The notes below the pieces were generated by a model. It had not been told where the DNA came from. It worked only from the letters and a program-made list of their open reading frames with translations, and ran no database searches. Positions 1-64,000 of a DNA stretch of 64,000 bases are shown one piece after another (positions within the stretch are counted from its first letter, which is position 1; every line of letters starts with the position of its first letter). The stretch is from Sulfurimonas sp. (GTDB lineage: Bacteria; Campylobacterota; Campylobacteria; Campylobacterales; Sulfurimonadaceae). The DNA is taken from NCBI GenBank assembly GCA_027019335.1, contig JALUWV010000028.1:1-64000 (forward strand), in the 5' to 3' direction. The translations under genes were made by a program, and so were the position numbers.

Positions 1-593
1 CTAAACATCATCTTATTTGTAGAAATTTTTTCTAACTCTCTGTTTGTCCAGTAAAATTGCCCTGCATCTTGGTAGGCCTCTTCTAAGTCTTGACTTCTAC
101 TCATATAGTGTTGGGGAGTAAACATCTCACATCGTCCATCACTAGTTAGCTTAAAAGTCCTCTGAATAGGAAAAGGCATTGTTGTTGCACTAAAAGCATT
201 TATGGCATTACTTTTTTGTAATGCTTCATATGCTTGTATCAGATATTTTTTTTGCAAAAGTGGAGCAGTCGCATAGAGAGTACAAATATATTTATAGCTC
301 TCTCCTTGTGCTTCCAAATATTTTATAGCATGGTTTGTAACATCTGTCGTACCCGTAAAGTCATCACTTAGTTTTGCAGGTCTAAGAAATGGTACTTCGG
401 CACCATATTCTTTTGCAATATTTGCTATTTCTTTATCATCAGTACTCACTATTATTTTGTCAAATAGTTTAGATTTTAATGCTACCTCTATGCTATAAGC
501 AATGAGCGGTTGACCGTGAAAAATTTTAATATTTTTTCTTGGTATGCGTTTACTGCCACCTCGTGCGGGGATAATACAAACTGCATTTTTCAT
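1..593 (-). CDS. pseF: Pseudaminic acid cytidylyltransferase, 3' end cut by window edge
   Basis: The frame opens at an ATG (593-591) and stays open to position 1, so the C-terminus lies outside the window. The N-terminus reads MKNAVCIIPARGGSKRIPRK, the nucleotide-binding signature of CMP-sialic-acid-synthetase-like cytidylyltransferases. It is followed by segments such as VSTDDKEIA and YATAPLL that are typical of the family. The family transfers CMP from CTP to pseudaminic acid, giving the donor used for flagellin glycosylation. It directly follows pseC (the pseC stop codon ends one base before this start), in the pseB-pseC-pseF order known from Campylobacter and Helicobacter. A legionaminic or sialic acid CMP-transferase is the main alternative, but the neighbours favour PseF. 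Confidence 0.88.
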   Translation of the reverse strand, partial: MKNAVCIIPARGGSKRIPRKNIKIFHGQPLIAYSIEVALKSKLFDKIIVSTDDKEIANIAKEYGAEVPFLRPAKLSDDFTGTTDVTNHAIKYLEAQGESYKYICTLYATAPLLQKKYLIQAYEALQKSNAINAFSATTMPFPIQRTFKLTSDGRCEMFTPQHYMSRSQDLEEAYQDAGQFYWTNRELEKISTNKMMF

Positions 594-1721
594 CTAAAAA
601 CTACACCCGCGATGTGAGTACTTATGGATGACATCTAAAACTGTATCTGCGACATACTCTGCATCTTGCATACTCATGGTTTGATTACATGGTATAGATA
701 TTTCAGAGTTGTAAAAGTCATTTGCCACGGGGAGAGAAACCAATCCAAACTGTTTTTCATAAAAGCTATTTTTATAAATAGGCTTGTAATGCACTTGCAC
801 CCCTAAACCTCTCTCTTGAAGTTCTTTAAAAATATCCTCCTTGAGACAATGAAGTTCGGGGTTTAATATGATTGGGTAGAGGTGTCTTGAACTTATAGTG
901 CTTTTTTCTAATTTTTGTGTTAAAAAAAGCTTTTCTTCTTGAAACCTTGTGTCAAAATAGTTTGAAATTTCATTGCGTTTAGCGATAAATTTATCAAGTT
1001 TGTTGAGTTGTGAACTGCCAAGTGCCGCTGCGACTTCTGTCATGCGCAGATTATAGCCCATGCTTATCATATCGGAGTTCCATAACTCTTTTTTGAGTAT
1101 ACCATGAGAGCGAAAGAGTCGTAGTTTTTCGGCATATGCTTTATTGTCCGTGAGTACTGCACCCCCTTCACTCGTTGTGATAGGTTTGATAGCATGAAAA
1201 CTAAAGATAGACATAGCAGCAAAAGAGCCGATTTTTTTACCCTCTATGCTTGAACCGAGCGCATGTGAACTATCTTGAATGACAAGAAGATTATGCTTTT
1301 GTGCTATTGTTTTGATGGTTTCAATAGCAACTGGTTTGCCTGCAAAATCGACAGGGACAATCGCTTTAGTTTTTGGAGTAATGAGTGCTTCAATACGGTT
1401 CTCGTCAATATTACCATCGAGTTTAATATCGCACCAGATAGGTTTGGCTCCAAGTTGGACAAACATATTGGATGTTGCTACAAAAGAGATGGGTGTTGTG
1501 ATGATTTCATCGCCTTCTTGTATGCCTGCAACACTATACATTGCTTGGAGAGCTGAGGTTCCTGAGTTGAAAACGACAGCATATACAGCTCCTGTATAGT
1601 CACATAAGTCTTTTTCAAATTGTGCAACACGCGGTCCTTGTGCAAGAAAATTACTTTTGAGTACTTCATTTACTATGGCTATATCATCATCTTCTATGAG
1701 TTGTGTCGAGTAACTTAACAT
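594..1721 (-). CDS. pseC: UDP-4-amino-4,6-dideoxy-N-acetyl-beta-L-altrosamine aminotransferase
   Basis: This 375-residue protein belongs to the DegT/DnrJ/EryC1 family of PLP-dependent sugar aminotransferases. The PLP-binding lysine is K179 in FHAIKPITTSEGG, and the cofactor-contacting QDSSHALG lies at 149-156. The length is normal for PseC. It performs the second step of pseudaminic acid synthesis, amination of the 4-keto sugar made by PseB. It lies immediately downstream of pseB and abuts pseF, so the three genes form one operon. Other sugar aminotransferases share the fold; the gene order decides the assignment. Confidence 0.92.
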   Translation of the reverse strand: MLSYSTQLIEDDDIAIVNEVLKSNFLAQGPRVAQFEKDLCDYTGAVYAVVFNSGTSALQAMYSVAGIQEGDEIITTPISFVATSNMFVQLGAKPIWCDIKLDGNIDENRIEALITPKTKAIVPVDFAGKPVAIETIKTIAQKHNLLVIQDSSHALGSSIEGKKIGSFAAMSIFSFHAIKPITTSEGGAVLTDNKAYAEKLRLFRSHGILKKELWNSDMISMGYNLRMTEVAAALGSSQLNKLDKFIAKRNEISNYFDTRFQEEKLFLTQKLEKSTISSRHLYPIILNPELHCLKEDIFKELQERGLGVQVHYKPIYKNSFYEKQFGLVSLPVANDFYNSEISIPCNQTMSMQDAEYVADTVLDVIHKYSHRGCSF

Positions 1722-2747
<1,026 letters not shown>

Positions 2748-2783
2748 TTAATAGTGTAATCTTAGCAAAAAAAGTGCCATTAT

Positions 2784-2810
2784 TAAATAAATTTCTTATT
2801 TTACCGATAT
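2784..2810 (+). promoter_or_regulatory. Sigma-28 (FliA) type promoter of fliD
   Basis: TAAATAAA (2784-2791), an 11-base spacer, then ACCGATAT (2803-2810). This matches the flagellar sigma-28 consensus TAAA-N15/16-CCGATAT in sequence and spacing. The fliD start codon is 56 bases downstream, preceded by an AAGGA ribosome binding site. The match places fliD and probably fliS in the late flagellar class. Confidence 0.8.
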
Positions 2811-2866
2811 AAGGTAGGTATAGTAAGAATTATAATAATGAAAGATTATTAAAAAAAGGATTTGTT

Positions 2867-4270
2867 ATGGGTATATCATCACTTGGTGCTGGTTCAAATG
2901 TTTTAACACAAGATGTAATAGACCAACTGAAAAAAGCAGATGAGGCTCAATTTGTACAACCATTGACATCAAAAGTTTCTGCTGAAAAAAGTAAAAGTGG
3001 TAAATTAGATATCGTGAATGCTTTGATGGATAACTTATCTGAGAGTACTGGTAATGTGGCTGATGTGGGGCTTTTTAACACAAGATCGGCAACTGTTACC
3101 GGAAGTGCTGTTGAAGTTGTTGCAAATGGAGGAAGTGATATTCAAGATTTTAATATTACAGTCAATCATTTGGCAACAAAAGAGATAGAACAGTCTGGGT
3201 CATTTGCTACTGCTGACACCTCAATAGCGACGGGGGATGGACAATTAAAACTTAGTGTAGGTTCTAAAGATTTTTTAGTGGATTATACATCAGCTACATC
3301 TTTAACAGATTTAAGAAACCAAATCAACAAAGATGCAAAAGGAACGTTGCAAGCAAGCATTGTAGAAGTTGCAAAAGATGATTTTCGGCTCTTTTTAACA
3401 GCTGCAAATACAGGAACAGGACAGAATGTTTCCATTACAGATGTTGCAGGGAAAGGAGAAAATCTTAAAGACCAACTCAAAGCCGATACGGATACAACTG
3501 ATGGGTACACAAATGTACAAACTGCACAGGATGCAAGTTTTACATATAATAATTTAGCTATTACAAGAACGAGTAATACGGTAAGTGATTTACTAGCAGG
3601 TGTGACAATAACACTCAAAGAGGGAACCGATGCAAATCCGAGTACATCGAGTGTGAGTGTAACACAGGATGTAACAGGAATTGAAGATAAACTGGATAGT
3701 TTTGTTTCAAAATTTAATTCTGCAATTAGAGAGTTAGATACAATGACAAAGGCAAGTAAAGATGCAAAAGTACGCGGAATTTTTTCTAACGATGGTACAA
3801 TCAAGGGTATGAAAAATACAGTGAGGACAATGCTCGGTACAGCGGGTGAAGGTGTAGGGCGTTTAGAAGACTATGGTTTTGCTTCGAACAGAGATGGAAC
3901 CATTAGTATCGATAAATCTATATTTGAAACAAAACTGAAAGAAAATCCAGAAAATGTAGCTGCATTTTTCGTAGGAGGAGACTTTACCTCAAATGGAAGT
4001 ACAAAAACATTATCTGGTGCCTTTACTGAGATGAAAAGTAAAGTAGATAGCTATACAAACTATAATGCAACACTAGACCAGCTTAAAACATCTTATACAA
4101 CACAAATAACTTCCCTTGAGGACCGACAACAGGCGGCAACCGATAGATTGACAGCAAAGTATGCGATTATGAAAAAAAGATTTGCAGCATATGATGTTAT
4201 GATAAATAAGATTAACTCAGCATCAGATATCTTTACACAATTAGCAAATCAAAATAATAATAATAACTAA
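2867..4270 (+). CDS. fliD: Flagellar hook-associated protein 2 (filament cap)
   Basis: This 467-residue FliD caps the growing flagellar filament and helps flagellin subunits fold at the tip. The N-terminus MGISSLGAGSNVLTQDVIDQ is the conserved export and coiled-coil segment. The central part is rich in Thr, Ser and Ala. The C-terminal about 80 residues (SSYTTQ-like heptads through RQQAATDRLTAKY) form the second coiled coil, ending in an Asn-rich tail. It is shorter than Campylobacter jejuni FliD (about 640 residues), so domain insertions are missing. fliS follows after 60 bases, the usual order. Confidence 0.95.
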   Translation: MGISSLGAGSNVLTQDVIDQLKKADEAQFVQPLTSKVSAEKSKSGKLDIVNALMDNLSESTGNVADVGLFNTRSATVTGSAVEVVANGGSDIQDFNITVNHLATKEIEQSGSFATADTSIATGDGQLKLSVGSKDFLVDYTSATSLTDLRNQINKDAKGTLQASIVEVAKDDFRLFLTAANTGTGQNVSITDVAGKGENLKDQLKADTDTTDGYTNVQTAQDASFTYNNLAITRTSNTVSDLLAGVTITLKEGTDANPSTSSVSVTQDVTGIEDKLDSFVSKFNSAIRELDTMTKASKDAKVRGIFSNDGTIKGMKNTVRTMLGTAGEGVGRLEDYGFASNRDGTISIDKSIFETKLKENPENVAAFFVGGDFTSNGSTKTLSGAFTEMKSKVDSYTNYNATLDQLKTSYTTQITSLEDRQQAATDRLTAKYAIMKKRFAAYDVMINKINSASDIFTQLANQNNNNN

Positions 4271-4330
4271 ATTTCATTAAAGAAAAGTAGAGAATATACG
4301 ATATAAGATAAACAGAGAAAAGGATTTAAA

Positions 4331-4702
4331 ATGTATGGTAACACAGCGCACAATATATATGCACAAAACAATATAGATGTAGAATCACCTACAAAACTCG
4401 TAGAGATGCTGTATGAGGGAGTCTTACGTTTTAATGCACAAGCAAAAAAAGCGATGAAAGATGGGGATGTTGAAAAAAGAGTCTACTGGATGAATCGTTC
4501 TATTGCTATCATAACAGAGCTAATATCGGTACTCGATATGAAACAGGGTGATGTTTCTCAATATCTTGAAGGTTTATACAATTATGAAATCCAACTTCTT
4601 TTAGAGGCTGGTAATGAAAAAAATAGTGCTAAAATCGATGAGTGTAGTCATGTATTTAAAACACTTTTAGAGGCGTGGAGAGAGACCACAAATGTGGCTT
4701 AA
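4331..4702 (+). CDS. fliS: Flagellar export chaperone FliS
   Basis: This 123-residue all-helical protein starts MYGNTAHNIYAQNNIDVESP, which matches the FliS N-terminus (YxxN...ESPxKLVEMLYEG). FliS binds the flagellin C-terminus in the cytosol and prevents early polymerisation before export. An AAAAGGATT ribosome binding site lies just upstream. It is the second gene of the fliD operon and overlaps the next small gene by 11 bases. Confidence 0.94.
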   Translation: MYGNTAHNIYAQNNIDVESPTKLVEMLYEGVLRFNAQAKKAMKDGDVEKRVYWMNRSIAIITELISVLDMKQGDVSQYLEGLYNYEIQLLLEAGNEKNSAKIDECSHVFKTLLEAWRETTNVA

Positions 4703-4946
4703 TAGCCTCAAAATTGCTATAGTAGAGAAAGATAGTGATAAGCTAAGTGAGTTAATGGATGCTCTGCCACAACTACAATCTCAAGAAGAGATTGCTTCTG
4801 CATTAGTTCTCCTTGGAGAAGCGAAGAGAGTCCTTGAAGAGTTGAAGGATGAGACAAGACTTTCTATGAGTAAAATTAAAAAAAGTATAAACTTTTTAAA
4901 ATCAACACAAGCAAAGCCCACTTCTCGACTTGATATCTCTTCATAA
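4692..4946 (+). CDS. Small helical protein downstream of fliS (possible FliT-like chaperone)
   Basis: This 84-residue protein has no clear named family. It begins at an ATG inside the last codons of fliS, an 11-base overlap that suggests translational coupling. The sequence is almost wholly helical with heptad-like leucines and a charged C-terminus (KSINFLKSTQAKP). In many bacteria the gene after fliS is fliT, a small helical chaperone for FliD. Position, size and helical character fit that role, but residue-level similarity to FliT is not convincing. Confidence 0.6.
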   Translation: MWLNSLKIAIVEKDSDKLSELMDALPQLQSQEEIASALVLLGEAKRVLEELKDETRLSMSKIKKSINFLKSTQAKPTSRLDISS

Positions 4947-4947
4947 A

Positions 4948-5643
4948 TTATCTCTTCTTTTGAATTCCAAAATTGAGACTTCGTAGGGTGTATTCACTCA
5001 CTACCGCTCCTTTTCGCATACTGAGTATGTGACTTACGGCATCTGCAATATCTGTAGCCAATAGCTTTTCATTCTCTTTATCTGATGTCTCAAAACGTAA
5101 GTTTTCATAGAAGTTTGATGCGGTCATATCGGGGTTGATGTTGGTAATGCTAAGGTCACTTTTGCGTGTTTCTTCAAAAAGTGAGTCGCCAAAAGCTTTG
5201 AGACCTGCTTTTGTAGCGGAGTAAACACCTGCAAACTTACTGGCACGCAATGCTTCGATGGAGTTGATGTTGATGAGGTAGCCACCTTGCTTTTTGAGAC
5301 TTCTGAGGGTTGCATGACTGAGAAGCATGGGGGCTGTAAGATTTAAAAAAGTCATTTGTGTGATGGTTTTTTCAGGAATTTCCTCATGAGGAGCAAATAC
5401 ACCAAAGCCTGCTGCATTTATGAGTAAAAAAACATCTTCGTGTTTGAGCTTTTGACAGAGTTTGTGTGTCTCTGTCTCTTGTGATAAATCAGCTTGTAAG
5501 GCTTGAAAATTTTCACTTTGAAATGTTTTTTGTGTGATGTTTCGACTAATCCCAATAACTTTGTACTCAAGTAAAAGGAGCCGCTCAACTATGGCTTTTC
5601 CGATTCCTGAGCTTGCTCCTGTAACAACTGCTAGTTTTGTCAT
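4948..5643 (-). CDS. Short-chain dehydrogenase/reductase
   Basis: This 231-residue classical SDR has the cofactor motif TGASSGIG (about 8-15), the NAAG motif, the catalytic Ser in ININS, and Y-x3-K in YSATK. The substrate cannot be told from sequence. It is divergent from the HAD gene with only 23 bases between the starts, and has a ribosome binding site (AGGAAAG). Its 3' end converges on the fliS operon with a one-base gap. Confidence 0.88.
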   Translation of the reverse strand: MTKLAVVTGASSGIGKAIVERLLLLEYKVIGISRNITQKTFQSENFQALQADLSQETETHKLCQKLKHEDVFLLINAAGFGVFAPHEEIPEKTITQMTFLNLTAPMLLSHATLRSLKKQGGYLININSIEALRASKFAGVYSATKAGLKAFGDSLFEETRKSDLSITNINPDMTASNFYENLRFETSDKENEKLLATDIADAVSHILSMRKGAVVSEYTLRSLNFGIQKKR

Positions 5644-5654
5644 GACTTTCCTGC

Positions 5655-5660
5655 TATAAT
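5655..5660 (+). promoter_or_regulatory. -10 box six bases before a start codon (leaderless candidate)
   Basis: TATAAT sits with exactly six bases between it and the ATG at 5667, and no Shine-Dalgarno sequence is present. Transcription would be expected to start at or next to the A of the ATG, giving a leaderless mRNA for the HAD gene. The same arrangement recurs at 20162, 47744 and 59033. Confidence 0.55.
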
Positions 5661-5666
5661 TTTTGT

Positions 5667-6497
5667 ATGAAAAATATTTACATAACTGATTTAGACCACA
5701 CTTTTTTAAAAAGTGACTTATCTTTAAGTGATTATACTCAAAAAATCTGGAACTCGTATGCCAAAGAGGCTATTTTGAGTGTAGCAACAGCAAGAACTTA
5801 CAAAAAAACCATGCAGTTTTTAGAAGGCTTTGTCATTAATGCCCCGATGATTTTACTCGATGGGGCATTGGTTGCCACAACAGAGAAGAAGATTATAGAT
5901 ACAAAATTTATCTCTAAAGAAGTCGGAGATGCTATTATCGAAGTAGGGGCAGGCATGGGCATTTACCCTTTTGTTTTGGCTTTAGATACAGGGGAAAAAT
6001 TGCATGAACTTTTTTTGTATGATACCATCCTTAACCGCTATCAAAAAGAGGTACTTACTCGATATACAGTAGATGACAACTTGATAGAATGCACAAGAAT
6101 AGAGGCAAAAGAGCAAAACTTTAAAGTGGTTTATATGGGTGAAGAACAGCTTTTAAGAGCCTTGGAAGCAGAACTGAAAATACTTTTTAAAGACACGCTC
6201 AAGTACATTTTAGCTCCTGAAGCTTATGTTGGGTGTTGGTTTTTGACTATTTTACATAAAGATGCCGACAAAGCACAAGGTATCGTAAGTGTGAGTGAAT
6301 ATCTAGGATTTGATGTCAAAAAACTCACAGTATTTGGCGATAATTTTAATGACTTAGGAATGTTTGCTCTTGCTGGTACTTCTGTGGCTGTGAATAATGC
6401 CCAAAAAGAGGTAAAAACAAGAGCGGATGTCGTACTTCAATGGAGTAACGATGAAGATGGTATTGCAAAATATTTACAAAGGTTACGAAATGTCTAA
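5667..6497 (+). CDS. HAD-superfamily (Cof-type) phosphatase
   Basis: This 276-residue cytosolic phosphatase has HAD motif I DLDHT (D8/D10) near the N-terminus and motif IV GDNFNDLGMF near the C-terminus. A central cap of about 100 residues is typical of Cof/type IIB sugar-phosphate phosphatases. It overlaps the following transporter gene by eight bases, so the two probably form an operon. A sugar-phosphate substrate is therefore plausible but not shown. No ribosome binding site precedes the ATG. Confidence 0.85.
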   Translation: MKNIYITDLDHTFLKSDLSLSDYTQKIWNSYAKEAILSVATARTYKKTMQFLEGFVINAPMILLDGALVATTEKKIIDTKFISKEVGDAIIEVGAGMGIYPFVLALDTGEKLHELFLYDTILNRYQKEVLTRYTVDDNLIECTRIEAKEQNFKVVYMGEEQLLRALEAELKILFKDTLKYILAPEAYVGCWFLTILHKDADKAQGIVSVSEYLGFDVKKLTVFGDNFNDLGMFALAGTSVAVNNAQKEVKTRADVVLQWSNDEDGIAKYLQRLRNV

Positions 6498-7752
6498 ACA
6501 ATCAAGCGTTCTCCCTATGCTCATTATAGGGGGTTTATTTTTTATTTTTGGTTTTGTGACTTGGCTCAATGGTTCGCTCATCCCTTTTTTGAAGGTACTT
6601 TTAGATTTGAGTAGTTTTGAAGCACTTTTTGTGAGTTTTGCTTTTTATATTGCCTATACGGTTATGGCACTGCCAATGGCTACTTTACTCGAAAAAACAG
6701 GCTATAAAAATGGTATGGCAATAGGACTCGGTGTGATGGGAGTAGGGAGTTTACTTTTTATTCCCGCTGCATTTAGTGCTAGCTTTTTTCTCTTTTTAGT
6801 AGCTTTGTTTACTCTTGGTACAGGGCTGACAATACTTCAAACAGCTTCAAATCCTTATATCGTGCTAATGGGCGATATAAAAAGTGCTGCAATGCGTATT
6901 AGTATTATGGGGCTTATCAACAAGAGTGCAGGAGTTTTAGCTCCCATTGTTTTTACACTGCTAATCTTTTCAGATATGGGAAGTGCTGCGAGTTTGAGTG
7001 AACAAGAGACAGCAAATTTAGCCTCTCGTTTGGTCATACCTTATGTTGCTATGGCTGTTTTACTTTTTTTACTCATCGCATTGGTGAAGTTTTCTGGACT
7101 TCCTGAACTTGAGTTTGAAACAAATGATTCAGAAGATAAGCAGTCGATTTTTAGTTTTCCTCGTGTTGTTTTAGGGGCAGTGGCACTCTTTTTTTATGTA
7201 GGCATAGAAGTCATAGCAGGCGATACCATAGGTTTATATGCACAAGATATAGGTTTGGTAAATGCAACAGCTTTGACCTCTTACACAATGGTTTTTATGG
7301 TTATTGCTTATGGGGTAGGGGTTGTGTCTATACCGAAGCTTCTTTCACAAGAAAAAGCGCTTATTGGCTCGGCTATTTTGGGGATGCTCTTCATCGTAGG
7401 GATTGTATTCTCATCCACAACACAAACAACAATTTCAGCAGTTTTATGGGGCTGGAGTGGTATAGGACTTTTGCCAAATAGCATTACATTTGTAGCACTT
7501 TTAGGACTCTCAAATGCCCTTGTTTGGCCGACGATTTGGCCTTTAGCTCTTGAAGGAATGGGCAAGCATACAGCAAAAGCAAGTGCCTTACTGATTATGG
7601 CTATTTCAGGGGGTGCATTGTTACCACTTCTTTTTGGAAAAATTGCACAGGTAAGTGGTAATATGCAGGCTTCTTATGCACTTGGCATACTTTTTTATGG
7701 TGTTATTTTACTCTATGGAATGAAGTGGCATAAAAAAGGGCAGTGGGTTTAG
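6490..7752 (+). CDS. MFS sugar permease, FucP/GluP type
   Basis: A protein of 420 residues from the ATG at 6490; an upstream start at 6427 would add residues lying within the HAD gene and without a membrane segment. About twelve membrane segments are visible, starting MLIIGGLFFIFGFVTWLNGS, the signature start of FucP/GluP proton-sugar symporters. Motifs such as QTASNPYIVLMG and the late GISNALVWPTIWPLAL-like segment are also family hallmarks. It probably imports a hexose such as glucose, galactose or fucose by proton symport. Its last codons lie in a 24-base direct repeat shared with the 3' end of the chorismate mutase gene. Confidence 0.88.
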   Translation: MSKQSSVLPMLIIGGLFFIFGFVTWLNGSLIPFLKVLLDLSSFEALFVSFAFYIAYTVMALPMATLLEKTGYKNGMAIGLGVMGVGSLLFIPAAFSASFFLFLVALFTLGTGLTILQTASNPYIVLMGDIKSAAMRISIMGLINKSAGVLAPIVFTLLIFSDMGSAASLSEQETANLASRLVIPYVAMAVLLFLLIALVKFSGLPELEFETNDSEDKQSIFSFPRVVLGAVALFFYVGIEVIAGDTIGLYAQDIGLVNATALTSYTMVFMVIAYGVGVVSIPKLLSQEKALIGSAILGMLFIVGIVFSSTTQTTISAVLWGWSGIGLLPNSITFVALLGLSNALVWPTIWPLALEGMGKHTAKASALLIMAISGGALLPLLFGKIAQVSGNMQASYALGILFYGVILLYGMKWHKKGQWV

Positions 7753-7763
7753 AAAACATCTGC
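7740..7763. repeat. 24-bp perfect direct repeat, copy 1
   Basis: The 24-base sequence beginning GCAGTGGGTTTAGAAAAC is identical at 7740-7763 and 8101-8124, and the flanking AAAAAAG run is also nearly shared. Copy 1 contains the stop codon of the MFS transporter on the plus strand. Between the copies lie only the two tiny membrane-protein genes. Confidence 0.9.
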
Positions 7764-7789
7764 ATATATGTGAAAACGAAGAAGGTGTA

Positions 7790-7882
7790 CTATTTATGAG
7801 ATGCCTGATGATTTGGTTTGATTGTAAATGAAGCTATTAAAGCAATAGTTGCAATAATAGCTCCTAAGATATAGTATGTCAT
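7790..7882 (-). CDS. 30-residue single-span membrane peptide
   Basis: The reading frame ATG(7882)...TAG encodes a 30-residue peptide beginning MTYYILGAIIATIALIASF, one hydrophobic segment followed by a short polar tail. Its ATG overlaps the TGA of the upstream 65-residue gene (ATGA), and a strong ribosome binding site (AAAGGAG) lies at good spacing. Size, coupling and hydrophobicity support a real small membrane protein. No family is recognised. Confidence 0.55.
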   Translation of the reverse strand: MTYYILGAIIATIALIASFTIKPNHQASHK

Positions 7883-8076
7883 CCTTCACTCCTTTGTATA
7901 AGTTTGTACCCAGCTATATAAAGTGCTATAAAGGAATAAATACTGAGAGATATAGAAAAAATATTTAAGTGTTCCTCTTTCATGTAAATATTTATAACTG
8001 AGAGAGCGGTAAAAAGATTTGCAAAAGCTATAAACCCTTTACCTATTTCTTTTAATGCTTCATTGTCTTTTTTCAT
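7879..8076 (-). CDS. Small two-span membrane protein
   Basis: This 65-residue protein has a charged start (MKKDNEALKEIGKG) followed by two hydrophobic segments (about 15-31 and 40-58). No family is recognised. It is the first gene of a two-gene unit with the 30-residue peptide, joined by an ATGA overlap. The pair lies between two copies of a 24-bp direct repeat, so it may have been gained as a block. Confidence 0.6.
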   Translation of the reverse strand: MKKDNEALKEIGKGFIAFANLFTALSVINIYMKEEHLNIFSISLSIYSFIALYIAGYKLIQRSEG

Positions 8077-8100
8077 AATTATATTATATCACAAAAAAGA

Positions 8101-8124
8101 GCAGTGGGTTTAGAAAACATCTGC
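8101..8124. repeat. 24-bp perfect direct repeat, copy 2
   Basis: Identical to 7740-7763. Copy 2 contains the stop codon and last codons of the chorismate mutase gene, read on the minus strand, whereas copy 1 is read as the end of a plus-strand gene. The same bases therefore encode two different C-termini. Confidence 0.9.
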
Positions 8125-8412
8125 GTTTCTAAACTCTGCAATCTCCATCTCCACCATTTCATCTATCATAATTTTAAAAAGTTCTGAGAGCATATTTGGG
8201 TTGATATTTAATTCTATCCCTTTTTTACGAACATTTTGCATAATGGCATCGATTCTATCCTGTGCTTTGACTTCATCAACACTATTTTTAAAAGCTGCTG
8301 CTTGACGGATAAGGTGGCTGCGTTGTGAGATAAGATTCACAATATCAGCATCAAGCAAGTCGATTTCATCACGGACTTCTTGGAGAGAGTGGCATTCTTT
8401 TAAATGAGGCAT
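8110..8412 (-). CDS. Chorismate mutase, AroQ class
   Basis: This 100-residue all-helical protein reads LQEVRDEIDLLDADIVNLISQR near the start, the AroQ/PchB-type signature (R-x-x-I-D-x-L-D-x-x-I-x-x-L-x-x-R). It also has a lysine (AAAFKNSVDEVKAQDR) in the usual active-site region. It would convert chorismate to prephenate for Phe/Tyr synthesis. The isochorismate pyruvate lyase PchB is the close alternative. The gene has a ribosome binding site AAAGGA lying next to a 9-bp hairpin. Confidence 0.85.
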   Translation of the reverse strand: MPHLKECHSLQEVRDEIDLLDADIVNLISQRSHLIRQAAAFKNSVDEVKAQDRIDAIMQNVRKKGIELNINPNMLSELFKIMIDEMVEMEIAEFRNADVF

Positions 8413-8422
8413 AGGAAAATCC

Positions 8423-8444
8423 TTTTTGTTAATGATAACAAAAA
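8423..8444 (-). promoter_or_regulatory. Hairpin next to the chorismate mutase ribosome binding site
   Basis: A perfect 9-bp inverted repeat, TTTTTGTTA (8423-8431) and TAACAAAAA (8436-8444), with a four-base loop. On the minus strand its downstream arm runs into the AAAAAGGA ribosome binding site of the chorismate mutase gene. It may end transcription of the upstream 68-residue gene or mask the ribosome binding site. Confidence 0.4.
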
Positions 8445-8460
8445 AGAGATAATGCTTTGA

Positions 8461-8667
8461 TTAGTTCGGTTTAATGCGTTTTTTGATTTCTTTGGGTGCA
8501 TGAGCAAAAGGGAACTCTTTGTCTTCTCTTACTTCACCATTTTGTAAAATATGCACATATAAAGTCATTTTGTTTGGATTGAAACTGAGGACTTTATAGT
8601 GAACTTGAAGTAAATCAAATGTTATGTCTTGACTTGCTAAGTTGATAACTGATTTTTTCTTTGCCAT
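8461..8667 (-). CDS. Hypothetical small protein
   Basis: A 68-residue protein, basic at both ends (MAKKKSV... IKKRIKPN), with a central beta-strand-rich part (YKVLSFNPNKMTLYVHIL). No signal peptide or membrane segment. No family is recognised. The ATG overlaps the last base of the CvfB-like gene's TAA (TAATG), which indicates translational coupling to that RNA-binding protein. Confidence 0.7.
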   Translation of the reverse strand: MAKKKSVINLASQDITFDLLQVHYKVLSFNPNKMTLYVHILQNGEVREDKEFPFAHAPKEIKKRIKPN

Positions 8668-9512
8668 TATTTGAGATATATTCCTGTATCTTTTACTTCT
8701 ATTTTTCCGGCATCTTGCAATGCTGTGAGTGAGCGTTTAAACTCTTTTTTACTCATAGAAAAGACATTTTTTATAAGTTCTGCATCACTCTTGTAGTTGT
8801 AAGGCATGATACCTTTGTTTTGCGTTAAAAGTTCGAGAACTGTGTTTCCCGTTGTACTTTTTTTACTTCCACCTTTGCGAAGTGAGAGGTCGATATTTCC
8901 ATCTTTTCTGACGCGTTTGACATAAGCTGTTTTGACATCGCCAAGTGCAATGTTTTCAAAAATTTCATTATGATAGATAAGTCCTTCATATTTGTCATTG
9001 ACAACACATTTATAGCCGAGTGGTGTTTTAGAAATTATGAGGATTTTTGCCTCTTTGTTGATGGCTAAGCCTTCCACTTTTCTCTCAAAGAAATCACCGA
9101 GTTTCTCTGTGCCGACAAGTCTATGTGTTCGCTCATCATAGATGACACGTATAAATCTTTTTTCACCTACTTGAAAAGGTGTTTTTTGAAACATATTAGG
9201 GACAAGTAAATCTTTTGTAAGTCCCCAGTCCATAAATGCACCAAACTTTGCAGTATCGACTACTTCAAGAAGGGCGTACTCATCAAGTTTTGCTTTTGGG
9301 GTAAGGGTCGTGGCTACGAGTCTATCTTCTGAGTCTGTGTAGAGAAAAACCTCTAAGAGATTTCCCTCTTTCATATCTTGTGTAAGATAGGGTCCAGGGA
9401 GTAAAACATCATTCCCATCTTGTGCCATAAGGTAGGCACCAGGGGTAGTGAGTCTATCAAGTTTAAGGGTGTTCATTTTTCCAAGTTCTAAATAGTAGTC
9501 TTGTTCTTTCAT
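8667..9512 (-). CDS. S1-domain RNA-binding protein, CvfB-like
   Basis: This 281-residue cytosolic protein has several OB-fold/S1-like segments (for example LLEVVDTAKFGAFMDWGLTK and YVKRVRKDGNIDLSLR). The C-terminal region (KNVFSMSKKEFKRSLTALQDAGKIEV) looks like a winged helix, the architecture of the CvfB/YitL family. Family members bind RNA and affect gene expression in Gram-positive bacteria. The function here is inferred only. It forms an operon with the 68-residue gene. Confidence 0.85.
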   Translation of the reverse strand: MKEQDYYLELGKMNTLKLDRLTTPGAYLMAQDGNDVLLPGPYLTQDMKEGNLLEVFLYTDSEDRLVATTLTPKAKLDEYALLEVVDTAKFGAFMDWGLTKDLLVPNMFQKTPFQVGEKRFIRVIYDERTHRLVGTEKLGDFFERKVEGLAINKEAKILIISKTPLGYKCVVNDKYEGLIYHNEIFENIALGDVKTAYVKRVRKDGNIDLSLRKGGSKKSTTGNTVLELLTQNKGIMPYNYKSDAELIKNVFSMSKKEFKRSLTALQDAGKIEVKDTGIYLK

Positions 9513-9577
9513 TTTGGTACTTCCGTCTTTTTATGAAATTATACCCAAGTCGCGCAAGAAAGTATAGCGATACAATT

Positions 9578-10888
9578 TTATGGAAATAACCCTGAAGTAG
9601 CAATAGCACGAGAATAGCCTGTAACAGATGCTGTCTTATCGGCTGAAAACCAGACAATCGTCAAGTCTCGTGATGGCGAGATATACAGACCTTGTCCCAT
9701 CAATCCACTTTTGTAGATATCACCATCATGAAATACTGCATCCCATTGCCAACCATTACATTTAGGTTGTTCTGCAAAGCGTTTTGCCATTGCAATTCCC
9801 ATATGACCTTTGTTGAAAATCTCTGGTCTACAACCATTTTGGATATCAGTAAGCATTTTTTTAGAAACAATCTTTTCGTTTGAAGCTTTTCTCCAGCTGG
9901 GTGTATAAAGCATACCAAGTCGCCCTAAATCACGAAGTCTACTTGAGACAAGTCCTTGTACTGCGGCAATACCATCAGGAGTAAGGGGTATGAGCATATC
10001 ACTTTCAACACCCATTTTTGACCATACACGCTTCTCAAATATATCTGCCCAGCGTTTTTGCTCAACGGCTTCAGCTAAGAGTACAAGCATTTGTGTCACT
10101 CCAGATGCATACTCAAATGCCTGACCAGGGGGAGCTGTTTTTTTAGCTGATTTGAGTACATTTGTGTGGGATTCAAGTGTTCCAGTAGCAGATTTTACAC
10201 CCATAATAGACTGAAAAAGACGAGTGGCTATAGAGTTTGGATCACTTCGTGTTTTATCATTTTCAACAACATCTGTTCCTGTAGCCATATCAAGGACATC
10301 TATAACAGGTATATCTTGCCATACAGTATCTTTAAAATCAGGAATATAGAATCCAATCGTTTTTTTGACATCAATCTTACCTTCTTGAGCGAGTAGGGCG
10401 ATGACAAGAGAAGTAAGTATTTTTCCATTTGATGCCCATACATGGCTATCTGTTTCCTTCATGCCCGGATATTTTTCATAGACTATTTTCCCTTTGTAAA
10501 TAACAAGATAAGCTTGGACATAAGATTGAGAGTTGGCAAGATACTCATCAAGGTTTAATTTTCCAAGATGAGTGGATAATTTTACTTTGCCGACTTCAGG
10601 TTTGAGTACTTTTTCTAGGGGCATAACAGGGCTACTATGAGCAATAATTGTCGTAGGCAGGAATTGTGATATATGGAGAAAAGCATACATCATGGTATCT
10701 CCACCGTTTAGAAGATCGGGTAAGTTGAAACTTGTAGCACGTGTTTGTGGCATATCAAAAGGAAAACCCTCTGCGGCAACTTTTACTGGCATACGTTGGT
10801 CTGGTGATTGTGCAAGCACAATAGTGGGAAACAAAAGACTCCAAAACATTACAGTAAATATGCTTGTCGAGAAGATTTTATTTTTCAT
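9578..10888 (-). CDS. Exported serine hydrolase, class C beta-lactamase family
   Basis: A 436-residue protein with an N-terminal signal peptide (hydrophobic 8-26, cleavage likely near VLAQ). The family's S-x-x-K motif is S153-N-G-K156 in WASNGKILTS, and Y-x-S appears as EYASG. The fold is shared by AmpC beta-lactamases, DD-peptidases and esterases such as 6-aminohexanoate-dimer hydrolase. The KTG box of true beta-lactamases is not clear, so an esterase or peptidase role in the periplasm is more likely than antibiotic resistance. It stands alone, with ribosome binding site AAGGAAAG. Confidence 0.85.
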   Translation of the reverse strand: MKNKIFSTSIFTVMFWSLLFPTIVLAQSPDQRMPVKVAAEGFPFDMPQTRATSFNLPDLLNGGDTMMYAFLHISQFLPTTIIAHSSPVMPLEKVLKPEVGKVKLSTHLGKLNLDEYLANSQSYVQAYLVIYKGKIVYEKYPGMKETDSHVWASNGKILTSLVIALLAQEGKIDVKKTIGFYIPDFKDTVWQDIPVIDVLDMATGTDVVENDKTRSDPNSIATRLFQSIMGVKSATGTLESHTNVLKSAKKTAPPGQAFEYASGVTQMLVLLAEAVEQKRWADIFEKRVWSKMGVESDMLIPLTPDGIAAVQGLVSSRLRDLGRLGMLYTPSWRKASNEKIVSKKMLTDIQNGCRPEIFNKGHMGIAMAKRFAEQPKCNGWQWDAVFHDGDIYKSGLMGQGLYISPSRDLTIVWFSADKTASVTGYSRAIATSGLFP

Positions 10889-10948
10889 AGTTTCTTTCCT
10901 TATGAGAACGTATTTGTTCTAATATAATTCAATAGTATAACATAATTT

Positions 10949-12214
10949 TTATAGTAGATAATCTTGTCCTACTTTTTGGCAATATGCACCGAGCATTGCT
11001 CTCTCAAAGTCATTATTTGTGGAGTATTGGTAGCCGAAAGTTTTTGCCCACATCTGATGCTCTTCCATACAAAGATAGAAAAAGACTTTGTCCTCTCCCT
11101 TGTGCCATGATGCAAAACTCTCATAAGCATGTTTAAACATTTCGACCTTCGTTTTTTCAGGATAAGAAGTTTTTCCACTGGCATTTTCATGCGGAATCTG
11201 TGTGATTTTTGTGTGAAATTCTCTCCCGCGGAGTTGTTTAATAACGGGTTTTATAAAGGTAAGTGTTCCAAAGCTCACGAGGGCTACTTCTGCGGGAAGA
11301 AACTCTCTTTTTAATCTTTCATATACTTCTTTGTACTCTGCTAAATAACCTTCATACTCTACTATTGGGTGAAAATGAAAACCAACTTTGATGCCTTTGT
11401 CTGCCATCTTTCTTGCTGCATTGATGCGTTTGTCTAAAGAGGCTGTGAGGTGTTCTTCATTCTCTATAATTGTAGGGGTGTTTAAACTCCAAGTACATAA
11501 AATGTTTTTGGGAACATCATGTTCAAGAAGATACTTGATATTGTCTGATTTTGTTTTAAACTCTAGTAAAACATTTGGATTGTTTTTGGCAAAGAGTAAA
11601 AGGACATCTAAAACACCCTCACGGTTGCCAAACATCAAGGAATCAGATGCTTGTCCTGTGCCTATGTGGTAGGTTTTATGAGGGTCGAGTTGCAGGTTTA
11701 AAAGTTTGTCGGCAAAGGAACTATCAAAGGTAATGGTATTTTGATTGTAAAAACTTTGGATAGAGCAGTAAGAACAGTCAAAGCCACAAGACTCCACAGC
11801 ATCCAAAGTCATAAGGTTACAACAGCGTGTTTTTTCACTTGCCACGGGGCAAAGACCAAGTCCAAAACCTTGTTTGTCGGCGACTTTAAAAGTGAACTTT
11901 TGCTCTTGTGGTATGTTTTTGAGTGTGAAATCTTTATAGGAGTTTGGTGTGTCTCGTATGGTTTCATATGCTTTTTTGAGTCTGCTAAAAACAACTTTTC
12001 TTTGAGTATGTTCAGGAAAAATTTCTTCAAGATTTTTTTCATTCCACATCTCTAAATCGCGTGCAATTTCAATAATCTGCTTGAGTTCCTGATGGGAAAA
12101 CCGAAAGAAAAATGCTTTTTCTTTGATAAAATTCTGCTCTTTTTGCGGAAGATTTTTGTAAAAACTATTTTGTATGGCTGTTTCAAATTTTTGTAAATAT
12201 AATTCTTGTTTCAT
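10949..12214 (-). CDS. Radical SAM protein, spore photoproduct lyase-like family
   Basis: This 421-residue protein carries the cluster motif C143-x3-C147-x2-C150 (CGFDCSYC) and an upstream Cys pair (TRCCNL). Segments such as HIGTGQASDSL and LEFKTKSDN match the SPL-family radical SAM proteins present in many non-sporulating bacteria. True SPL repairs UV photoproducts in spores; this organism is not expected to sporulate, so the substrate is unknown. It is a monocistronic gene divergent from the flavoprotein gene. Confidence 0.82.
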   Translation of the reverse strand: MKQELYLQKFETAIQNSFYKNLPQKEQNFIKEKAFFFRFSHQELKQIIEIARDLEMWNEKNLEEIFPEHTQRKVVFSRLKKAYETIRDTPNSYKDFTLKNIPQEQKFTFKVADKQGFGLGLCPVASEKTRCCNLMTLDAVESCGFDCSYCSIQSFYNQNTITFDSSFADKLLNLQLDPHKTYHIGTGQASDSLMFGNREGVLDVLLLFAKNNPNVLLEFKTKSDNIKYLLEHDVPKNILCTWSLNTPTIIENEEHLTASLDKRINAARKMADKGIKVGFHFHPIVEYEGYLAEYKEVYERLKREFLPAEVALVSFGTLTFIKPVIKQLRGREFHTKITQIPHENASGKTSYPEKTKVEMFKHAYESFASWHKGEDKVFFYLCMEEHQMWAKTFGYQYSTNNDFERAMLGAYCQKVGQDYLL

Positions 12215-12319
12215 CTTTGAATTTTAACAAAGCTAGCTTAAAAAATGAAAAATATTAATATCTTTTTAACATTCTTTTATGTAATATATATCATTAAAAT
12301 ACATGATAAGTGAGCGAAT

Positions 12320-13501
12320 ATGAAAAAAGTATTGATTTTAGGTGGTGGATTTGCTGGTGTGGATACTGCTATTCATCTACAAAAAATGAAATATGATGTA
12401 ACTCTAGTGAGTGATAGAGAGTATTTTTACATCTATCCAACTTCGATTTGGGTACCGACACGTGAGAGTGAATTTGCAGAAGTTTGTCTTGATTTGAGTG
12501 AACTTCAAAAAGCACATGGTTTTGATGTCCTTATAGATAAGGTAGCTCAAATTAGTGCGAAAGAAAATAAGGTAACTTTAGAGAGTGGCAATGTAATCGC
12601 AGATTATGATTACTTAGTCCTTGCAATGGGTGCTTCAAAGATGAAACCTAAGGGAGTGGAAAATACTCTCTCTATTTGTGGTGCGCCAGAACAGGCACTC
12701 GATATTCGTGATGCTCTTGACAAGCTTGTTGCAAAAGGTCATGGGAAAATTGCGATGGGCTTTGGTGGGAATCCAAAAGATACCTCGGCAGTGCGTGGTG
12801 GACCAGGGTTTGAGCTTCTTTTTAATGTGCATAATATGCTCAAGAAAAAAGGAATACGAGATAATTTTGAACTCACTTTCTTTGCACCTATGCCAGAACC
12901 AGGAAAACGCATGGGTCCTCAAGCCTTAAAAATGATGGATATGATGTTTAACAAGCTAGGTATCAAAAAACATTTTGGTAAAAAGATTACTGGCTTTAGT
13001 GAAAAAGGAACAAACTTTGAAGATGGCTCGACACTTGAAGCAGACTTTACGATGTTTATTCCTGCGGGAGATGGGCATGATGTCATTAAATCGTCTGACT
13101 TACCAACAAACGCAGCGGGCTTTGTAAAAACAGATGATTTTTCATGTGTTTTAAACGAAGATGGTACACCTTCTAATGTTTATGCTGTAGGTGATATTGC
13201 TTCACTTGAGGGCTATGACTGGAGAGCAAAACAGGGACATATTGCTGAAGTAATGGCAAAAAATGTTGCCCATAATATCAATGCTCGTGAGAATGGTCGA
13301 GATGACTTTAAAGGCTATCATGGACACTTAAACATCTTGTGTGTAATGGATAGTGGGAATGGAGCTGCATTTGTGTATAGAGATGAGAAACGTGCTTTTA
13401 TGTTTCCAATGCCAGTTGTAGGACACTTGCTTAAAAAAGGGTGGGGTAAATACTGCCGTTACTCAAAACTAGGAAAAATTCCTCGTCTTCCCGGGATGTA
13501 A
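12320..13501 (+). CDS. SQR-like FAD-dependent oxidoreductase
   Basis: A 393-residue flavoprotein with N-terminal FAD motif GGGFAGVDTA (8-17), an internal second dinucleotide region, and the C-terminal AVGDIASLEGY motif of the sulfide:quinone oxidoreductase/NDH-2 family. C120 in SICGAPEQA aligns with the first conserved Cys of SQRs, and Cys in NILCVMDSGNGAA with the last. The middle Cys normally found near the second Rossmann motif is absent (KDTSAVRGGPGFE). It probably reduces quinone with a sulfur compound or NAD(P)H; sulfide oxidation is likely but not certain. Confidence 0.78.
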   Translation: MKKVLILGGGFAGVDTAIHLQKMKYDVTLVSDREYFYIYPTSIWVPTRESEFAEVCLDLSELQKAHGFDVLIDKVAQISAKENKVTLESGNVIADYDYLVLAMGASKMKPKGVENTLSICGAPEQALDIRDALDKLVAKGHGKIAMGFGGNPKDTSAVRGGPGFELLFNVHNMLKKKGIRDNFELTFFAPMPEPGKRMGPQALKMMDMMFNKLGIKKHFGKKITGFSEKGTNFEDGSTLEADFTMFIPAGDGHDVIKSSDLPTNAAGFVKTDDFSCVLNEDGTPSNVYAVGDIASLEGYDWRAKQGHIAEVMAKNVAHNINARENGRDDFKGYHGHLNILCVMDSGNGAAFVYRDEKRAFMFPMPVVGHLLKKGWGKYCRYSKLGKIPRLPGM

Positions 13502-13506
13502 GAGTT

Positions 13507-13535
13507 AAAGGAAAGAGAAGTTTACTCTTTCTCTT
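13507..13535. terminator. Hairpin between convergent genes
   Basis: GAAAGAG (13511-13517) pairs with CTCTTTC (13525-13531) around a seven-base loop, and AAAG/CTTT outside extends the stem with a bulge. It lies just after the flavoprotein stop and covers the stop codon of the CNNM gene. Possible bidirectional terminator; no long T-run follows. Confidence 0.35.
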
Positions 13536-14565
13536 TATCCTTGCGTTTTTGCTTCATCTTTTGCTTTGCAAGTTCGCGCATATCTTCAGTTGTATCACTT
13601 TCATCCATAATCTCAACACCTAAAATAGTTTCAACACAATCTTCAAGGGTAATAATTCCATCGGTTTGGTCGTAGTTATCTGTGACTAAAAACATATGCT
13701 CTTTTTTGGCAATAAACATATCGAGTGCTTTACTTACAGGGATGTTTTCATTGATAGAAAACATCTTCTTTTTAATCGAACTCAGTGTAACTTCATCATC
13801 TTTAAGTGCTTGTTGGAAGATTTTTTTTGTCATAACTATACCTGTGACATTCTCAATAGAACCGCTAAAAAGGGGAATACGAGAGAACTTGAAGATAGCT
13901 TCTTGTGTTTTTATGACCTCTTTTATAGGCATATTCTCATCAAGGGCAAAAACAACAGAGCGAGGGGTTAAAATTTCTGAGACTTTGATGTTATCGAGGT
14001 TTAAAATATTTTCAATCACATCTGATTCTTGCTCATCAATGACTCCTTCATCTTCGCTTTGGAGCATACTTTCTAAAAGTTCCTCTTTTGTAAGGGAATT
14101 TGCATCCTCTTTTCCTGCTGAGATTTTGTTAGTAACAGCAAGGGTTGTAAGAATGATAGGATACGTAATCCATATAAATACACGGATAAACTGTGCAGCA
14201 AGGGGTGCAAGGCTTTTCCAGTAGATTGCCCCTATGGTTTTAGGGATAATTTCAGAGAGAAATAAAATAGCAAAAGTAAGGATGATGGAGACATAGACAA
14301 CCGCATCATTTCCAAAGAGAAGAGAAGCTTGCACTCCGACAGCCGCAGCACCTAAAGTGTTAGCAATGGTGTTTAAGATAAGAATCCCTGCGATTGACTT
14401 GTTAATGTTTTCTTTGTGATGACGTAGTAATCCTCCCACTTTTGGTCGTTCTTTTTCAAGTACAGAGACATAGGACATATTGACAGAGAGTAAAACAGAC
14501 TCCAAAACTGAACAGAGAAAAGAGACTCCCACAGAGAGTACAAAAAAGAGTATTAAAAGTTCCAA
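13522..14565 (-). CDS. CNNM/HlyC-CorC family membrane protein with CBS pair
   Basis: A 347-residue protein with DUF21/CNNM membrane domain (about 1-165), then a CBS-domain pair (about 190-320: ILTPRSVVFALDENMPIKEV... and FLVTDNYDQTDGIITLEDCVETILG). It has a short basic tail in place of the CorC_HlyC domain. The family exports Mg2+ or modulates Mg2+/Co2+ homeostasis. The start codon is TTG, placed 14 bases after the mgtE stop with an AAGGAATT ribosome binding site. The two Mg-related genes therefore form an operon. Confidence 0.85.
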   Translation of the reverse strand: MELLILFFVLSVGVSFLCSVLESVLLSVNMSYVSVLEKERPKVGGLLRHHKENINKSIAGILILNTIANTLGAAAVGVQASLLFGNDAVVYVSIILTFAILFLSEIIPKTIGAIYWKSLAPLAAQFIRVFIWITYPIILTTLAVTNKISAGKEDANSLTKEELLESMLQSEDEGVIDEQESDVIENILNLDNIKVSEILTPRSVVFALDENMPIKEVIKTQEAIFKFSRIPLFSGSIENVTGIVMTKKIFQQALKDDEVTLSSIKKKMFSINENIPVSKALDMFIAKKEHMFLVTDNYDQTDGIITLEDCVETILGVEIMDESDTTEDMRELAKQKMKQKRKDKEKE

Positions 14566-14579
14566 GTGTTACAAATTCC

Positions 14580-15908
14580 TTATAAAAGTATATATGTTGC
14601 TAGCCCTAAAAAGCTAAAAAATCCCACTATATCAGTCACAGTTGTGAGAATCACAGTGCTTCCAATAGCGGGGTCAATATCCATCTTCTTTAAAAAGAGT
14701 GGAATGGTGGCTCCAAATAAGCCTGCCATAAAAAGATTGATAACCATACTCAGAGCAATCACGACTCCAAGCATCTTTGTATCGAACCAAATAGCTGCTA
14801 TTATGCCTATAATGACAGCGAAAACAAAACCATTTCCAAGAGAAATCAACACCTCTTTTTTGATAATGCGTAGTGCATCGCCACTCGAAATATCTCCAAG
14901 TGCGAGTTGGCGGACAACAACAGTGAGCGATTGTGTTCCTGCATTGCCACCCATAGAAGCCACAATGGGCATGAGGATGGCAAGGGCGACAATACTTTGT
15001 AAGGTGTCTGAAAAAAGCCCTATGACAAGAGAAGCGGCAATGGCAGTGAAGAGGTTAAGTCCAAGCCATGTTGCCCGTTTTCTTCCCGCTTTTATAATCT
15101 CATCATCATCTTCCGCTTCATCATCAACCCCAGCAAGATTATACATCTGTTCTGTGGCATGTTCGTTGATAATATCGTAAATATCATCGGAGGTAATACG
15201 ACCAAGTAAGATACCATAAGGGTTGGTAATAGCTAAAACAGAGAGGTCATACTCTTCAAAAGTATGGACAACCTCTTTGATGTCTTGTGTGTCAATTTGG
15301 CTAATAGGCTCAAAACTCTCTTCACTTGATTTGATGTTTTCAATGATAGTTTTTGAAAAATCAAAGATAAGTAGGTCATCTAAACCTACAGCATACTGGA
15401 GTTTTTGTGCCTTGTCGATGATAAAAAGGTTTTGTACATTTTCTACTTCATTCTCTTTGCGCAGATGGGCAAAACGTTTGATGACATCTTGTACAATCTC
15501 CTCTTCATTAGCGGTGAAGAGTTCAAGTTGCATATATGCACCTGCTTGATTCTCTTCATATTTTTGAAGCTTCGTTATCTCTTTTTTGTCATCTTCATGC
15601 AAGTTGTCAAAAACTTCAGATGCTTTTTCACCATCTACCTCTTCAAGTTCTTGCATAAAATCAACTTGGTCATCTGACTCAAGTTCACTCACAGCATGGG
15701 AGAGTTCATCGACACTTAAATGCTCAACAACATCATCAAAAAATCTATCGGGGAGGGCTAATGCAACATCTCCAACAAGGTCTTTAGGGATGAGTTTTAC
15801 AGCATCTGCAAACTCTTCATCATTGACATTTTTGAGAATTTTAGCAATGTTAGATGGGTGTATTTCACTTATATCATGAAATTTTAAGTACTCTTGGAGT
15901 TGATTCAT
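14580..15908 (-). CDS. mgtE: Magnesium transporter MgtE
   Basis: A 442-residue protein in standard MgtE order: N-terminal acidic helical domain (about 1-125, IHPSNIAKIL...), CBS pair (about 130-250), then five membrane helices (about 270-442). The pore-region motif MPIVASMGGNAGTQSLTVVVR is clear. It is a Mg2+-gated Mg2+ channel whose N and CBS domains close the pore when cytosolic Mg2+ is high. First gene of the pair with the CNNM protein. Confidence 0.94.
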   Translation of the reverse strand: MNQLQEYLKFHDISEIHPSNIAKILKNVNDEEFADAVKLIPKDLVGDVALALPDRFFDDVVEHLSVDELSHAVSELESDDQVDFMQELEEVDGEKASEVFDNLHEDDKKEITKLQKYEENQAGAYMQLELFTANEEEIVQDVIKRFAHLRKENEVENVQNLFIIDKAQKLQYAVGLDDLLIFDFSKTIIENIKSSEESFEPISQIDTQDIKEVVHTFEEYDLSVLAITNPYGILLGRITSDDIYDIINEHATEQMYNLAGVDDEAEDDDEIIKAGRKRATWLGLNLFTAIAASLVIGLFSDTLQSIVALAILMPIVASMGGNAGTQSLTVVVRQLALGDISSGDALRIIKKEVLISLGNGFVFAVIIGIIAAIWFDTKMLGVVIALSMVINLFMAGLFGATIPLFLKKMDIDPAIGSTVILTTVTDIVGFFSFLGLATYILL

Positions 15909-15929
15909 AGTTGTAATTATAGCAAAGTA

Positions 15930-16679
15930 TTATTTATCATACTGAGTAAGATTATTGTGGCGAATAACACTTGCCAAAATTTGTGTATATTTGTCACCGA
16001 GTTCTGAGTATTTATCAAGTTTTTTTACAAGGAGTTTGACATCATCTGTCTCAAAACGCAACTCGCGAAAAGCTTTATAGTCTTTGACTCTCCCAATGGT
16101 TTGATAATATTGTCGAATAGACTCATTTAAACTAGCAAATTTTTTAAGCCAAATCGTACGTTTCCCTTCGCGTTTAACACCTGCAGCAATGCGAGGTTCA
16201 TTAGGGTCTTTGCTCCACATACCGAAAATATTGTTCGCCTCTCTAAAAAATCGAGAAGTTCCCCATGCACTCTCTATGGCTGCTTGTGCGATAACGATAC
16301 TTTGAGGGTGGGGTTTGAGAGCGAGTAAAAGTTCCGTATTTGTTTTAACTCTATAGAGTTTTTTAAGATGTTCAATTTCTGTTGATTTGACACCTGATTC
16401 GAGTTCTTTGGTAATTCTTTCAAAGCGTTTTTCTTGTTCTTGATGTACTTTTTGTATGGCAGGAACAACAAGGGCAAAAAACCTTTGTTTCTTTTTTGAA
16501 ATAGAGTGCTTTTTCTTGACTTTTACAACTTTTTTGACTTTTTCTTTTTCGACTACTTGAAGCGTACTGTTTTTGTCTTTTTCTTCTACATGAACTGTAT
16601 GCACAGGATTTTGAATCACTTCATAATTTGTGTAGATGACACCTGCAAAGATTAATGACATGATAAATAAAGAGCGCAT
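15930..16679 (-). CDS. Exported glucosaminidase-family peptidoglycan hydrolase (Bax-like)
   Basis: A 249-residue protein with an N-terminal hydrophobic anchor or signal (3-15), a Lys/Glu-rich linker (33-65), and a C-terminal glucosaminidase domain. The predicted catalytic Glu is E136 in AAIESAWGTSRF, followed by NNIFGMWS, as in Bax/FlgJ-type muramidases. It would cut peptidoglycan glycan strands in the periplasm. It follows the AMIN-domain gene after 13 bases, so a joint cell-wall role is likely. Confidence 0.83.
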   Translation of the reverse strand: MRSLFIMSLIFAGVIYTNYEVIQNPVHTVHVEEKDKNSTLQVVEKEKVKKVVKVKKKHSISKKKQRFFALVVPAIQKVHQEQEKRFERITKELESGVKSTEIEHLKKLYRVKTNTELLLALKPHPQSIVIAQAAIESAWGTSRFFREANNIFGMWSKDPNEPRIAAGVKREGKRTIWLKKFASLNESIRQYYQTIGRVKDYKAFRELRFETDDVKLLVKKLDKYSELGDKYTQILASVIRHNNLTQYDK

Positions 16680-16692
16680 TGTATTTTCCTAA

Positions 16693-17331
16693 TTAGTGAA
16701 GATTAAAAATATAACTATTTTTATTTTTATGGAGTGTGTAGGCATAGTATCCATCAAGTTCTACAACAACTCGGTAATAGCCTTTATGATTTCCAATTCT
16801 GATTTTAGTAAATATTTTATTTTTTCGAAGTTTTTTGATATAACTTCGTACGCTCAAGTCCTGTTTCATGTCAAAAACAATGCGATGTGGATGCACCAAT
16901 AAAAAGTTTCTTATCATAGCTGCTTTGGCTACTACTTTTAAGGTGGTGTTACTTTGATAAAATGAGATGAAAGCTAAGGTATATAACTTTTTAAATTGAG
17001 TATCTTTTCGTACGGCTTTTTTTAGTGTTGTTGCTCTTTCTTTAAGTGGTGCATATGCCTGCGAGATAAAGAGAGGAATATGCCAATCGACGGTATTGTT
17101 TAACTTGAGTTCTTTTGTACTGATGCTTCCATCAAGATTTTTGTACTTTACTGTAATACTCTCTATCTCTCTTGCAGTGGAGGGAAGTGAGAGTGAAACT
17201 CTTTTTAAAGGATCGAGTACAATCTTTTGATTTGAAGTGATAGGCATATTTGCTTCATTGGTATTGAAAAAAGGGTTTTCTCTTGCTGTGAGAGATATAT
17301 ATAAAAAAAGAATAAATATAATTTTAATCAA
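16693..17331 (-). CDS. Exported AMIN-domain protein
   Basis: A 212-residue protein starting at TTG (17331) with ribosome binding site AAGGGG six bases upstream. It has a short signal peptide (IIFILFLYISLTA). The C-terminal about 90 residues (HRIVFDMKQDLSVRSYIK... YYRVVVELDGYY) match the AMIN domain, which directs periplasmic cell-wall proteins to peptidoglycan or septal sites. The middle region is not recognised. Its neighbours, a Bax-like hydrolase and an FtsB-like protein, support a cell-envelope role. Confidence 0.78.
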   Translation of the reverse strand: MIKIIFILFLYISLTARENPFFNTNEANMPITSNQKIVLDPLKRVSLSLPSTAREIESITVKYKNLDGSISTKELKLNNTVDWHIPLFISQAYAPLKERATTLKKAVRKDTQFKKLYTLAFISFYQSNTTLKVVAKAAMIRNFLLVHPHRIVFDMKQDLSVRSYIKKLRKNKIFTKIRIGNHKGYYRVVVELDGYYAYTLHKNKNSYIFNLH

Positions 17332-17363
17332 TAGTTCCCCTTACTTTTCAAAATTATATCAAA

Positions 17364-17642
17364 TTATTGCGCAGATATCTCTTTTAGCTCAAAATATTCT
17401 CTTTGCAATTCTGCATTTTCATTTTTTAACTCTTTTGTTTGCGTTTTAAGATACCGTTCATAGTCTTGTAAGCCAGTGAGTACTTGTAGAGAATTTGCAC
17501 CATAAAGCACTATACCAAGATAGATTCCAAATGCAATGACAATGAAGAACAAAGCAAAGAACTTGTTCAGAGAGAGACCTAAGTAGCGTTGTGTAACACT
17601 TTGTTGAGTATCTATCTCTTCATAAAGTTCTTCATTTTGCAT
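17364..17642 (-). CDS. FtsB/DivIC-like septum protein
   Basis: A 92-residue bitopic protein: N-terminal cytosolic tail (1-28), one membrane helix (about 29-50), then a coiled coil (LKTQTKELKNENAELQREY). This is the FtsB/DivIC layout in the divisome, where the coiled coil pairs with FtsL. Start at ATG 17642, 12 bases after the enolase stop. The eno-ftsB gene order is also seen in enterobacteria and related lineages. Confidence 0.78.
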   Translation of the reverse strand: MQNEELYEEIDTQQSVTQRYLGLSLNKFFALFFIVIAFGIYLGIVLYGANSLQVLTGLQDYERYLKTQTKELKNENAELQREYFELKEISAQ

Positions 17643-17654
17643 AGTAAGCAGCTA

Positions 17655-18920
17655 TTAAAAGAGTGAAGCACCTAGGTATTCACCATATACAACTTCATTT
17701 TCTATCTCTAAAAGACGGTTGTATTTTGCAGTTCTTTCACCACGAGCAGTTGAACCTGTTTTGATTTGACCACAGTTGAGTGCTACTGCAAAGTCAGCGA
17801 TGAAAGCATCTTCACTTTCACCTGAACGATGACTCATAACACAGTTGTAACCATTTCTTTGTGCTAAACGTACTGTAAGCATTGTTTCGCTCAGTGTACC
17901 AATTTGGTTTGGTTTGATGAGAATAGAATTTGCAATGCCTTTTTCAATCCCTTCGTTTAAGATGTTTGCATTTGTAACAAAAAGGTCATCTCCAACGATT
18001 TGGATTTTATCTCCAAGTTTCTCAGTCATAAGTTTGAAACCATCCCAGTCATCTTCACTTAAACCATCTTCAATAGATACGATAGGGTATTTTGCACATA
18101 AATCTTCATAGTAAGCGACAAGCTCTTCACTCGTTACTGTACGATTTTCAGACTCGAGTCTATAGCCACCTTCTTCAGCGACAATTTCACTTGCTGCCAC
18201 ATCTAAAGCAATAGCAATTTCTTCACCAGCTTTATAGCCTGCTTTTTCTATTGCTTCAAGGATAACTTGAATAGGCTCTTCATTTGAGCTTAAATTTGGT
18301 GCAAAACCACCTTCATCGCCAAGTGAAATTGAGTGACCTTTTTCTTTTAAAACAGCTTTTAAGTTATGATACACTTCAGAAGCTGCACGTAGAGATGTCT
18401 CAAAGTCTTCAAACCCGATAGGCATAATCATATACTCTTGAAAATCAACACTGTTATCTGCATGGCTTCCACCGTTAATGATGTTAAGCATAGGTGTTGG
18501 GATAACCATTGCATTTGCTCCACCAAGGTAACGATATAAAGGCATACCAAGAGATTTTGCAGCGGCACGAGCAACTGCCATAGAAACACCGAGAACAGCA
18601 TTTGCACCTAGGTTACCATAGTTTTGTGTGCCATCAAGCTCTTTCATAAGTGCATCAATCATTGCTTGATTAAATGGAGATTGACCAACAAGCGCATCAT
18701 TGATTTCGTTGTTTACATGAGAAATGGCTTTTAAGACACCTTTTCCCATATATCGTTCATCAGCATCTCGAAGCTCTAAAGCTTCACGTTTTCCAGTACT
18801 TGCCCCAGAAGGTACAATAGCACTCTCAACAGTTCCATCACTTAATTCTACAGTTGCTTTTACAGTAGGATTTCCACGTGAATCCATTACTTCGATTGCA
18901 GTTACATTATCTATAAACAT
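17655..18920 (-). CDS. eno: Enolase
   Basis: A 421-residue glycolytic/gluconeogenic enzyme interconverting 2-phosphoglycerate and phosphoenolpyruvate. The N-terminus has [13 protein letters not shown], the central part [12 protein letters not shown] and [11 protein letters not shown] (Mg ligands), and the C-terminal part [14 protein letters not shown] and [14 protein letters not shown]. All catalytic segments are present. It starts an operon with the FtsB-like, AMIN and Bax-like genes downstream. Confidence 0.97.
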
Positions 18921-18965
18921 TTACTTCCCTTTTTTGCATAATTGTTGTAAACATTTTACCTAAAG

Positions 18966-18998
18966 TAAACTAAAACATTTGTTATGTATTTTAGTTTA
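18966..18998 (-). terminator. Hairpin overlapping the recA stop codon
   Basis: TAAACTAAAA (18966-18975) pairs with TTTTAGTTTA (18989-18998), with CAT/ATG pairing further in and a two-base bulge. The outer right arm includes the recA TAA. It lies between recA and eno on the minus strand and is the best terminator candidate there, though the following T-run is short. Confidence 0.5.
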
Positions 18999-20033
18999 GG
19001 CATCAGTATCTGCAATTTCCGCAGTATCCATGACCATGATATTGCTCACTCCCATGGCAACTTTGATTTTTTCTTCTATCTCTTTTGCAAGTTCTGGCTC
19101 ATCTTTGAACTTTTGTTTCACATTTTCTCGACCTTGCCCAAGTTTTGTCGTTTCGTAACTAAACCATGCCCCTGCTTTGTCAATGATATCGAGTTTGACA
19201 CCATAATCTACAAGTTCACCCTCTTTAGAAATCCCCTCTCCAAACATAATGTCAAATTCTGCTTGACGGAATGGTGGAGCTACTTTGTTTTTTATCACTT
19301 TTGCTCTTGCTCGATTTCCTATCTGACTTTCGCCTTGTTTGAGTGAAGCAATACGGCGTATATCTATACGGACTGAAGCATAAAACTTGAGTGCATTTCC
19401 CCCTGTTGTAGTCTCTGGAGAGCCATAACCCATCATTCCAATTTTCATACGAATTTGGTTGATGAAGATAACCGTACAGTTCATTTTAGAAAGGACACCT
19501 GTTAGTTTACGGAGTGCTTTTGACATAAGACGGGCTTGTACACCAACATTTTGGTCAGACATTTCACCCTCTATCTCTGATTTTGGTGTTAATGCAGCCA
19601 CAGAATCTATGACAATCAAATCTATAGCACCACTTCGAGCGATTGTTTCCACAATGTCAAGGGCTTGTTCACCGTAGTCTGGCTGAGATACAAGAAGATT
19701 TTCTACATCAACCCCAAGATTTTTCGCATAGACCACATCAAGTGCATGTTCTGCATCTATAAAGGCACAAACACCTCCATTTTTTTGACTCTCTGCTGTA
19801 ATCTGTAAAGCAAGAGTTGTCTTTCCAGATGATTCAGGACCATAGATTTCTGTAACACGCCCTTGTGGTATTCCACCAATACCAAGTGCTAAATCAAGAC
19901 CGATAGAACCTGTGGCTATAGACTGAATGGGTTCAATATTTTTATCTCCCAAACGCATTAATGCCCCTTTTCCAAAGGCTTTGTCAATTTGCTTCATCGC
20001 TAAGTCTAATGATTTTTGTTTGTTTGCATCCAT
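18996..20033 (-). CDS. recA: Recombinase A
   Basis: A 345-residue RecA with Walker A GPESSGKT at 65-72, Walker [13 protein letters not shown], and the loop [13 protein letters not shown]. It forms filaments on single-stranded DNA for strand exchange and SOS co-protease activity. No LexA-type SOS box is visible upstream, in line with the usual absence of LexA in Campylobacterota. It is a single gene, divergent from mqnD. Confidence 0.98.
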
Positions 20034-20161
20034 TTTGGGCTCACTTTATTAAATTTGAAGAATTATACATACTTTTTTGATTACTTTTAAAAAAAATGTC
20101 ATTTTGTCATATTTTTTCATCGATTGGTATGTCGAGGAGTGAAGTTTAATGAAGTTTTTGT

Positions 20162-20167
20162 TAAAAT
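20162..20167 (+). promoter_or_regulatory. -10 box six bases before the mqnD start (leaderless candidate)
   Basis: TAAAAT followed by exactly six bases and then the ATG at 20174; no Shine-Dalgarno sequence is present. Same layout as at 5655, 47744 and 59033. Confidence 0.45.
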
Positions 20168-20173
20168 AAACTT

Positions 20174-21037
20174 ATGAAAAAAACACTTATTGCACACTCT
20201 CCTGACGCCGACGATATTTTTATGTACTATGCCATTAAGTTTGGCTGGGTAGATATGAAAGATACTTTGTTTGATAATATTGCTAAAGATATTCAAACTC
20301 TAAATGAAGATGCAATCAATGGGGTTTATGACATTGTTGCTATTAGTTTTGCACTCTATCCGCATATAAAAAGTGAGTATGCTCCTTTGCGAACGGCTGT
20401 AAGTTTTGGTGAAGGTTATGGACCTAAGGTCATCAAACGCAAGGGTGTCAAACTCAAACGTAATTTTAGAGTTGCATTGAGTGGCGAGCATACGACGAAT
20501 GCAATGCTATTTCGTATTGCCTATCCTGAAGCTCGTGTCCGATATATGAACTTTTTAGAGATAGAAAATGCAGTCATAAATGGTGAAGTAGATGCAGGGG
20601 TATTGATTCATGAAAGTATCTTGACCTTTGCAGATTCTTTAGAAGTGGAACGTGAGTTATGGGACATTTGGCAAGAGCTTGCAGGCGACAAGCTCCCCCT
20701 TCCTTTAGGTGGTATGGCAATCCGTCGTTCAATCCCACTCACAAAAGCAATAGCGTATGAAGAGACACTAACAAAAGCTGTGCAAGTTGCACGAGACCAC
20801 AAAGATAGACTCTCTAAAATGTTGATTGAGAGAGATTTAGTGCGCATTGATGCTCCAACACTTGACAAGTACTTAGAACTCTATGCCAACGATGAATCCA
20901 TCACATTGAGTGATTTGCAGTATGAAGCGATCGATAAACTTTTTGAGATAGGGTACAAACATGGTTTTTATGAGACCTTAGTCAAAACAAAAGATTATCT
21001 TCTTCCTACCGAATATAATGAGTTAAGATTTTCATAA
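20174..21037 (+). CDS. mqnD: Menaquinone synthesis protein of the MqnA/MqnD family, probably 1,4-dihydroxy-6-naphthoate synthase
   Basis: A 287-residue protein with a periplasmic-binding-protein-like fold but no signal peptide. It begins IAHSPDADDIFMYYA, the counterpart of the HSPxxDD/SPCPNDTF start of MqnD, and has TNAMLFRIAYPEAR and GVLIHES in the family positions. MqnD converts cyclic dehypoxanthinyl futalosine to dihydroxynaphthoate in the futalosine menaquinone route used by Campylobacterota. MqnA is the main alternative. The fliQ ATG lies two bases after its stop. Confidence 0.72.
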   Translation: MKKTLIAHSPDADDIFMYYAIKFGWVDMKDTLFDNIAKDIQTLNEDAINGVYDIVAISFALYPHIKSEYAPLRTAVSFGEGYGPKVIKRKGVKLKRNFRVALSGEHTTNAMLFRIAYPEARVRYMNFLEIENAVINGEVDAGVLIHESILTFADSLEVERELWDIWQELAGDKLPLPLGGMAIRRSIPLTKAIAYEETLTKAVQVARDHKDRLSKMLIERDLVRIDAPTLDKYLELYANDESITLSDLQYEAIDKLFEIGYKHGFYETLVKTKDYLLPTEYNELRFS

Positions 21038-21038
21038 A

Positions 21039-21305
21039 ATGGAAGCACAGCTTGTAGCACTTGGTGTAGAGACATTTAAAATTGCACTCTTATTAGCACT
21101 CCCTGGTCTTTTAACAGGAATGTTTTTAGGGCTTGCCGTTTCTATTTTTCAAGCGACTACACAGATTAATGAAATGACACTTTCTTTTATCCCTAAAATT
21201 ATTGGTGTTGTTATTGTGATAGTTTTAACAATGCCATGGATGCTCAATGAGATGACAGACTTTGCAAAACATGTTTTTAACATGATGCCTCTTTTTGTAC
21301 AGTAA
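21039..21305 (+). CDS. fliQ: Flagellar type III export membrane protein FliQ
   Basis: An 88-residue protein with two membrane helices (about 15-40 and 50-72), and the FliQ/SctS signatures ALPGLLTGMFLGLAVSIFQA and TQINEMTLSFIPKI. Part of the FliPQR export gate. The gene is followed by murB with a one-base TAATG overlap. This fliQ-murB pairing is common in Campylobacterota. Confidence 0.96.
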   Translation: MEAQLVALGVETFKIALLLALPGLLTGMFLGLAVSIFQATTQINEMTLSFIPKIIGVVIVIVLTMPWMLNEMTDFAKHVFNMMPLFVQ

Positions 21306-22126
21306 TGCAATCAAAACAACTCAATTTTGCAAAATACTCCTCTTTTAAAATAGGGAAAACAGAAGAGATAGCTCTTTTGGAAGATGATTTTTCAGACATA
21401 GAAGAGTATTATCTCATCGGTTCTTGCAATAACACACTCATCGGGACAAATCCACCTCCACTAATGATGCTTTCAAAAATGTATGATTATATAAAAATAG
21501 AAAATAATCTCCTCAAAATTGGTGGTGCCACCCCTTCGGGAAAAATCGCCTCTTTTTGCAAAAAGCATAATATCGCAAATTTTGAATTTGTGTCCCATCT
21601 GCCAGGGAAATTGGGCGGACTTGTTTTTATGAATGCAGGACTCAAAGAGTATGAGATTTTCAATCATTTACGCTTCATCCAAACACCAAGTGGTGAACAC
21701 ACAAAAGAAAATATTTTCTATGGCTATCGTTTTACAGACATTACAGAACCTATCTTAGAGGCAAGTTTTCACATTGAAAAGGGTTTTTCTCCTGAGAAAG
21801 TTGCTATGTTTAAAAAAATGCGAGCAAACCAACCTTCGACACCGAGTGCTGGAAGTTGCTTTAAAAACCCTTCGGGTGATTATGCGGGAAGACTGATTGA
21901 AGCAGTTGGACTCAAAGGTGTTATGCAAGGTGCTATGTGTTTTAGTGAGGAGCATGCAAATTTTTTGGTAAATAATGGCGGTGGCAGATTTGAAGATGCT
22001 ATCTTTTTGATAAAAGAGGCTCAAAAAAGAGTTTATAAAGAGTTTAAGATTTGGTTGGAGTGTGAGATTTTGGTTTTAGATAAAAGATTTATGGGCGAGG
22101 AATCCCCGCTCATAAAGAGAGATTAA
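21305..22126 (+). CDS. murB: UDP-N-acetylenolpyruvoylglucosamine reductase
   Basis: A 273-residue flavoprotein of the short MurB type. It has the FAD-binding IGSCNNTLIG and PGKLGGLVFMNAG segments and the C-terminal PSAGSCFKNPSGDYAGRLIE and SEEHANFLVN segments. It reduces UDP-GlcNAc-enolpyruvate to UDP-MurNAc in peptidoglycan synthesis. The start ATG shares a base with the fliQ stop. Its 3' end overlaps the convergent tpx gene by four bases. Confidence 0.94.
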   Translation: MQSKQLNFAKYSSFKIGKTEEIALLEDDFSDIEEYYLIGSCNNTLIGTNPPPLMMLSKMYDYIKIENNLLKIGGATPSGKIASFCKKHNIANFEFVSHLPGKLGGLVFMNAGLKEYEIFNHLRFIQTPSGEHTKENIFYGYRFTDITEPILEASFHIEKGFSPEKVAMFKKMRANQPSTPSAGSCFKNPSGDYAGRLIEAVGLKGVMQGAMCFSEEHANFLVNNGGGRFEDAIFLIKEAQKRVYKEFKIWLECEILVLDKRFMGEESPLIKRD

Positions 22127-22626
22127 GCTACTGCAGCGATTGCTTCGTCGTAGTTAGGCTCTTCAGTGATTTCTGGAACGATTTGTTTGTAAGTAACAAC
22201 ACCATCAGCATCAACAGCGAAGATTGCTCTACAAGTAACACCAGCTAAAACTGATCCACCAAGAAGTACACCATAAGCGTTTGCGAAATCTTTGTTTCTG
22301 AAGTCAGAAGTAACAGTTAATTTGTCAATTCCTTCTGCTGAACAAAAACGTCCAGAAGCAAATGGTAAGTCAAGAGAAACGATAGTAGTTTTTACACCTT
22401 CTAACTCAGCTGCTCTTGCATTGAAGTTACGAGTTTCAGTAGCACATACACCAGTATCTAGTGAAGGAACAACGATGATAAGTTGTTTTTCGCCTTGCGC
22501 ACCACCAACTACTACATCACCTAAACCATCAGAGTTTACAACTGTTACCTCTGGAGCTTTATCACCTACATTTACTTCATTTCCTAATAACTCTACGTCT
22601 TGACCTTTGAATTTAGTTGTTGCCAT
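22123..22626 (-). CDS. tpx: Thiol peroxidase
   Basis: A 167-residue Tpx from the ATG at 22626, with ribosome binding site AAGGA seven bases upstream. An in-frame TTG two codons earlier is less likely. The peroxidatic cysteine is C61 in PSLDTGVCATETR and the resolving one C95 in SGRFCSAEG, the same numbering as E. coli Tpx. It reduces hydroperoxides with thioredoxin. Its G+C and codon use look like those of a highly expressed gene. Confidence 0.95.
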   Translation of the reverse strand: MATTKFKGQDVELLGNEVNVGDKAPEVTVVNSDGLGDVVVGGAQGEKQLIIVVPSLDTGVCATETRNFNARAAELEGVKTTIVSLDLPFASGRFCSAEGIDKLTVTSDFRNKDFANAYGVLLGGSVLAGVTCRAIFAVDADGVVTYKQIVPEITEEPNYDEAIAAVA

Positions 22627-22748
22627 ATTCAATTCCTTAATTTAATTTTTACACTTTCGTGTTTTGTTGAGAGAAGTTTATTTAAAATCGGATAATTTTA
22701 CTCTTATTTAGTAAGTAAGTGTTTTTGCATAAGTTTTTTTTAAGTTTT

Positions 22749-24311
22749 CTACTCGCTAACAACACAGTTACGACCAGATGATTTTGCTTTGTATAGTAAT
22801 GTATCTGCTCTTTTTATAAAGCTGTTTTTATCTTCACCCTCTTGCAATAGAGTAACACCAAAACTACAAGTGATAGTGTCAATCTCACTAAATGCATGCT
22901 TTTCTATGGTTGCTCGTAACTTTTCTGCAAGTTGTTTTGCATCTTCTAGTTTTGTATGAGGAAGAAAAAGGAGAAACTCTTCACCACCCCATCTTGCAAA
23001 AATATCACTAGAACGTATGTTTTCATTGACAATTTTAGCAATGTTGACAAGAACATAGTCACCCATTTCATGTCCATAAGTATCATTGACTCGTTTGAAA
23101 AAGTCAATATCGAAAAAGAGAAGTGAGAACTCTTTTTGTGTACGGTTATACTCTTTAATCTGCTGGTTAAGGAGTTCGTTAACTCCATGACGATTATAAA
23201 TACCAGTAAGTGCATCATGGACAGCAAAACTATGAATTGTTTCTTGTTTTTTATGTATATAAACAAGGTAAGTTGCCATGCTCATGCTGAGACCCAGCGC
23301 TAAAAGTGTGAGTAGCCAAAAAAGCATAAAGGCTTTGTGTAAGATAGTGTCTAAGTACTCACCAAATTGGTAATGAATAATATAAGCTACTGTTTTTTCA
23401 TTGAGATTTGGAACATGTACAAAAGAGATAATAATAGAGTGGTTATTGTAAAGATTTTTATTTCTATAATAGAAGGAAAAAGAGTTTCCTGTTTGCAATT
23501 TTTGTTCTACCTGTTTGGATATCTCTTTGTTTATAAATCGAATTTTTTTGAGACTTATTTCCATTGTATCTATAAGAGTTTTTTTATCGTAAGTATACTG
23601 AGGAAAAGCACTTTCTGTATAGTTTGATTTTTCATCATGAAAGACTTTTTTGCCTACAATACTTTTTTTTATCATGAAAATATAGCTTGTTGCATCAAAT
23701 TTAGCAAGCATCTCTTGTATGGCAGAGAAAGAGAAGGATATTTCTACAGTACCTACAAAAGTTTGATGATAATAAATAGGATAAACATTTCTAAAGCCAT
23801 TAAAAATGCGTCCTTCTTCAAATGCACTAATAGGGGTTCTATATTGATTAACATACTCTAAAGTTTCCCTGACCCCTATGAGTGAGTCCCCAAACTTCTG
23901 TGGTCTGTGAAAACGCAAGAAACTGACTGCTTGGGGGAGTTGAAAGTGAAGTTGTCTTACTGCATACTTTTTCATGTATGTATAGGTTGGTGAAAGCTTT
24001 ACGAGAAGTTCTTTTCGGAGTTTAGCAAGTTCTTGAGGATTCTTTGTTTTGGAGGCTTTATACATTATCTCTTTGACTTGAGGTGTATTGACATCCATAT
24101 CATAGAAAATTTTTGAAATATCAGTAAGATGTGTATAGGTCATATTGACATGTTTTGTAAAATCAGGAACTATAAGCGAGAGATATGTGTCTGTATCGTG
24201 CTTTTTTATAGAGTTTACTACTAAGAAGACAACTCCTTCTAGGAGAAAAAAAGTACTTAGTGTAATAATGATAATAGATTTAAAATCTTTAAAAAAGTTT
24301 TTGTAAGGCAT
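22749..24311 (-). CDS. Membrane-bound diguanylate cyclase (GGDEF) with a periplasmic sensor
   Basis: A 520-residue protein: membrane helix (about 13-33), a large periplasmic sensor region (about 35-325), a second helix (about 330-355), then a C-terminal GGDEF domain (about 360-520). Active-site motif WGGEEFLLFLPH; LTGIYNRHG opens the domain. The signature is intact, so c-di-GMP synthesis is likely. Its start overlaps the end of the upstream HD-GYP gene by 23 bases, so cyclase and putative phosphodiesterase are co-translated. Confidence 0.9.
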   Translation of the reverse strand: MPYKNFFKDFKSIIIITLSTFFLLEGVVFLVVNSIKKHDTDTYLSLIVPDFTKHVNMTYTHLTDISKIFYDMDVNTPQVKEIMYKASKTKNPQELAKLRKELLVKLSPTYTYMKKYAVRQLHFQLPQAVSFLRFHRPQKFGDSLIGVRETLEYVNQYRTPISAFEEGRIFNGFRNVYPIYYHQTFVGTVEISFSFSAIQEMLAKFDATSYIFMIKKSIVGKKVFHDEKSNYTESAFPQYTYDKKTLIDTMEISLKKIRFINKEISKQVEQKLQTGNSFSFYYRNKNLYNNHSIIISFVHVPNLNEKTVAYIIHYQFGEYLDTILHKAFMLFWLLTLLALGLSMSMATYLVYIHKKQETIHSFAVHDALTGIYNRHGVNELLNQQIKEYNRTQKEFSLLFFDIDFFKRVNDTYGHEMGDYVLVNIAKIVNENIRSSDIFARWGGEEFLLFLPHTKLEDAKQLAEKLRATIEKHAFSEIDTITCSFGVTLLQEGEDKNSFIKRADTLLYKAKSSGRNCVVSE

Positions 24312-26031
24312 CTTCTAAGTTTCCTAAATTATCTTTATCAAGTTGATTTGATTTTGCAATTTTATATGAATATTCAAGCTTATGTTCTGTTAAAAAAGTG
24401 TTTATGATTGTAGAAATCTCTTCTGCCTCTTGTTCATTTTGTAAAAGTAGTAGAAAGTTGTCTCCATATAAACGGTAAATATGATTGTTTTCTTGTGTGT
24501 TTTCTAGGAGTAAGTAGGCAAAATCTTGTAAAAGTTTATCGCCTTGGTTCCAGCTATATTTTTTATTGTATTGATGAAAGTTTTTTAAAGAAACCCAACA
24601 GATAACAGGAGTCTCAAGCAGTATCTCTAAATCACTACGAAGATAAGCTTCATTGTAGAGATGAGTGAGTGGGTCTTTATAAAAGTAGCTAAAACGCTCT
24701 TTTTCTAAAAGTGTAGAAGGATTTTGTTTATGTTTAAACTCTAATACTACATCTTTTAATGCTATGAGTGCAGCTTGGACAACAGTTGGATTAAACTGTT
24801 TGCCAGAGAGTTGTGCTATCTCTAATAGTGCTTCTTTGACACTTTTTCTTCCCTTGTAAATTCTATCCGTGGTCATAGCATCAAAGGAGTCTGCAAGCGT
24901 TAAAATTTGTGCTAAGATAGGGGTGTTTTCTCCTAAAAGCCCACGAGGGTAGCCACTTCCATCAAAATGTTCATGATGGTCTCTGACAATCTCTTTAATC
25001 TCATCAAAAATAGAAATGTTTTTGAGCATGTCATAGCTAATCGAGACATGCTCTTGAATAAGAGAATACTCTTGATTCGTGAGTTTACTTGGCTTGAGAA
25101 AAACTGAGTCGGGAATGGCGACTTTTCCTATGTCGTGTAGCATTCCTGCACGGTAAAGCAAATGGCATTCATCTGTAGAAAAGCCCATTTTTTTAGCAAT
25201 AAGCTCTGCATAATGTGCAACACGATTAGAGTGACCAGCCGTATATGTATCTCTTTTTTCAACAACATTGACAAGTCCATAGATATACTCTTCATAGAGG
25301 GTCTCTTTTTCATTGAGATATTTATAGATTTTTTTGATAAAAAATGTAATACTCAATATTCCAACGAGCCAAATCATAAAAAAGAGAAGGCCAATAAGTA
25401 AAGAGTTATGCAATGCATTTTGATAAAGAGGTCTCATTGGGATAGTGACACTTACTCCTCCTCGAATATCGCCTATCTTATACCCTTGAAATGCATGGCA
25501 TTCTAAGCAAGATTTTGTAGTAACAAGTGGACTCATGAGTCGTAAATATTTTTCACCATTAATGTCACTGAGTTGAGAATAATGTTTAGCAGTCCTTTCT
25601 ATTTTATTGAGAGCAAAAGTTTCCCATTCATCGGGTCTATTGGCTGGATTGAGCAGACGTGTACTTGTGATTTTTGTTTTAACACCATATAAACTAGAGT
25701 AGTCTTTCATAATCTGTGAGAGTGAATAGGCAGGATTCATCAGAGTAAATTTTTTTCCTATTGCGGTAAAATCTCTATTTTTTATATTTTTAAGGTATCT
25801 GTTTGGTGGGGTTTTTTTATCTACTGGGACATAGACACCACCATGTGAAGCCACCCATGAGCGGTAAGCAATATCTTTGTTGGTACTTGTAATGGCATTT
25901 TGTTTTGCGATATACTCAGCATAGGTATAATTCCGTTCTACAATGATTGCTAAAATGAGAAGTAGAAAAAGTGACCATGCAATATAAAGTGACCTTTTTA
26001 GAAGTCTAATAAAATGCTTTTTATTCTTCAT
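24289..26031 (-). CDS. HD-GYP protein with heme-type (DUF3365) sensor and degenerate GGDEF
   Basis: A 580-residue protein: membrane helix (about 12-31), a periplasmic DUF3365/Tll0287-like domain with C175-x2-C178-H179, a second helix (about 212-232), an HD-GYP domain (about 245-420; GMLHDIGKV, HHEHFDGSGYPRGL), and a C-terminal GGDEF-like domain. The GG(D/E)EF position reads YGDNF, so that domain is probably not a cyclase. HD-GYP domains hydrolyse c-di-GMP. The CXXCH motif suggests covalent c-heme, hence redox or gas sensing. It precedes and overlaps an intact cyclase gene. Confidence 0.88.
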   Translation of the reverse strand: MKNKKHFIRLLKRSLYIAWSLFLLLILAIIVERNYTYAEYIAKQNAITSTNKDIAYRSWVASHGGVYVPVDKKTPPNRYLKNIKNRDFTAIGKKFTLMNPAYSLSQIMKDYSSLYGVKTKITSTRLLNPANRPDEWETFALNKIERTAKHYSQLSDINGEKYLRLMSPLVTTKSCLECHAFQGYKIGDIRGGVSVTIPMRPLYQNALHNSLLIGLLFFMIWLVGILSITFFIKKIYKYLNEKETLYEEYIYGLVNVVEKRDTYTAGHSNRVAHYAELIAKKMGFSTDECHLLYRAGMLHDIGKVAIPDSVFLKPSKLTNQEYSLIQEHVSISYDMLKNISIFDEIKEIVRDHHEHFDGSGYPRGLLGENTPILAQILTLADSFDAMTTDRIYKGRKSVKEALLEIAQLSGKQFNPTVVQAALIALKDVVLEFKHKQNPSTLLEKERFSYFYKDPLTHLYNEAYLRSDLEILLETPVICWVSLKNFHQYNKKYSWNQGDKLLQDFAYLLLENTQENNHIYRLYGDNFLLLLQNEQEAEEISTIINTFLTEHKLEYSYKIAKSNQLDKDNLGNLEDALQKLF

Positions 26032-26080
26032 GAAATAGTAAATCCTCTATAGTTATATCTCAATAATAACAAAAGAGAGA

Positions 26081-27064
26081 TTAAAGAGAACTTTTTGGGC
26101 TTATGTCCAAATCTTTCATTTCTGAAAAAAGTTTTTGTTTATACATATCGACGCCAACTCTACCTATCATTGCGGCATTATCTGAACAGTATTGGAGTTC
26201 ACTTAAAATGAGTTTTGCATTATGCGGTTTTAAAAGGGCTTCTATTTGTGAACGCAGGTAGAGGTTTGCACTCGCTCCACCGACGATAGCAAAGGTATTT
26301 GGATTATGTGTTTTAAAGTACTTTTTGAGTTTCATTGTAAGATGTTTGGTGGCAATATGCTCAAATGAAGCGGCAATATCTGGGTACTTTGTTGTATCCC
26401 CATCTGCTTCAAGGACTGCTAAACGCACTGCATTTTTGAGTCCTGAGTAGCTAAAGGCAATGAGGGGGGATTGATGAAGGGGGACTGTGAAGTTGTATTT
26501 CAATCTATCGCCATTTTTTGCAAGGTTTTGGATGGCAGGACCTCCAGGGTAACCAAGTCCCATCATCTTTGCTACCTTGTCAAAACTCTCTCCAAAACTA
26601 TCATCCATACTTTTAGCTACAGTCTCTATCTCTGTGAGACTTTTGACTTCCATGACTTGTGTATGCCCACCTGAAACAAGCAATACTGTGAGTGGAAATA
26701 GTGTCTCTTTTTCGATAAAAAGTGAGTAAATATGACCTATAAGGTGGTTCACTCCGATGAGAGGAATCTCTAAAGCAACACTAATCGCTTTTGCCATCGT
26801 AACCCCCTCAACCAGTGTGACTGCTAAACCAGGAGTAGCCGTAACAGCTACAGCTTTGAGCTTTGGAAAATACGCCTCAACTTGTGCAAGTATTTGAGGA
26901 AGTGCTTGCGCATGTAATCTAGCTGCAAGTTCAGGAACAACACCACCATAAACACTATGCTCTATCTCTTGAGAGATTTTTTTATGAAAAAGAAGTTTGT
27001 TTGTTGCAATCTCGGTAATAGCTATCGCACTATCATCACAAGAACTTTCTATAGATAAAATCAT
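26081..27064 (-). CDS. tsaD: tRNA threonylcarbamoyladenosine synthase subunit TsaD
   Basis: A 327-residue TsaD with the metal-binding HLIGH motif ([12 protein letters not shown]), the N-terminal [15 protein letters not shown] and the GGASAN segment of the ASKHA fold. It transfers the threonylcarbamoyl group to A37 of ANN-decoding tRNAs with TsaB and TsaE. The start overlaps the stop of the upstream DNA methyltransferase by four bases (ATGA). Confidence 0.96.
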
Positions 27065-28116
27065 CGGTTTTTTTCCTTTGGCATACTTGTTAGAAGTGTA
27101 GCTATAAGCTTTGGTGGTACACCTTCACCTATTACTTCACGTATCATCTGTTCACTTGCCCACTTTGGAGCTTCCCAATCATCAGGTAAACCTGTCAAGA
27201 TAAATATTTCTTTGAGTGTGAGTACCCGTGCATCACTGTATGTGCCATCTTTTTTTAAACGACCAGGGTGAACATTGTTTTGGCTTGAAATGGAGCCATT
27301 TGCCATGGTTATTGTCGGTGCGGGTTTGTCCCACTCTATGCGTTTATAAGTTGTATCATAGCCTTTTATGCGGGTGCCATCTGCTTTTTTAGGGTAGTGG
27401 ACTTTGTTGTGGAGGGCTGTTTTTCCTGTTGGGGTATGTTGTAAAAAAGCAATATGACGTTCATTATGCTCTTTTGCTTTGTGAAAAGGTATGGATGAAC
27501 GCTCTCCACTCTCTAAACTTGGTAGATGTTCTATCGCTTCCCTTACAGTTATTTTTTCTTGCTTTGGAGGCAACTCCCATTTGTGTAGTTTTGAGATGAG
27601 ATAGATAGCCCGTTTACGGCTTTGGGGTGTGCCATACTCTGCCGCATCGACTACAACAGGATTGATAATGTAGCCTAAAGGCTCTAGCTCATTTTTGATA
27701 AAGTCAGTGATTTTGAGTTTCTCTTTTTTATGTACAAGGTAAGTGTTGAGTACTTTTGGTACATTTTCTATGAGAATATTGTTGGGTTGTAGCTCTTGTG
27801 CAAGTGTTATCACATACTTAATGAGTGAGTTTCTTGGGTCATCTTCTTGCATTCTTCCTGCAAGACTCATCCCTTGACATGGTGGCGTAGCGATGAGAAA
27901 ATCACACTTTTTTGCTTTTGCTTTTGTGCAAATAGCCTCAAAAATATCTTCTTGAGTAATATCGCCTTGCACCATTTCACAATGCTTGTGCATCTCTTGA
28001 TGAAATGCAGCACGCGGAGGGAGAAGTTCGTTGGCAACGGCTATATGAATATCGTGGTTTTTTATGTAGGTTTCAGCTATGCCTACATTTGCAAAAAGAG
28101 AGACACCTTGAATCAT
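27061..28116 (-). CDS. DNA (cytosine-5) methyltransferase without a restriction partner
   Basis: 351 residues from ATG 28116; an in-frame TTG one codon earlier is less likely. It has the catalytic PPCQG motif ([14 protein letters not shown]), ENVP (motif VI), a QSRKR segment (motif VIII), and a divergent motif I ([12 protein letters not shown] in place of DLFxGxGG). The variable region is followed by [11 protein letters not shown]. It should methylate cytosine C5 in an unknown target. No nuclease gene adjoins it; it is coupled to tsaD by an ATGA overlap, so it is an orphan methylase in a housekeeping operon. Confidence 0.85.
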
Positions 28117-28134
28117 CAATATGTACCTTTTTAC

Positions 28135-29616
28135 TTAATGAGAAAGTAGTTTGTTAAAGCGATAAACAAGTGCTACATCTAAAACATTGGCATCTAAATC
28201 TCCATTCAGAGCAAGAATTTTTCCAGCCATAGTGGAGAGGGCAAGATTTTCTGACAGTTGGTATGATAAGCCTACCATCGGTTGTGTGATAGCTCCTCCT
28301 CCTGTATTAATTCTACCACCTGCACCTGCTCCTACAGCTAGTTCTGCAACTGCGTTAAACCCAAATCCTAGTGGTTGTACATATCCAAAACCAAACATCC
28401 CAGCAGCATAGCCACCTGCTTTACCTGCATAGGCTGAAAGTGCTTGTCCAGAAATATAGAGTTTATCTGTAAGGAACCAATCAAATTTGACACCTGTGAG
28501 TTGGACATTATCTTTACGTGAGGAATCTGTTGAGAGAGTATTTGAGTAAAGATATGTTTGATTGACAAAACGCATTGTGAATTTTTGACTATAGATTGAG
28601 TTGTAGTCAATTTCATTTTTCTTTGCACCCGCAGATAAAAAGTTTGTATTGATTCCAAAATTAACTTCAGCAAAAGGAGCATCAAAGCCACCATTGAGTG
28701 AGTGAAAATATCCTCCACCCATACGTAAATTGATGCGTTTAGTTGGACTATAGCTAAGCATTAATGAGGCTTTGGAAATACCACCACCTCCAGTATCTAC
28801 TTGTCCTCCTCCTCCAAGTCCCAGAGAAGCTTTTGTAAAGAGTTCTGTTTTTTTAGTAATTTTTGTTACATATGCTGCACCACCGAGAACTTCCATGTAG
28901 CCATTGGCACCTTGCAAGGCACCAGCACTCTCAAAGTAGGTAACGACACTTGGTGCTACATGAATACCATACTCCACACCAACTAAGCCAATACTCTCTG
29001 TTCGAATGACACCTGCACGTGTTTTCGTACTACTTGAAGGAAAATATGTTTGGTATGTTGCTACAAGGTAATCTTGATCATTGCTAAAGTAATATTGATG
29101 GAGTGAATCAAGATTGAGTTGATTATCAGCAAGGGTAGTTGTAAATTTCATATCTGCTACAACTCCAACTTGTTTAGAGTCGATTTGTCCATTTGGAAAT
29201 TTAATTAATGAGTAGTTGACCCCTAAGCTGAATGTTCCAAAGTCGGCAAGTAAACCAGAATATGCCTTAACCATAAGTCCACCGCCTTGTCCATCAGCAG
29301 AAGCACCGCCACCACCACCAAAAAATATACCAGAATCTATATATAAGTCTTTGATAAGTTCATATTTTATACCCGTAGTAAATCCACCTGTAAAGAAGCC
29401 TCCTCTATTGCCTGTAGCTGCTCCATATGCTCCAAAACCATAGTAAAAATGTTTGTTAGGGTGTAAAAGGTAGTTGAGACCAATTAAGCCCATATCTTCT
29501 CCATTATTTAAGGTAACACTTTCGTATGATGTTTGGAGAGATGCATGTCTATAATGCACACCATTTTTACTTAAAAGTAAAGAACTTAACACTAAGATGA
29601 GAAGAAGTGATTTCAT
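28135..29616 (-). CDS. Outer-membrane beta-barrel-like protein with three Gly-rich repeats
   Basis: A 493-residue protein with a signal peptide (MKSLLLILVLSSLLLSKNG) and alternating, aromatic-flanked strands ending in VALVYRFNKLLSH, suggestive of an outer-membrane barrel. Three similar units of about 60 residues each carry a Gly-rich stretch, then a TGGG motif, then LSY and LNGxxDA (FGGGGGASADGQGGG; LGLGGGGQVDTGGGG; VGAGAGGRINTGGGA). No named family is recognised. The ATG overlaps the dxr stop (ATGA), so it is translated with an isoprenoid gene. Confidence 0.75.
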   Translation of the reverse strand: MKSLLLILVLSSLLLSKNGVHYRHASLQTSYESVTLNNGEDMGLIGLNYLLHPNKHFYYGFGAYGAATGNRGGFFTGGFTTGIKYELIKDLYIDSGIFFGGGGGASADGQGGGLMVKAYSGLLADFGTFSLGVNYSLIKFPNGQIDSKQVGVVADMKFTTTLADNQLNLDSLHQYYFSNDQDYLVATYQTYFPSSSTKTRAGVIRTESIGLVGVEYGIHVAPSVVTYFESAGALQGANGYMEVLGGAAYVTKITKKTELFTKASLGLGGGGQVDTGGGGISKASLMLSYSPTKRINLRMGGGYFHSLNGGFDAPFAEVNFGINTNFLSAGAKKNEIDYNSIYSQKFTMRFVNQTYLYSNTLSTDSSRKDNVQLTGVKFDWFLTDKLYISGQALSAYAGKAGGYAAGMFGFGYVQPLGFGFNAVAELAVGAGAGGRINTGGGAITQPMVGLSYQLSENLALSTMAGKILALNGDLDANVLDVALVYRFNKLLSH

Positions 29617-30686
29617 AAGTTTCCTTGTAATATACTGCGACGAACTTCATTGTCTATATCAAAAACATCATCAATATTTTTTGGAAGCGTATCAAACTGT
29701 TCAAATGCTGTGATGATTTTTTTTGAGATGTCTAAAAAGCCTATTTTTTTGTTGATAAAGAGTTCTATCGCTGCCTCATTCGCTGCATTGACGATGAGTC
29801 CACGTGTAGGGTTGGCTAAGAGTTCTTTTTTTATCTCCCAAATAGGGTAGCGTTGAGAGGAAATTTCTCGAAATTCTAAAGCACCTGTTTTGAGTAAATC
29901 GACATGTTCTAAGATATTCTCATCCATTTTTTTATCGAGTGCAAAGGCGATAGGGAGTTGCATACTTGCATTGGCAAAGTGTGCGGTAGTTGAACCATCT
30001 TTGAAGTTTATCATGGCATGGATGAGTGACTGTGTTTCTATGATAGCATCGTATTCACCTTCGCCAAAAAGCCAGCGTGCTTCGAGGAGTTCAAACATTT
30101 TATTGACCATCGTTGCAGAGTCTATGGTTATTTTTTGTCCCATACTCCAGTTTGGATGTTTTTGTGTGTCGGCGAGTGTTGCGTTTTGGAGTTTAGAGAT
30201 GTCCCAATCACGAAATGCACCGCCACTTGCCGTGATAATCATTTTTGAAATTGGTCGTTCTTGGAGGAGGTACCAAAGTCCAAAATGTTCACTATCTATA
30301 GGTTGAATTTTTGAGGTATCTATAAAAGCACCTCCAGCAACGAGTGACTCTTTATTTGCAAGGGCAACTTTTTTATTGCATTTCAAAGCAGTGAGAGTAG
30401 GGCGAAGTCCTAAAAAACCGACGAGGGCATTGACGACTAGGCTACTTGAAGCATCTTCTATAGCTTGTAAAATAGCCTCTTCACCTGCATAAACACAAGA
30501 GTGATTGACTTTTGGGATGTCCTCTTTGTGTGCAATAACCACTACTTTTGGGGAATGCACTTGAAGTTGTTGATTTAGGAGGGCGATATTTTTGCCACAA
30601 ACAAGCACTTCGACTTCTATGCCAAAGCGTTTGGCGACTAAGAGGGTATTGACTCCGATAGAGCCAGTTGAGCCGAGGAGAACCAA
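29613..30686 (-). CDS. dxr: 1-deoxy-D-xylulose 5-phosphate reductoisomerase
   Basis: A 357-residue enzyme with the NADPH motif LLGSTGSIGVNTL at the very N-terminus, ALANKESLVAGG, the metal-binding DSEH and the flexible loop around SMGQKITIDSATMVNK. It makes MEP in the non-mevalonate isoprenoid pathway. The start is TTG placed directly after the TAG of cdsA (TAGTTG), with no clear ribosome binding site, so translation likely depends on coupling. cdsA-dxr adjacency is common. Confidence 0.95.
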   Translation of the reverse strand: MVLLGSTGSIGVNTLLVAKRFGIEVEVLVCGKNIALLNQQLQVHSPKVVVIAHKEDIPKVNHSCVYAGEEAILQAIEDASSSLVVNALVGFLGLRPTLTALKCNKKVALANKESLVAGGAFIDTSKIQPIDSEHFGLWYLLQERPISKMIITASGGAFRDWDISKLQNATLADTQKHPNWSMGQKITIDSATMVNKMFELLEARWLFGEGEYDAIIETQSLIHAMINFKDGSTTAHFANASMQLPIAFALDKKMDENILEHVDLLKTGALEFREISSQRYPIWEIKKELLANPTRGLIVNAANEAAIELFINKKIGFLDISKKIITAFEQFDTLPKNIDDVFDIDNEVRRSILQGNL

Positions 30687-31454
30687 CTAGACTAAACCAC
30701 GAAGGAGTACAAGCATGATGATGCCAGCAAAGAGGTAGCCGTCTATTCTATCAAGCATACCCCCGTGACCAGGGAGGATGTTTCCGCTATCTTTTACACC
30801 AGCAGCACGTTTAAGTGAAGACTCAAACAAATCTCCGAAGATAGAACTTACAGCAACCGCAAAAGAGATAAAAAAACCAACACTCATATCGACGATAGGC
30901 ATGCCAAAAAACATACCACCGACTGTGGCAACGGTTACTCCGCCAACGACGCCTTCCATGGTTTTGTTTGGGCTTGTTTCACAAAAAGGAGTCTTTCCTA
31001 TGCTTTTACCAACAGCATATGCGCCCACATCCGTGAGGGCAACCACAGCGAGAAGCCATAGCAGACTTAAAACTCCATACTCTTGGTACATGGTAAAAAC
31101 AAAAAGCATTCCCGCAGTTGGGTAGATAAATGGTAAGTAATCTTTCCAAGCAAGTTTTTTGTTGTAAGCTAAGGCACTTGCATAAATGAGTCCTGAGATA
31201 ACAAAAAGGTCATCGCCATAAGGATAGATGCCTGCAACGAGCCAGACCCCTATAGCAAAGGGAAGTAGGTTTGTGCTTTTGAGTTGAAAAAGCTTAATCG
31301 CTTCAGTAAATGCAATGAGGTAAATTCCACCAAAAACAAGCCAAGTTATGAAAAAACTATCGATATAGCCGATGATAAGCACAGAGGCTAAAAGTATGAA
31401 TCCTGTTACAATTCTTTCTCTACTGTTGTTAAATATTGTCCGCACTTTTTCCAT
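30687..31454 (-). CDS. cdsA: Phosphatidate cytidylyltransferase
   Basis: 255 residues from ATG 31454; an in-frame TTG lies four codons upstream. A multi-span membrane enzyme making CDP-diacylglycerol for phospholipid synthesis. The C-terminal CdsA signature is seen in SIFGDLFESSLKRAAGVKDSGNILPGHGGMLDRIDG (positions about 30750-30855), with the metal-binding Asp residues. Immediately followed by dxr. Confidence 0.94.
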   Translation of the reverse strand: MEKVRTIFNNSRERIVTGFILLASVLIIGYIDSFFITWLVFGGIYLIAFTEAIKLFQLKSTNLLPFAIGVWLVAGIYPYGDDLFVISGLIYASALAYNKKLAWKDYLPFIYPTAGMLFVFTMYQEYGVLSLLWLLAVVALTDVGAYAVGKSIGKTPFCETSPNKTMEGVVGGVTVATVGGMFFGMPIVDMSVGFFISFAVAVSSIFGDLFESSLKRAAGVKDSGNILPGHGGMLDRIDGYLFAGIIMLVLLRGLV

Positions 31455-31493
31455 CTCAAACCCCAAAGTAAAATTAGAGGAGATTATAGCATA

Positions 31494-31799
31494 TCAGACT
31501 TTAATATCTAGTTTATAAAGGGGTTCTTCTTCTGCATTTTCTTCTTCACTCTCTTCATGTTCACTTCGCTTTGTTTCACGGTCTGATTCATCGCGAGTAT
31601 GTTCCTTGTCTTCATCTACTTCTGTATTTTCTTCTGTAGGACGCACTTCTAAAACTTTTTCATCTTTTTCTTGGACAGCAGATTGTGCAAACATATTTTG
31701 AAGGTCAACACGGTTTGTATGTGCATTTTGCGTTGTTGCAACAGCAGGAGTCATTTGATTGGTAAAAATTGTACTGCCTAGAGGGCTTATAGATGCCAT
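31494..31799 (-). CDS. Acidic low-complexity protein
   Basis: A 101-residue protein. The N-terminal third is Thr/Ala/Gln-rich (SPLGSTIFTNQMTPAVATTQ), and residues about 43-93 are dominated by Glu, Asp, Arg and Lys (ESDRETKRSEHEESEEENAE), giving a strongly acidic, probably disordered region. No family recognised. It begins just after the NFACT gene stop (two bases apart), so the two are co-transcribed. Confidence 0.6.
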   Translation of the reverse strand: MASISPLGSTIFTNQMTPAVATTQNAHTNRVDLQNMFAQSAVQEKDEKVLEVRPTEENTEVDEDKEHTRDESDRETKRSEHEESEEENAEEEPLYKLDIKV

Positions 31800-31801
31800 G
31801 A

Positions 31802-33130
31802 CTAACTCCTTGTATCCACCTCGATGGTTTTGTACTTGTTATAAAGGACATTAGCACCATTTTGAATAGTGACTTCCCTTCGAGGAGTATAATCGACTAA
31901 AAATCTATCTTCTGAAGTCGTTGTGAAATCAACACACAAACGTGCGGCACTTTGGATGATATGTTCTGGAAGATTTTGTTTATCAGTTGTAATGAGGACA
32001 TGGCAAGAGGGTTGGTCTTTTAAGTGGAGCCAAATATCTTTAGCTCTTGCATTTTGTAAAAGAGAGATATTGCCTTTTTCATTTTTTCCAAGTTGGACTT
32101 TATAGCCTTCTATGAAAAAAGTCTCTATAGATTCATTGACTTTGAGCTTTTTATTTTGTACTCTTTTTGGAAAAAGGAGTGTGATTTTAGCTGTGTTTTT
32201 TGCATTTTGTACAGTATGGATGAAAAGCTTTGTATGTTCTATCTTTGAACGCAAGGACTCCTCTTCGATGTGGAGATGTTTGGCTTTTTGTTTGGCTTTT
32301 TTACTCTGGGTAAAGTACATATTGCTGATGAGGTGTGCAGAGGCATAGGGCTTTTCAAGCTCAATAGAAAGTGTTTTGCCATCATAATCAAGTAGTTCTA
32401 AATGCTGTGCATACGGTGAAATGGTATGGAGGTTAGAAAGGACAAGGTTGCCATAATGCTCACTCTGTTGTGCTTGAGCTAAGAGACTTGCTTCATCATC
32501 GAGCTTGTCATATAATTTTTGTAGTTTTTTGAGCTTTTTATTTAAAAAGGCAATTTTTTGCTTTTTGAGATTGTTCAGCTGTGCCTCTTGCTCTTTTTCA
32601 TAAACACTATATAAAAAGGCTTCGATATCTTCAATGGGGTACTCTTTTGCGACAAAGGGAGCAGGGGGTATATCGAGAAGTTTCTGCCCAACTCGTACCT
32701 CTCGAAAAGAGGAAAACAAATCCACATGACGGAGCGCTTCAAGGACAATATTGTCTGCATCTAAAATGATGACATTAGTATATTTTCCAGTAAATTCGAG
32801 TTGTAGATAGGTAATTTCCTCTTTATAAGCAGAAGCAAGAGCTGTTTTGATACGGATAATTTTGTCGCCGTTGAGAAGTTCAAGGTTTAAGATATTGCAT
32901 CGGTTAAAACGCTTGGCTAGGAGTATATCAAAGGGGGCATTATAGACTTTTGAACGCGGATACTCAGAGCATTTGAACATACTCGAGTTTGAGCGTTGCA
33001 TATTGCAGTAAATTGTCTCATTTTTATCAAAAACAATCTTGAGTGTCGTGTCATTTACACGGTAAATTGCAGAGATTTTAGAGAATTGTTGCAGATAGGT
33101 TTGTAGTTGTTTGAGATGGGAGAGTTTCAT
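31802..33130 (-). CDS. NFACT-family protein (RqcH/FbpA-like)
   Basis: A 442-residue protein with an N-terminal NFACT-N domain (YLQLEFTGKYTNVIILDADN), a helical coiled-coil middle (about 170-300) and a C-terminal NFACT-R (DUF814) domain with DIWLHLKDQPSCHVLI. In Bacillus, RqcH of this family recruits tRNA-Ala to stalled 50S subunits and adds C-terminal Ala tails. The protein is shorter than B. subtilis RqcH (about 570), with the helical region reduced. Confidence 0.85.
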   Translation of the reverse strand: MKLSHLKQLQTYLQQFSKISAIYRVNDTTLKIVFDKNETIYCNMQRSNSSMFKCSEYPRSKVYNAPFDILLAKRFNRCNILNLELLNGDKIIRIKTALASAYKEEITYLQLEFTGKYTNVIILDADNIVLEALRHVDLFSSFREVRVGQKLLDIPPAPFVAKEYPIEDIEAFLYSVYEKEQEAQLNNLKKQKIAFLNKKLKKLQKLYDKLDDEASLLAQAQQSEHYGNLVLSNLHTISPYAQHLELLDYDGKTLSIELEKPYASAHLISNMYFTQSKKAKQKAKHLHIEEESLRSKIEHTKLFIHTVQNAKNTAKITLLFPKRVQNKKLKVNESIETFFIEGYKVQLGKNEKGNISLLQNARAKDIWLHLKDQPSCHVLITTDKQNLPEHIIQSAARLCVDFTTTSEDRFLVDYTPRREVTIQNGANVLYNKYKTIEVDTRS

Positions 33131-33133
33131 TTT

Positions 33134-33670
33134 CTAGCCTTCGAGGAGTTTTGAGAGTGCTTCTTTCGTCTCTTGAATGTTGATGATACCTTGTCTACGT
33201 TTCTCTTGGAGTTCTTGATTGAGTTTTGCAATATTTGGCGGGATGATGTTTTGAATCTTGTTACGAATCACTTTTGCCAGTGTTGGACTCGCACCAGAAG
33301 AGGAGACGGCAATTTTAAGTGAACCATACTCTAAAAGAGCTGCAAAAAAGAAGTCACACACCTCAGGAACATCGACACAGTTATAGAGAAAATTTTGTGT
33401 TTGTTTATGTTCTAAGAGCATCTGCATTACTGCTTTTGAACCCGTAGCATCAATGATGATAAAAAAAGTACCTATATCTTCAAGTGAGAAGTTTTTTTGT
33501 CTTTTTTCTGCTTGAATTGTCTCAAACCCTCCTATAAACTCCGTAGAAATTACCTCGAAGTCTATCTCGTTTCTTTGCATGACTTGGGCTTTTTGTAGGG
33601 CAACTTTACCACCACCGATGAGAAGGATTTTTGTATTGCTAAGGATAATAGGGAGGGTCTTGTAGCTCAT
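33134..33670 (-). CDS. Precorrin-2 dehydrogenase / sirohydrochlorin chelatase (siroheme synthase domain)
   Basis: A 178-residue protein equal to the CysG N-terminal (Met8p-like) part: NAD motif LLIGGGKVALQKA (15-27), then AVSSSGASPTLAKVIRNKI. It oxidises precorrin-2 to sirohydrochlorin and may insert iron for siroheme. Sirohydrochlorin is also the substrate of CbiK encoded at 49.6 kb, so this step feeds both siroheme and the anaerobic cobalamin route. The uroporphyrinogen methyltransferase is not in the window. Confidence 0.87.
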   Translation of the reverse strand: MSYKTLPIILSNTKILLIGGGKVALQKAQVMQRNEIDFEVISTEFIGGFETIQAEKRQKNFSLEDIGTFFIIIDATGSKAVMQMLLEHKQTQNFLYNCVDVPEVCDFFFAALLEYGSLKIAVSSSGASPTLAKVIRNKIQNIIPPNIAKLNQELQEKRRQGIINIQETKEALSKLLEG

Positions 33671-33721
33671 AATGTTATTATAACATTTAAAGGCTTGATT
33701 AAGTTAAAAATAATAAAAGAA

Positions 33722-33747
33722 TGATATTATTTCGATAATTAATATCA
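33722..33747. promoter_or_regulatory. AT-rich inverted repeat upstream of the porin
   Basis: TGATATTATTT (33722-33732) and AATTAATATCA (33737-33747) pair at 10 of 11 positions around CGAT. It ends 15 bases before the GTG start of the porin gene, so it could be an operator overlapping the promoter. It is not a clear Fur or NikR box. Confidence 0.35.
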
Positions 33748-33762
33748 AAAAGGAACTTTACG

Positions 33763-35004
33763 GTGAAATTTTTACGAATCTTTTTTCTTCTTACAATGGG
33801 ATTTTACTCTTTAAATGCACATGATGACAAACGTATAGAACAAGCACAAACAGAACACTCTTTACGAGATATTTCACAAGATGTGGTGCGTATTGAGAGA
33901 GAACCTATAGGAAGACTCAATGGACAATTACGAACGATGTATGCTGGGTATCATCAAAGAGCAACAGGTGTTACTGATACCTATGCTACTGCTATGGGAG
34001 GTACTCTTAATTTTATATCACAAGATATAAAAGGGTTCAGTTTTGGGGCGGAACTTGCTCTCTCAAAAGACTTAAACTTTGCGACAGGTGAAAGAACGCA
34101 AGGAAAAAACAATGCGGAACTCTCCTCTTCAGATGGACGATACACTGCACTCTCTCAAGCATATCTGAGTTATAGTTATGATAAGTTGAAACTTCAAGCA
34201 GGACGTATTCTCATTGATACACCGCTTGCTGATAGTGATGACATTACAATGATACACAATACTTTTAGCGGTGGTGTTGCAAGCTATGAGCAGAGTGGAT
34301 TTACTTGGATGTTAGGGCATTTGAGTAAATGGCAGGGAACAGATGCAGGGCTGGATACACCATGGACAAAAACAGGTGAAAATGGAACGAACTTTGGGGG
34401 AGTTTCTTATGCGGATGGTTTGGAGTTTAACCTTTGGTACTACAACATTACACACTTCACGAATGCTTTTTATACAGATATGGGCTATCTTTATCATCTC
34501 AATTCAACAACAGATTTGCATATGGGCGCACAGTATCTTCATGAGTCACAACTCAGTGGAAGTGGTATCAATGCAGACATTTATGGTTTACTTGGAGAAG
34601 TTTTTATAGGGGATGCAACACTCAGTTGTGCTTATAACTATGCGAGTAAAAATGGTGTAAATGAAAGTAGCTTTTCAGGGTTTGGAGGGGGAACACTCTA
34701 TACAAGTATGGATACTATGATACTCAATGCGATTACAAACAACAGAAGTGCAGCGGCTCTTGTAAGCAGAATAAGTTATGTTCTTAATGAGATAAATTTT
34801 ACTTATGCTTATGGTAATTTTAGAGGGCATGCTGATGACGCAGGGGTAAAAGCAGATATTGTAGAACAGGATATTGTTGTAGATTACAGCTATAAAGAGT
34901 TTACATTTGCTCTGACATACTCCATCAGTCAAGATAGACAAAGTGGTATAAAAACAGACAATGATTGGGAGCGAACCGAGCTTTTGTTTGCGTATAATTT
35001 TTAA
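33763..35004 (+). CDS. Outer-membrane porin (Opr-like)
   Basis: 413 residues from a GTG start with ribosome binding site AAAGGAA. A signal peptide (FLRIFFLLTMGFYSLNA) is followed by a 16-strand-like barrel pattern ending in an aromatic residue (WERTELLFAYNF), the outer-membrane insertion signature. An acidic linker follows the signal. It resembles Campylobacterota Opr-family porins. Its place at the start of the cobalamin island suggests a nutrient role, but the substrate is unknown. Confidence 0.78.
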   Translation: MKFLRIFFLLTMGFYSLNAHDDKRIEQAQTEHSLRDISQDVVRIEREPIGRLNGQLRTMYAGYHQRATGVTDTYATAMGGTLNFISQDIKGFSFGAELALSKDLNFATGERTQGKNNAELSSSDGRYTALSQAYLSYSYDKLKLQAGRILIDTPLADSDDITMIHNTFSGGVASYEQSGFTWMLGHLSKWQGTDAGLDTPWTKTGENGTNFGGVSYADGLEFNLWYYNITHFTNAFYTDMGYLYHLNSTTDLHMGAQYLHESQLSGSGINADIYGLLGEVFIGDATLSCAYNYASKNGVNESSFSGFGGGTLYTSMDTMILNAITNNRSAAALVSRISYVLNEINFTYAYGNFRGHADDAGVKADIVEQDIVVDYSYKEFTFALTYSISQDRQSGIKTDNDWERTELLFAYNF

Positions 35005-35034
35005 ATTAGTTATAATTTGCAAAATTACACTAAT
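35005..35034. terminator. Imperfect hairpin after the porin gene
   Basis: ATTAGT (35005-35010) pairs with ACTAAT (35029-35034) and TAATTT with AAATTA inside, separated by a small bulge. It follows the porin stop directly. It also contains TATAAT (35011-35016), which could be the -10 box for cbiL. Confidence 0.35.
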
Positions 35035-35055
35035 AGCATAGGTTGTTAAAAAAGA

Positions 35056-35730
35056 ATGAATCAAAAACTTTACATGGTCTCTTTAGGGCCAGGAGATGTC
35101 GAACTTTTAACACTGAAAGCATTGAATGTTTTTAAAGAGTGTGATGCTATTTGTGTGCCTACAAAGAGTCAAGATAATAGCTTTGAAAAATCTATCAGTT
35201 ACAACATTGTTATGAGTGCTTTAGATGTGTTAGAGGTAAAGAAGCCGATTGTGTCTGTCTATTCGCCTATGCATTTTAAGTATGAAGATTGGGTAAATGA
35301 AGCTGAGGTTATTTTAGAGACACTAGGTCAATATGAAAAAGTTTGTTTTGTAACATTAGGGGATGCTGCGATATATTCGAGTATTTATTATCTTCTTGAC
35401 ATTATCAAAGACAAAAATGAGATGATTTACAAAAATTGTGAAGTTATCGCTGGGGTAACTTCCTTTAGTGCGGCTTCTGCGGTGGCACAAAAAGCTTTGT
35501 GTTTAGGGGATGAAGAACTTATCATAAAGCCTATTAACCCACGAAGTGCAGTAAAAAGAACAGAAGTTTTAATGCGTCCTAAAATCGGAATGGATACGAA
35601 AAGTTTAGGAGAGGGTGATTTTTATACTTTTGAAAATATGTACCTCAAAGATGCAAAAATAACACCCTCAAAGATAGAAAAGGTCAAAAAATATATGACA
35701 CTTTTCATCAACTTTGCCTCAAGAGATTAG
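35056..35730 (+). CDS. cbiL: Precorrin-2 / cobalt-factor II C20-methyltransferase
   Basis: A 224-residue SAM-dependent tetrapyrrole methyltransferase beginning YMVSLGPGDVELLTLKAL, the family's GxGPGDxxLLTLKA signature. The C20-methylase subgroup is indicated by the CVPTKSQD and TLGDAAIYSS segments. It adds the C20 methyl group after cobalt insertion by CbiK. It is the only corrin-ring gene on the plus strand here, converging with cbiH by a four-base overlap of 3' ends. Confidence 0.88.
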   Translation: MNQKLYMVSLGPGDVELLTLKALNVFKECDAICVPTKSQDNSFEKSISYNIVMSALDVLEVKKPIVSVYSPMHFKYEDWVNEAEVILETLGQYEKVCFVTLGDAAIYSSIYYLLDIIKDKNEMIYKNCEVIAGVTSFSAASAVAQKALCLGDEELIIKPINPRSAVKRTEVLMRPKIGMDTKSLGEGDFYTFENMYLKDAKITPSKIEKVKKYMTLFINFASRD

Positions 35731-36527
35731 TTTACTTTTTTCCATTCACCTTTTTGTTCACCATTGAGTTCATACTTATTTAAGTATCCGCGTGGTGTTA
35801 AAACTCTGCCATCACGTGTGAGTTTTGTTGTAGAATTACCGATGAGCAGAGTCGTAGACATATTGACATCAACATTTTCCACCCCTGCATTTATCAACTC
35901 TTTTGCCGTAACAATTTTAATCATTTGATTTTCACGCCCTAAATCACGTGCTATGACAACAGTGCGATTTTCATCTACAGTTTGTAACTGCTCAAGCATT
36001 CCTCTGTAGGGGTCGAGTCTACTTTTACTTTTAGGATTGTAAATTGAGATGACAAAATCAGCCTCTAATGCAAAGCGAATGCGTTTTTGAATAAGTTCAG
36101 CAGCTGTGAGTCTATCTGAGAGTGAAATGAGACAAAAATCTTGACTCAAGGGCGCACCTACTTCAGAAGCAAGTGCTAAAACAGAACTTATTCCAGGTAA
36201 AGCAGAGTACTCAATCTCTCCCCACAAATCATAAGTATCTAAAAGCTCAACCACTAAAGAACCCATAGCATAGACATTTGCATCGCCATTTGAAAGCAGT
36301 GCAACCGTGCGACCTTTTTTGGCTTCATCGATAGCATGCTGCACCCGTTCTATCTCTTTGGTCATTGGTGTTGTAAAAACTTCTTTATCTGCGACTAACT
36401 CTGGTAAATCTTTTGCATACTTTGTATAAGCAACGATTAAATCTGCCTCAGCAATAGCATTGATTGCTTCTTGTGTTAAGTATCGACTCCCACCTGCACC
36501 TGTTGAAACTAATGTTAATTTTCCCAT
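35727..36527 (-). CDS. cbiH: Cobalt-precorrin-3 C17-methyltransferase
   Basis: A 266-residue SAM methyltransferase of the CobJ/CbiH type: start LTLVSTGAGGSRYLTQEA (GxGxG variant), then LSNGDANVYAMGSLV, EYSALPGISSVLALAS and SIYNPKSKSRLDPYRGML. It methylates C17 and contracts the ring. Last gene of the minus-strand cobalamin chain, 14 bases after cbiG. Confidence 0.9.
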   Translation of the reverse strand: MGKLTLVSTGAGGSRYLTQEAINAIAEADLIVAYTKYAKDLPELVADKEVFTTPMTKEIERVQHAIDEAKKGRTVALLSNGDANVYAMGSLVVELLDTYDLWGEIEYSALPGISSVLALASEVGAPLSQDFCLISLSDRLTAAELIQKRIRFALEADFVISIYNPKSKSRLDPYRGMLEQLQTVDENRTVVIARDLGRENQMIKIVTAKELINAGVENVDVNMSTTLLIGNSTTKLTRDGRVLTPRGYLNKYELNGEQKGEWKKVN

Positions 36528-36541
36528 GTTTTTCCTTTGTT

Positions 36542-37579
36542 CTAAAATGAAGCAGCGACAGTAACGCCACCATAAATTCTCTTACTTAAAAAAAGTGTCT
36601 TATGTTTACTCGCAAGAAGTGAAGCGGGTTCTGCTACACCTTTGATGTTAAAAAACTTTGTTGCCTGCGAAGGGCTAAAATCTTGTGTGAGTGCATTGAT
36701 AGCATCTTCAGAGAAAAATTCTAGGGGGGTACCGATACTATTTGCATACGCTAGTAAACCCTCTTCATCTGCCTTAGCGGTGAAGCTTGCAAGTTTCACA
36801 ATCTGTTTTCGCTCAAGACCATGCTCAAAACAAAATCTTTGTACGGCTTTGGCTATCTCCTCTGCAGATGTGCCTCGGTTCATCCCCAGTCCTAAAACTA
36901 TCGCTTGTGGATGGATTTGGAGTGTGGTATGTGGGAGTTTTTGAGGTGTGATGTAAACTTGTGGGATGTTTTCATCTAAGTTTTGTAAATCATCGGGCAT
37001 AAAAAATGTAAAGTTTTCTTCTTTATATCCTTCAAACTCTTTCACCGCCTCAATCATGCAAGGGTATGTTATAACTTGCACTTTTTTCTTGTTGATGATG
37101 GCATTGGAAACTTCTGCTAAAGATTTGAGATTGCTGATAGCAAACCCGTGTTTTTTTGCAAACATATCAAATGCAAGTACTTTTATCTGGTCTGATGCTG
37201 TTGTGACAAAGTTTATACATCCTTCTATTTTTTGAGTAAGTTCATTTGCAAGTTCATTTGCTCCACCTAAATGCCCTGAAAGTAGAGGAATAACCCGCTT
37301 TAAATCAAGTGTCATGATAAGTACGGCAGGGTCTGTAGCCTTGTCTTTTAAATGGGGGGCAATCTTACGAATGACGGCACCCGTTGCCATTAAAAAGATG
37401 ATAGCATCAAACTCTGCCCATGCACTTGGCATAATGTCATCGACCTTGTTAAATTTGTGAAAGTTACCTCCATCTTCAGCTTTGTTAAAAACATGGCATT
37501 CATGTTCACTTAAAAAAGGAAGTAGTTTTTTTGCTGATTCTAGTGAGGGATTGTTGATAGTTGCGATAGCTATTTTCAT
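36542..37579 (-). CDS. cbiG: Cobalt-precorrin 5A hydrolase
   Basis: A 345-residue CbiG: the N- and middle region (MATGAVIRKIAPHLKDKATDPAV, LLSGHLGGANELA) and the C-terminal CbiG domain (VLGLGMNRGTSAEEI). It opens the delta-lactone with loss of the C20 unit as acetaldehyde. This step is specific to the anaerobic (early-cobalt) pathway. The ATG overlaps the cbiF stop by four bases. Confidence 0.93.
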   Translation of the reverse strand: MKIAIATINNPSLESAKKLLPFLSEHECHVFNKAEDGGNFHKFNKVDDIMPSAWAEFDAIIFLMATGAVIRKIAPHLKDKATDPAVLIMTLDLKRVIPLLSGHLGGANELANELTQKIEGCINFVTTASDQIKVLAFDMFAKKHGFAISNLKSLAEVSNAIINKKKVQVITYPCMIEAVKEFEGYKEENFTFFMPDDLQNLDENIPQVYITPQKLPHTTLQIHPQAIVLGLGMNRGTSAEEIAKAVQRFCFEHGLERKQIVKLASFTAKADEEGLLAYANSIGTPLEFFSEDAINALTQDFSPSQATKFFNIKGVAEPASLLASKHKTLFLSKRIYGGVTVAASF

Positions 37580-38325
37580 AATGATTTTGTTTTCCTTTGG
37601 CTCTCTTGTTTGTATTTGTTTGCATAAAGGTGTGACTCTTGGCTAGGGGTTTGGTCTAAAAATTCACCAAACATAATGAGTGCCACTCCTTTGATATGTG
37701 CTACCTTCGCCTCAATGTTTGCTATATTTCCCTTATAAACTTTTTCATCTGCCCATGTTGCTTTTTCTACGACCCAACAAGGTGTCTCTTCATTGTAGCC
37801 GAGTTTATAGGCTGTCTCTTTGAGCTTTTTTATAAGGGTAATAGAAAGATAAAATGCAAAAGAAGAGTGTTTGTTTGAGAGGAGTTGTTCTAAACTCTCT
37901 GGATTGGGTGTTCTTCCTTCAACTCGAGAGATGATGAGTGTTTGTGAAACCCCAGGGATAGTATACTCAATAGCCGCTGATGCTGCCGCACCAAATGCAG
38001 CAGTGACCCCAGGGATGATTTCAAATGCTATGTTTTTTTCTTTTAAAAATGCTATCTGTTTAGCGGTCGTTGAGTAGATAGAGCTATCGCCAGTATGTAA
38101 ACGCACAAACCTTTTCTCAGCATATTTTTTTATAAAAGCAAAAATATCTTCATAGTTCATATCTGCAGAATTTTCTATGATTGTTCCCTCTTGACACCAA
38201 TCAAGCAGTTCACGAGGGACTAAAGAACCCGTATAGAGTACGACTTCCGCTTCTTGCAAAGCTTTCATCCCTTTAACAGTTATAAGTTCTGGGTCTCCTG
38301 GACCTGCTCCTACAAATTTAATCAT
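37576..38325 (-). CDS. cbiF: Cobalt-precorrin-4 C11-methyltransferase
   Basis: A 249-residue SAM methyltransferase of the CobM/CbiF type: IKFVGAGPGDPELITVKGMK at the N-terminus, the family's VRLHTGDSSIYS, and EIIPGVTAAFGAAA. Its start overlaps the stop codon of the RelE-like toxin gene by four bases. Its translation and transcription are therefore tied to the toxin-antitoxin pair upstream. Confidence 0.93.
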   Translation of the reverse strand: MIKFVGAGPGDPELITVKGMKALQEAEVVLYTGSLVPRELLDWCQEGTIIENSADMNYEDIFAFIKKYAEKRFVRLHTGDSSIYSTTAKQIAFLKEKNIAFEIIPGVTAAFGAAASAAIEYTIPGVSQTLIISRVEGRTPNPESLEQLLSNKHSSFAFYLSITLIKKLKETAYKLGYNEETPCWVVEKATWADEKVYKGNIANIEAKVAHIKGVALIMFGEFLDQTPSQESHLYANKYKQESQRKTKSL

Positions 38326-38603
38326 TTTTTATCCTCATAAATACTTTTTCTTTGTCCTACACGAAGTACTAAAAGTACTATTTCATTATCTATAATCTGA
38401 AATAAAACACGTATCTTTCTTGCTACGACAAATCTATATTGGTTCTCATAAAGTGTACCTTTAAGCTGTGTCACTTTTTTTGATTGCTTGAGTAATTCAA
38501 AATTTTTGCATAAATACTCTATTTTTTTAGCGATAAGTATTTTATCAGGTTGAGAAAAATTTTTTAAATCTTTGAGTGCTTTATCAGAGTATTTGAGTTT
38601 CAA
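38322..38603 (-). CDS. RelE/ParE-superfamily toxin
   Basis: A 93-residue protein with the RelE-like order: KLKYSDKALKDLKNF, then LKGTLYENQYRFVVARKIRVLFQII and IVLLVLRVGQRKSIYEDK at the end. RelE-type toxins cut ribosome-bound mRNA and ParE-type toxins block gyrase; basic and Arg/Tyr residues near the C-terminus favour an RNase. The ATG overlaps the antitoxin stop, and the stop overlaps the cbiF ATG, each by four bases. Confidence 0.82.
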   Translation of the reverse strand: MKLKYSDKALKDLKNFSQPDKILIAKKIEYLCKNFELLKQSKKVTQLKGTLYENQYRFVVARKIRVLFQIIDNEIVLLVLRVGQRKSIYEDKK

Positions 38604-38833
38604 ATTTCTATGCCTAATTCTTTGTAAACATCTTCGCTCTCATGTACTTTCATTTTTCCAGATTCAATTTCAGCCGATATTTTATCTGCGACGATACCAT
38701 CTGTATAATCAAAATAAAAATCTAAAGCATTTGCAATTACCTCTTTTTGTGATTTATGCAATGCTTTTGCGACATTTTCAAGTTCTAGTGCTAAAGATTC
38801 ATCAAGCGAGATTAATTTTTTTATACTTGCCAT
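38600..38833 (-). CDS. Ribbon-helix-helix antitoxin
   Basis: A 77-residue protein with an RHH/CopG-type N-terminal fold (IKKLISLDESLALELENVAK, HKSQKEVIANALDFYF) and an acidic C-terminal tail likely to bind the toxin. It precedes the RelE-like gene in the usual antitoxin-first order, with a good ribosome binding site (AAAAAGGAG) and its own consensus promoter. Antitoxins of this type also repress their own promoter. Confidence 0.82.
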   Translation of the reverse strand: MASIKKLISLDESLALELENVAKALHKSQKEVIANALDFYFDYTDGIVADKISAEIESGKMKVHESEDVYKELGIEI

Positions 38834-38856
38834 ATATAAACTCCTTTTTATATCTA

Positions 38857-38885
38857 ATTATATATCTATTTACATATGTTGTCAA
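38857..38885 (-). promoter_or_regulatory. Perfect-consensus sigma-70 promoter of the toxin-antitoxin pair
   Basis: On the minus strand: TTGACA (38885-38880), a 17-base spacer, TATAAT (38862-38857). The -35 box contains the TGA stop codon of cbiET. The antitoxin ATG is 24 bases past the -10 box. Such a full -35/-10 match is unusual in Campylobacterota, where -35 boxes are poorly conserved. Because toxin and cbiF overlap, it should also transcribe cbiF, cbiG and cbiH. Confidence 0.8.
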
Positions 38886-40045
38886 ATTTTTTTCTTCACA
38901 ATTATCTGATGCATCACTCTCTCAGGTTCAGGCATGAGTAAACTCATCTTATAAGTTGTGAGGCTTACACTTTTTATGTCGAAGGGAATGTTTGCTTGTT
39001 TTAAAACTGTTATAGCTGTTGTGAGGTGTTGGAGGGTTACAAAATTGGCTACCATGATGCCCTCATCGGCTAATCTTTCATACAAGTAATCGAGTTCGCT
39101 GATGACCTTGTCACCACCACCTCCAACAAATATTCTCTGTGGGGTACTTGTCTCTTTTTTATAATCCTCACTTGCTTCACCGATATAAAGTTTTGTGTCT
39201 AAGATTTTATGTTTTTTCAAAGAGTTTTGTATCATCTTTGCTCTTTTCTCATTTTTCTCAAAAAGAATACTTTTAACCTTATAACGTTTGTACCCATCTA
39301 TGCTGAGAGAACCAGAACCAGCCCCAATGTCCCACAGGAGCATATTTGGTTCTAAGTTAAGATTTTGCAAGGAAATGTGGCGTTTATAGCTTTTGGTAAT
39401 CATACCATTTTCATGTTCTATGCTCTCTTCACTTGAGATATTTGGAAGTGGTTTGTAGTTGCGTTTGATGAGGAGAGAGTAGGGCATACGAGGTGGTTTT
39501 TTGAGCATTTGTTCTAATGTAGTGCGTGTAAAGGATTCGTCAGCATAGCCAAAGCATTCGCCGAGTGTGATACTTATATCTTGCTCATCTAAAAAACTTG
39601 TTGCCTCTGCTAAAACAGATGGTGTCTCATCATCGCAAATTATAAAGGTATACTCTTTGCTTAAAAAGTTTTCTAAATCAACAAAGCTTTTGCCGTGAAG
39701 TGTTGTAATGCCCGTTTTGACAAGACTGATACCCTCATGTGCTAACATATAGTTCAAACTCGAAGTGTTATCGACTATCTTGAAGTCGATATTTTGCTTT
39801 TTAAGCGTATGAATGATTAGAATTGCTCCAGAGAAAAAGGTCGGTGAACCACTCACAACATATAGTAAGTCTTTATCAAGATTTTCTAAAATTGCCTCTT
39901 TGACAACTTTAAAACTCCCCTTTGTGACATTTTCCAAAGATGTTTCGTAGTTTTTGTCGCAAAATATCATCTCAAATTTGGAAAAATCCACATTGACATT
40001 GTCAAAGTTATATTCGCCCATTCCTGAGCCTGCTATTGTTACCAT
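38882..40045 (-). CDS. cbiET: Bifunctional cobalt-precorrin-7 C5- and C15-methyltransferase (CbiE-CbiT fusion)
   Basis: A 387-residue protein: N-terminal CbiE domain (about 1-200; VTIAGSGMGEYNF, VVSGSPTFFSGA) fused to a C-terminal CbiT domain (about 205-387; LLWDIGAGSGSLSIDG, GGGGDKVISELD), equal to CobL. It adds the C5 and C15 methyl groups and decarboxylates the ring C acetate. The start overlaps the cbiD stop by seven bases. Confidence 0.92.
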   Translation of the reverse strand: MVTIAGSGMGEYNFDNVNVDFSKFEMIFCDKNYETSLENVTKGSFKVVKEAILENLDKDLLYVVSGSPTFFSGAILIIHTLKKQNIDFKIVDNTSSLNYMLAHEGISLVKTGITTLHGKSFVDLENFLSKEYTFIICDDETPSVLAEATSFLDEQDISITLGECFGYADESFTRTTLEQMLKKPPRMPYSLLIKRNYKPLPNISSEESIEHENGMITKSYKRHISLQNLNLEPNMLLWDIGAGSGSLSIDGYKRYKVKSILFEKNEKRAKMIQNSLKKHKILDTKLYIGEASEDYKKETSTPQRIFVGGGGDKVISELDYLYERLADEGIMVANFVTLQHLTTAITVLKQANIPFDIKSVSLTTYKMSLLMPEPERVMHQIIVKKKI

Positions 40046-41127
40046 GTTAGTACTTCCTTTATCTCGTTTGGTAGAGTAATCGTCTCAACTTCTTTCACCT
40101 GTAATCCAAGTTCACAAAACCACTCTTTGAGTTTCTGTGCAGATTTATACCCTAAAAGTTTTATAAATGGCTCTTTGTATTTGTTTGGAAGTGTTTGTAA
40201 AACTCCCTTTAAGGTTACAAACTCTTCATCGCCTAAATCATAATTTAGTTCTGCTTTAAGCCATTTTTTCACCTCTGTAAAATCAATACTTCCATACTTG
40301 TTGTGTGTGTTTTTAAAGCCTTGTGCCACCTTGCACATTTTCGCAACACTTGTCACAAAAACCACTCTTTTGATGGTGTGCTTTTGCAAACGCTCCGCAG
40401 CATCATAGACGAAGTTACCTATCTCGATGATAGAACTTTCATCATACTGTTTTTTTGCATAATCATGAGCTGAGTTGCCAAGAGTAAAGATGATTTTTTC
40501 TTGCGACTCGGCTATGGCAACATTTATCTCCGCTACAATAGAATCAATGTATGCCGAAGCTGACACAGGTTTCACAATGCCCCGAGTTCCTAAGATAGAG
40601 ATACCACCAAGCACACCCACTTTTGCATTAGCTGTATCTCTTGCGATTTTTTCACCTTCTTTGACACTAAAAACAGCATGGAAAATTTCTTCTGAGTCTT
40701 GTACAATGTTTTTGGAATTTTCTTGCATCATCTCTAAGGGTATTGGATTGATAGCAGGGTGTGTTGGCTCGATTTTTAAGCCTTTTTTGGTCACAACCCC
40801 AACGCCTGTGCCTGCATAAACATAAATCTTCACTCCTTGTATTTCTAAAAGTGAGGGTTCTTGTGCTTTTAATCTTTGAGGAGTTTGTGTCGTAAGTTGG
40901 CAGAAAATCTCACAACCTTTTGTCACATCCATATCGTCATTGTCGCCTTTTATAGTGCTAAAAGAACAAGCACTTTCTCTTTGTACTTCTATAAGTGCTT
41001 CTTGCCCTTGCGGTAAAAGAACGGCTAAATTTTCGATAAACAGCTTGTCAAAATACTCATACAAGCAAGCTAAAAGTGTCGCTGTTGCGTGTGTGCCTGT
41101 GGTATAGCCAGATTTTAATTGTGGCAT
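40039..41127 (-). CDS. cbiD: Cobalt-precorrin-5B C1-methyltransferase
   Basis: A 362-residue CbiD: N-terminal LKSGYTTGTHATATLLA (the CbiD signature RxGxTTGxxAxAA), TKGCEI, VYAGTGVGVVTKKGL, GISILGTRGIVKP. It methylates C1 in the anaerobic pathway. The ATG lies inside the last codons of the phosphoesterase gene (13-base overlap), with GAAGAA as a possible ribosome binding site. Confidence 0.94.
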   Translation of the reverse strand: MPQLKSGYTTGTHATATLLACLYEYFDKLFIENLAVLLPQGQEALIEVQRESACSFSTIKGDNDDMDVTKGCEIFCQLTTQTPQRLKAQEPSLLEIQGVKIYVYAGTGVGVVTKKGLKIEPTHPAINPIPLEMMQENSKNIVQDSEEIFHAVFSVKEGEKIARDTANAKVGVLGGISILGTRGIVKPVSASAYIDSIVAEINVAIAESQEKIIFTLGNSAHDYAKKQYDESSIIEIGNFVYDAAERLQKHTIKRVVFVTSVAKMCKVAQGFKNTHNKYGSIDFTEVKKWLKAELNYDLGDEEFVTLKGVLQTLPNKYKEPFIKLLGYKSAQKLKEWFCELGLQVKEVETITLPNEIKEVLTW

Positions 41128-41801
41128 TGTTCTTCATAAATTGTAAAGTTATCTTTATTCATTTCTTCAAATACAACAGCAGACAACTTATTACCATAAA
41201 CACAACCCGTATCTATTCCTAAAGTATGATTATTTTTCTTCACTTCTTTAAACCATTGATGCCCATAGATTATAAATCCTTGATTTCCGTCATAAATATC
41301 AGCCCAAAAAATTGAATTTTTGTCTTCTTTACCATAAGTAATAAAATTATGTTCACTATCTAGGTATCGCATTCTCAGTATTTTAGATTTTTCTTTTTTT
41401 GTGAGATTATTAAGATTATGATGATTCTGAATACCACCATGAAGAACTATTATATTTTTAAACTGTAAAAAGAGAGGCATATCTTTTAGATATTTTATAT
41501 CTTCATCATCTAATTTTTCTATGATTGACCTTTCATCATCATCGAGTAAAATGGGATTTTTTTTCTCACTCTTTTCATGTTCTAAATATCTTACTAACTT
41601 ATCTTCATGATTACCCAAAATAGATTTTATATTGTGTTTTTGTATATATTTTAAAAGTTTAACAGAGTTTTTCCCTTTCGTGATGACATCTCCAACACAT
41701 ACCTCTATATCATTTTTATCTGGATTTATCTTTTTTCTTAGAGACATAAACTCGTTATAGCAACCGTGAATATCTCCGTATATTATTAATTTATTGTTCA
41801 A
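41115..41801 (-). CDS. PPP-family metallophosphoesterase
   Basis: A 228-residue protein with the full PPP/calcineurin motif set: GDIHG (9-13), GDVITKG, GNHED, HGG and YGHQ. It resembles bacterial PrpE/ApaH-type phosphatases acting on phosphoproteins, dinucleotides or RNA ends. Starts at TTG (41801), inside the end of the receiver-HEPN gene (11-base overlap); no later start would keep the GDIHG motif. It ends inside cbiD. Last gene of the putative defence cassette; it may reset a phosphorylated partner. Confidence 0.85.
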   Translation of the reverse strand: MNNKLIIYGDIHGCYNEFMSLRKKINPDKNDIEVCVGDVITKGKNSVKLLKYIQKHNIKSILGNHEDKLVRYLEHEKSEKKNPILLDDDERSIIEKLDDEDIKYLKDMPLFLQFKNIIVLHGGIQNHHNLNNLTKKEKSKILRMRYLDSEHNFITYGKEDKNSIFWADIYDGNQGFIIYGHQWFKEVKKNNHTLGIDTGCVYGNKLSAVVFEEMNKDNFTIYEEQCHN

Positions 41802-42720
41802 TTGACTTTTCTATCTTTAATAGTAATTTTTTATATTTTTTAATATCTTTTCTAATTTTTATACATTTTTCAGCAGTAAATGGTATGTTTGCAATCACTT
41901 TACAAGCATTTCCATTTTCATCTTTTCCATCACATTCTTCAATATGTGCAAACTTATTTCTTTTATCTAAAATATCATCTATATAAGGTTGTGTAAAATC
42001 TTTTTTTGTAATGACTTCTTCAATATTTAATTTTTCTAAAATTTCTCCTGTTGCCATTGCTTTTTTATTACTATCTATAAAACCTAAATTAGTAAACAAT
42101 ATTTTAAAAGTGGTCTCAGAAATATTATCTAAAAATTTTTGTGCTTTATTCTTATTTCCATTCCCCGAATCTCTTACCTTTTTTAATGTATATTTTTCAA
42201 TCGCTTTATCATCAATTTTTGGTGATGCCTTGAGTATGATTTTTTCTTTGAGTCTATCTAGTTCAGAAACTTCAGCCATAATAAGACCACGAAGGTTATT
42301 AATATCTTGAGTTTTTTTAATAGTAATATCTATAATTTGTCTAACTTTATCTTCAAGTTCATTTCTACTAGAAGTAAAAATACCCTCAACAAAATGTTCG
42401 TTAAGCTTCCTATTTAACTCTTCATATTGAGATGAATAAAATACAATTTCTGTATACACTTTCTCATCTCGTATTTTTGTGATAATTGTATTTCCTTCAT
42501 CTTTTGTTTCTTGATTTCCTAAATCTAAATCTATAAGCAATAAATCATATTCAGATGTATTGTCATAACCTATATCATCTTCAAAACTTGAAAAATTATT
42601 TATCTCTTGAATTTCACATTCAAACCCCAAATCTTCTATATACTCTTTTATTAATCGTTTATCTCTCCGAATAGATATAGGATTATCTTCAACCCATAAA
42701 ATTTTATACTCTAATTTCAT
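41791..42720 (-). CDS. Response-regulator receiver fused to a putative HEPN RNase domain
   Basis: A 309-residue protein. Residues 1-125 form a receiver: acidic pocket VEDN, phospho-acceptor Asp in LLLIDLDLG, switch Ser in IVFYSSQ; the usual beta-5 Lys is replaced (GIFTSSRN). A helical C-terminal half (about 135-309) carries RNKFAH, which fits the R-x4-H catalytic motif of HEPN RNases. No DNA-binding output domain is seen. The ATG overlaps the stop of the GHKL gene (ATGA), so the putative sensor and this protein are co-translated. The HEPN call rests on the motif and helical context only. Confidence 0.72.
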   Translation of the reverse strand: MKLEYKILWVEDNPISIRRDKRLIKEYIEDLGFECEIQEINNFSSFEDDIGYDNTSEYDLLLIDLDLGNQETKDEGNTIITKIRDEKVYTEIVFYSSQYEELNRKLNEHFVEGIFTSSRNELEDKVRQIIDITIKKTQDINNLRGLIMAEVSELDRLKEKIILKASPKIDDKAIEKYTLKKVRDSGNGNKNKAQKFLDNISETTFKILFTNLGFIDSNKKAMATGEILEKLNIEEVITKKDFTQPYIDDILDKRNKFAHIEECDGKDENGNACKVIANIPFTAEKCIKIRKDIKKYKKLLLKIEKSIEQ

Positions 42721-45245
42721 AATTTAAGCCTTAATATAAATTTAATTCCTTTATCCAAACGATATGCATTAATAGTAGAATGATTCATCTCTTCTAAAAT
42801 TTCTTTAATGTGGAAAAGACCAAGTCCTGAACCTTTTGTAGTCGTCACTCCCATTTCAAAAATGGAATTTTCATCTATGATTGTATTATTTAGTCCACAA
42901 CCATCATCAATATATTCGATTTCAATGTCCTTATCATTTTTTATAAAATTTAAAGTTACATTTTTGGCTTTTGCTTTTTTAGAATTATTTAGTAAATTAT
43001 CAATCACTATATTTATTTTTATTGGCTCAAAACTACAACTATAATTTATATTATTTGTATTGACTCTAATTATCAACTCTTTATTTGTCGTAACTTCATA
43101 TATATTTCTAATATATTCATTTATAAATTTTACTAAATCTTTTATAACATTAGTTGCTGTTGATAAAAAATCTTCTTTTGTTATATACTTACTGATTAAA
43201 GATATTTTATCTAGTTCAAATGATGCATCTTTTAAATATTCATAAATATTACTATCTATAGTAGAATTTCTTTTTAACATATCTACAACATCTAAAATAC
43301 AATCTTTTGCTGTTTTTGTATATAAGCCTATATGATGCTGAAATGCAATAAGTTCTTTCACATCTTTAGATTGAACTGTTTTTAAATAAGTTAATTCTTC
43401 ATCTTTCTTTTTATTTGTTAAGTTCGCGACATGTAGTTTTTCTTTTAATTTTTCTTCATTATCTTTTAATACAAGTATTTTTTTATCAAGTTCTTGATAT
43501 GACTCTGCATTATCAATTACATCATCAATGAGTTGATTACTATTTTTTTGGCTAATTAAAAAAGATATTTTTTTCATTAATCTTTTATCTTCTGTTATCT
43601 TAAGTATTTTTTTAGCAAACCTCTTTAAACTATTTGAGATTGCTGATTGTGGTAATTTTGAAAATTCTTTTAAAAATTTTGTAATGTTTTTCTGTACTAA
43701 TAAATTTTCTTTTTCTTCAAATAGAGATGTAAGTATTTTTTCATCAATATTTATATCTATTGCATCTTTGGCATCAATGCCTATAATCTTAAATATATTT
43801 TGACTAATATTTTTTTTCTTTTCTTCCTCAGAAAGTAGATAGACCTCTTGCTTTTTCTTCCAATCTTTATTTAAAGTAATCTCTCGTATATATGATTCTG
43901 TATATTTTTTAGGGACACTATCCCATCGTATTCCACTTACTACATATCTTTCCAATCGTTTAAGTGTTTTATAAAAGAAGCCATTATTCTTTTTTTGAGC
44001 TGTTGTAGATTTTGTGGATACATGTATAAGCTGTTTAAACTTTTCGTTATGAACGATTCCTTCCCTACTTGATATTACATGATACTGCTCATCTCTATCC
44101 TCTATTTCAATTCTTCCAATAACTTCACGGTTACTTAAATATCTGTTTCTTCCCTGATTTTTTCTTACTTCCATGCCAAATGCATCATTATCAATATCTC
44201 CATAAGGTGGTATTCTAAAACCATTTATAAACAAATATACTGAACCAAACTCTACACTTCGCATTTGCATCTGTTTTTGAAAATATGCTTTAGCATAAGG
44301 ATTGAGATACATTAAAATAACCTTCACAGCTTTTAAATCAGGGAACTCTCTATTTTTTTCTATTGTTTTGAAAACGATTTTATCTCTGTCTTTGAGTTGT
44401 GTAATTATTTGTGTTCCATCTTCACTAATTATTGACTGTATATATGTTGTGTCAAAATTGAGTTTATCAAAAAATTTATTTGTAATTTCACCATTTATCT
44501 TTTTGTAATAAGTCGTTTGATTTGCATCATCTATCTCTTTGACATGCAGATGTATTTTAAATCCACCACTATCAACTTGACTCTTGTTTATCAATTTTTC
44601 TAAAGAAGCTTTTAATTTAGAAAATTTTTGATAATTTATCACATCGTTAAATAAACTGTTTTGATTTATTTCTATCCATTTTGTTCGCAAACTAACAATT
44701 TGTACAATTGTTCCTGCTATACTTATTTTGTATCCAGTTTCATCAAATACTTCTTTTTTACTTATTTCTCGTAACTTCATTGGAATCTGATTTATTTCAA
44801 CACTGTAATCTTCAATATTTTCAAAATCTTCCCAATTAATTTGGAGTTGATAAAGTTTCCCTTCTTTCTGTTTTGTAAAAATATTAAGTTTTTTTCCTAA
44901 CCTATCACATGAAAATCTACCAATCCCTTTATTCCCAGCCTGTAAACGATTATTTTGTGCATTTTGTACTCTTTTTATAGAGTATGCCAAATTCAGCCAT
45001 TTGTGTAATATATCTTCTTTGGACATCCCTTTACCATTATCTGATATGATAATTTCATGATTGATAGTATCTACACTTTTTAAATTTTTAAACTCTACAT
45101 CGACCTTTGATGCTCCCGCATCATAGGAGTTTTTAACAAGTTCCATAACAGCAACACTGTCATCATTTATAAGTTCTTTACCAATAATATTTTTTATATT
45201 AACATGAGATAAAAAATGTACTTTTTCCCACTCTGCAGTAGCCAT
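42717..45245 (-). CDS. Large protein with two GHKL ATPase modules (MORC/Hsp90-like plus histidine-kinase-like)
   Basis: An 842-residue soluble protein. N-terminal Bergerat fold: N-box ELVKNSYDA (35-43), DNGKGM (69-74), GNKGIGRFS (104-112), as in MORC/Hsp90/MutL ATPases. The middle region is coiled coil (about 600-660). The C-terminal about 110 residues form a second, kinase-type HATPase: DNLLNNSKKA, YIDDGCGL, GSGLGLFHIKEIL. AFQHHIGLYTKT before it may be an H-box. Followed by a receiver gene, so phosphotransfer is plausible. Very AT-rich (9 G/C in 43081-43140). Overlaps the methylase stop by one base. Confidence 0.8.
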   Translation of the reverse strand: MATAEWEKVHFLSHVNIKNIIGKELINDDSVAVMELVKNSYDAGASKVDVEFKNLKSVDTINHEIIISDNGKGMSKEDILHKWLNLAYSIKRVQNAQNNRLQAGNKGIGRFSCDRLGKKLNIFTKQKEGKLYQLQINWEDFENIEDYSVEINQIPMKLREISKKEVFDETGYKISIAGTIVQIVSLRTKWIEINQNSLFNDVINYQKFSKLKASLEKLINKSQVDSGGFKIHLHVKEIDDANQTTYYKKINGEITNKFFDKLNFDTTYIQSIISEDGTQIITQLKDRDKIVFKTIEKNREFPDLKAVKVILMYLNPYAKAYFQKQMQMRSVEFGSVYLFINGFRIPPYGDIDNDAFGMEVRKNQGRNRYLSNREVIGRIEIEDRDEQYHVISSREGIVHNEKFKQLIHVSTKSTTAQKKNNGFFYKTLKRLERYVVSGIRWDSVPKKYTESYIREITLNKDWKKKQEVYLLSEEEKKKNISQNIFKIIGIDAKDAIDINIDEKILTSLFEEKENLLVQKNITKFLKEFSKLPQSAISNSLKRFAKKILKITEDKRLMKKISFLISQKNSNQLIDDVIDNAESYQELDKKILVLKDNEEKLKEKLHVANLTNKKKDEELTYLKTVQSKDVKELIAFQHHIGLYTKTAKDCILDVVDMLKRNSTIDSNIYEYLKDASFELDKISLISKYITKEDFLSTATNVIKDLVKFINEYIRNIYEVTTNKELIIRVNTNNINYSCSFEPIKINIVIDNLLNNSKKAKAKNVTLNFIKNDKDIEIEYIDDGCGLNNTIIDENSIFEMGVTTTKGSGLGLFHIKEILEEMNHSTINAYRLDKGIKFILRLKL

Positions 45246-46438
45246 TATAAAATTTCCTTCAAAACTATCCCAGCCTGTTCCCCAAAAAGAGGGGGAATTG
45301 CATTACCTATTTGAGTATATCTTGGTACATCTTTTTTTCTTCTCTCTCCACCTGTTGTATAACCTGCTTTAAATTCATAATCATCTGGAAAAGATTGGAT
45401 TCTTGCATACTCTCTTACTGTTAAGATTCTTGGTTCGCAGTAGTGAATGTAATCATCAGGGAGTGTAGTGAGTGTTGGAGTACAAGAGTTTTGACATAGT
45501 GGCACAGTTGTTCGTTTTTTCATTTTGTATTTTGCTTTGATGGCTTCGGAGATGTTTTTATTTTTAACACCATTTTCTAAGATATACTGAAATTTTTCTA
45601 CAGTCTCTTTTCTGTGTTTTGCAAATCTGTGACTATCTGCGATGGTATTTGTCAAAGGTTTTGATGCTCGCATAAGCTTTTGATAAGAACTTTGTTCTTT
45701 AGCATAAAGACCAGCTTCAAAACTTTTTGTATCAGGAGATGCTTGTGTCCCATTAGATTTTAACAAATCAGAAATAGCATCACTTAGAGAGGTAGTATTG
45801 TTAATCTTTTTTGATTTGAAAAAATCTACACTATTTTGAGTTATTTTATGAAAAAAACTTTTAGCATTCCCTTTCTTAGAACCAACTAAAATATACCTTT
45901 GGCGTTTTTGTGGAATGCCATACTCAGAAAAATCAACAATCTCTCCGTGTACATCATAACCAAGTTTTTCAAGTTTATCGACAACATAAGTAGAGTATGC
46001 CTGACCTCTTTTATTGCCTTTTTTAAAACCAATAGTAAACCCTTTTACATTTTCAAAAAAAAGCAATTCAGGCTCAACAAGTTCTACAAACCTAATATAT
46101 GAATCTATAAGCTTATTTCTATCATCAGACTCTCTTCTGCGTCCTGCCATAGAAAAACCTTGACATGGTGGTCCACCTGCAATAAGTTTAATTTTCCCTT
46201 TTAAAGATATTAACTTTTCTTCATGTTCTTTGAGTACATCATTTATATCATGGTTTTTCTTTTCTAACCATGATGGCCAGTTAAAGTTTTTATTTTTCTC
46301 AATTTGATTGTAGTGAAGTGTTTTAAAAGCATCTGCACTTTTTTCAACAGCAAAAAGTCCTTGCCAACCTGCATTATGAAGTCCTAAAGCAAGCCCACCA
46401 CAGCCTGAAAAAAGGTCAATATATGTTAATTTTTTCAA
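45245..46438 (-). CDS. DNA (cytosine-5) methyltransferase of the cassette
   Basis: A 397-residue C5 methylase with full motifs: I (TYIDLFSGCGGLALG), IV (GGPPCQGFSMAGRR), VI (FFENVKGF), VIII (QKRQRYILVG) and X (QIGNAIPPLFGEQAG). The target-recognition region lies about 230-330. Start at TTG 46438 with AAAGG six bases upstream. It is the first gene of a four-gene unit with the GHKL, receiver-HEPN and phosphoesterase genes. No classical restriction enzyme gene is present. Confidence 0.9.
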   Translation of the reverse strand: MKKLTYIDLFSGCGGLALGLHNAGWQGLFAVEKSADAFKTLHYNQIEKNKNFNWPSWLEKKNHDINDVLKEHEEKLISLKGKIKLIAGGPPCQGFSMAGRRRESDDRNKLIDSYIRFVELVEPELLFFENVKGFTIGFKKGNKRGQAYSTYVVDKLEKLGYDVHGEIVDFSEYGIPQKRQRYILVGSKKGNAKSFFHKITQNSVDFFKSKKINNTTSLSDAISDLLKSNGTQASPDTKSFEAGLYAKEQSSYQKLMRASKPLTNTIADSHRFAKHRKETVEKFQYILENGVKNKNISEAIKAKYKMKKRTTVPLCQNSCTPTLTTLPDDYIHYCEPRILTVREYARIQSFPDDYEFKAGYTTGGERRKKDVPRYTQIGNAIPPLFGEQAGIVLKEIL

Positions 46439-46462
46439 TGCAAACCTTTATAAATATACTTT

Positions 46463-46468
46463 ATTATA
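46463..46468 (-). promoter_or_regulatory. -10 box upstream of the methyltransferase cassette
   Basis: TATAAT on the minus strand with a T-rich stretch before it and no good -35, as is usual for Campylobacterota sigma-70. It lies 24 bases before the TTG start. A 6-bp inverted repeat (ACTAAG 46474-46479, CTTAGT 46491-46496) lies just upstream. It may give the cassette its own transcription inside the cobalamin chain. Confidence 0.45.
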
Positions 46469-46491
46469 TCTTGACTAAGCAAAAAATGTTC

Positions 46492-47001
46492 TTAGTTATA
46501 CACCTTCATAGGTATAAAAAACTCTTCTTCAAGTTCTTGACTAAGTACTTTATTTTCACTAAGCATTTTAAAAATCTCTCTCCATTGTTCATCTGAAAAT
46601 TGATGGGTATGTCTGAGCCAGAGGGCATTGTTCTTTTCATTGCCATTGGCTTGTGTATTTTCTGTGACTTGACATACTTGACGAAATCTACATGCACCAT
46701 AACAGCCAGTGCGGCTTACTTTTATGCGGTTTTCACCTTTGTTGAGTCCCATCTCTTTTAAAATCTCACGCAGATGGGTTGCTCTATCATCTTTTCCTGC
46801 TTTACCACAGCGTTCATCATCACACAAAAGGAGTAATGTTTTATAGTGCATGATGGGGCGGTTGGCATCATAATCTTTTGGCTTGCAAGTGTAGCCTTCT
46901 ACGATTTCACTTCCCATTTCATTGAGGCGAACTTCATCTTTTTTGACGGGATTACTGCCATAAGTAGAGCTAGAATGTGAGTTTGTAAGGCTACTTGCCA
47001 T
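46492..47001 (-). CDS. Thioredoxin-fold [2Fe-2S] ferredoxin-like protein
   Basis: A 169-residue protein. After an unrecognised N-terminal 50 residues it has LLLLC60DDERC65 and TGC100YGAC104, the four cysteines expected for a thioredoxin-like [2Fe-2S] ferredoxin; C39 and C110 are extra. It overlaps cbiC by 11 bases. Such ferredoxins occur in cobalamin loci and could supply electrons to a reductive step. The cobalt-precorrin-6A reductase gene is not seen in this window, so a redox role there is conceivable but unproven. Confidence 0.75.
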   Translation of the reverse strand: MASSLTNSHSSSTYGSNPVKKDEVRLNEMGSEIVEGYTCKPKDYDANRPIMHYKTLLLLCDDERCGKAGKDDRATHLREILKEMGLNKGENRIKVSRTGCYGACRFRQVCQVTENTQANGNEKNNALWLRHTHQFSDEQWREIFKMLSENKVLSQELEEEFFIPMKVYN

Positions 47002-47704
47002 TGTATTTACCTTGTCCAGTATCGAAATCTTTTATGAGTTTGTAGGCTGCATGTAAGGAAGCAACGACCATTGTTGAAGCCCCGTATCTGCCTTGGAGGA
47101 TGATACCTTCTGCATCGAAATGTTCCATAAACTTTTTGCCATACTCTTTAGACTCGACAACATTGACAAAGCCTACGGGGAAAAGGAGTAAGATGACATT
47201 GTCTAAGTTTATCTTCTCTTTGATGAGGGTATTGATAGCGGCATAGATAAATGTTGGTGCATTTCCACAGGCTAAGACCATCGGTTCATCGCGAAATTTT
47301 TGGATGGCTAATTCTACTGCTGCATACGAGCGTGTTGTCGCATTTTTCTCTGCCATTTCAAAGACTTCTGGCTCATTAACATAACAGATGACTTCATTTT
47401 CATATTTGTTGAGATAAAATTGACTCAGACCTGAGCGAATCATGTTGGTGTCGACGATAAGTTTGGCTCTGTTTTGGAGCAAGTCTTTAAGCTTGAGCAT
47501 CGCATTTGGACTAAAATAGATGTTATCTATGACCTCATTAAAACACGTTGTCGTATGGATAAGTCTATCTACGAGTGCTTTTTCATTTGCATTAAAGGCA
47601 TGGTATTTGGGATAAGAAACAATCTCAGACTCTATCATTTCAAAAGACTTTTCACTAATGTCTGCACCGATATTTATAGGCGGTTCTTCTAATTTAAAAT
47701 TCAT
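46991..47704 (-). CDS. cbiC: Cobalt-precorrin-8X methylmutase
   Basis: A 237-residue CbiC/CobH: the catalytic His is in RLIHTTTCF, followed by LIVDTNMIRSGL and the C-terminal LLLFPVGFVNVVESKE. It shifts a methyl group from C11 to C12 to give cobyrinate. First gene of the minus-strand chain, divergent from bluB; a TATAAT (47737-47732) lies 28 bases before the ATG. Confidence 0.93.
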   Translation of the reverse strand: MNFKLEEPPINIGADISEKSFEMIESEIVSYPKYHAFNANEKALVDRLIHTTTCFNEVIDNIYFSPNAMLKLKDLLQNRAKLIVDTNMIRSGLSQFYLNKYENEVICYVNEPEVFEMAEKNATTRSYAAVELAIQKFRDEPMVLACGNAPTFIYAAINTLIKEKINLDNVILLLFPVGFVNVVESKEYGKKFMEHFDAEGIILQGRYGASTMVVASLHAAYKLIKDFDTGQGKYNGK

Positions 47705-47743
47705 ATTTTCTCTACTATTTTTGATGGAAGGATTATAACACAG

Positions 47744-47749
47744 TATAAT
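47744..47749 (+). promoter_or_regulatory. -10 box five bases before the bluB start (leaderless candidate)
   Basis: TATAAT then five bases then the ATG at 47755; the only purine-rich stretch (AAGGA) is more than 20 bases upstream. Same layout as at 5655, 20162 and 59033. Confidence 0.5.
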
Positions 47750-47754
47750 TACAT

Positions 47755-48390
47755 ATGAACTTTACAAATGATGATGCAGAGAAACTCTTAAAAATTATAA
47801 AAGCTAGACGCGATGTTCGAGGCAATAGATTTATATCAAAAGCCATTGAAGATGAAAAACTCAACATGATACTCGAAGCAGGCATCAATGCCCCATCAGT
47901 AGGCTACTCACAACCTTGGAAATTTGTAATTATCAAAGACAAAACAATCAAAAATGAAATTTTGCAAAATTTTGAGGGTGAAAATAGCAAGGCAAAAAAG
48001 ATTTTTACTAAAAGAGAACTCTATAAAAATCTCAAACTCGAAGGCATTATGGAAGCCCCTATAAATATCGCTGTACTTTATGAGCCAAAAGAGGAAGCCG
48101 TTTTAGGGATGACAAGTATGAATAAAATGGGTGAATACAGTGTAGTGTGTGCTGTGCAAAATATGTGGCTAATGGCAAGAGCCTTAAACATTGGCATCGG
48201 TTGGGTCAGTATACTTGATGAAGTAAAAGTACTTAAGAGCCTCAATGCAAAGAAAAACTCTCAACTTATAGCCTACCTTTGTGTTGGCTATGTCGATGAG
48301 TTTTATAAAGAAAGCGAACTCAAAACACTTGGCTGGGAGAGAGAAAAACTGCTTGAGGATGTACTCGCCACATCGTATGCAGATAAGTAG
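47755..48390 (+). CDS. bluB: 5,6-dimethylbenzimidazole synthase
   Basis: A 211-residue nitroreductase-fold flavoprotein: RRDVRGNRF, APSVGYSQPWKFVII and MARALNIGIGWVSIL match BluB. It uses O2 and FMNH2 to make the B12 lower ligand DMB, so the organism likely meets oxygen while running an anaerobic-type corrin pathway. The last 71 bases overlap the convergent cbiA gene. Confidence 0.88.
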   Translation: MNFTNDDAEKLLKIIKARRDVRGNRFISKAIEDEKLNMILEAGINAPSVGYSQPWKFVIIKDKTIKNEILQNFEGENSKAKKIFTKRELYKNLKLEGIMEAPINIAVLYEPKEEAVLGMTSMNKMGEYSVVCAVQNMWLMARALNIGIGWVSILDEVKVLKSLNAKKNSQLIAYLCVGYVDEFYKESELKTLGWEREKLLEDVLATSYADK

Positions 48391-49603
48391 CAAAGATATT
48401 TCCTTGTTTATAGCCTCCCTCTTTGGCACTTTTTTTGGAAACTTTATAGAGTTTTATATCGGTCGGGGGTGCTTGCATGATTTTGGAGTAGTGAAAAGCA
48501 TGCCCTTTGATGACTTCACCCGCTAACTCACAGTTATAATAACCCAAACGCTCACGTTTGTTTGTGAGTGTGAATGTTATAGGCAAGATACCACTCATTT
48601 TTTTCTCATCACAGGATTCTCCTAAGTAGATAAGCCCTGCACACTCTGCATAGACTTGTTTGTGCTTCGCATGTTTGATGAGTGAGCTTTTAAAACACAA
48701 GGAATCTTTTATGTTTGCATAGTGTTCTTCTGTTTCTACATAGCCACCGATGAGGATAATAATGTCAGCTTCATCGGGGATGGCTTCATCTTTTGTAGCA
48801 CTGATGAGGATGACTTTTTGATAGACCTCTTCTAAAAACTTGAGATTGTCATGGTAGAGAAAAGAGAAGTTTTCATCTTTTACTACAGCACATATTGCTT
48901 CTTTTTTTCTTACTTTTTCAAAAGGGTAGTTTCTCACAGGTTTTAAAGTAATATCCATAACAGATTCTAGGCGTTTTATATCTATATGCTTTAAAACATC
49001 TTGTGAAACTGCTTTTATTTTGTCTAGTTCCAGCTCCTTTAAATCAAGCCCCAAATGTGTAGCACTTAACGTTTGTAAGCCTTTTTGAATCCAGCCACAC
49101 ACAATGACACCCTCACACTCTGCTTCTATATGCTTTTTGACAAGTTCATAGTGCATGGGTGAAGAGATTTTGTTGAGGATGACAGCTTGAATGGTGTTGT
49201 CTTGACGAAAGGAGAGCATCCCTTTTAAGACAGCTGCAATGGTAATGTAACTCCCCCCTGCATCAAGGAGTAAAAGAGAGGGGATGTTGAGAATCTTTGC
49301 AACATCATAGGCACTTGCTCCTTTATCCATCCCATCATAATAGCCCATAACCCCTTCTAAGATGGCTACATCTTTGTCAAAATAGTTTTGAAACATCCAT
49401 TGGAGTTGCTCTGGGTTCATCATGTAGCCATCAAGGTTTATGGAAGGAGTCCCTGCTATTCTTTGGTGAAACTGTGGGTCTATAAAATCTGGTCCGCATT
49501 TAAAGGGACGAACATTTTTTTTATAATGGTGTAAAAGTGCCATACTTAAAAGAGTTTTACCTTGATTTGATGCGATGGCTGAAATAACTAATGCTTTTTT
49601 CAA
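48320..49603 (-). CDS. cbiA: Cobyrinate a,c-diamide synthase
   Basis: A 427-residue ATP-dependent amidotransferase: P-loop-like IASNQGKTLLS at the N-terminus, glutaminase Cys in VYAECAGLIYLGE, and His in GHAFHYS. Start at TTG 49603 with AGGA seven bases upstream and no better ATG. The C-terminus (ATYLHTMWRVHPQAVF) is CbiA-like to the end, so the 71-base antiparallel overlap with bluB involves real coding sequence in both. Confidence 0.92.
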   Translation of the reverse strand: MKKALVISAIASNQGKTLLSMALLHHYKKNVRPFKCGPDFIDPQFHQRIAGTPSINLDGYMMNPEQLQWMFQNYFDKDVAILEGVMGYYDGMDKGASAYDVAKILNIPSLLLLDAGGSYITIAAVLKGMLSFRQDNTIQAVILNKISSPMHYELVKKHIEAECEGVIVCGWIQKGLQTLSATHLGLDLKELELDKIKAVSQDVLKHIDIKRLESVMDITLKPVRNYPFEKVRKKEAICAVVKDENFSFLYHDNLKFLEEVYQKVILISATKDEAIPDEADIIILIGGYVETEEHYANIKDSLCFKSSLIKHAKHKQVYAECAGLIYLGESCDEKKMSGILPITFTLTNKRERLGYYNCELAGEVIKGHAFHYSKIMQAPPTDIKLYKVSKKSAKEGGYKQGNIFATYLHTMWRVHPQAVFLSPSQVF

Positions 49604-49645
49604 TTTTTTATCCTATAATTTCTAAAAATTTGATGGGTGGTACTT

Positions 49646-50482
49646 ATGAAACGATATAGACATTATAACAAAGGCACGGCAATAATTCTCTCATGTTTTG
49701 GTTCTGTGATTGAGCAAGAAAAATACTTGGAGTTTGAAAAATTTATACAAGATACCTTTGCAGAGACTCCTGTTTTTACGGCATTTTCTTCTAAAATGGT
49801 CATTAAAGAGCTAGCGAAAAAGGGTGAAGTCTATAAAAACTTGCCACAAGTTATGGCAGATGTTGATATGCAAGGGTATAAACGCTATATCGTTGTGAGT
49901 GTCAACATCTTTCCAACTGATGAGCATGAAGTGCTGACTCGTATGGTCAAAGGTTTTCGTGAATTTTCTTTAGCAAACATTCGTTACACAAATCCACTAC
50001 TCCAAAAAACAAAAGAGACCTCTTTATATCTCAAAGCACTCGATGAGAAAATCCGTGAAACACAAAGCGATGTGATTAACCTCTACATCATTCATGGTGT
50101 ACCTATTTTAAATCTCGGAGGATTAGAAGCTGTGAGTTATACAGCAAACTTTTTAAAGATGATAAATGAGAAAAATCTGACTTGTTCTTTGGAGGGTGAA
50201 TTTCCTTTTTATGCGGTGAAAGATGCTATCAAAAGAGATATTTTGAAGCTTACCAATGCTGATAGAACAAAAAAAGTGCAGATTGTTCCGATGCTTTTAG
50301 TGAGTGGAAATCATTATGATAAAGATATGAAAGAGATTTGTGATGAGGTAAGCCAATATGCAGATGCAAGCATTGTAAAATCAATCACAAAAGATGAAAA
50401 ATTTAACTTGATAGAGCAACAAAATGTTCGTGAGATATTTAAAGAGAGTATTACGGTAGAGATGAAGAAGTTAGGTGTTTAA
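49646..50482 (+). CDS. cbiK: Sirohydrochlorin cobaltochelatase
   Basis: 278 residues from ATG 49646; an in-frame GTG at 49637 is less likely. CbiK family: GTAIILSCFGSV start, the metal-binding His in YIIHGVPI and in LLVSGNHYDKDM. Inserts Co2+ into sirohydrochlorin, which defines the early-cobalt pathway. TATAAT at 49614-49619 is a likely -10 box. Confidence 0.9.
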   Translation: MKRYRHYNKGTAIILSCFGSVIEQEKYLEFEKFIQDTFAETPVFTAFSSKMVIKELAKKGEVYKNLPQVMADVDMQGYKRYIVVSVNIFPTDEHEVLTRMVKGFREFSLANIRYTNPLLQKTKETSLYLKALDEKIRETQSDVINLYIIHGVPILNLGGLEAVSYTANFLKMINEKNLTCSLEGEFPFYAVKDAIKRDILKLTNADRTKKVQIVPMLLVSGNHYDKDMKEICDEVSQYADASIVKSITKDEKFNLIEQQNVREIFKESITVEMKKLGV

Positions 50483-50490
50483 AACCTAAC
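50470..50490. terminator. Hairpin between cbiK and cbiM
   Basis: GTTAGGT (50470-50476) pairs perfectly with ACCTAAC (50484-50490) around a seven-base loop that contains the cbiK stop. Possible bidirectional terminator between convergent genes; T-runs are weak. Confidence 0.4.
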
Positions 50491-50501
50491 GCTTCAAAAA
50501 A

Positions 50502-51179
50502 TTATGCTTTACAAAGTTTTTTGTCAAACAAAAATGCACACTCGTTTGTTTTGTTGTAAGCTTTTACCGCAGTTAAAACGGCAACATCTACGAGTGGTTC
50601 AATGATGATTACAGACATATATGCTCCACCAAAAGTGAGTACATTGTGAATGTTTTCAGCACCGAAACCTTGCCCATAAATTGCCCAAAATGCAACCCAT
50701 GAAACGATAGCCCCTTCCCAAACAATAGAGAGTTTTAGAAGTTGTTTGTAGCTTATGTCTTTATATGCCATACCTTGTGGTATCACTTTTTTAGCTGCTA
50801 TGTTGAGGATAAACATACTTGCAAGAAGTGTTGTTACATTGATACCATACTGTGGTAAATCAAATGGTGCAAAGAAAAGCCCTTGTACTAACAAACCAAG
50901 TGCGAGACCAATAGTCGTTGGTGCAATACCAAATACTAAAAATGCAGTTGTTCCTAAAATAAGATGTACTTCACTTACCCCGATTGGATAATGCGGTAAA
51001 ACTTCAAAACAAAAAAAGACTATCATAGCGACGATGATACTCTTGAGTACCAAAGAGATAATCCCATTTTCTTTCATATTGTCATATGCTACTTTTGCTG
51101 TAGCTCCTAAAACTGTTGTTGCTGTTGCATAGCTGAGTACCATTTTAGCCCCATCTACCACACCCGGTTCTATATGCAT
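50502..51179 (-). CDS. cbiM: CbiM-like cobalt transporter S component
   Basis: 225 residues from ATG 51179 (MHIEPGVVDGAK), which has an ideal ribosome binding site AAAAGGAG. A start 20 codons upstream would bury the Met1-His2 pair that binds metal in CbiM/NikM. Six or so membrane helices; HYPIGVSEVHLILG (about 63-76) holds a second candidate ligand, H72. It should import Co2+ for CbiK. No cbiN, cbiQ or cbiO adjoins it, so it works alone or with components encoded elsewhere. Confidence 0.82.
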   Translation of the reverse strand: MHIEPGVVDGAKMVLSYATATTVLGATAKVAYDNMKENGIISLVLKSIIVAMIVFFCFEVLPHYPIGVSEVHLILGTTAFLVFGIAPTTIGLALGLLVQGLFFAPFDLPQYGINVTTLLASMFILNIAAKKVIPQGMAYKDISYKQLLKLSIVWEGAIVSWVAFWAIYGQGFGAENIHNVLTFGGAYMSVIIIEPLVDVAVLTAVKAYNKTNECAFLFDKKLCKA

Positions 51180-51239
51180 TTTTGCTCCTTTTAAGCATTT
51201 TATTCGTGATTGTAACATATATTCTTTTTCTTTTGGCAT

Positions 51240-51604
51240 AATTTTATAATATTTACTATGACTTTAAATTCACAAAACTAATAGATGAAGATGCATTTTA
51301 TAAGGTGTTGGTAGAGTTCCTTTCTTAGAAAATGGGGTTTCAGCCATAAAGAAGAATCTTCCGTTATAATTCGAAAAAATTATAAGAGAACTAGAGCATG
51401 CAACTTCCTAAAGGTTTTGGAAAAGACTACTTTAATTTAGCAGCAATACAAGCCTATATGTCTTTAAAAAAGATAATGGCTTTAAGTGCTTCTGTCTGTA
51501 CACTTACAACAAAACCTCTTAGAATTATTATAACTTCACCACCTTCAAACTAATAACAATCACACACAAACATTTTATAAAAATATAATTACATAAGGAT
51601 ACCT
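51240..51604. other. 365-base intergenic region with degenerate coding traces
   Basis: The only long gap in the window. No cobalamin riboswitch was recognised. A 51-codon frame (51398-51553, plus strand, MQLPKGFGKDYFNLAAIQAY...) and a broken stretch before it that translates as DFKFTKLIDEDAFYKVLVEF then a stop look like remains of a lost gene, possibly a transposase. The btuB ribosome binding site (AAGGAT) lies at its end. Confidence 0.4.
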
Positions 51605-53413
51605 ATGTCAAAAAAAATACAATTATCACTCCTATCAGTTGCTCTTTTGAGTCAATTACATGCAGAACAAACTGTGACTTTAGATACTATTACAGTCTCA
51701 AGTGCAACAAAAACAGAACAATCTCTTCAAGATGTGACTTCAAATATTGATGTTATTACAGCCCAAGAGATAGAAGAAAAACATTACACGACGGTAACTG
51801 AAGCCATAAACAGTGTTGCTGGAATAAATTTTACAAGTAATGGTGGTCTTGGAACCTCGACCTCTGTTTTTGTAAGAGGCTTTGACTCAAAAAGAGTGCT
51901 TGTACTTATCGATGGTGTACGGTATAACGATGTAACAGGACTCAGTGGTGCACCTTTTGAGCATTTAATGATAGGCGATGTACAACAGATAGAAATCATC
52001 AAAGGGGCGCAATCAGGTGTTTGGGGAGCTGATGCTACTGCTGGTGTTATTAACATCATAACAAAAACTGCAAAAAAAGGTCTCCATGCTTCAGCAAACT
52101 TAGAGTATGGAAGTTTTGCAACGAAAAAGTATGGAGCAAGTGTTTCTTATAAAACAGATAAATATTATATGCAAGTATCTTCAAAAAAAGTAGATACAAA
52201 TGGATTTACTGCACAACTTCCTTTGGGAGATACTATTAATCAACATGAAAGTGATGGCTATAGAAATACAACAACAAATGTCAAACTTGGTGTCAAACTC
52301 AATGATACAAACAAGATAGATATCTCACATACTATTGTGAATGCTTATAATGAATATGATGGTTTTGCTGCACCTGATTCGTATCGTATTTCTCGTACAA
52401 ACGATACATTTAGTAAAATTAATTTTCACCATGTTGATAGTTTTAACAAACTCAATCTCTATGCTCAAGTCTCAAAGTTTGATAGAGAATATCCCCAAGA
52501 GTTTACAAAACAGTATATAGGAGAAGTGAGAGAGTATGGGATAAACTCAAAAATAGATTATGCTAGTAAAGATTTTATTCTTGTAGGCGGAGATTATAAG
52601 TCATTTGAGCATACAAGTGATTTGAATAAACAGTACAATAATAAAGCACTCTTTGTGACGAATTCCAATGACCTCTCTTGCCCTTTAGGTGGAAGTATGA
52701 TACTCACAGAGTCTCTTCGTACAGATAGATATGATAAGTTTGATAATAAAACCACAGGAAAAGTAGGTTTAAAAAGAGTGATTAACAAAGACTTATCTTT
52801 AAGTGCTAACTATGGTACGGCGTATAATGTCCCAACACTCTATAACCTCTATTCTGCTTTTGGAAATCCAAATATTACACCTGAAAGTACAAAATCTTTT
52901 GATATTTCAATGGCTTATAAACAGTTAAAAGTCACTTATTTTACTGCAAGTACAAAAGATTTAATTGATTTTGACTTGGTGACATTTAAGTATAATAATC
53001 TTATAGGGACTACAAAATTTAAAGGTTTAGAAGCCGAGTATACTTTGGATATTACTGATGATTTGATTGCAAGTGTAAACTATACAAGACTTAATGCTAA
53101 AAACAATAAGGGAGAAGTTTTAAAGAGACGACCGCGAGATACAGTAAAATTGAGTGTAGATTACTATGTAACAGATGATCTTCATTTTGGACTTAATGGC
53201 GAATATATTGGGGAAAGATATGATAAAGATAACAAACAAGGTGCACAAACAGGAAGATATACACTCGTAAATCTCGTCTCAAACTATGATGTCAATAAAA
53301 ATCTCTCAATCTATGCTAAAATTGACAATCTATTTGACAAGTATTATCAAGTTGTTGATGGGTATGCAACAGCACCATTGAGTATGTATGCAGGAATGAA
53401 CTTAAAATTCTAA
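51605..53413 (+). CDS. btuB: TonB-dependent cobalamin receptor
   Basis: A 602-residue protein with a signal peptide (to LHA-E), a TonB box (LDTITVSSA), a plug domain (TSVFVRGFDSKRVLVLIDG, QIEIIKGAQSGVWGADATAG) and a 22-strand-type barrel ending in YAGMNLKF. It resembles BtuB. The genes that follow are a B12 ABC transporter, supporting cobalamin or cobinamide as substrate. First gene of the plus-strand chain. Confidence 0.87.
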   Translation: MSKKIQLSLLSVALLSQLHAEQTVTLDTITVSSATKTEQSLQDVTSNIDVITAQEIEEKHYTTVTEAINSVAGINFTSNGGLGTSTSVFVRGFDSKRVLVLIDGVRYNDVTGLSGAPFEHLMIGDVQQIEIIKGAQSGVWGADATAGVINIITKTAKKGLHASANLEYGSFATKKYGASVSYKTDKYYMQVSSKKVDTNGFTAQLPLGDTINQHESDGYRNTTTNVKLGVKLNDTNKIDISHTIVNAYNEYDGFAAPDSYRISRTNDTFSKINFHHVDSFNKLNLYAQVSKFDREYPQEFTKQYIGEVREYGINSKIDYASKDFILVGGDYKSFEHTSDLNKQYNNKALFVTNSNDLSCPLGGSMILTESLRTDRYDKFDNKTTGKVGLKRVINKDLSLSANYGTAYNVPTLYNLYSAFGNPNITPESTKSFDISMAYKQLKVTYFTASTKDLIDFDLVTFKYNNLIGTTKFKGLEAEYTLDITDDLIASVNYTRLNAKNNKGEVLKRRPRDTVKLSVDYYVTDDLHFGLNGEYIGERYDKDNKQGAQTGRYTLVNLVSNYDVNKNLSIYAKIDNLFDKYYQVVDGYATAPLSMYAGMNLKF

Positions 53414-53426
53414 GGAGAAGATGCAT

Positions 53427-54239
53427 ATGAAATTGTTACTACTGAGTCTCTTTTTTGTGCTTTCTCTTGGTGCAAAAGAACGTATAGTCTCTTTAAGCCC
53501 CTCTATTACAGAGATTGTGTATGCTTTAGGTGCAGGGGAGCAGCTTGTTGCGACTTCGAGTTACTCTTTGTATCCACCAGAGGCAAAAAAACTTCCAATA
53601 ATTGGGAGTTATACTCATCCACATATAGAAAGAGTACTCTCTTTTACTCCTGATTTGGTTATAGGACAGAGTTTTAATGGTAATTTTTTACAAAAATTGC
53701 AAAGACTGCATATTAAAACACTGACGCTTCATCTTAAAACACTTCAAAATATAGAAAATTCTATTGTATTTTTAGGGAATGTTTTACATAAGAATAAAAA
53801 AGCAAAAGAGTTACTTAGCACGATAGAAGACGCTAAAAAAATCGCACAAAACAGACAAAAACCTCATAGTGTGATGATAGTGTATGGTCTCAAAGAAGAT
53901 TTACGAAGTGCTATTTACATAGCAGGAGAGGGGATTTTTTTTGATGATATTATCAGACTTTGTGGCAATACAAATGCCTACACAGATGCCACTGTTGCAC
54001 AACCTGTTTTAAATTATGAAAATGTTATTGCTCTTAATCCTGAACAGATTATCATTTTGCATTCTCATGCAACTGAGCCAAATGTGAATGTAGCAAGTGC
54101 TTTAAAAAATTGGTATGCTTTGCCAACACGAGCAAGTAAAGAGGGTCGAATCTCTATTGTAGATGAGGACTATTTGCATATTCCTTCTCACAGAGTAGCA
54201 CTTACCATAAAACGACTAGCAAAAGAGATGCATGATTAG
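53427..54239 (+). CDS. btuF: Cobalamin ABC transporter binding protein
   Basis: 270 residues from ATG 53427, nine bases after AAGGAG; an ATG at 53421 is only three bases after it. Signal peptide KLLLLSLFFVLSLGA, then RIVSLSPSITEIVYALGAG, the BtuF/FepB-type opening, and PHIERVLSFTPDLVIG. Periplasmic binding of corrinoid is inferred from the btuB-btuD-btuC neighbours. Overlaps btuD by eight bases. Confidence 0.86.
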   Translation: MKLLLLSLFFVLSLGAKERIVSLSPSITEIVYALGAGEQLVATSSYSLYPPEAKKLPIIGSYTHPHIERVLSFTPDLVIGQSFNGNFLQKLQRLHIKTLTLHLKTLQNIENSIVFLGNVLHKNKKAKELLSTIEDAKKIAQNRQKPHSVMIVYGLKEDLRSAIYIAGEGIFFDDIIRLCGNTNAYTDATVAQPVLNYENVIALNPEQIIILHSHATEPNVNVASALKNWYALPTRASKEGRISIVDEDYLHIPSHRVALTIKRLAKEMHD

Positions 54240-54954
54240 TTTAGAAAAAGTAAGTTGTGCTTATAAAGAAAAGAGTATTTTAGAAAATATATCCTTGCAA
54301 ATTGAGAGTCATATAAGTATACTCGGGGAAAATGGTGCAGGAAAAAGTACTTTTGCGAAGCTTCTCTGCCATCTACAAGCTTATAAAGGAGAAATACATA
54401 TAGATGGAAAAAATCTTGAACAATTCTCTTTACTCGATTTAGCAAAAACGATTGCCTATGTTCCTGCTAAATTAGAGATTTATGACACTAGTATAAGTGT
54501 AGAGGAATTTGTCCTCTTAGGAAGATTTGCTTACAAAGAACGATTTTTTGCCTACTCAAAAGAAGATAGAAAAAAAGTGCAAGAGGTGTTAGAGCGGTTA
54601 CATTTAGAGCATTTGTCTGGGGTCTCTATGGGAACACTCAGTTCGGGACAAACGCAGTTAGTGCTGATTGCACAAGCACTAGCACAAGAGAGTAAAATTA
54701 TTATCTTTGATGAGCCAACGGCAAACCTTGATCCAAAAAACTCTAAAATTATTGGAATGTATATTAAACAGTTACAAGAAAAATATCAAATTATATTAAT
54801 CACACATGATTTGCATTTAGCACGATTTATCAATGCTCCTGTTCTTTTTGTACAAGATAAAGGTATTCGCTTGGAAGAAGATTTTTTCAAATCTACAAAA
54901 CTCAGCGAGTTGTATGGTGTAGATTTTGAAGATTTGGCGGTGGTGTATGCTTAG
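54232..54954 (+). CDS. btuD: Cobalamin ABC transporter ATPase
   Basis: A 240-residue FecE/BtuD-type ATPase: Walker A GENGAGKST, Q-loop region, signature LSSGQTQLV (variant of LSGGQ), Walker B IIIFDEPTANLD, H-loop ITHDLHLA. Energises the BtuC permease. Eight-base overlaps with both neighbours. Confidence 0.9.
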   Translation: MISLEKVSCAYKEKSILENISLQIESHISILGENGAGKSTFAKLLCHLQAYKGEIHIDGKNLEQFSLLDLAKTIAYVPAKLEIYDTSISVEEFVLLGRFAYKERFFAYSKEDRKKVQEVLERLHLEHLSGVSMGTLSSGQTQLVLIAQALAQESKIIIFDEPTANLDPKNSKIIGMYIKQLQEKYQIILITHDLHLARFINAPVLFVQDKGIRLEEDFFKSTKLSELYGVDFEDLAVVYA

Positions 54955-55912
54955 AACTTTGGTGTGGTTGGCATTTGTGTTAATTTTTCTACTTTCGCCT
55001 TTTATTGGTGCTGTTAATTTAGATATAACAAAAATAGTGCAAGGAGATTCTTTGAGTCATACTCTCTTTTTTGAGTTACGTTTACCACGTGTACTATTCG
55101 CCTTTTTAGCAGGTGCTATTTTGGCATTGAGCGGGATGCTATTTCAAACACTCTTTCGAAATCCCTTAATGACTCCTTACACACTTGGTATCTCTAGCGG
55201 TGCTGTTTTGGGTGCAGGTATTGCGATTAAACTTGGTTTAGCTACACTTTTTTTTGGGGTGGCGAGTGTGAGCCTTTTTGGTTTTTTAGGAGCATTTTTA
55301 ACGGTTCTTTTACTCATCTATCTCTCACAATTTTTACACACGGCTTACAATAGTTCACTATTACTTTTAGGTATAGCCCTCTCACTTTTTTACACATCGG
55401 CACTGATGATTGTGTTTTATCTTGGCTCAAGTATTCAAAATGATATGCTCATTCGCTTTACTATGGGTTCTCTCTCTATCATAGGTTGGGAGCATCCAAT
55501 TTTACTTGGAGGAGTGCTATTTGTACTTTTAGGAAGTATCTTACTTTACAAATATGAACTCCAGCTTATGAGTATCTCTGATACATCCGCTCAACTAAAG
55601 GGTGTCAACACGAAAAACACAACACTGCTTCTTTTACTAGTTTCCTCTTTAGCGATAGGTGTCTTGGTAAGTATCTCTGGACCTATTGGTTTTGTGGGGC
55701 TAATTGTACCGCATATGGTACTCAAACTCTATCCTGTAACGATAGAAAAACGCATCCTGATAACAGCACTTTTTGGTGGATTTTTTTTAGTGTTTTGTGA
55801 TACACTCACAAGGGTTTTACAAACACAGAGTGAACTCCCAATAGGGATAGTGACAGCACTTGTCGGCGGGCCTTTTTTTATTTATCTTATTGTTAAAGGG
55901 AGTGAAAAATGA
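54947..55912 (+). CDS. btuC: Cobalamin ABC transporter permease
   Basis: 321 residues from ATG 54947, inside the end of btuD. FecCD/BtuC family with about ten membrane helices: RLPRVLFAFLAGAILALSGMLFQ, NPLMTPYTLGISSGAVLG, and GPIGFVGLIVPH. Works with BtuD and BtuF. Confidence 0.92.
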   Translation: MLRTLVWLAFVLIFLLSPFIGAVNLDITKIVQGDSLSHTLFFELRLPRVLFAFLAGAILALSGMLFQTLFRNPLMTPYTLGISSGAVLGAGIAIKLGLATLFFGVASVSLFGFLGAFLTVLLLIYLSQFLHTAYNSSLLLLGIALSLFYTSALMIVFYLGSSIQNDMLIRFTMGSLSIIGWEHPILLGGVLFVLLGSILLYKYELQLMSISDTSAQLKGVNTKNTTLLLLLVSSLAIGVLVSISGPIGFVGLIVPHMVLKLYPVTIEKRILITALFGGFFLVFCDTLTRVLQTQSELPIGIVTALVGGPFFIYLIVKGSEK

Positions 55913-55943
55913 GTGATAAAATCAATAAAAAAAGGAGTCTCTA

Positions 55944-56369
55944 ATGGGTTATGGCAACTGGGTGAAAAACCATGCAATCAAGCATAAGAAAATAGTAGAA
56001 AAGCTCGTAAATCAGGGTTTAGACAAAGCAGCAATTATAGAGTATTTTGATTTTGAAAATATGAAAGAAAAAGAGATTGATTTTTGTCCTTTGTATGCCA
56101 AAAATAAAAAGTGTCATGATATGGAGAGTCTCAACTGTTACCTCTGCTCTTGTCCAAATTTTCGTTTTAATGATGAAGGCATACAAAAAGTGGAAGGAAA
56201 AACACAGTTTAGTACCTGTAACATTGCATCAAAAGATGGAAGACAGGGGATATATGGTGAAAAAATTCACCAAGATTGTTCAGGGTGTGGAGTCCCACAC
56301 CATCGTGCTTATGTGGAGAAACATTTTGACCTTGATTGGGCGAAGATTATGCAAGTTTGTAAAGCCTGA
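55944..56369 (+). CDS. Cysteine-rich small-domain protein of the cobalamin locus
   Basis: A 141-residue soluble protein with ten or more Cys, many in C-x-x-C or C-x-x-x-C groups (FCPLY, KKCHD, NCYLCSCPNF, QDCSGCGVPHH). It matches the 'cysteine-rich small domain' family, a presumed metal-binding protein often found in cobalamin or corrinoid loci. The role is unknown. Its TGA shares a base with the kinase ATG (TGATG). Confidence 0.75.
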   Translation: MGYGNWVKNHAIKHKKIVEKLVNQGLDKAAIIEYFDFENMKEKEIDFCPLYAKNKKCHDMESLNCYLCSCPNFRFNDEGIQKVEGKTQFSTCNIASKDGRQGIYGEKIHQDCSGCGVPHHRAYVEKHFDLDWAKIMQVCKA

Positions 56370-57169
56370 TGGGAGTAAAAACCCCAATAGCACTCCATGA
56401 AGTCAATGCTCTTTTTCCAAGCTATGATTTTAAGAAGATAAGCCTGACAAAAGAGGGTGTCATGGACACAACTTACATCCTTGAGACGAAAAATTGTGCT
56501 TACATTCTTAAAAAGTATGAAAGGGAAGTGGAGGTAAAATTAAAAACAGAAAAAGTCCTTTTAGAGCTTTTATCTGCTTCAAATCTCAATACTCCAAAAT
56601 TTTTAGAGCAAAATGATGGGTGGTATCTTTATACAAAACTCGAAGGGAAAATACCCCAATATATAAAACTCCAACAGCTCCAAACACTTGCAAAATTTAT
56701 GGCAGAGTTCCATAACATTAGCAAAGGTTTCAGACCTTCTAGTACTTTTCTTGAGAACTATGAGATAGAAGAGATGCTCTCTTTTACGAAGAAAAATTAC
56801 TTTGTGTATTATAAAAAATTTGCTTCTTTACAAGGGCTACATCAAAAAAATGAAGGTTTTATTCATGGCGATATGTTTAGAGACAATACTCTTTTTGCAA
56901 AAAACAAAATTGCAGTTTTTGATTTTATAGATGGGGGTTTAGGCGAGTTTAGTTTTGATTTGGGGGTGGCTCTACTCTCTTTCAATCCGCACAAGAGAGC
57001 TTCGTATACAAAGATTTTTCTACAAAGCTATAACCAAAAAGCAAAAAAGAAAATCTCTTATCAAAAATTGCAAGAACAACTTCAAATAGCAGGTAAATTT
57101 TATGCTTTGTTGCGTTTAGTCTCCGATGATAACATCAAACGTATGCAGGAGTTAGTAAAATTTTGCTAA
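56369..57169 (+). CDS. APH-fold kinase, candidate L-threonine kinase
   Basis: A 266-residue aminoglycoside-phosphotransferase/ThrB-II-like kinase: GFIHGDMFRDNTLF (catalytic loop HGD...DN) and AVFDFIDGG (metal-binding D). The family phosphorylates small hydroxyl compounds such as homoserine. It lies directly before cobD, whose substrate is L-threonine-O-3-phosphate, and is translationally coupled to the Cys-rich gene. No PduX/BluE-type (GHMP) threonine kinase is in the window. It is therefore a good candidate for a non-orthologous L-threonine kinase; homoserine kinase is the alternative. Confidence 0.75.
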   Translation: MGVKTPIALHEVNALFPSYDFKKISLTKEGVMDTTYILETKNCAYILKKYEREVEVKLKTEKVLLELLSASNLNTPKFLEQNDGWYLYTKLEGKIPQYIKLQQLQTLAKFMAEFHNISKGFRPSSTFLENYEIEEMLSFTKKNYFVYYKKFASLQGLHQKNEGFIHGDMFRDNTLFAKNKIAVFDFIDGGLGEFSFDLGVALLSFNPHKRASYTKIFLQSYNQKAKKKISYQKLQEQLQIAGKFYALLRLVSDDNIKRMQELVKFC

Positions 57170-57178
57170 GATTCGCCT

Positions 57179-58189
57179 ATGAAACATGGTGCGAACATAT
57201 ACAAATATGCAAAACAAATCGGATGTACGAGTGATGAAATCATAGATTTTTCATCCAATATCAATCTTTACCAGCCAAAAGCTATCTTAGAAATAACAAA
57301 CGCAGAAATCACAAAGTATGCCCAGAGTAACTACAAAAGACTCAAAAAAGTCATCGCACAAAAGTATGCTATTGATACAGTACAAATTGCACTTTTTAAC
57401 GGGGCAACAGCTGCCATTTATGCACTCCTTCACCAACTTAAACAAAAAAAAGTCGTTTTGTATGCGCCTTTGTATGGGGAGTATGAAAAAGCAGCTTTAG
57501 AGAGTCAAAAAGAGATATTCAAAATCAATCGTCTTCAAAACTTAGATGCAAAAGTACCAAAAAAGTCGATTGTTGTTTTTGTCAATCCATCAACACCAGA
57601 TGGGAAGTTTTATGCACTTGAAACACTATTTTCTTACTGGAAAAAGCAAAAATGTACCATCATTTTAGATGAAAGTTTTTTAGAGTTTGAAGAAAATCCT
57701 TCCTTACGAGGCATGATAAATGAGTATGAGAAGCTTTACATTGTGCAATCTTTTTCAAAATTTTACAGTTGTGCGGGTGTACGCATCGGTGCTATTTTTT
57801 CGCATAAAAAGAGTCTTCAAAAACTCCAAACACCTTTGTGGAATATCTCCTCTCTTGATGTGGCATTTTTACAAGAGCGTTTGCAAGAGAGTGCCTTTGA
57901 CAAGAGAAGCCTTAAACTGCATACACAGCAAAAAGAGGAGTTACTAGCTATCTTACAAAAGTCTCAACTTTTTGAGGAGATTGTGCAAAGTGATGCGAAT
58001 TTTATTCTCACAAAATCTTCTAAATCCGAAGCGATTTTCACCCATCTACTCAAGCATAAAATCCTCACAAGAACGTGTGGGAGTTTTGATTTTTTGAGTA
58101 ATGCATACTTGCGCTTTGCTGTAAAAGATAAAGATTCACACCGACAACTAAAAAAAGCATTGGCTGATTTTTTGGAGAATCATGAGTAA
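57179..58189 (+). CDS. cobD: Threonine-phosphate decarboxylase
   Basis: A 336-residue PLP-dependent class I/II aminotransferase-fold decarboxylase. Starts MKHGANIYKYAKQIG, like CobD, with DFSSNINLYQPK; the PLP lysine is in QSFSKFYSCAGVRIG, with R of RFAVKD near the end. It makes (R)-1-aminopropanol phosphate for the nucleotide arm. No clear ribosome binding site. Overlaps cbiB by eight bases. Confidence 0.9.
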   Translation: MKHGANIYKYAKQIGCTSDEIIDFSSNINLYQPKAILEITNAEITKYAQSNYKRLKKVIAQKYAIDTVQIALFNGATAAIYALLHQLKQKKVVLYAPLYGEYEKAALESQKEIFKINRLQNLDAKVPKKSIVVFVNPSTPDGKFYALETLFSYWKKQKCTIILDESFLEFEENPSLRGMINEYEKLYIVQSFSKFYSCAGVRIGAIFSHKKSLQKLQTPLWNISSLDVAFLQERLQESAFDKRSLKLHTQQKEELLAILQKSQLFEEIVQSDANFILTKSSKSEAIFTHLLKHKILTRTCGSFDFLSNAYLRFAVKDKDSHRQLKKALADFLENHE

Positions 58190-59024
58190 TCTTTTTATCG
58201 CAATATTTGCTTACTTGATTGACAAAAAATGGGGTGAATTTACTTTTATCAAACATCCTATTATTGTAATAGGCGACTTGATAAGCTTTTTTGAGAAGTA
58301 TTTTTATAAAAATTCCATACGACAAGGGTGTCTACTGGTTATTTTTGTTTTGGGGGTAGTGAGTTCTTTGAGTGTTGCACTCACTCTTTTTTTAGAGCTT
58401 TTTCCACTTCTTTTGAATGTTGTTTTGACTGCTTTGATTGCCTCAATGTTTATAGCCCATAAAATGCTTCGTGATGCCGTGGGGGGAATCCTCCATGTGA
58501 AAAATAAGAAAGAGGCGATAGCGATGCTTGTATCACGCGATACAAAAAACATGAGTGAAAGTGATGTTTACAAAGCTGCTATTGAGACTTATGCAGAAAA
58601 TCTAAGTGATGGTGTTGTCGCACCACTTTTTTATCTTTTGCTTTTTAATCTACCTGGGATTATCATTTATAAGGCTATCAATACCATGGATTCTATGGTG
58701 GGGTATAGAAATACAAGGTATGAAAAGTTTGGTAAATGTGCAGCAAGGCTTGACGACGTTGCGAACTACATTCCTTCGCGTTTGACTGCATTGCTTATTA
58801 TGCTACTAGCTAAGGAGAAGAATCTTTTGCGCTTTTATAAGGATGGCAAAAAACACGAAAGCCCCAACGCAGGACACCCCATAACAGCTATGGCACTTGT
58901 ACTCAAGATACAACTAGGTGGCGATACTTCTTACTTTGGGAAAATGAAGAAAAAAGCGCATTTTGGTGAAGGAAGGAAAGAGATTAGAAACGAAGATGTG
59001 CAGAATACGCTTGCTCTTTTGTAA
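58182..59024 (+). CDS. cbiB: Adenosylcobinamide-phosphate synthase
   Basis: A 280-residue membrane protein of the CbiB/CobD(Pden) type: KHPIIVIGDLISFFEKYFY, LVSRDTKNMSESDVYKAAIET, ENLSDGVVAPLFYLL, NTMDSMVGYRNTRYEKFGKCAARLDD (near 58680-58755). It joins aminopropanol (phosphate) to cobyric acid. Its place after cobD fits the arm-attachment step. Confidence 0.93.
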   Translation: MSNLFIAIFAYLIDKKWGEFTFIKHPIIVIGDLISFFEKYFYKNSIRQGCLLVIFVLGVVSSLSVALTLFLELFPLLLNVVLTALIASMFIAHKMLRDAVGGILHVKNKKEAIAMLVSRDTKNMSESDVYKAAIETYAENLSDGVVAPLFYLLLFNLPGIIIYKAINTMDSMVGYRNTRYEKFGKCAARLDDVANYIPSRLTALLIMLLAKEKNLLRFYKDGKKHESPNAGHPITAMALVLKIQLGGDTSYFGKMKKKAHFGEGRKEIRNEDVQNTLALL

Positions 59025-59032
59025 AATATGGT

Positions 59033-59038
59033 TACAAT
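59033..59038 (+). promoter_or_regulatory. -10 box six bases before the RHH gene start (leaderless candidate)
   Basis: TACAAT, six bases, then ATG at 59045; no Shine-Dalgarno sequence. Same layout as at 5655, 20162 and 47744. Confidence 0.4.
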
Positions 59039-59044
59039 AACACT

Positions 59045-59251
59045 ATGAAAATAACAATCAATAATGACAACTTAGAAAATCTACAAAACTTTGGTGAAAT
59101 ACTCAAAAAAGATATGAGTAGCATGATAAACGAGGCACTTGAACTCTACTTTGAAGCGGAACAAAAAAAGCTTTTAGAGAAAAATTTGGCAAATGAAAAT
59201 GCTATGACAAATCTTAGTTTCGATGAGTTTTGGGATGATGTAGAGTTATGA
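59045..59251 (+). CDS. Orphan ribbon-helix-helix protein coupled to cbiP
   Basis: A 68-residue protein whose first half (KITINNDNLENLQNFGEIL, SMINEALELYFEAEQ) fits an RHH/CopG fold, with an acidic tail (FDEFWDDVEL) like an antitoxin. No toxin gene adjoins it. Its TGA overlaps the cbiP ATG (ATGA). It could be an antitoxin remnant or a local regulator of cobyric acid synthesis. Confidence 0.65.
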   Translation: MKITINNDNLENLQNFGEILKKDMSSMINEALELYFEAEQKKLLEKNLANENAMTNLSFDEFWDDVEL

Positions 59252-60654
59252 TGCATTCACTGAGTATTTTTGGTACGAGTAGCGATGCAGGGAAATCAAC
59301 GCTCTCCTTTGCTATCACATACCTACTTCACAAACAAGGCATCAAAGTAGCTCCTTTTAAGGCACAAAATGTGTCTAACAACTCTGTAGTGACAGATAGT
59401 GACAGTGGTGAAATAGCTATTCCCCAAGCCTTTGCTGCTGAGGCAATAGGCTTAGAAACACGGAGTGACTTTAACCCTATCTTACTCAAGTCAGGTGGTG
59501 CAAGTCGTGCGCATATCATCCTCAATGGCAAGAGTGTAGGGGAGAGTGATGTTTGGGAATATTACCGCAATATGACAAAACTACAACCCATCGTAAAAGA
59601 AGCATTTGAGCGTTTGCAAAGCGAGTTTGCGTGCATTGTAGCAGAGGGAGCAGGGAGTCCTGTGGAACTCAATCTTATGGATAAAGACCTTTCAAACATT
59701 TATGTTGCCGAGACTTTTCAAACGAAAATTATCTTAGTGGCGGACATTCAAAGAGGGGGAGTTTTTGCTTCCATTTATGGTGTTTACAATCTCCTACCGA
59801 AAAAACTTCGTGAGAATGTGATAGGGGTTGTCGTCAACAAGTTTCAAGGAGATATGTCGCTTTTTGATGCAGGGGTAGAAATCATAGAAAAAGAGTTTCA
59901 AATTCCTGTTTTAGGAGTTGTTCCTTTTCGCCCCTTTAACTTAGGTTTTGAAGATAGTGCCTCTTTGATGGGTTACACACAAAATACAAGCAAAATACTC
60001 CTCAAAGTAGGGGTTGTGAAACTTCCCTACATCTCTAATTTTACAGATTTTGAACCTTTAGTTGTAGATGAAGAAATAGAACTTGCCTTTATCTCTAGTG
60101 CAAGTGAAATGGACTCTTGTGATGTGGTAGTTTTACCCGGAAGTAAGCGAGTAGTGGATGATTTGGCATGGTTGCGTTTACGAGGATTTGAGGAAAAATT
60201 GAGAAACAAAGAGACGAAACTTATCGCTATTTGTGGAGGGTACGAGATGATGTTTGAGACTATTTTAGACCCTTATCAGATTGAATCAGAAACAGAGAGT
60301 ACAAAAGGCTTAGGACGACTCAAAGGTGAAGTAGTATTTCAAAAAGATAAAATCGTGCAAAAGGGTGAATACAACCTTTTTGGTGTCATGGCAAAAGGGT
60401 ATGAAATCCACAATGGTGTGACAAAAAAACGAGCCAAATCAAAACGAAACTTTTATGGTACTTTTGTGCATGGCTTGTTTGAGAGTGATGCCCTACGTTT
60501 GAAGATTTTTTGTGAGTTAAATACTCACTATAAAGGGTATAAATTTGCTCAGTTTAAAGCAAAAGCCATTGCTGATTTTGCTGAGCATATTGCACAGCAT
60601 ATTGATATGAAAAAGATTATAAGTAGTTTGCATTTAAAAAAGATTGAAAATTGA
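59248..60654 (+). CDS. cbiP: Cobyric acid synthase
   Basis: A 468-residue CbiP/CobQ amidotransferase: IFGTSSDAGKSTLSF near the N-terminus, PFKAQNVSNNS, ADIQRGGVFASIYG, glutaminase Cys in LIAICGGYEMM, His in GTFVHGLFE. It amidates the b, d, e and g side chains of adenosylcobyrinate diamide. Start is one of two adjacent ATGs (59248/59251). Last cobalamin gene of the plus-strand chain. Confidence 0.94.
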   Translation: MMHSLSIFGTSSDAGKSTLSFAITYLLHKQGIKVAPFKAQNVSNNSVVTDSDSGEIAIPQAFAAEAIGLETRSDFNPILLKSGGASRAHIILNGKSVGESDVWEYYRNMTKLQPIVKEAFERLQSEFACIVAEGAGSPVELNLMDKDLSNIYVAETFQTKIILVADIQRGGVFASIYGVYNLLPKKLRENVIGVVVNKFQGDMSLFDAGVEIIEKEFQIPVLGVVPFRPFNLGFEDSASLMGYTQNTSKILLKVGVVKLPYISNFTDFEPLVVDEEIELAFISSASEMDSCDVVVLPGSKRVVDDLAWLRLRGFEEKLRNKETKLIAICGGYEMMFETILDPYQIESETESTKGLGRLKGEVVFQKDKIVQKGEYNLFGVMAKGYEIHNGVTKKRAKSKRNFYGTFVHGLFESDALRLKIFCELNTHYKGYKFAQFKAKAIADFAEHIAQHIDMKKIISSLHLKKIEN

Positions 60655-60696
60655 AATTATGTTACAATATCTTTACAATCATCAAAGGCAAAAATT

Positions 60697-62241
60697 ATGA
60701 AACTCCAAAAACTCCCTATAGGTATTCAAACATTTAGCACCATTAGAGAAGAGAATTATCTTTACATAGATAAGACGAAAGAGGCGTTAGAGTTGATAGA
60801 AAATTATAAATATATTTTTTTATCAAGACCTAGAAGGTTTGGAAAATCTCTGTTTTTAGATACTCTCTCAGAGCTTTTTGCAGGGAATAAAGCACTTTTT
60901 AAAGGCTTGTATATCTATGATAAATGGGATTGGAAGACTTCTTACCCTGTCATTAAGATAAGTTTTGATGTAGATTTACGCTCACTTGAAAATATAAAAG
61001 CTTCTCTACTCTCTAGTTTAGAAGACAACCAAGAAAAATTAGGAGTTGCCTGCAAAACAAATGCAAATGTTTCTATCTGCTTTAAAGAATTTATCCAAGC
61101 AGTATCTAAAAAATATAATCAAAAAGTAGTAGTCCTCATAGATGAGTATGACAAAGCCATCCTTGATAACCTTGACCAAATGGAAGTTGCCAGCCAAGCA
61201 AGAGAGATACTCAAAGGTTTTTATACAGTCCTCAAAGGGAGTGATGCTTATCTGAAGTTTGTCTTTCTCACAGGTGTTTCAAAATTTAGTAAATCTTCTA
61301 TCTTTAGTGGACTCAATATGCTCACAGATATATCTCTCAACAAAAAGTTTGGAGATATTTGTGGCTATTCTCAAAACGATATAGAGACATCTTTGAAACA
61401 TTATCTTGTAGATGTAGATTTAGAAAAATTCCAACGCTGGTACAATGGCTATAATTTCTTAAAAAGTGCTATGTATAACCCTTTTGATGTTTTACAGTTT
61501 ATAGGGAATGATTTTCTCTTTGACAATTACTGGTTTGCTACAGGAACCCCAACATTTCTTATAAAATTGATAGAAAAAAACAACTACTTTTTACCCAAAC
61601 TAGCAAATTTAACATTAGGGAAACAGCTCCTTGATAGCTTTGATATCTCAAATATTAACCTAGAAGTAATACTGTATCAGAGTGGATATTTAACCATAGA
61701 GAAACAAATAGAAAAAAGAAGAGGTGGTTTTGAGTATAAACTTAAAATCCCGAATGAAGAGGTAAAAACTTCACTCGGAGACAACTTGATAGATTTTATG
61801 ACCAATCAAAAGACAGAAAAACTCAACTATCAAGACAATCTCTATGATGCGCTCATGGAAAATGATTTGAGTCTATTTGAAACCTCACTTAAAGCAATCT
61901 TCGCTTCTATTCCCTATAACAACTACACAAAAAATAGACTCCAAAATTATGAGGGATTTTATGCAAGTGTGGTTTATGTTTATCTTCAAAGTTTGGGGTT
62001 TGATATCATCGGTGAAGATGTAACAAATAAAGGGAGAATTGATTTAACCATCAAACTAAAAGATATTATCTATATACTAGAATTTAAAGTAGGCAACTCC
62101 AACGCCTTAGCACAGATAAAAGAGAAAAACTACCACGAAAAATATTTACAAGACAATAAAGATATATATCTTATTGGGATAAACTTTGATGAGGAAGAGA
62201 AAAATATCTCTGCTTTTACATGGGCTAAAGCTCAAGATTGA
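60697..62241 (+). CDS. AAA-ATPase-like protein with C-terminal PD-(D/E)XK nuclease-family domain
   Basis: A 514-residue protein: N-terminal AAA-ATPase-like domain with Walker A RPRRFGKSLF, Walker B VVVLIDEYDKAI and FLTGVSKFSKSS, then a C-terminal PDDEXK_9-type domain (GRIDLTIKLKDIIYILEFKVG) with D...ExK. These genes (formerly DUF1703) occur in many copies in anaerobes and are thought mobile or selfish; the function is unknown. It has its own upstream sequence and is probably not part of the cobalamin chain. Confidence 0.85.
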   Translation: MKLQKLPIGIQTFSTIREENYLYIDKTKEALELIENYKYIFLSRPRRFGKSLFLDTLSELFAGNKALFKGLYIYDKWDWKTSYPVIKISFDVDLRSLENIKASLLSSLEDNQEKLGVACKTNANVSICFKEFIQAVSKKYNQKVVVLIDEYDKAILDNLDQMEVASQAREILKGFYTVLKGSDAYLKFVFLTGVSKFSKSSIFSGLNMLTDISLNKKFGDICGYSQNDIETSLKHYLVDVDLEKFQRWYNGYNFLKSAMYNPFDVLQFIGNDFLFDNYWFATGTPTFLIKLIEKNNYFLPKLANLTLGKQLLDSFDISNINLEVILYQSGYLTIEKQIEKRRGGFEYKLKIPNEEVKTSLGDNLIDFMTNQKTEKLNYQDNLYDALMENDLSLFETSLKAIFASIPYNNYTKNRLQNYEGFYASVVYVYLQSLGFDIIGEDVTNKGRIDLTIKLKDIIYILEFKVGNSNALAQIKEKNYHEKYLQDNKDIYLIGINFDEEEKNISAFTWAKAQD

Positions 62242-62264
62242 GCTGTAGCACCTTGAGATTTTTT
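62231..62264 (+). terminator. Rho-independent terminator after the AAA-ATPase gene
   Basis: CTCAAG (62231-62236) pairs with CTTGAG (62252-62257), followed directly by ATTTTTT (62258-62264). The stem is short (6 bp) but the T-run is in the right place. Confidence 0.4.
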
Positions 62265-64000
62265 AAACTCTAAACTGTTTGATGTCAGAATCTAAGACAG
62301 AAACTATGTTAGAAACATTGGATGAAATCTCTAAGAGTTCTTCAGCTATAGCACTATTTTTATGTGCTGAATCTTCAACTTGATTCGAAGTCGCTACTAA
62401 CTCTTGCATTTGCGTGTTAATGTTCGTAATCTCATCTTTCATCTCTTGAGAGTTTTGCATAGAGTACATTGTTTTCTCTTTTGTGTCATCGGCAAGCTTG
62501 ATAACATCTTGTGTTTTGACTATGATATCTTCTGCATAAATAGCCGATTCATCAATGGCACCTTGCGTTTCTACTACCCCTTGGACTATCATTGAAGTTG
62601 TTGTTTCTATCTCTGTGAGGCTTTTTTGTGTTCGTTCAGCGAGTTTTCGTACTTCATCTGCAACTACGGCAAAACCGCGTCCATGCTCTCCTGCTCGTGC
62701 AGCTTCTATGGCAGCATTAAGGGCTAGAAGATTTGTTTGTTCAGCGATATCTTTAATAATCCCTAAAATATCTCGAATCTCTTGTGTTTGCTGTGAGACA
62801 GAGTCTATTTGCTCTTTCATTTGGATGGTTTTTTGAGAATTTTCTTCGATATTTTGCATAGTATCGGTTAAGAAGTTAATCATATTTTCTAAAGAGTTAT
62901 AAGATTCACTTAAAGTATCATTTGTTTGAGTTGCTTTTTGTGCAGCTTCATTAGAAGAGATACTGACATTGTCTGTGATTTGTTTTGATGTTTGTAATAG
63001 TTTTACTTGTACTGCAGCACTATTTTGTACTTGGAGGGCGGTACTTTTTTCTTTTTCTGTTTCTGTCGCAACATTTGAAGAGCCATCTTGAACTTTGTTC
63101 ATCGTGGCACTTAACTCTTTTCTCATGTTGTTGTATGCATTTGCTATCTCTAAAAGCTCATCTTTTACTTCAATGGTTATATCTTTTGTAAGGTCTCTAT
63201 TTTGTGCGATTTCATTAAACTGGTAAGTCATTGAACGTACAGCATTTGTGATAGAACTATAGACTCCATAAAAGAGAACAAGAAGTAATAAGAAGAAAGC
63301 TATTCCTTCCATACTTGCCAGATTACGCTCATGTTTTTGTCCATCAATTCTTACATTGAGGAGTCTTATAAGATTTTTGGAACTGATATCATACAAAAGA
63401 ATTGTTTTGTTAATAGCGGTTGTACCTTCTTGAAAATATTGGTTCGCAGAGAGAGAAAAATTTTCATCGATTATTTGTTCTGTATGCTTGTTATATCTTT
63501 GTACAATCGTTTGTAAAACTTTTAAAGTAGGATTTGTTTTTTGTTTTAGATTTGGATTGAAACTATATGCAGAATCAAGTCCACTCGCAAGAGCAGAGAG
63601 GGTATCGACAATCCCTCCAAAAGATTTAGTGAGTGATAGTTTGTGTTTGAGTGTAATAGCTTTCTTTGCTAAAACAGCACTGCCCATTCCCCTTGCTTTT
63701 CCAAGGTCTTCTGTTAAATGAGGAAGTTTGTTGATAACAGCATCCATAAGATAAAAGGTATCTAAATCAGGGTCGAGGATAAGGTTTGACATGTCTCCCA
63801 CTTTTACAATAAAAGCAAGTTCATCATTGACAATATCTGTATATTTTTGAAATACTGTTTGTGAATTTTGAGTATTATAGTTTTGCATAAAAGAATTGAG
63901 TTGAGAAGAGAGCTGAGTATAGAGAGGTACTGTTTCTTTTAGATTTGCGGAGAGGACACTGTTGCTTGCTTTTTCTAAATCAGCTTTTACAATTACTTGT
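62263..64000 (-). CDS. Methyl-accepting chemotaxis protein, N-terminus cut by window edge
   Basis: The frame is open past the ATG at 63888 to the right edge (upstream codons translate as ...[17 protein letters not shown]), so the true start lies beyond 64000. Visible parts: periplasmic sensor helices; a membrane helix ([18 protein letters not shown]); a HAMP-like segment; and the signalling domain with the hairpin tip [20 protein letters not shown]. It should bind CheW/CheA and control swimming. The ligand is unknown. Its 3' end meets the AAA-ATPase terminator. Confidence 0.92.

Follow-up and report, generated by a model that had tools for sequence, protein, structure and literature searches.

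The window analysed here is a 64,000-nucleotide stretch of DNA from a Sulfurimonas sp., which lies within one contig (C28) of a host assembly that comprises 116 contigs. On its minus strand, the block 41115-46438 consists of four genes joined by translational overlaps: a C5-cytosine DNA methyltransferase, a protein with two GHKL ATPase modules, a receiver protein with a predicted HEPN domain, and a PPP-family phosphoesterase (Table 1). An ORF check agrees with an earlier note on this DNA, which had placed four overlapping minus-strand genes here, and Pfam matches were obtained for each of its domain calls (methylase, double GHKL, receiver, and phosphoesterase). Its description of the block as AT-rich is also exact, with 9 G/C in 43081-43140 and 25 in 40081-40140; the GC content of the cassette is 27.5%, compared with 36.8% and 36.3% in the two flanks.

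Table 1. Coordinates, within the window, of the genes, domains, predicted key residues, and junctions of the cassette
Feature	Position	Strand	Remarks
C5-cytosine DNA methyltransferase	45245..46438	-	397 aa, TTG start
Double-GHKL protein	42717..45245	-	842 aa; N-terminal MutL/MORC-type ATPase and C-terminal histidine kinase
N-terminal paraMORC-type module, ~aa 8-440	43926..45224	-	HATPase_c_3; NF050001
Kinase half, ~aa 600-842	42720..43448	-	Helical DHp-like segment and HATPase_c domain
His637 codon, predicted phospho-acceptor	43335..43337	-	Alignment
Receiver protein (receiver-HEPN)	41791..42720	-	309 aa
Receiver domain, aa 1-137	42310..42720	-	Alignment, AlphaFold2 model, PDB profile matches
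Asp64 codon, predicted phospho-acceptor	42529-42531	-	Alignment
Predicted HEPN domain, aa 138-309	41791..42309	-	PF18735 match; helical fold
RNKFAH, the R-x4-H HEPN motif, Arg254-His259	41944..41961	-	Alignment
PPP-family (ApaH-like) phosphoesterase	41115..41801	-	TTG start; GDIHG, GDxITKG, GNHE, and HGG motifs
Upstream junction, ferredoxin-like gene stop to methylase start	46439..46491	-	TATAAT-like sequence inside
Downstream junction	41115..41127	-	Phosphoesterase end overlaps cbiD start codon

The cassette sits within the cobalamin operon, exactly between a ferredoxin-like gene and cbiD, and shares its orientation with both. The cbiD gene is present in 10 of the 41 genomes of the genus, the window's own counted. 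When the junction was examined in seven relatives, six (L144, L145, L146, L147, L149, and L150) had a gap of ~5-10 bp between the ferredoxin-like gene and cbiD, and the seventh (L148) carried a different insertion of 1.3 kb at the same place. Because six relatives keep an uninterrupted junction, we regard the cassette as an insertion, which bears out the earlier observation that it splits the cobalamin genes. At the downstream edge, the overlap with the start of cbiD means that this gene stays in the transcription unit. No mobility gene was seen at the cassette, and no recognised defence island surrounds it in the host genome. A 7-bp direct repeat, AAGAACA, occurs at both junctions and was considered as a target-site duplication; it is not counted here because repeats of this length arise in 11% of trials with shuffled flanks. 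A scan for promoters and terminators gave no more matches than chance and did not pick up the TATAAT-like sequence at the upstream junction.

The methylase matches the Pfam family DNA_methylase (4e-57), carries the motifs DLFSGCGG, PPCQ, ENV, QKRQR, and GNAIPP, and is 74-79% identical to its counterparts in other Campylobacterota cassettes. The protein encoded next to it has Pfam matches to HATPase_c_3 (3.6e-26) and HATPase_c (3.3e-16) at its opposite ends; in a five-way alignment, the motifs of both ATPase modules are intact, and the N, G1, and G2 boxes of the kinase are conserved. At the position of His637, a histidine is found in 79/79 aligned proteins, followed in most of them by H, Q, or T and not by Glu/Asp. 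Homology of the N-terminal module to MutL/PMS2 was seen over the ATPase only. The module shows features by which paraMORC proteins are recognised, a GHKL ATPase with intact motifs in a restriction-modification (R-M) context, and is likely to be the DNA sensor of the system. Similarly, a phospho-His kinase core, a phospho-Asp receiver, and the adjacency of the kinase and receiver genes are what one expects of a two-component system.

The nearest NCBIfam family of the kinase protein is BbrUII/HgiDII (NF050001; aa 20-177, 7.9e-17), a match that would suit a type II-like restriction system that cuts DNA, with the paraMORC protein as its endonuclease, as in BbrUII/HgiDII, and the receiver protein as no more than a regulator. 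However, this match is limited to the ATPase and scores 61 bits, whereas the cut-off, which applies to the whole protein, is 550, and the C-terminal part of the protein is a histidine kinase. No DNA-nuclease domain was recognised in the cassette proteins with Pfam or PADLOC, and thus no cognate endonuclease of the kind that defines a type II R-M system; nor would mere regulation need the near-invariant HEPN motif described hereunder. We therefore hold DNA cutting to be very improbable. With no DNA-nuclease domain recognised in the cassette, the counterpart of the methylase is most simply the kinase/HEPN pair.

The receiver protein matches Response_reg in Pfam (1.3e-4), and Asp64 is invariant in both of the alignments made (69/69 and 57/57). 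A PDB sequence search with the single protein returned nothing meaningful; a 57-row profile of receiver proteins finds receiver structures there. The AlphaFold2 model (mean pLDDT 92.7, pTM 0.88) consists of an N-terminal receiver and, behind it, a helical domain in which a long helix ends with RNKFAH. As we read them, the alignment and the model do not reveal the usual receiver beta-5 Lys in the window protein. The motif is present as RN-x-x-[AG]-H (once RD) in 58/59 receiver proteins, and its R and H are invariant both in the 57-sequence alignment and in 51 C-terminal halves. The C-terminal half of the window protein matches PF18735 (HEPN_RiboL-PSP) with an E value of 5.5e-6 and 26.9 bits, which is below the gathering cut-off of 28.4, and the three Pfam families that are commonest among the C-terminal halves are all HEPN families. 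In addition, a comparison by hhalign of the C-terminal profile with HEPN proteins of the same order gave E 1.6e-4 (probability 50%), against E 0.14-0.94 for the controls, a helical control and shuffled columns. Foldseek searches of PDB and BFVD with the full receiver-HEPN model had only receiver-type proteins, and no HEPN, among the matches listed, and the C-terminal HEPN profile found no HEPN structure when searched against PDB chains. With receivers only among the Foldseek matches listed, the C-terminal fold is assigned from the motif and from sequence profiles. The HEPN reading of the earlier note thus stands as far as the near-invariant motif, the best Pfam families, and the high-confidence helical model go, but no solved HEPN was among the Foldseek matches listed. 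Taken together, the C-terminal half is very probably a HEPN domain and a predicted RNase.

The phosphoesterase matches Metallophos in Pfam (1.1e-12) and keeps the motifs of PPP enzymes (GDxHG, GDxxxxG, GNHE, and H); its nearest solved relatives are ApaH-like. Among these systems, it is confined to Campylobacterota cassettes, where it accompanies 8 of the 11 complete ones besides that of the window. In other families of the order, homologues with 37-56% identity are found as solitary genes in housekeeping surroundings, and the genomes of the window's genus had none outside the cassette among those listed. We considered the phosphoesterase as a core component and rejected it on the strength of this restriction to Campylobacterota loci and of the stand-alone homologues found there; it was probably recruited late. 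The proposal in the earlier note that the phosphoesterase resets the system finds no support here, as most of the systems do without it and its kin are stand-alone housekeeping genes.

A genome-wide scan for full-length relatives of the kinase protein yielded 80 loci, 79 of them complete. In 73/80 loci, the gene immediately upstream of the kinase gene encodes a methylase, and in 78/80 a methylase gene is no more than three genes away. Downstream, a co-directional gene begins at a distance of ≤20 bp in 78 of the 79 complete loci (overlapping or abutting in 63), and in 56 loci the downstream co-directional protein has the RN-x-x-[AG]-H motif. Across the 299 genomes of the order, full-length kinase relatives occur in a handful only, and four full cassettes were found, that of the window and those of L035, L036, and L037, which share its gene order. 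A further genome, L038, is without the phosphoesterase and has its receiver gene split by a frameshift. In a tree of the kinase proteins, the nearest cassette-bearing kin of the host are Campylobacterota. The receiver-HEPN version occurs in Campylobacterota, Bacteroidota, Bacillota, Pseudomonadota, Planctomycetota, Spirochaetota, Chloroflexota, Acidobacteriota, and Patescibacteria, as well as in a locus placed with Myxococcota and in a Bathyarchaeota assembly. The earlier note had made its reading depend on co-occurrence of the genes elsewhere, and this is what we find: the three-gene core of methylase, kinase, and receiver is spread over dozens of distant genomes in about 11 phyla, and further Campylobacterota have the four-gene cassette as well, so that chance does not account for the arrangement.

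The output of the system varies. In a Bacteroidota clade that is well supported in the kinase tree, the kinase gene is followed by a receiver-type protein of ~230 aa and then by a separate protein of ~215 aa that replaces the HEPN half, and from this replacement we conclude that the output is exchangeable. GHG and Cys-x-Ser motifs are invariant in the ~215-aa protein, the structure of which was modelled confidently; Foldseek matches it weakly to caspase/MALT1 (E 0.02-0.09), and one member has a weak match to Peptidase_C25, so that a caspase-like nature is only suggestive. Among distant relatives on plasmids, the effector position is taken by an HNH nuclease in Deinococcus (L175) and by a metallo-beta-lactamase-fold hydrolase in Burkholderia (L176) and Pseudanabaena (L178). 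The receiver is alone in four loci. Immune systems typically keep a sensor constant and exchange the toxic output that it controls.

The L035 cassette lies in a type I R-M neighbourhood, relatives also occur on plasmids, and an alignment-based viral scan found relatives on two viral contigs (L152 and L159); a viral scan with a single protein as the query gave no matches. No metabolic neighbour is conserved across the loci. Since PADLOC-DB 2.0 offers no model that fits either the kinase or the effector, annotation would list a solitary methylase only.

Could the cassette instead be an epigenetic regulatory two-component system? Its kinase would then respond to the methylation of DNA or to nucleotide state, with the receiver-HEPN protein serving as a stress-response RNase or an RNA-binding regulator that has no anti-phage role. 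Regulation would be in keeping with the position of the window cassette inside a metabolic operon and in transcriptional order with it, and with the related HEF_HK family, the first members of which came to notice through their induction in a plant pathogen, with NTP sensing suggested (PMC8011034). The distribution, however, is patchy and mobile, with relatives that sit on viral contigs or next to R-M genes, no metabolic neighbour is conserved, and the outputs are replaced by other predicted toxins or nucleases, all of which makes a purely regulatory role unlikely.

R-M systems are known to act as addiction modules, and the cassette might likewise stabilise the element that carries it, with the methylase as antitoxin, the kinase-HEPN pair as toxin, and defence as a by-product. 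Its insertion in the operon and the occurrence of relatives on plasmids and viral contigs would agree with this. Two ATPase engines in the sensor, and a phosphorelay in addition, nevertheless exceed the needs of addiction, and exchangeable effectors resemble those of immune systems; we find a module of this kind rather hard to credit as the main function.

In light of the conserved operon, the invariant or near-invariant His, Asp, and HEPN residues, the patchy distribution, the insertion, the R-M and viral contexts, and the swaps of output, we lean towards a role in defence. The sequences show how the genes are linked, which domains they encode, that catalytic residues are conserved, that the cassette was inserted at a junction left intact in relatives, and that outputs are exchanged; the signal sensed, the phosphotransfer and its order, RNA as the target, the abortive outcome, and the part played by the phosphoesterase are inferred. 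The cassette would be a mobile anti-phage or anti-plasmid module that provides methylation-gated and phosphotransfer-triggered abortive defence, roughly along the following route. It would operate as an R-M-like system, the restriction arm of which is a two-component phosphorelay that ends in an RNase. The C5 methylase would mark host DNA, and the N-terminal paraMORC ATPase may engage unmethylated or otherwise foreign DNA as an ATP-dependent clamp. Clamping would bring the kinase halves together, upon which His637 could autophosphorylate and serve as the phosphate donor for Asp64 in the receiver-HEPN protein. Phosphorylation would then free or dimerise the HEPN domain, and RNA cleavage via Arg254/His259 would lead to abortive infection by stopping growth. 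The phosphoesterase of the Campylobacterota cassettes, drawn from a host ApaH-like family, may modulate the response, be it by dephosphorylation of the receiver, by alarmone hydrolysis, or by treatment of the cleaved RNA ends.

A broader proposal can be put forward more tentatively, which is that these loci form a widespread class of immunity in which a paraMORC-driven kinase turns the sensing of DNA methylation into His-Asp phosphotransfer. This might switch on interchangeable effectors (a HEPN RNase, a possible caspase-like protease, an HNH nuclease, or a metallo-beta-lactamase-fold hydrolase), so that restriction would proceed by phosphorelay and not by DNA cutting. The cassette supplies a candidate output and a signalling order for an R-M-linked two-component-like element, neither of which we found in the literature since 2021. 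If the proposal is true, R-M, two-component signalling, and RNase-based abortive infection are joined in one operon across about eleven phyla, one lineage among them being archaeal. The loci also show that the output is exchanged as a module.

Among known systems, Detocs combines a histidine kinase with a receiver-fused effector and an abortive outcome; it has a TPR kinase, an extra receiver protein, and an ATP-degrading PNP effector, and it lacks a methylase. The present cassette shares the histidine kinase and the receiver-fused effector, but neither the PNP effector domain nor the TPR kinase domains were found in it at E≤1, and it does include a methylase. VcSduA, a Shedu type with a GHKL N-terminus for which phage defence was experimentally shown (PMC12137116), resembles the mechanism proposed here in that a GHKL ATPase controls a nuclease in phage defence; unlike the cassette, it is a single protein with a PD-(D/E)xK nuclease and has no methylase, kinase, or receiver. 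The figure abbreviations used for predicted systems by DefensePredictor include HATPase and REC (PMC13092281), and to that extent an overlap of those systems with the present family is possible.

Closer parallels exist in the R-M literature. Iyer, Abhiman, and Aravind (2008, PMC2292703) described paraMORC families of predicted R-M operons, some of which have an effector of their own, a nuclease of the RE fold or a TIR domain. As in the window, a MutL/MORC-like GHKL ATPase stands beside DNA methylases; in the window, however, ATPase and histidine kinase form one polypeptide, and the effector is a receiver protein with a gene of its own. That article makes no mention of a receiver, a response regulator, or HEPN. 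Anantharaman et al. (2013, PMC3710099) reported Ymh-type HEPN domains fused to paraMORC ATPases in R-M neighbourhoods, which again pairs a paraMORC ATPase with HEPN in an R-M context, although the fusion is direct, without kinase or receiver, and involves another HEPN family.

The closest precedent is that of Bellieny-Rabelo et al. (2021, PMC8011034), who linked two-component-like elements composed of HEF_HK (PF19191) and Response_reg_2 (PF19192) to C5 methylases. These resemble the present loci in their kinase protein (HATPase_c_3, a DHp-like segment, and HATPase_c), the adjoining receiver gene, the C5 methylase, and their scattered distribution. The earlier note was unaware that a core of methylase, paraMORC-kinase, and receiver had been reported there; the core is widespread here. 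The 2021 article mentions neither HEPN nor RNase and describes the core without an output or a mechanism. Several differences set the two apart. No match to PF19191 or PF19192 was obtained for the window proteins at E≤1, and the phospho-His is followed by Glu/Asp in HEF_HK, whereas that residue is mostly non-acidic in the present family. PF19192 is absent from the host genome, and among the loci L130 alone matches it, weakly (E 0.024). A true Response_reg_2 protein from the same genus (L181) has 559 aa and no RNxxAH motif was seen in it, in contrast to the HEPN output of the window. The L181 system lies on an apparent Tn7-like element. With no match to PF19191 or PF19192, we place the window system as a sister variant with an identifiable effector. 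Because its core architecture was already published in 2021, the finding is not categorically new; the cassette is a distinct variant of that architecture, with a HEPN effector, an accessory phosphoesterase, and exchangeable outputs.

The same ferredoxin/cbiD junction that holds the cassette carries, in another genome (G323, locus L148), a 1.3-kb insertion of unlike content (see table), and because both occupy one junction, we regard it as a repeated insertion target. A viral contig (IMGVR_UViG_2857266821_000007, L152) has the methylase, kinase and receiver-HEPN genes, the kinase gene being broken by an ORF on the opposite strand; this suggests that prophages or other mobile elements carry the system.

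Elsewhere, the output behind the kinase and receiver varies. On three plasmids (L175, L176, and L178), the gene after that of a kinase relative encodes a short receiver-type protein, and the next one encodes either an HNH nuclease or a protein of metallo-beta-lactamase fold; the nuclease and the latter protein are candidates for further outputs of the cassette's signaling core. Downstream of the receiver gene in a Bacteroidota clade lies a family of ~215-aa proteins (that of L075 and 14 relatives), which have invariant GHG and C-x-S motifs and are weakly caspase-like. Four loci (L065, L069, L095, and L100) pair the methylase and kinase with a receiver that stands alone, at 126-141 aa, and has no recognizable output gene beside it.

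Two further genes of the window are tabulated with their neighbors; no partner nuclease was seen near the second C5 methylase.

Coordinates of features in the window and in other loci
Feature	Locus	Coordinates	Details
tsaD-like gene	Window	26081-27064	
Second C5 methylase gene	Window	27061-28119	Adjoins tsaD-like gene
RelE-like toxin ORF	Window	38322-38603	93 aa; directly downstream of cobalamin genes
Junction insertion	L148	~2497-3815	HTH-type gene; 166-aa ORF without assigned function
~215-aa protein	L075	11260-11907	
HEF_HK system	L181 (G202:C71)	3708-9804	vsr-like gene; 990-aa kinase with HEF motif; 559-aa Response_reg_2 protein; C5 methylase

A second double-GHKL group in Campylobacterota (L040-L043) has a conserved order distinct from that of the cassette, as read in three of the four loci: double-GHKL protein, receiver-type protein (360-384 aa), protein without assigned function (230-256 aa), and N6-methylase-like protein. 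The window's own genus also harbors a true HEF_HK system (L181), which adjoins Tn7-like transposition genes and is apparently transposon cargo.
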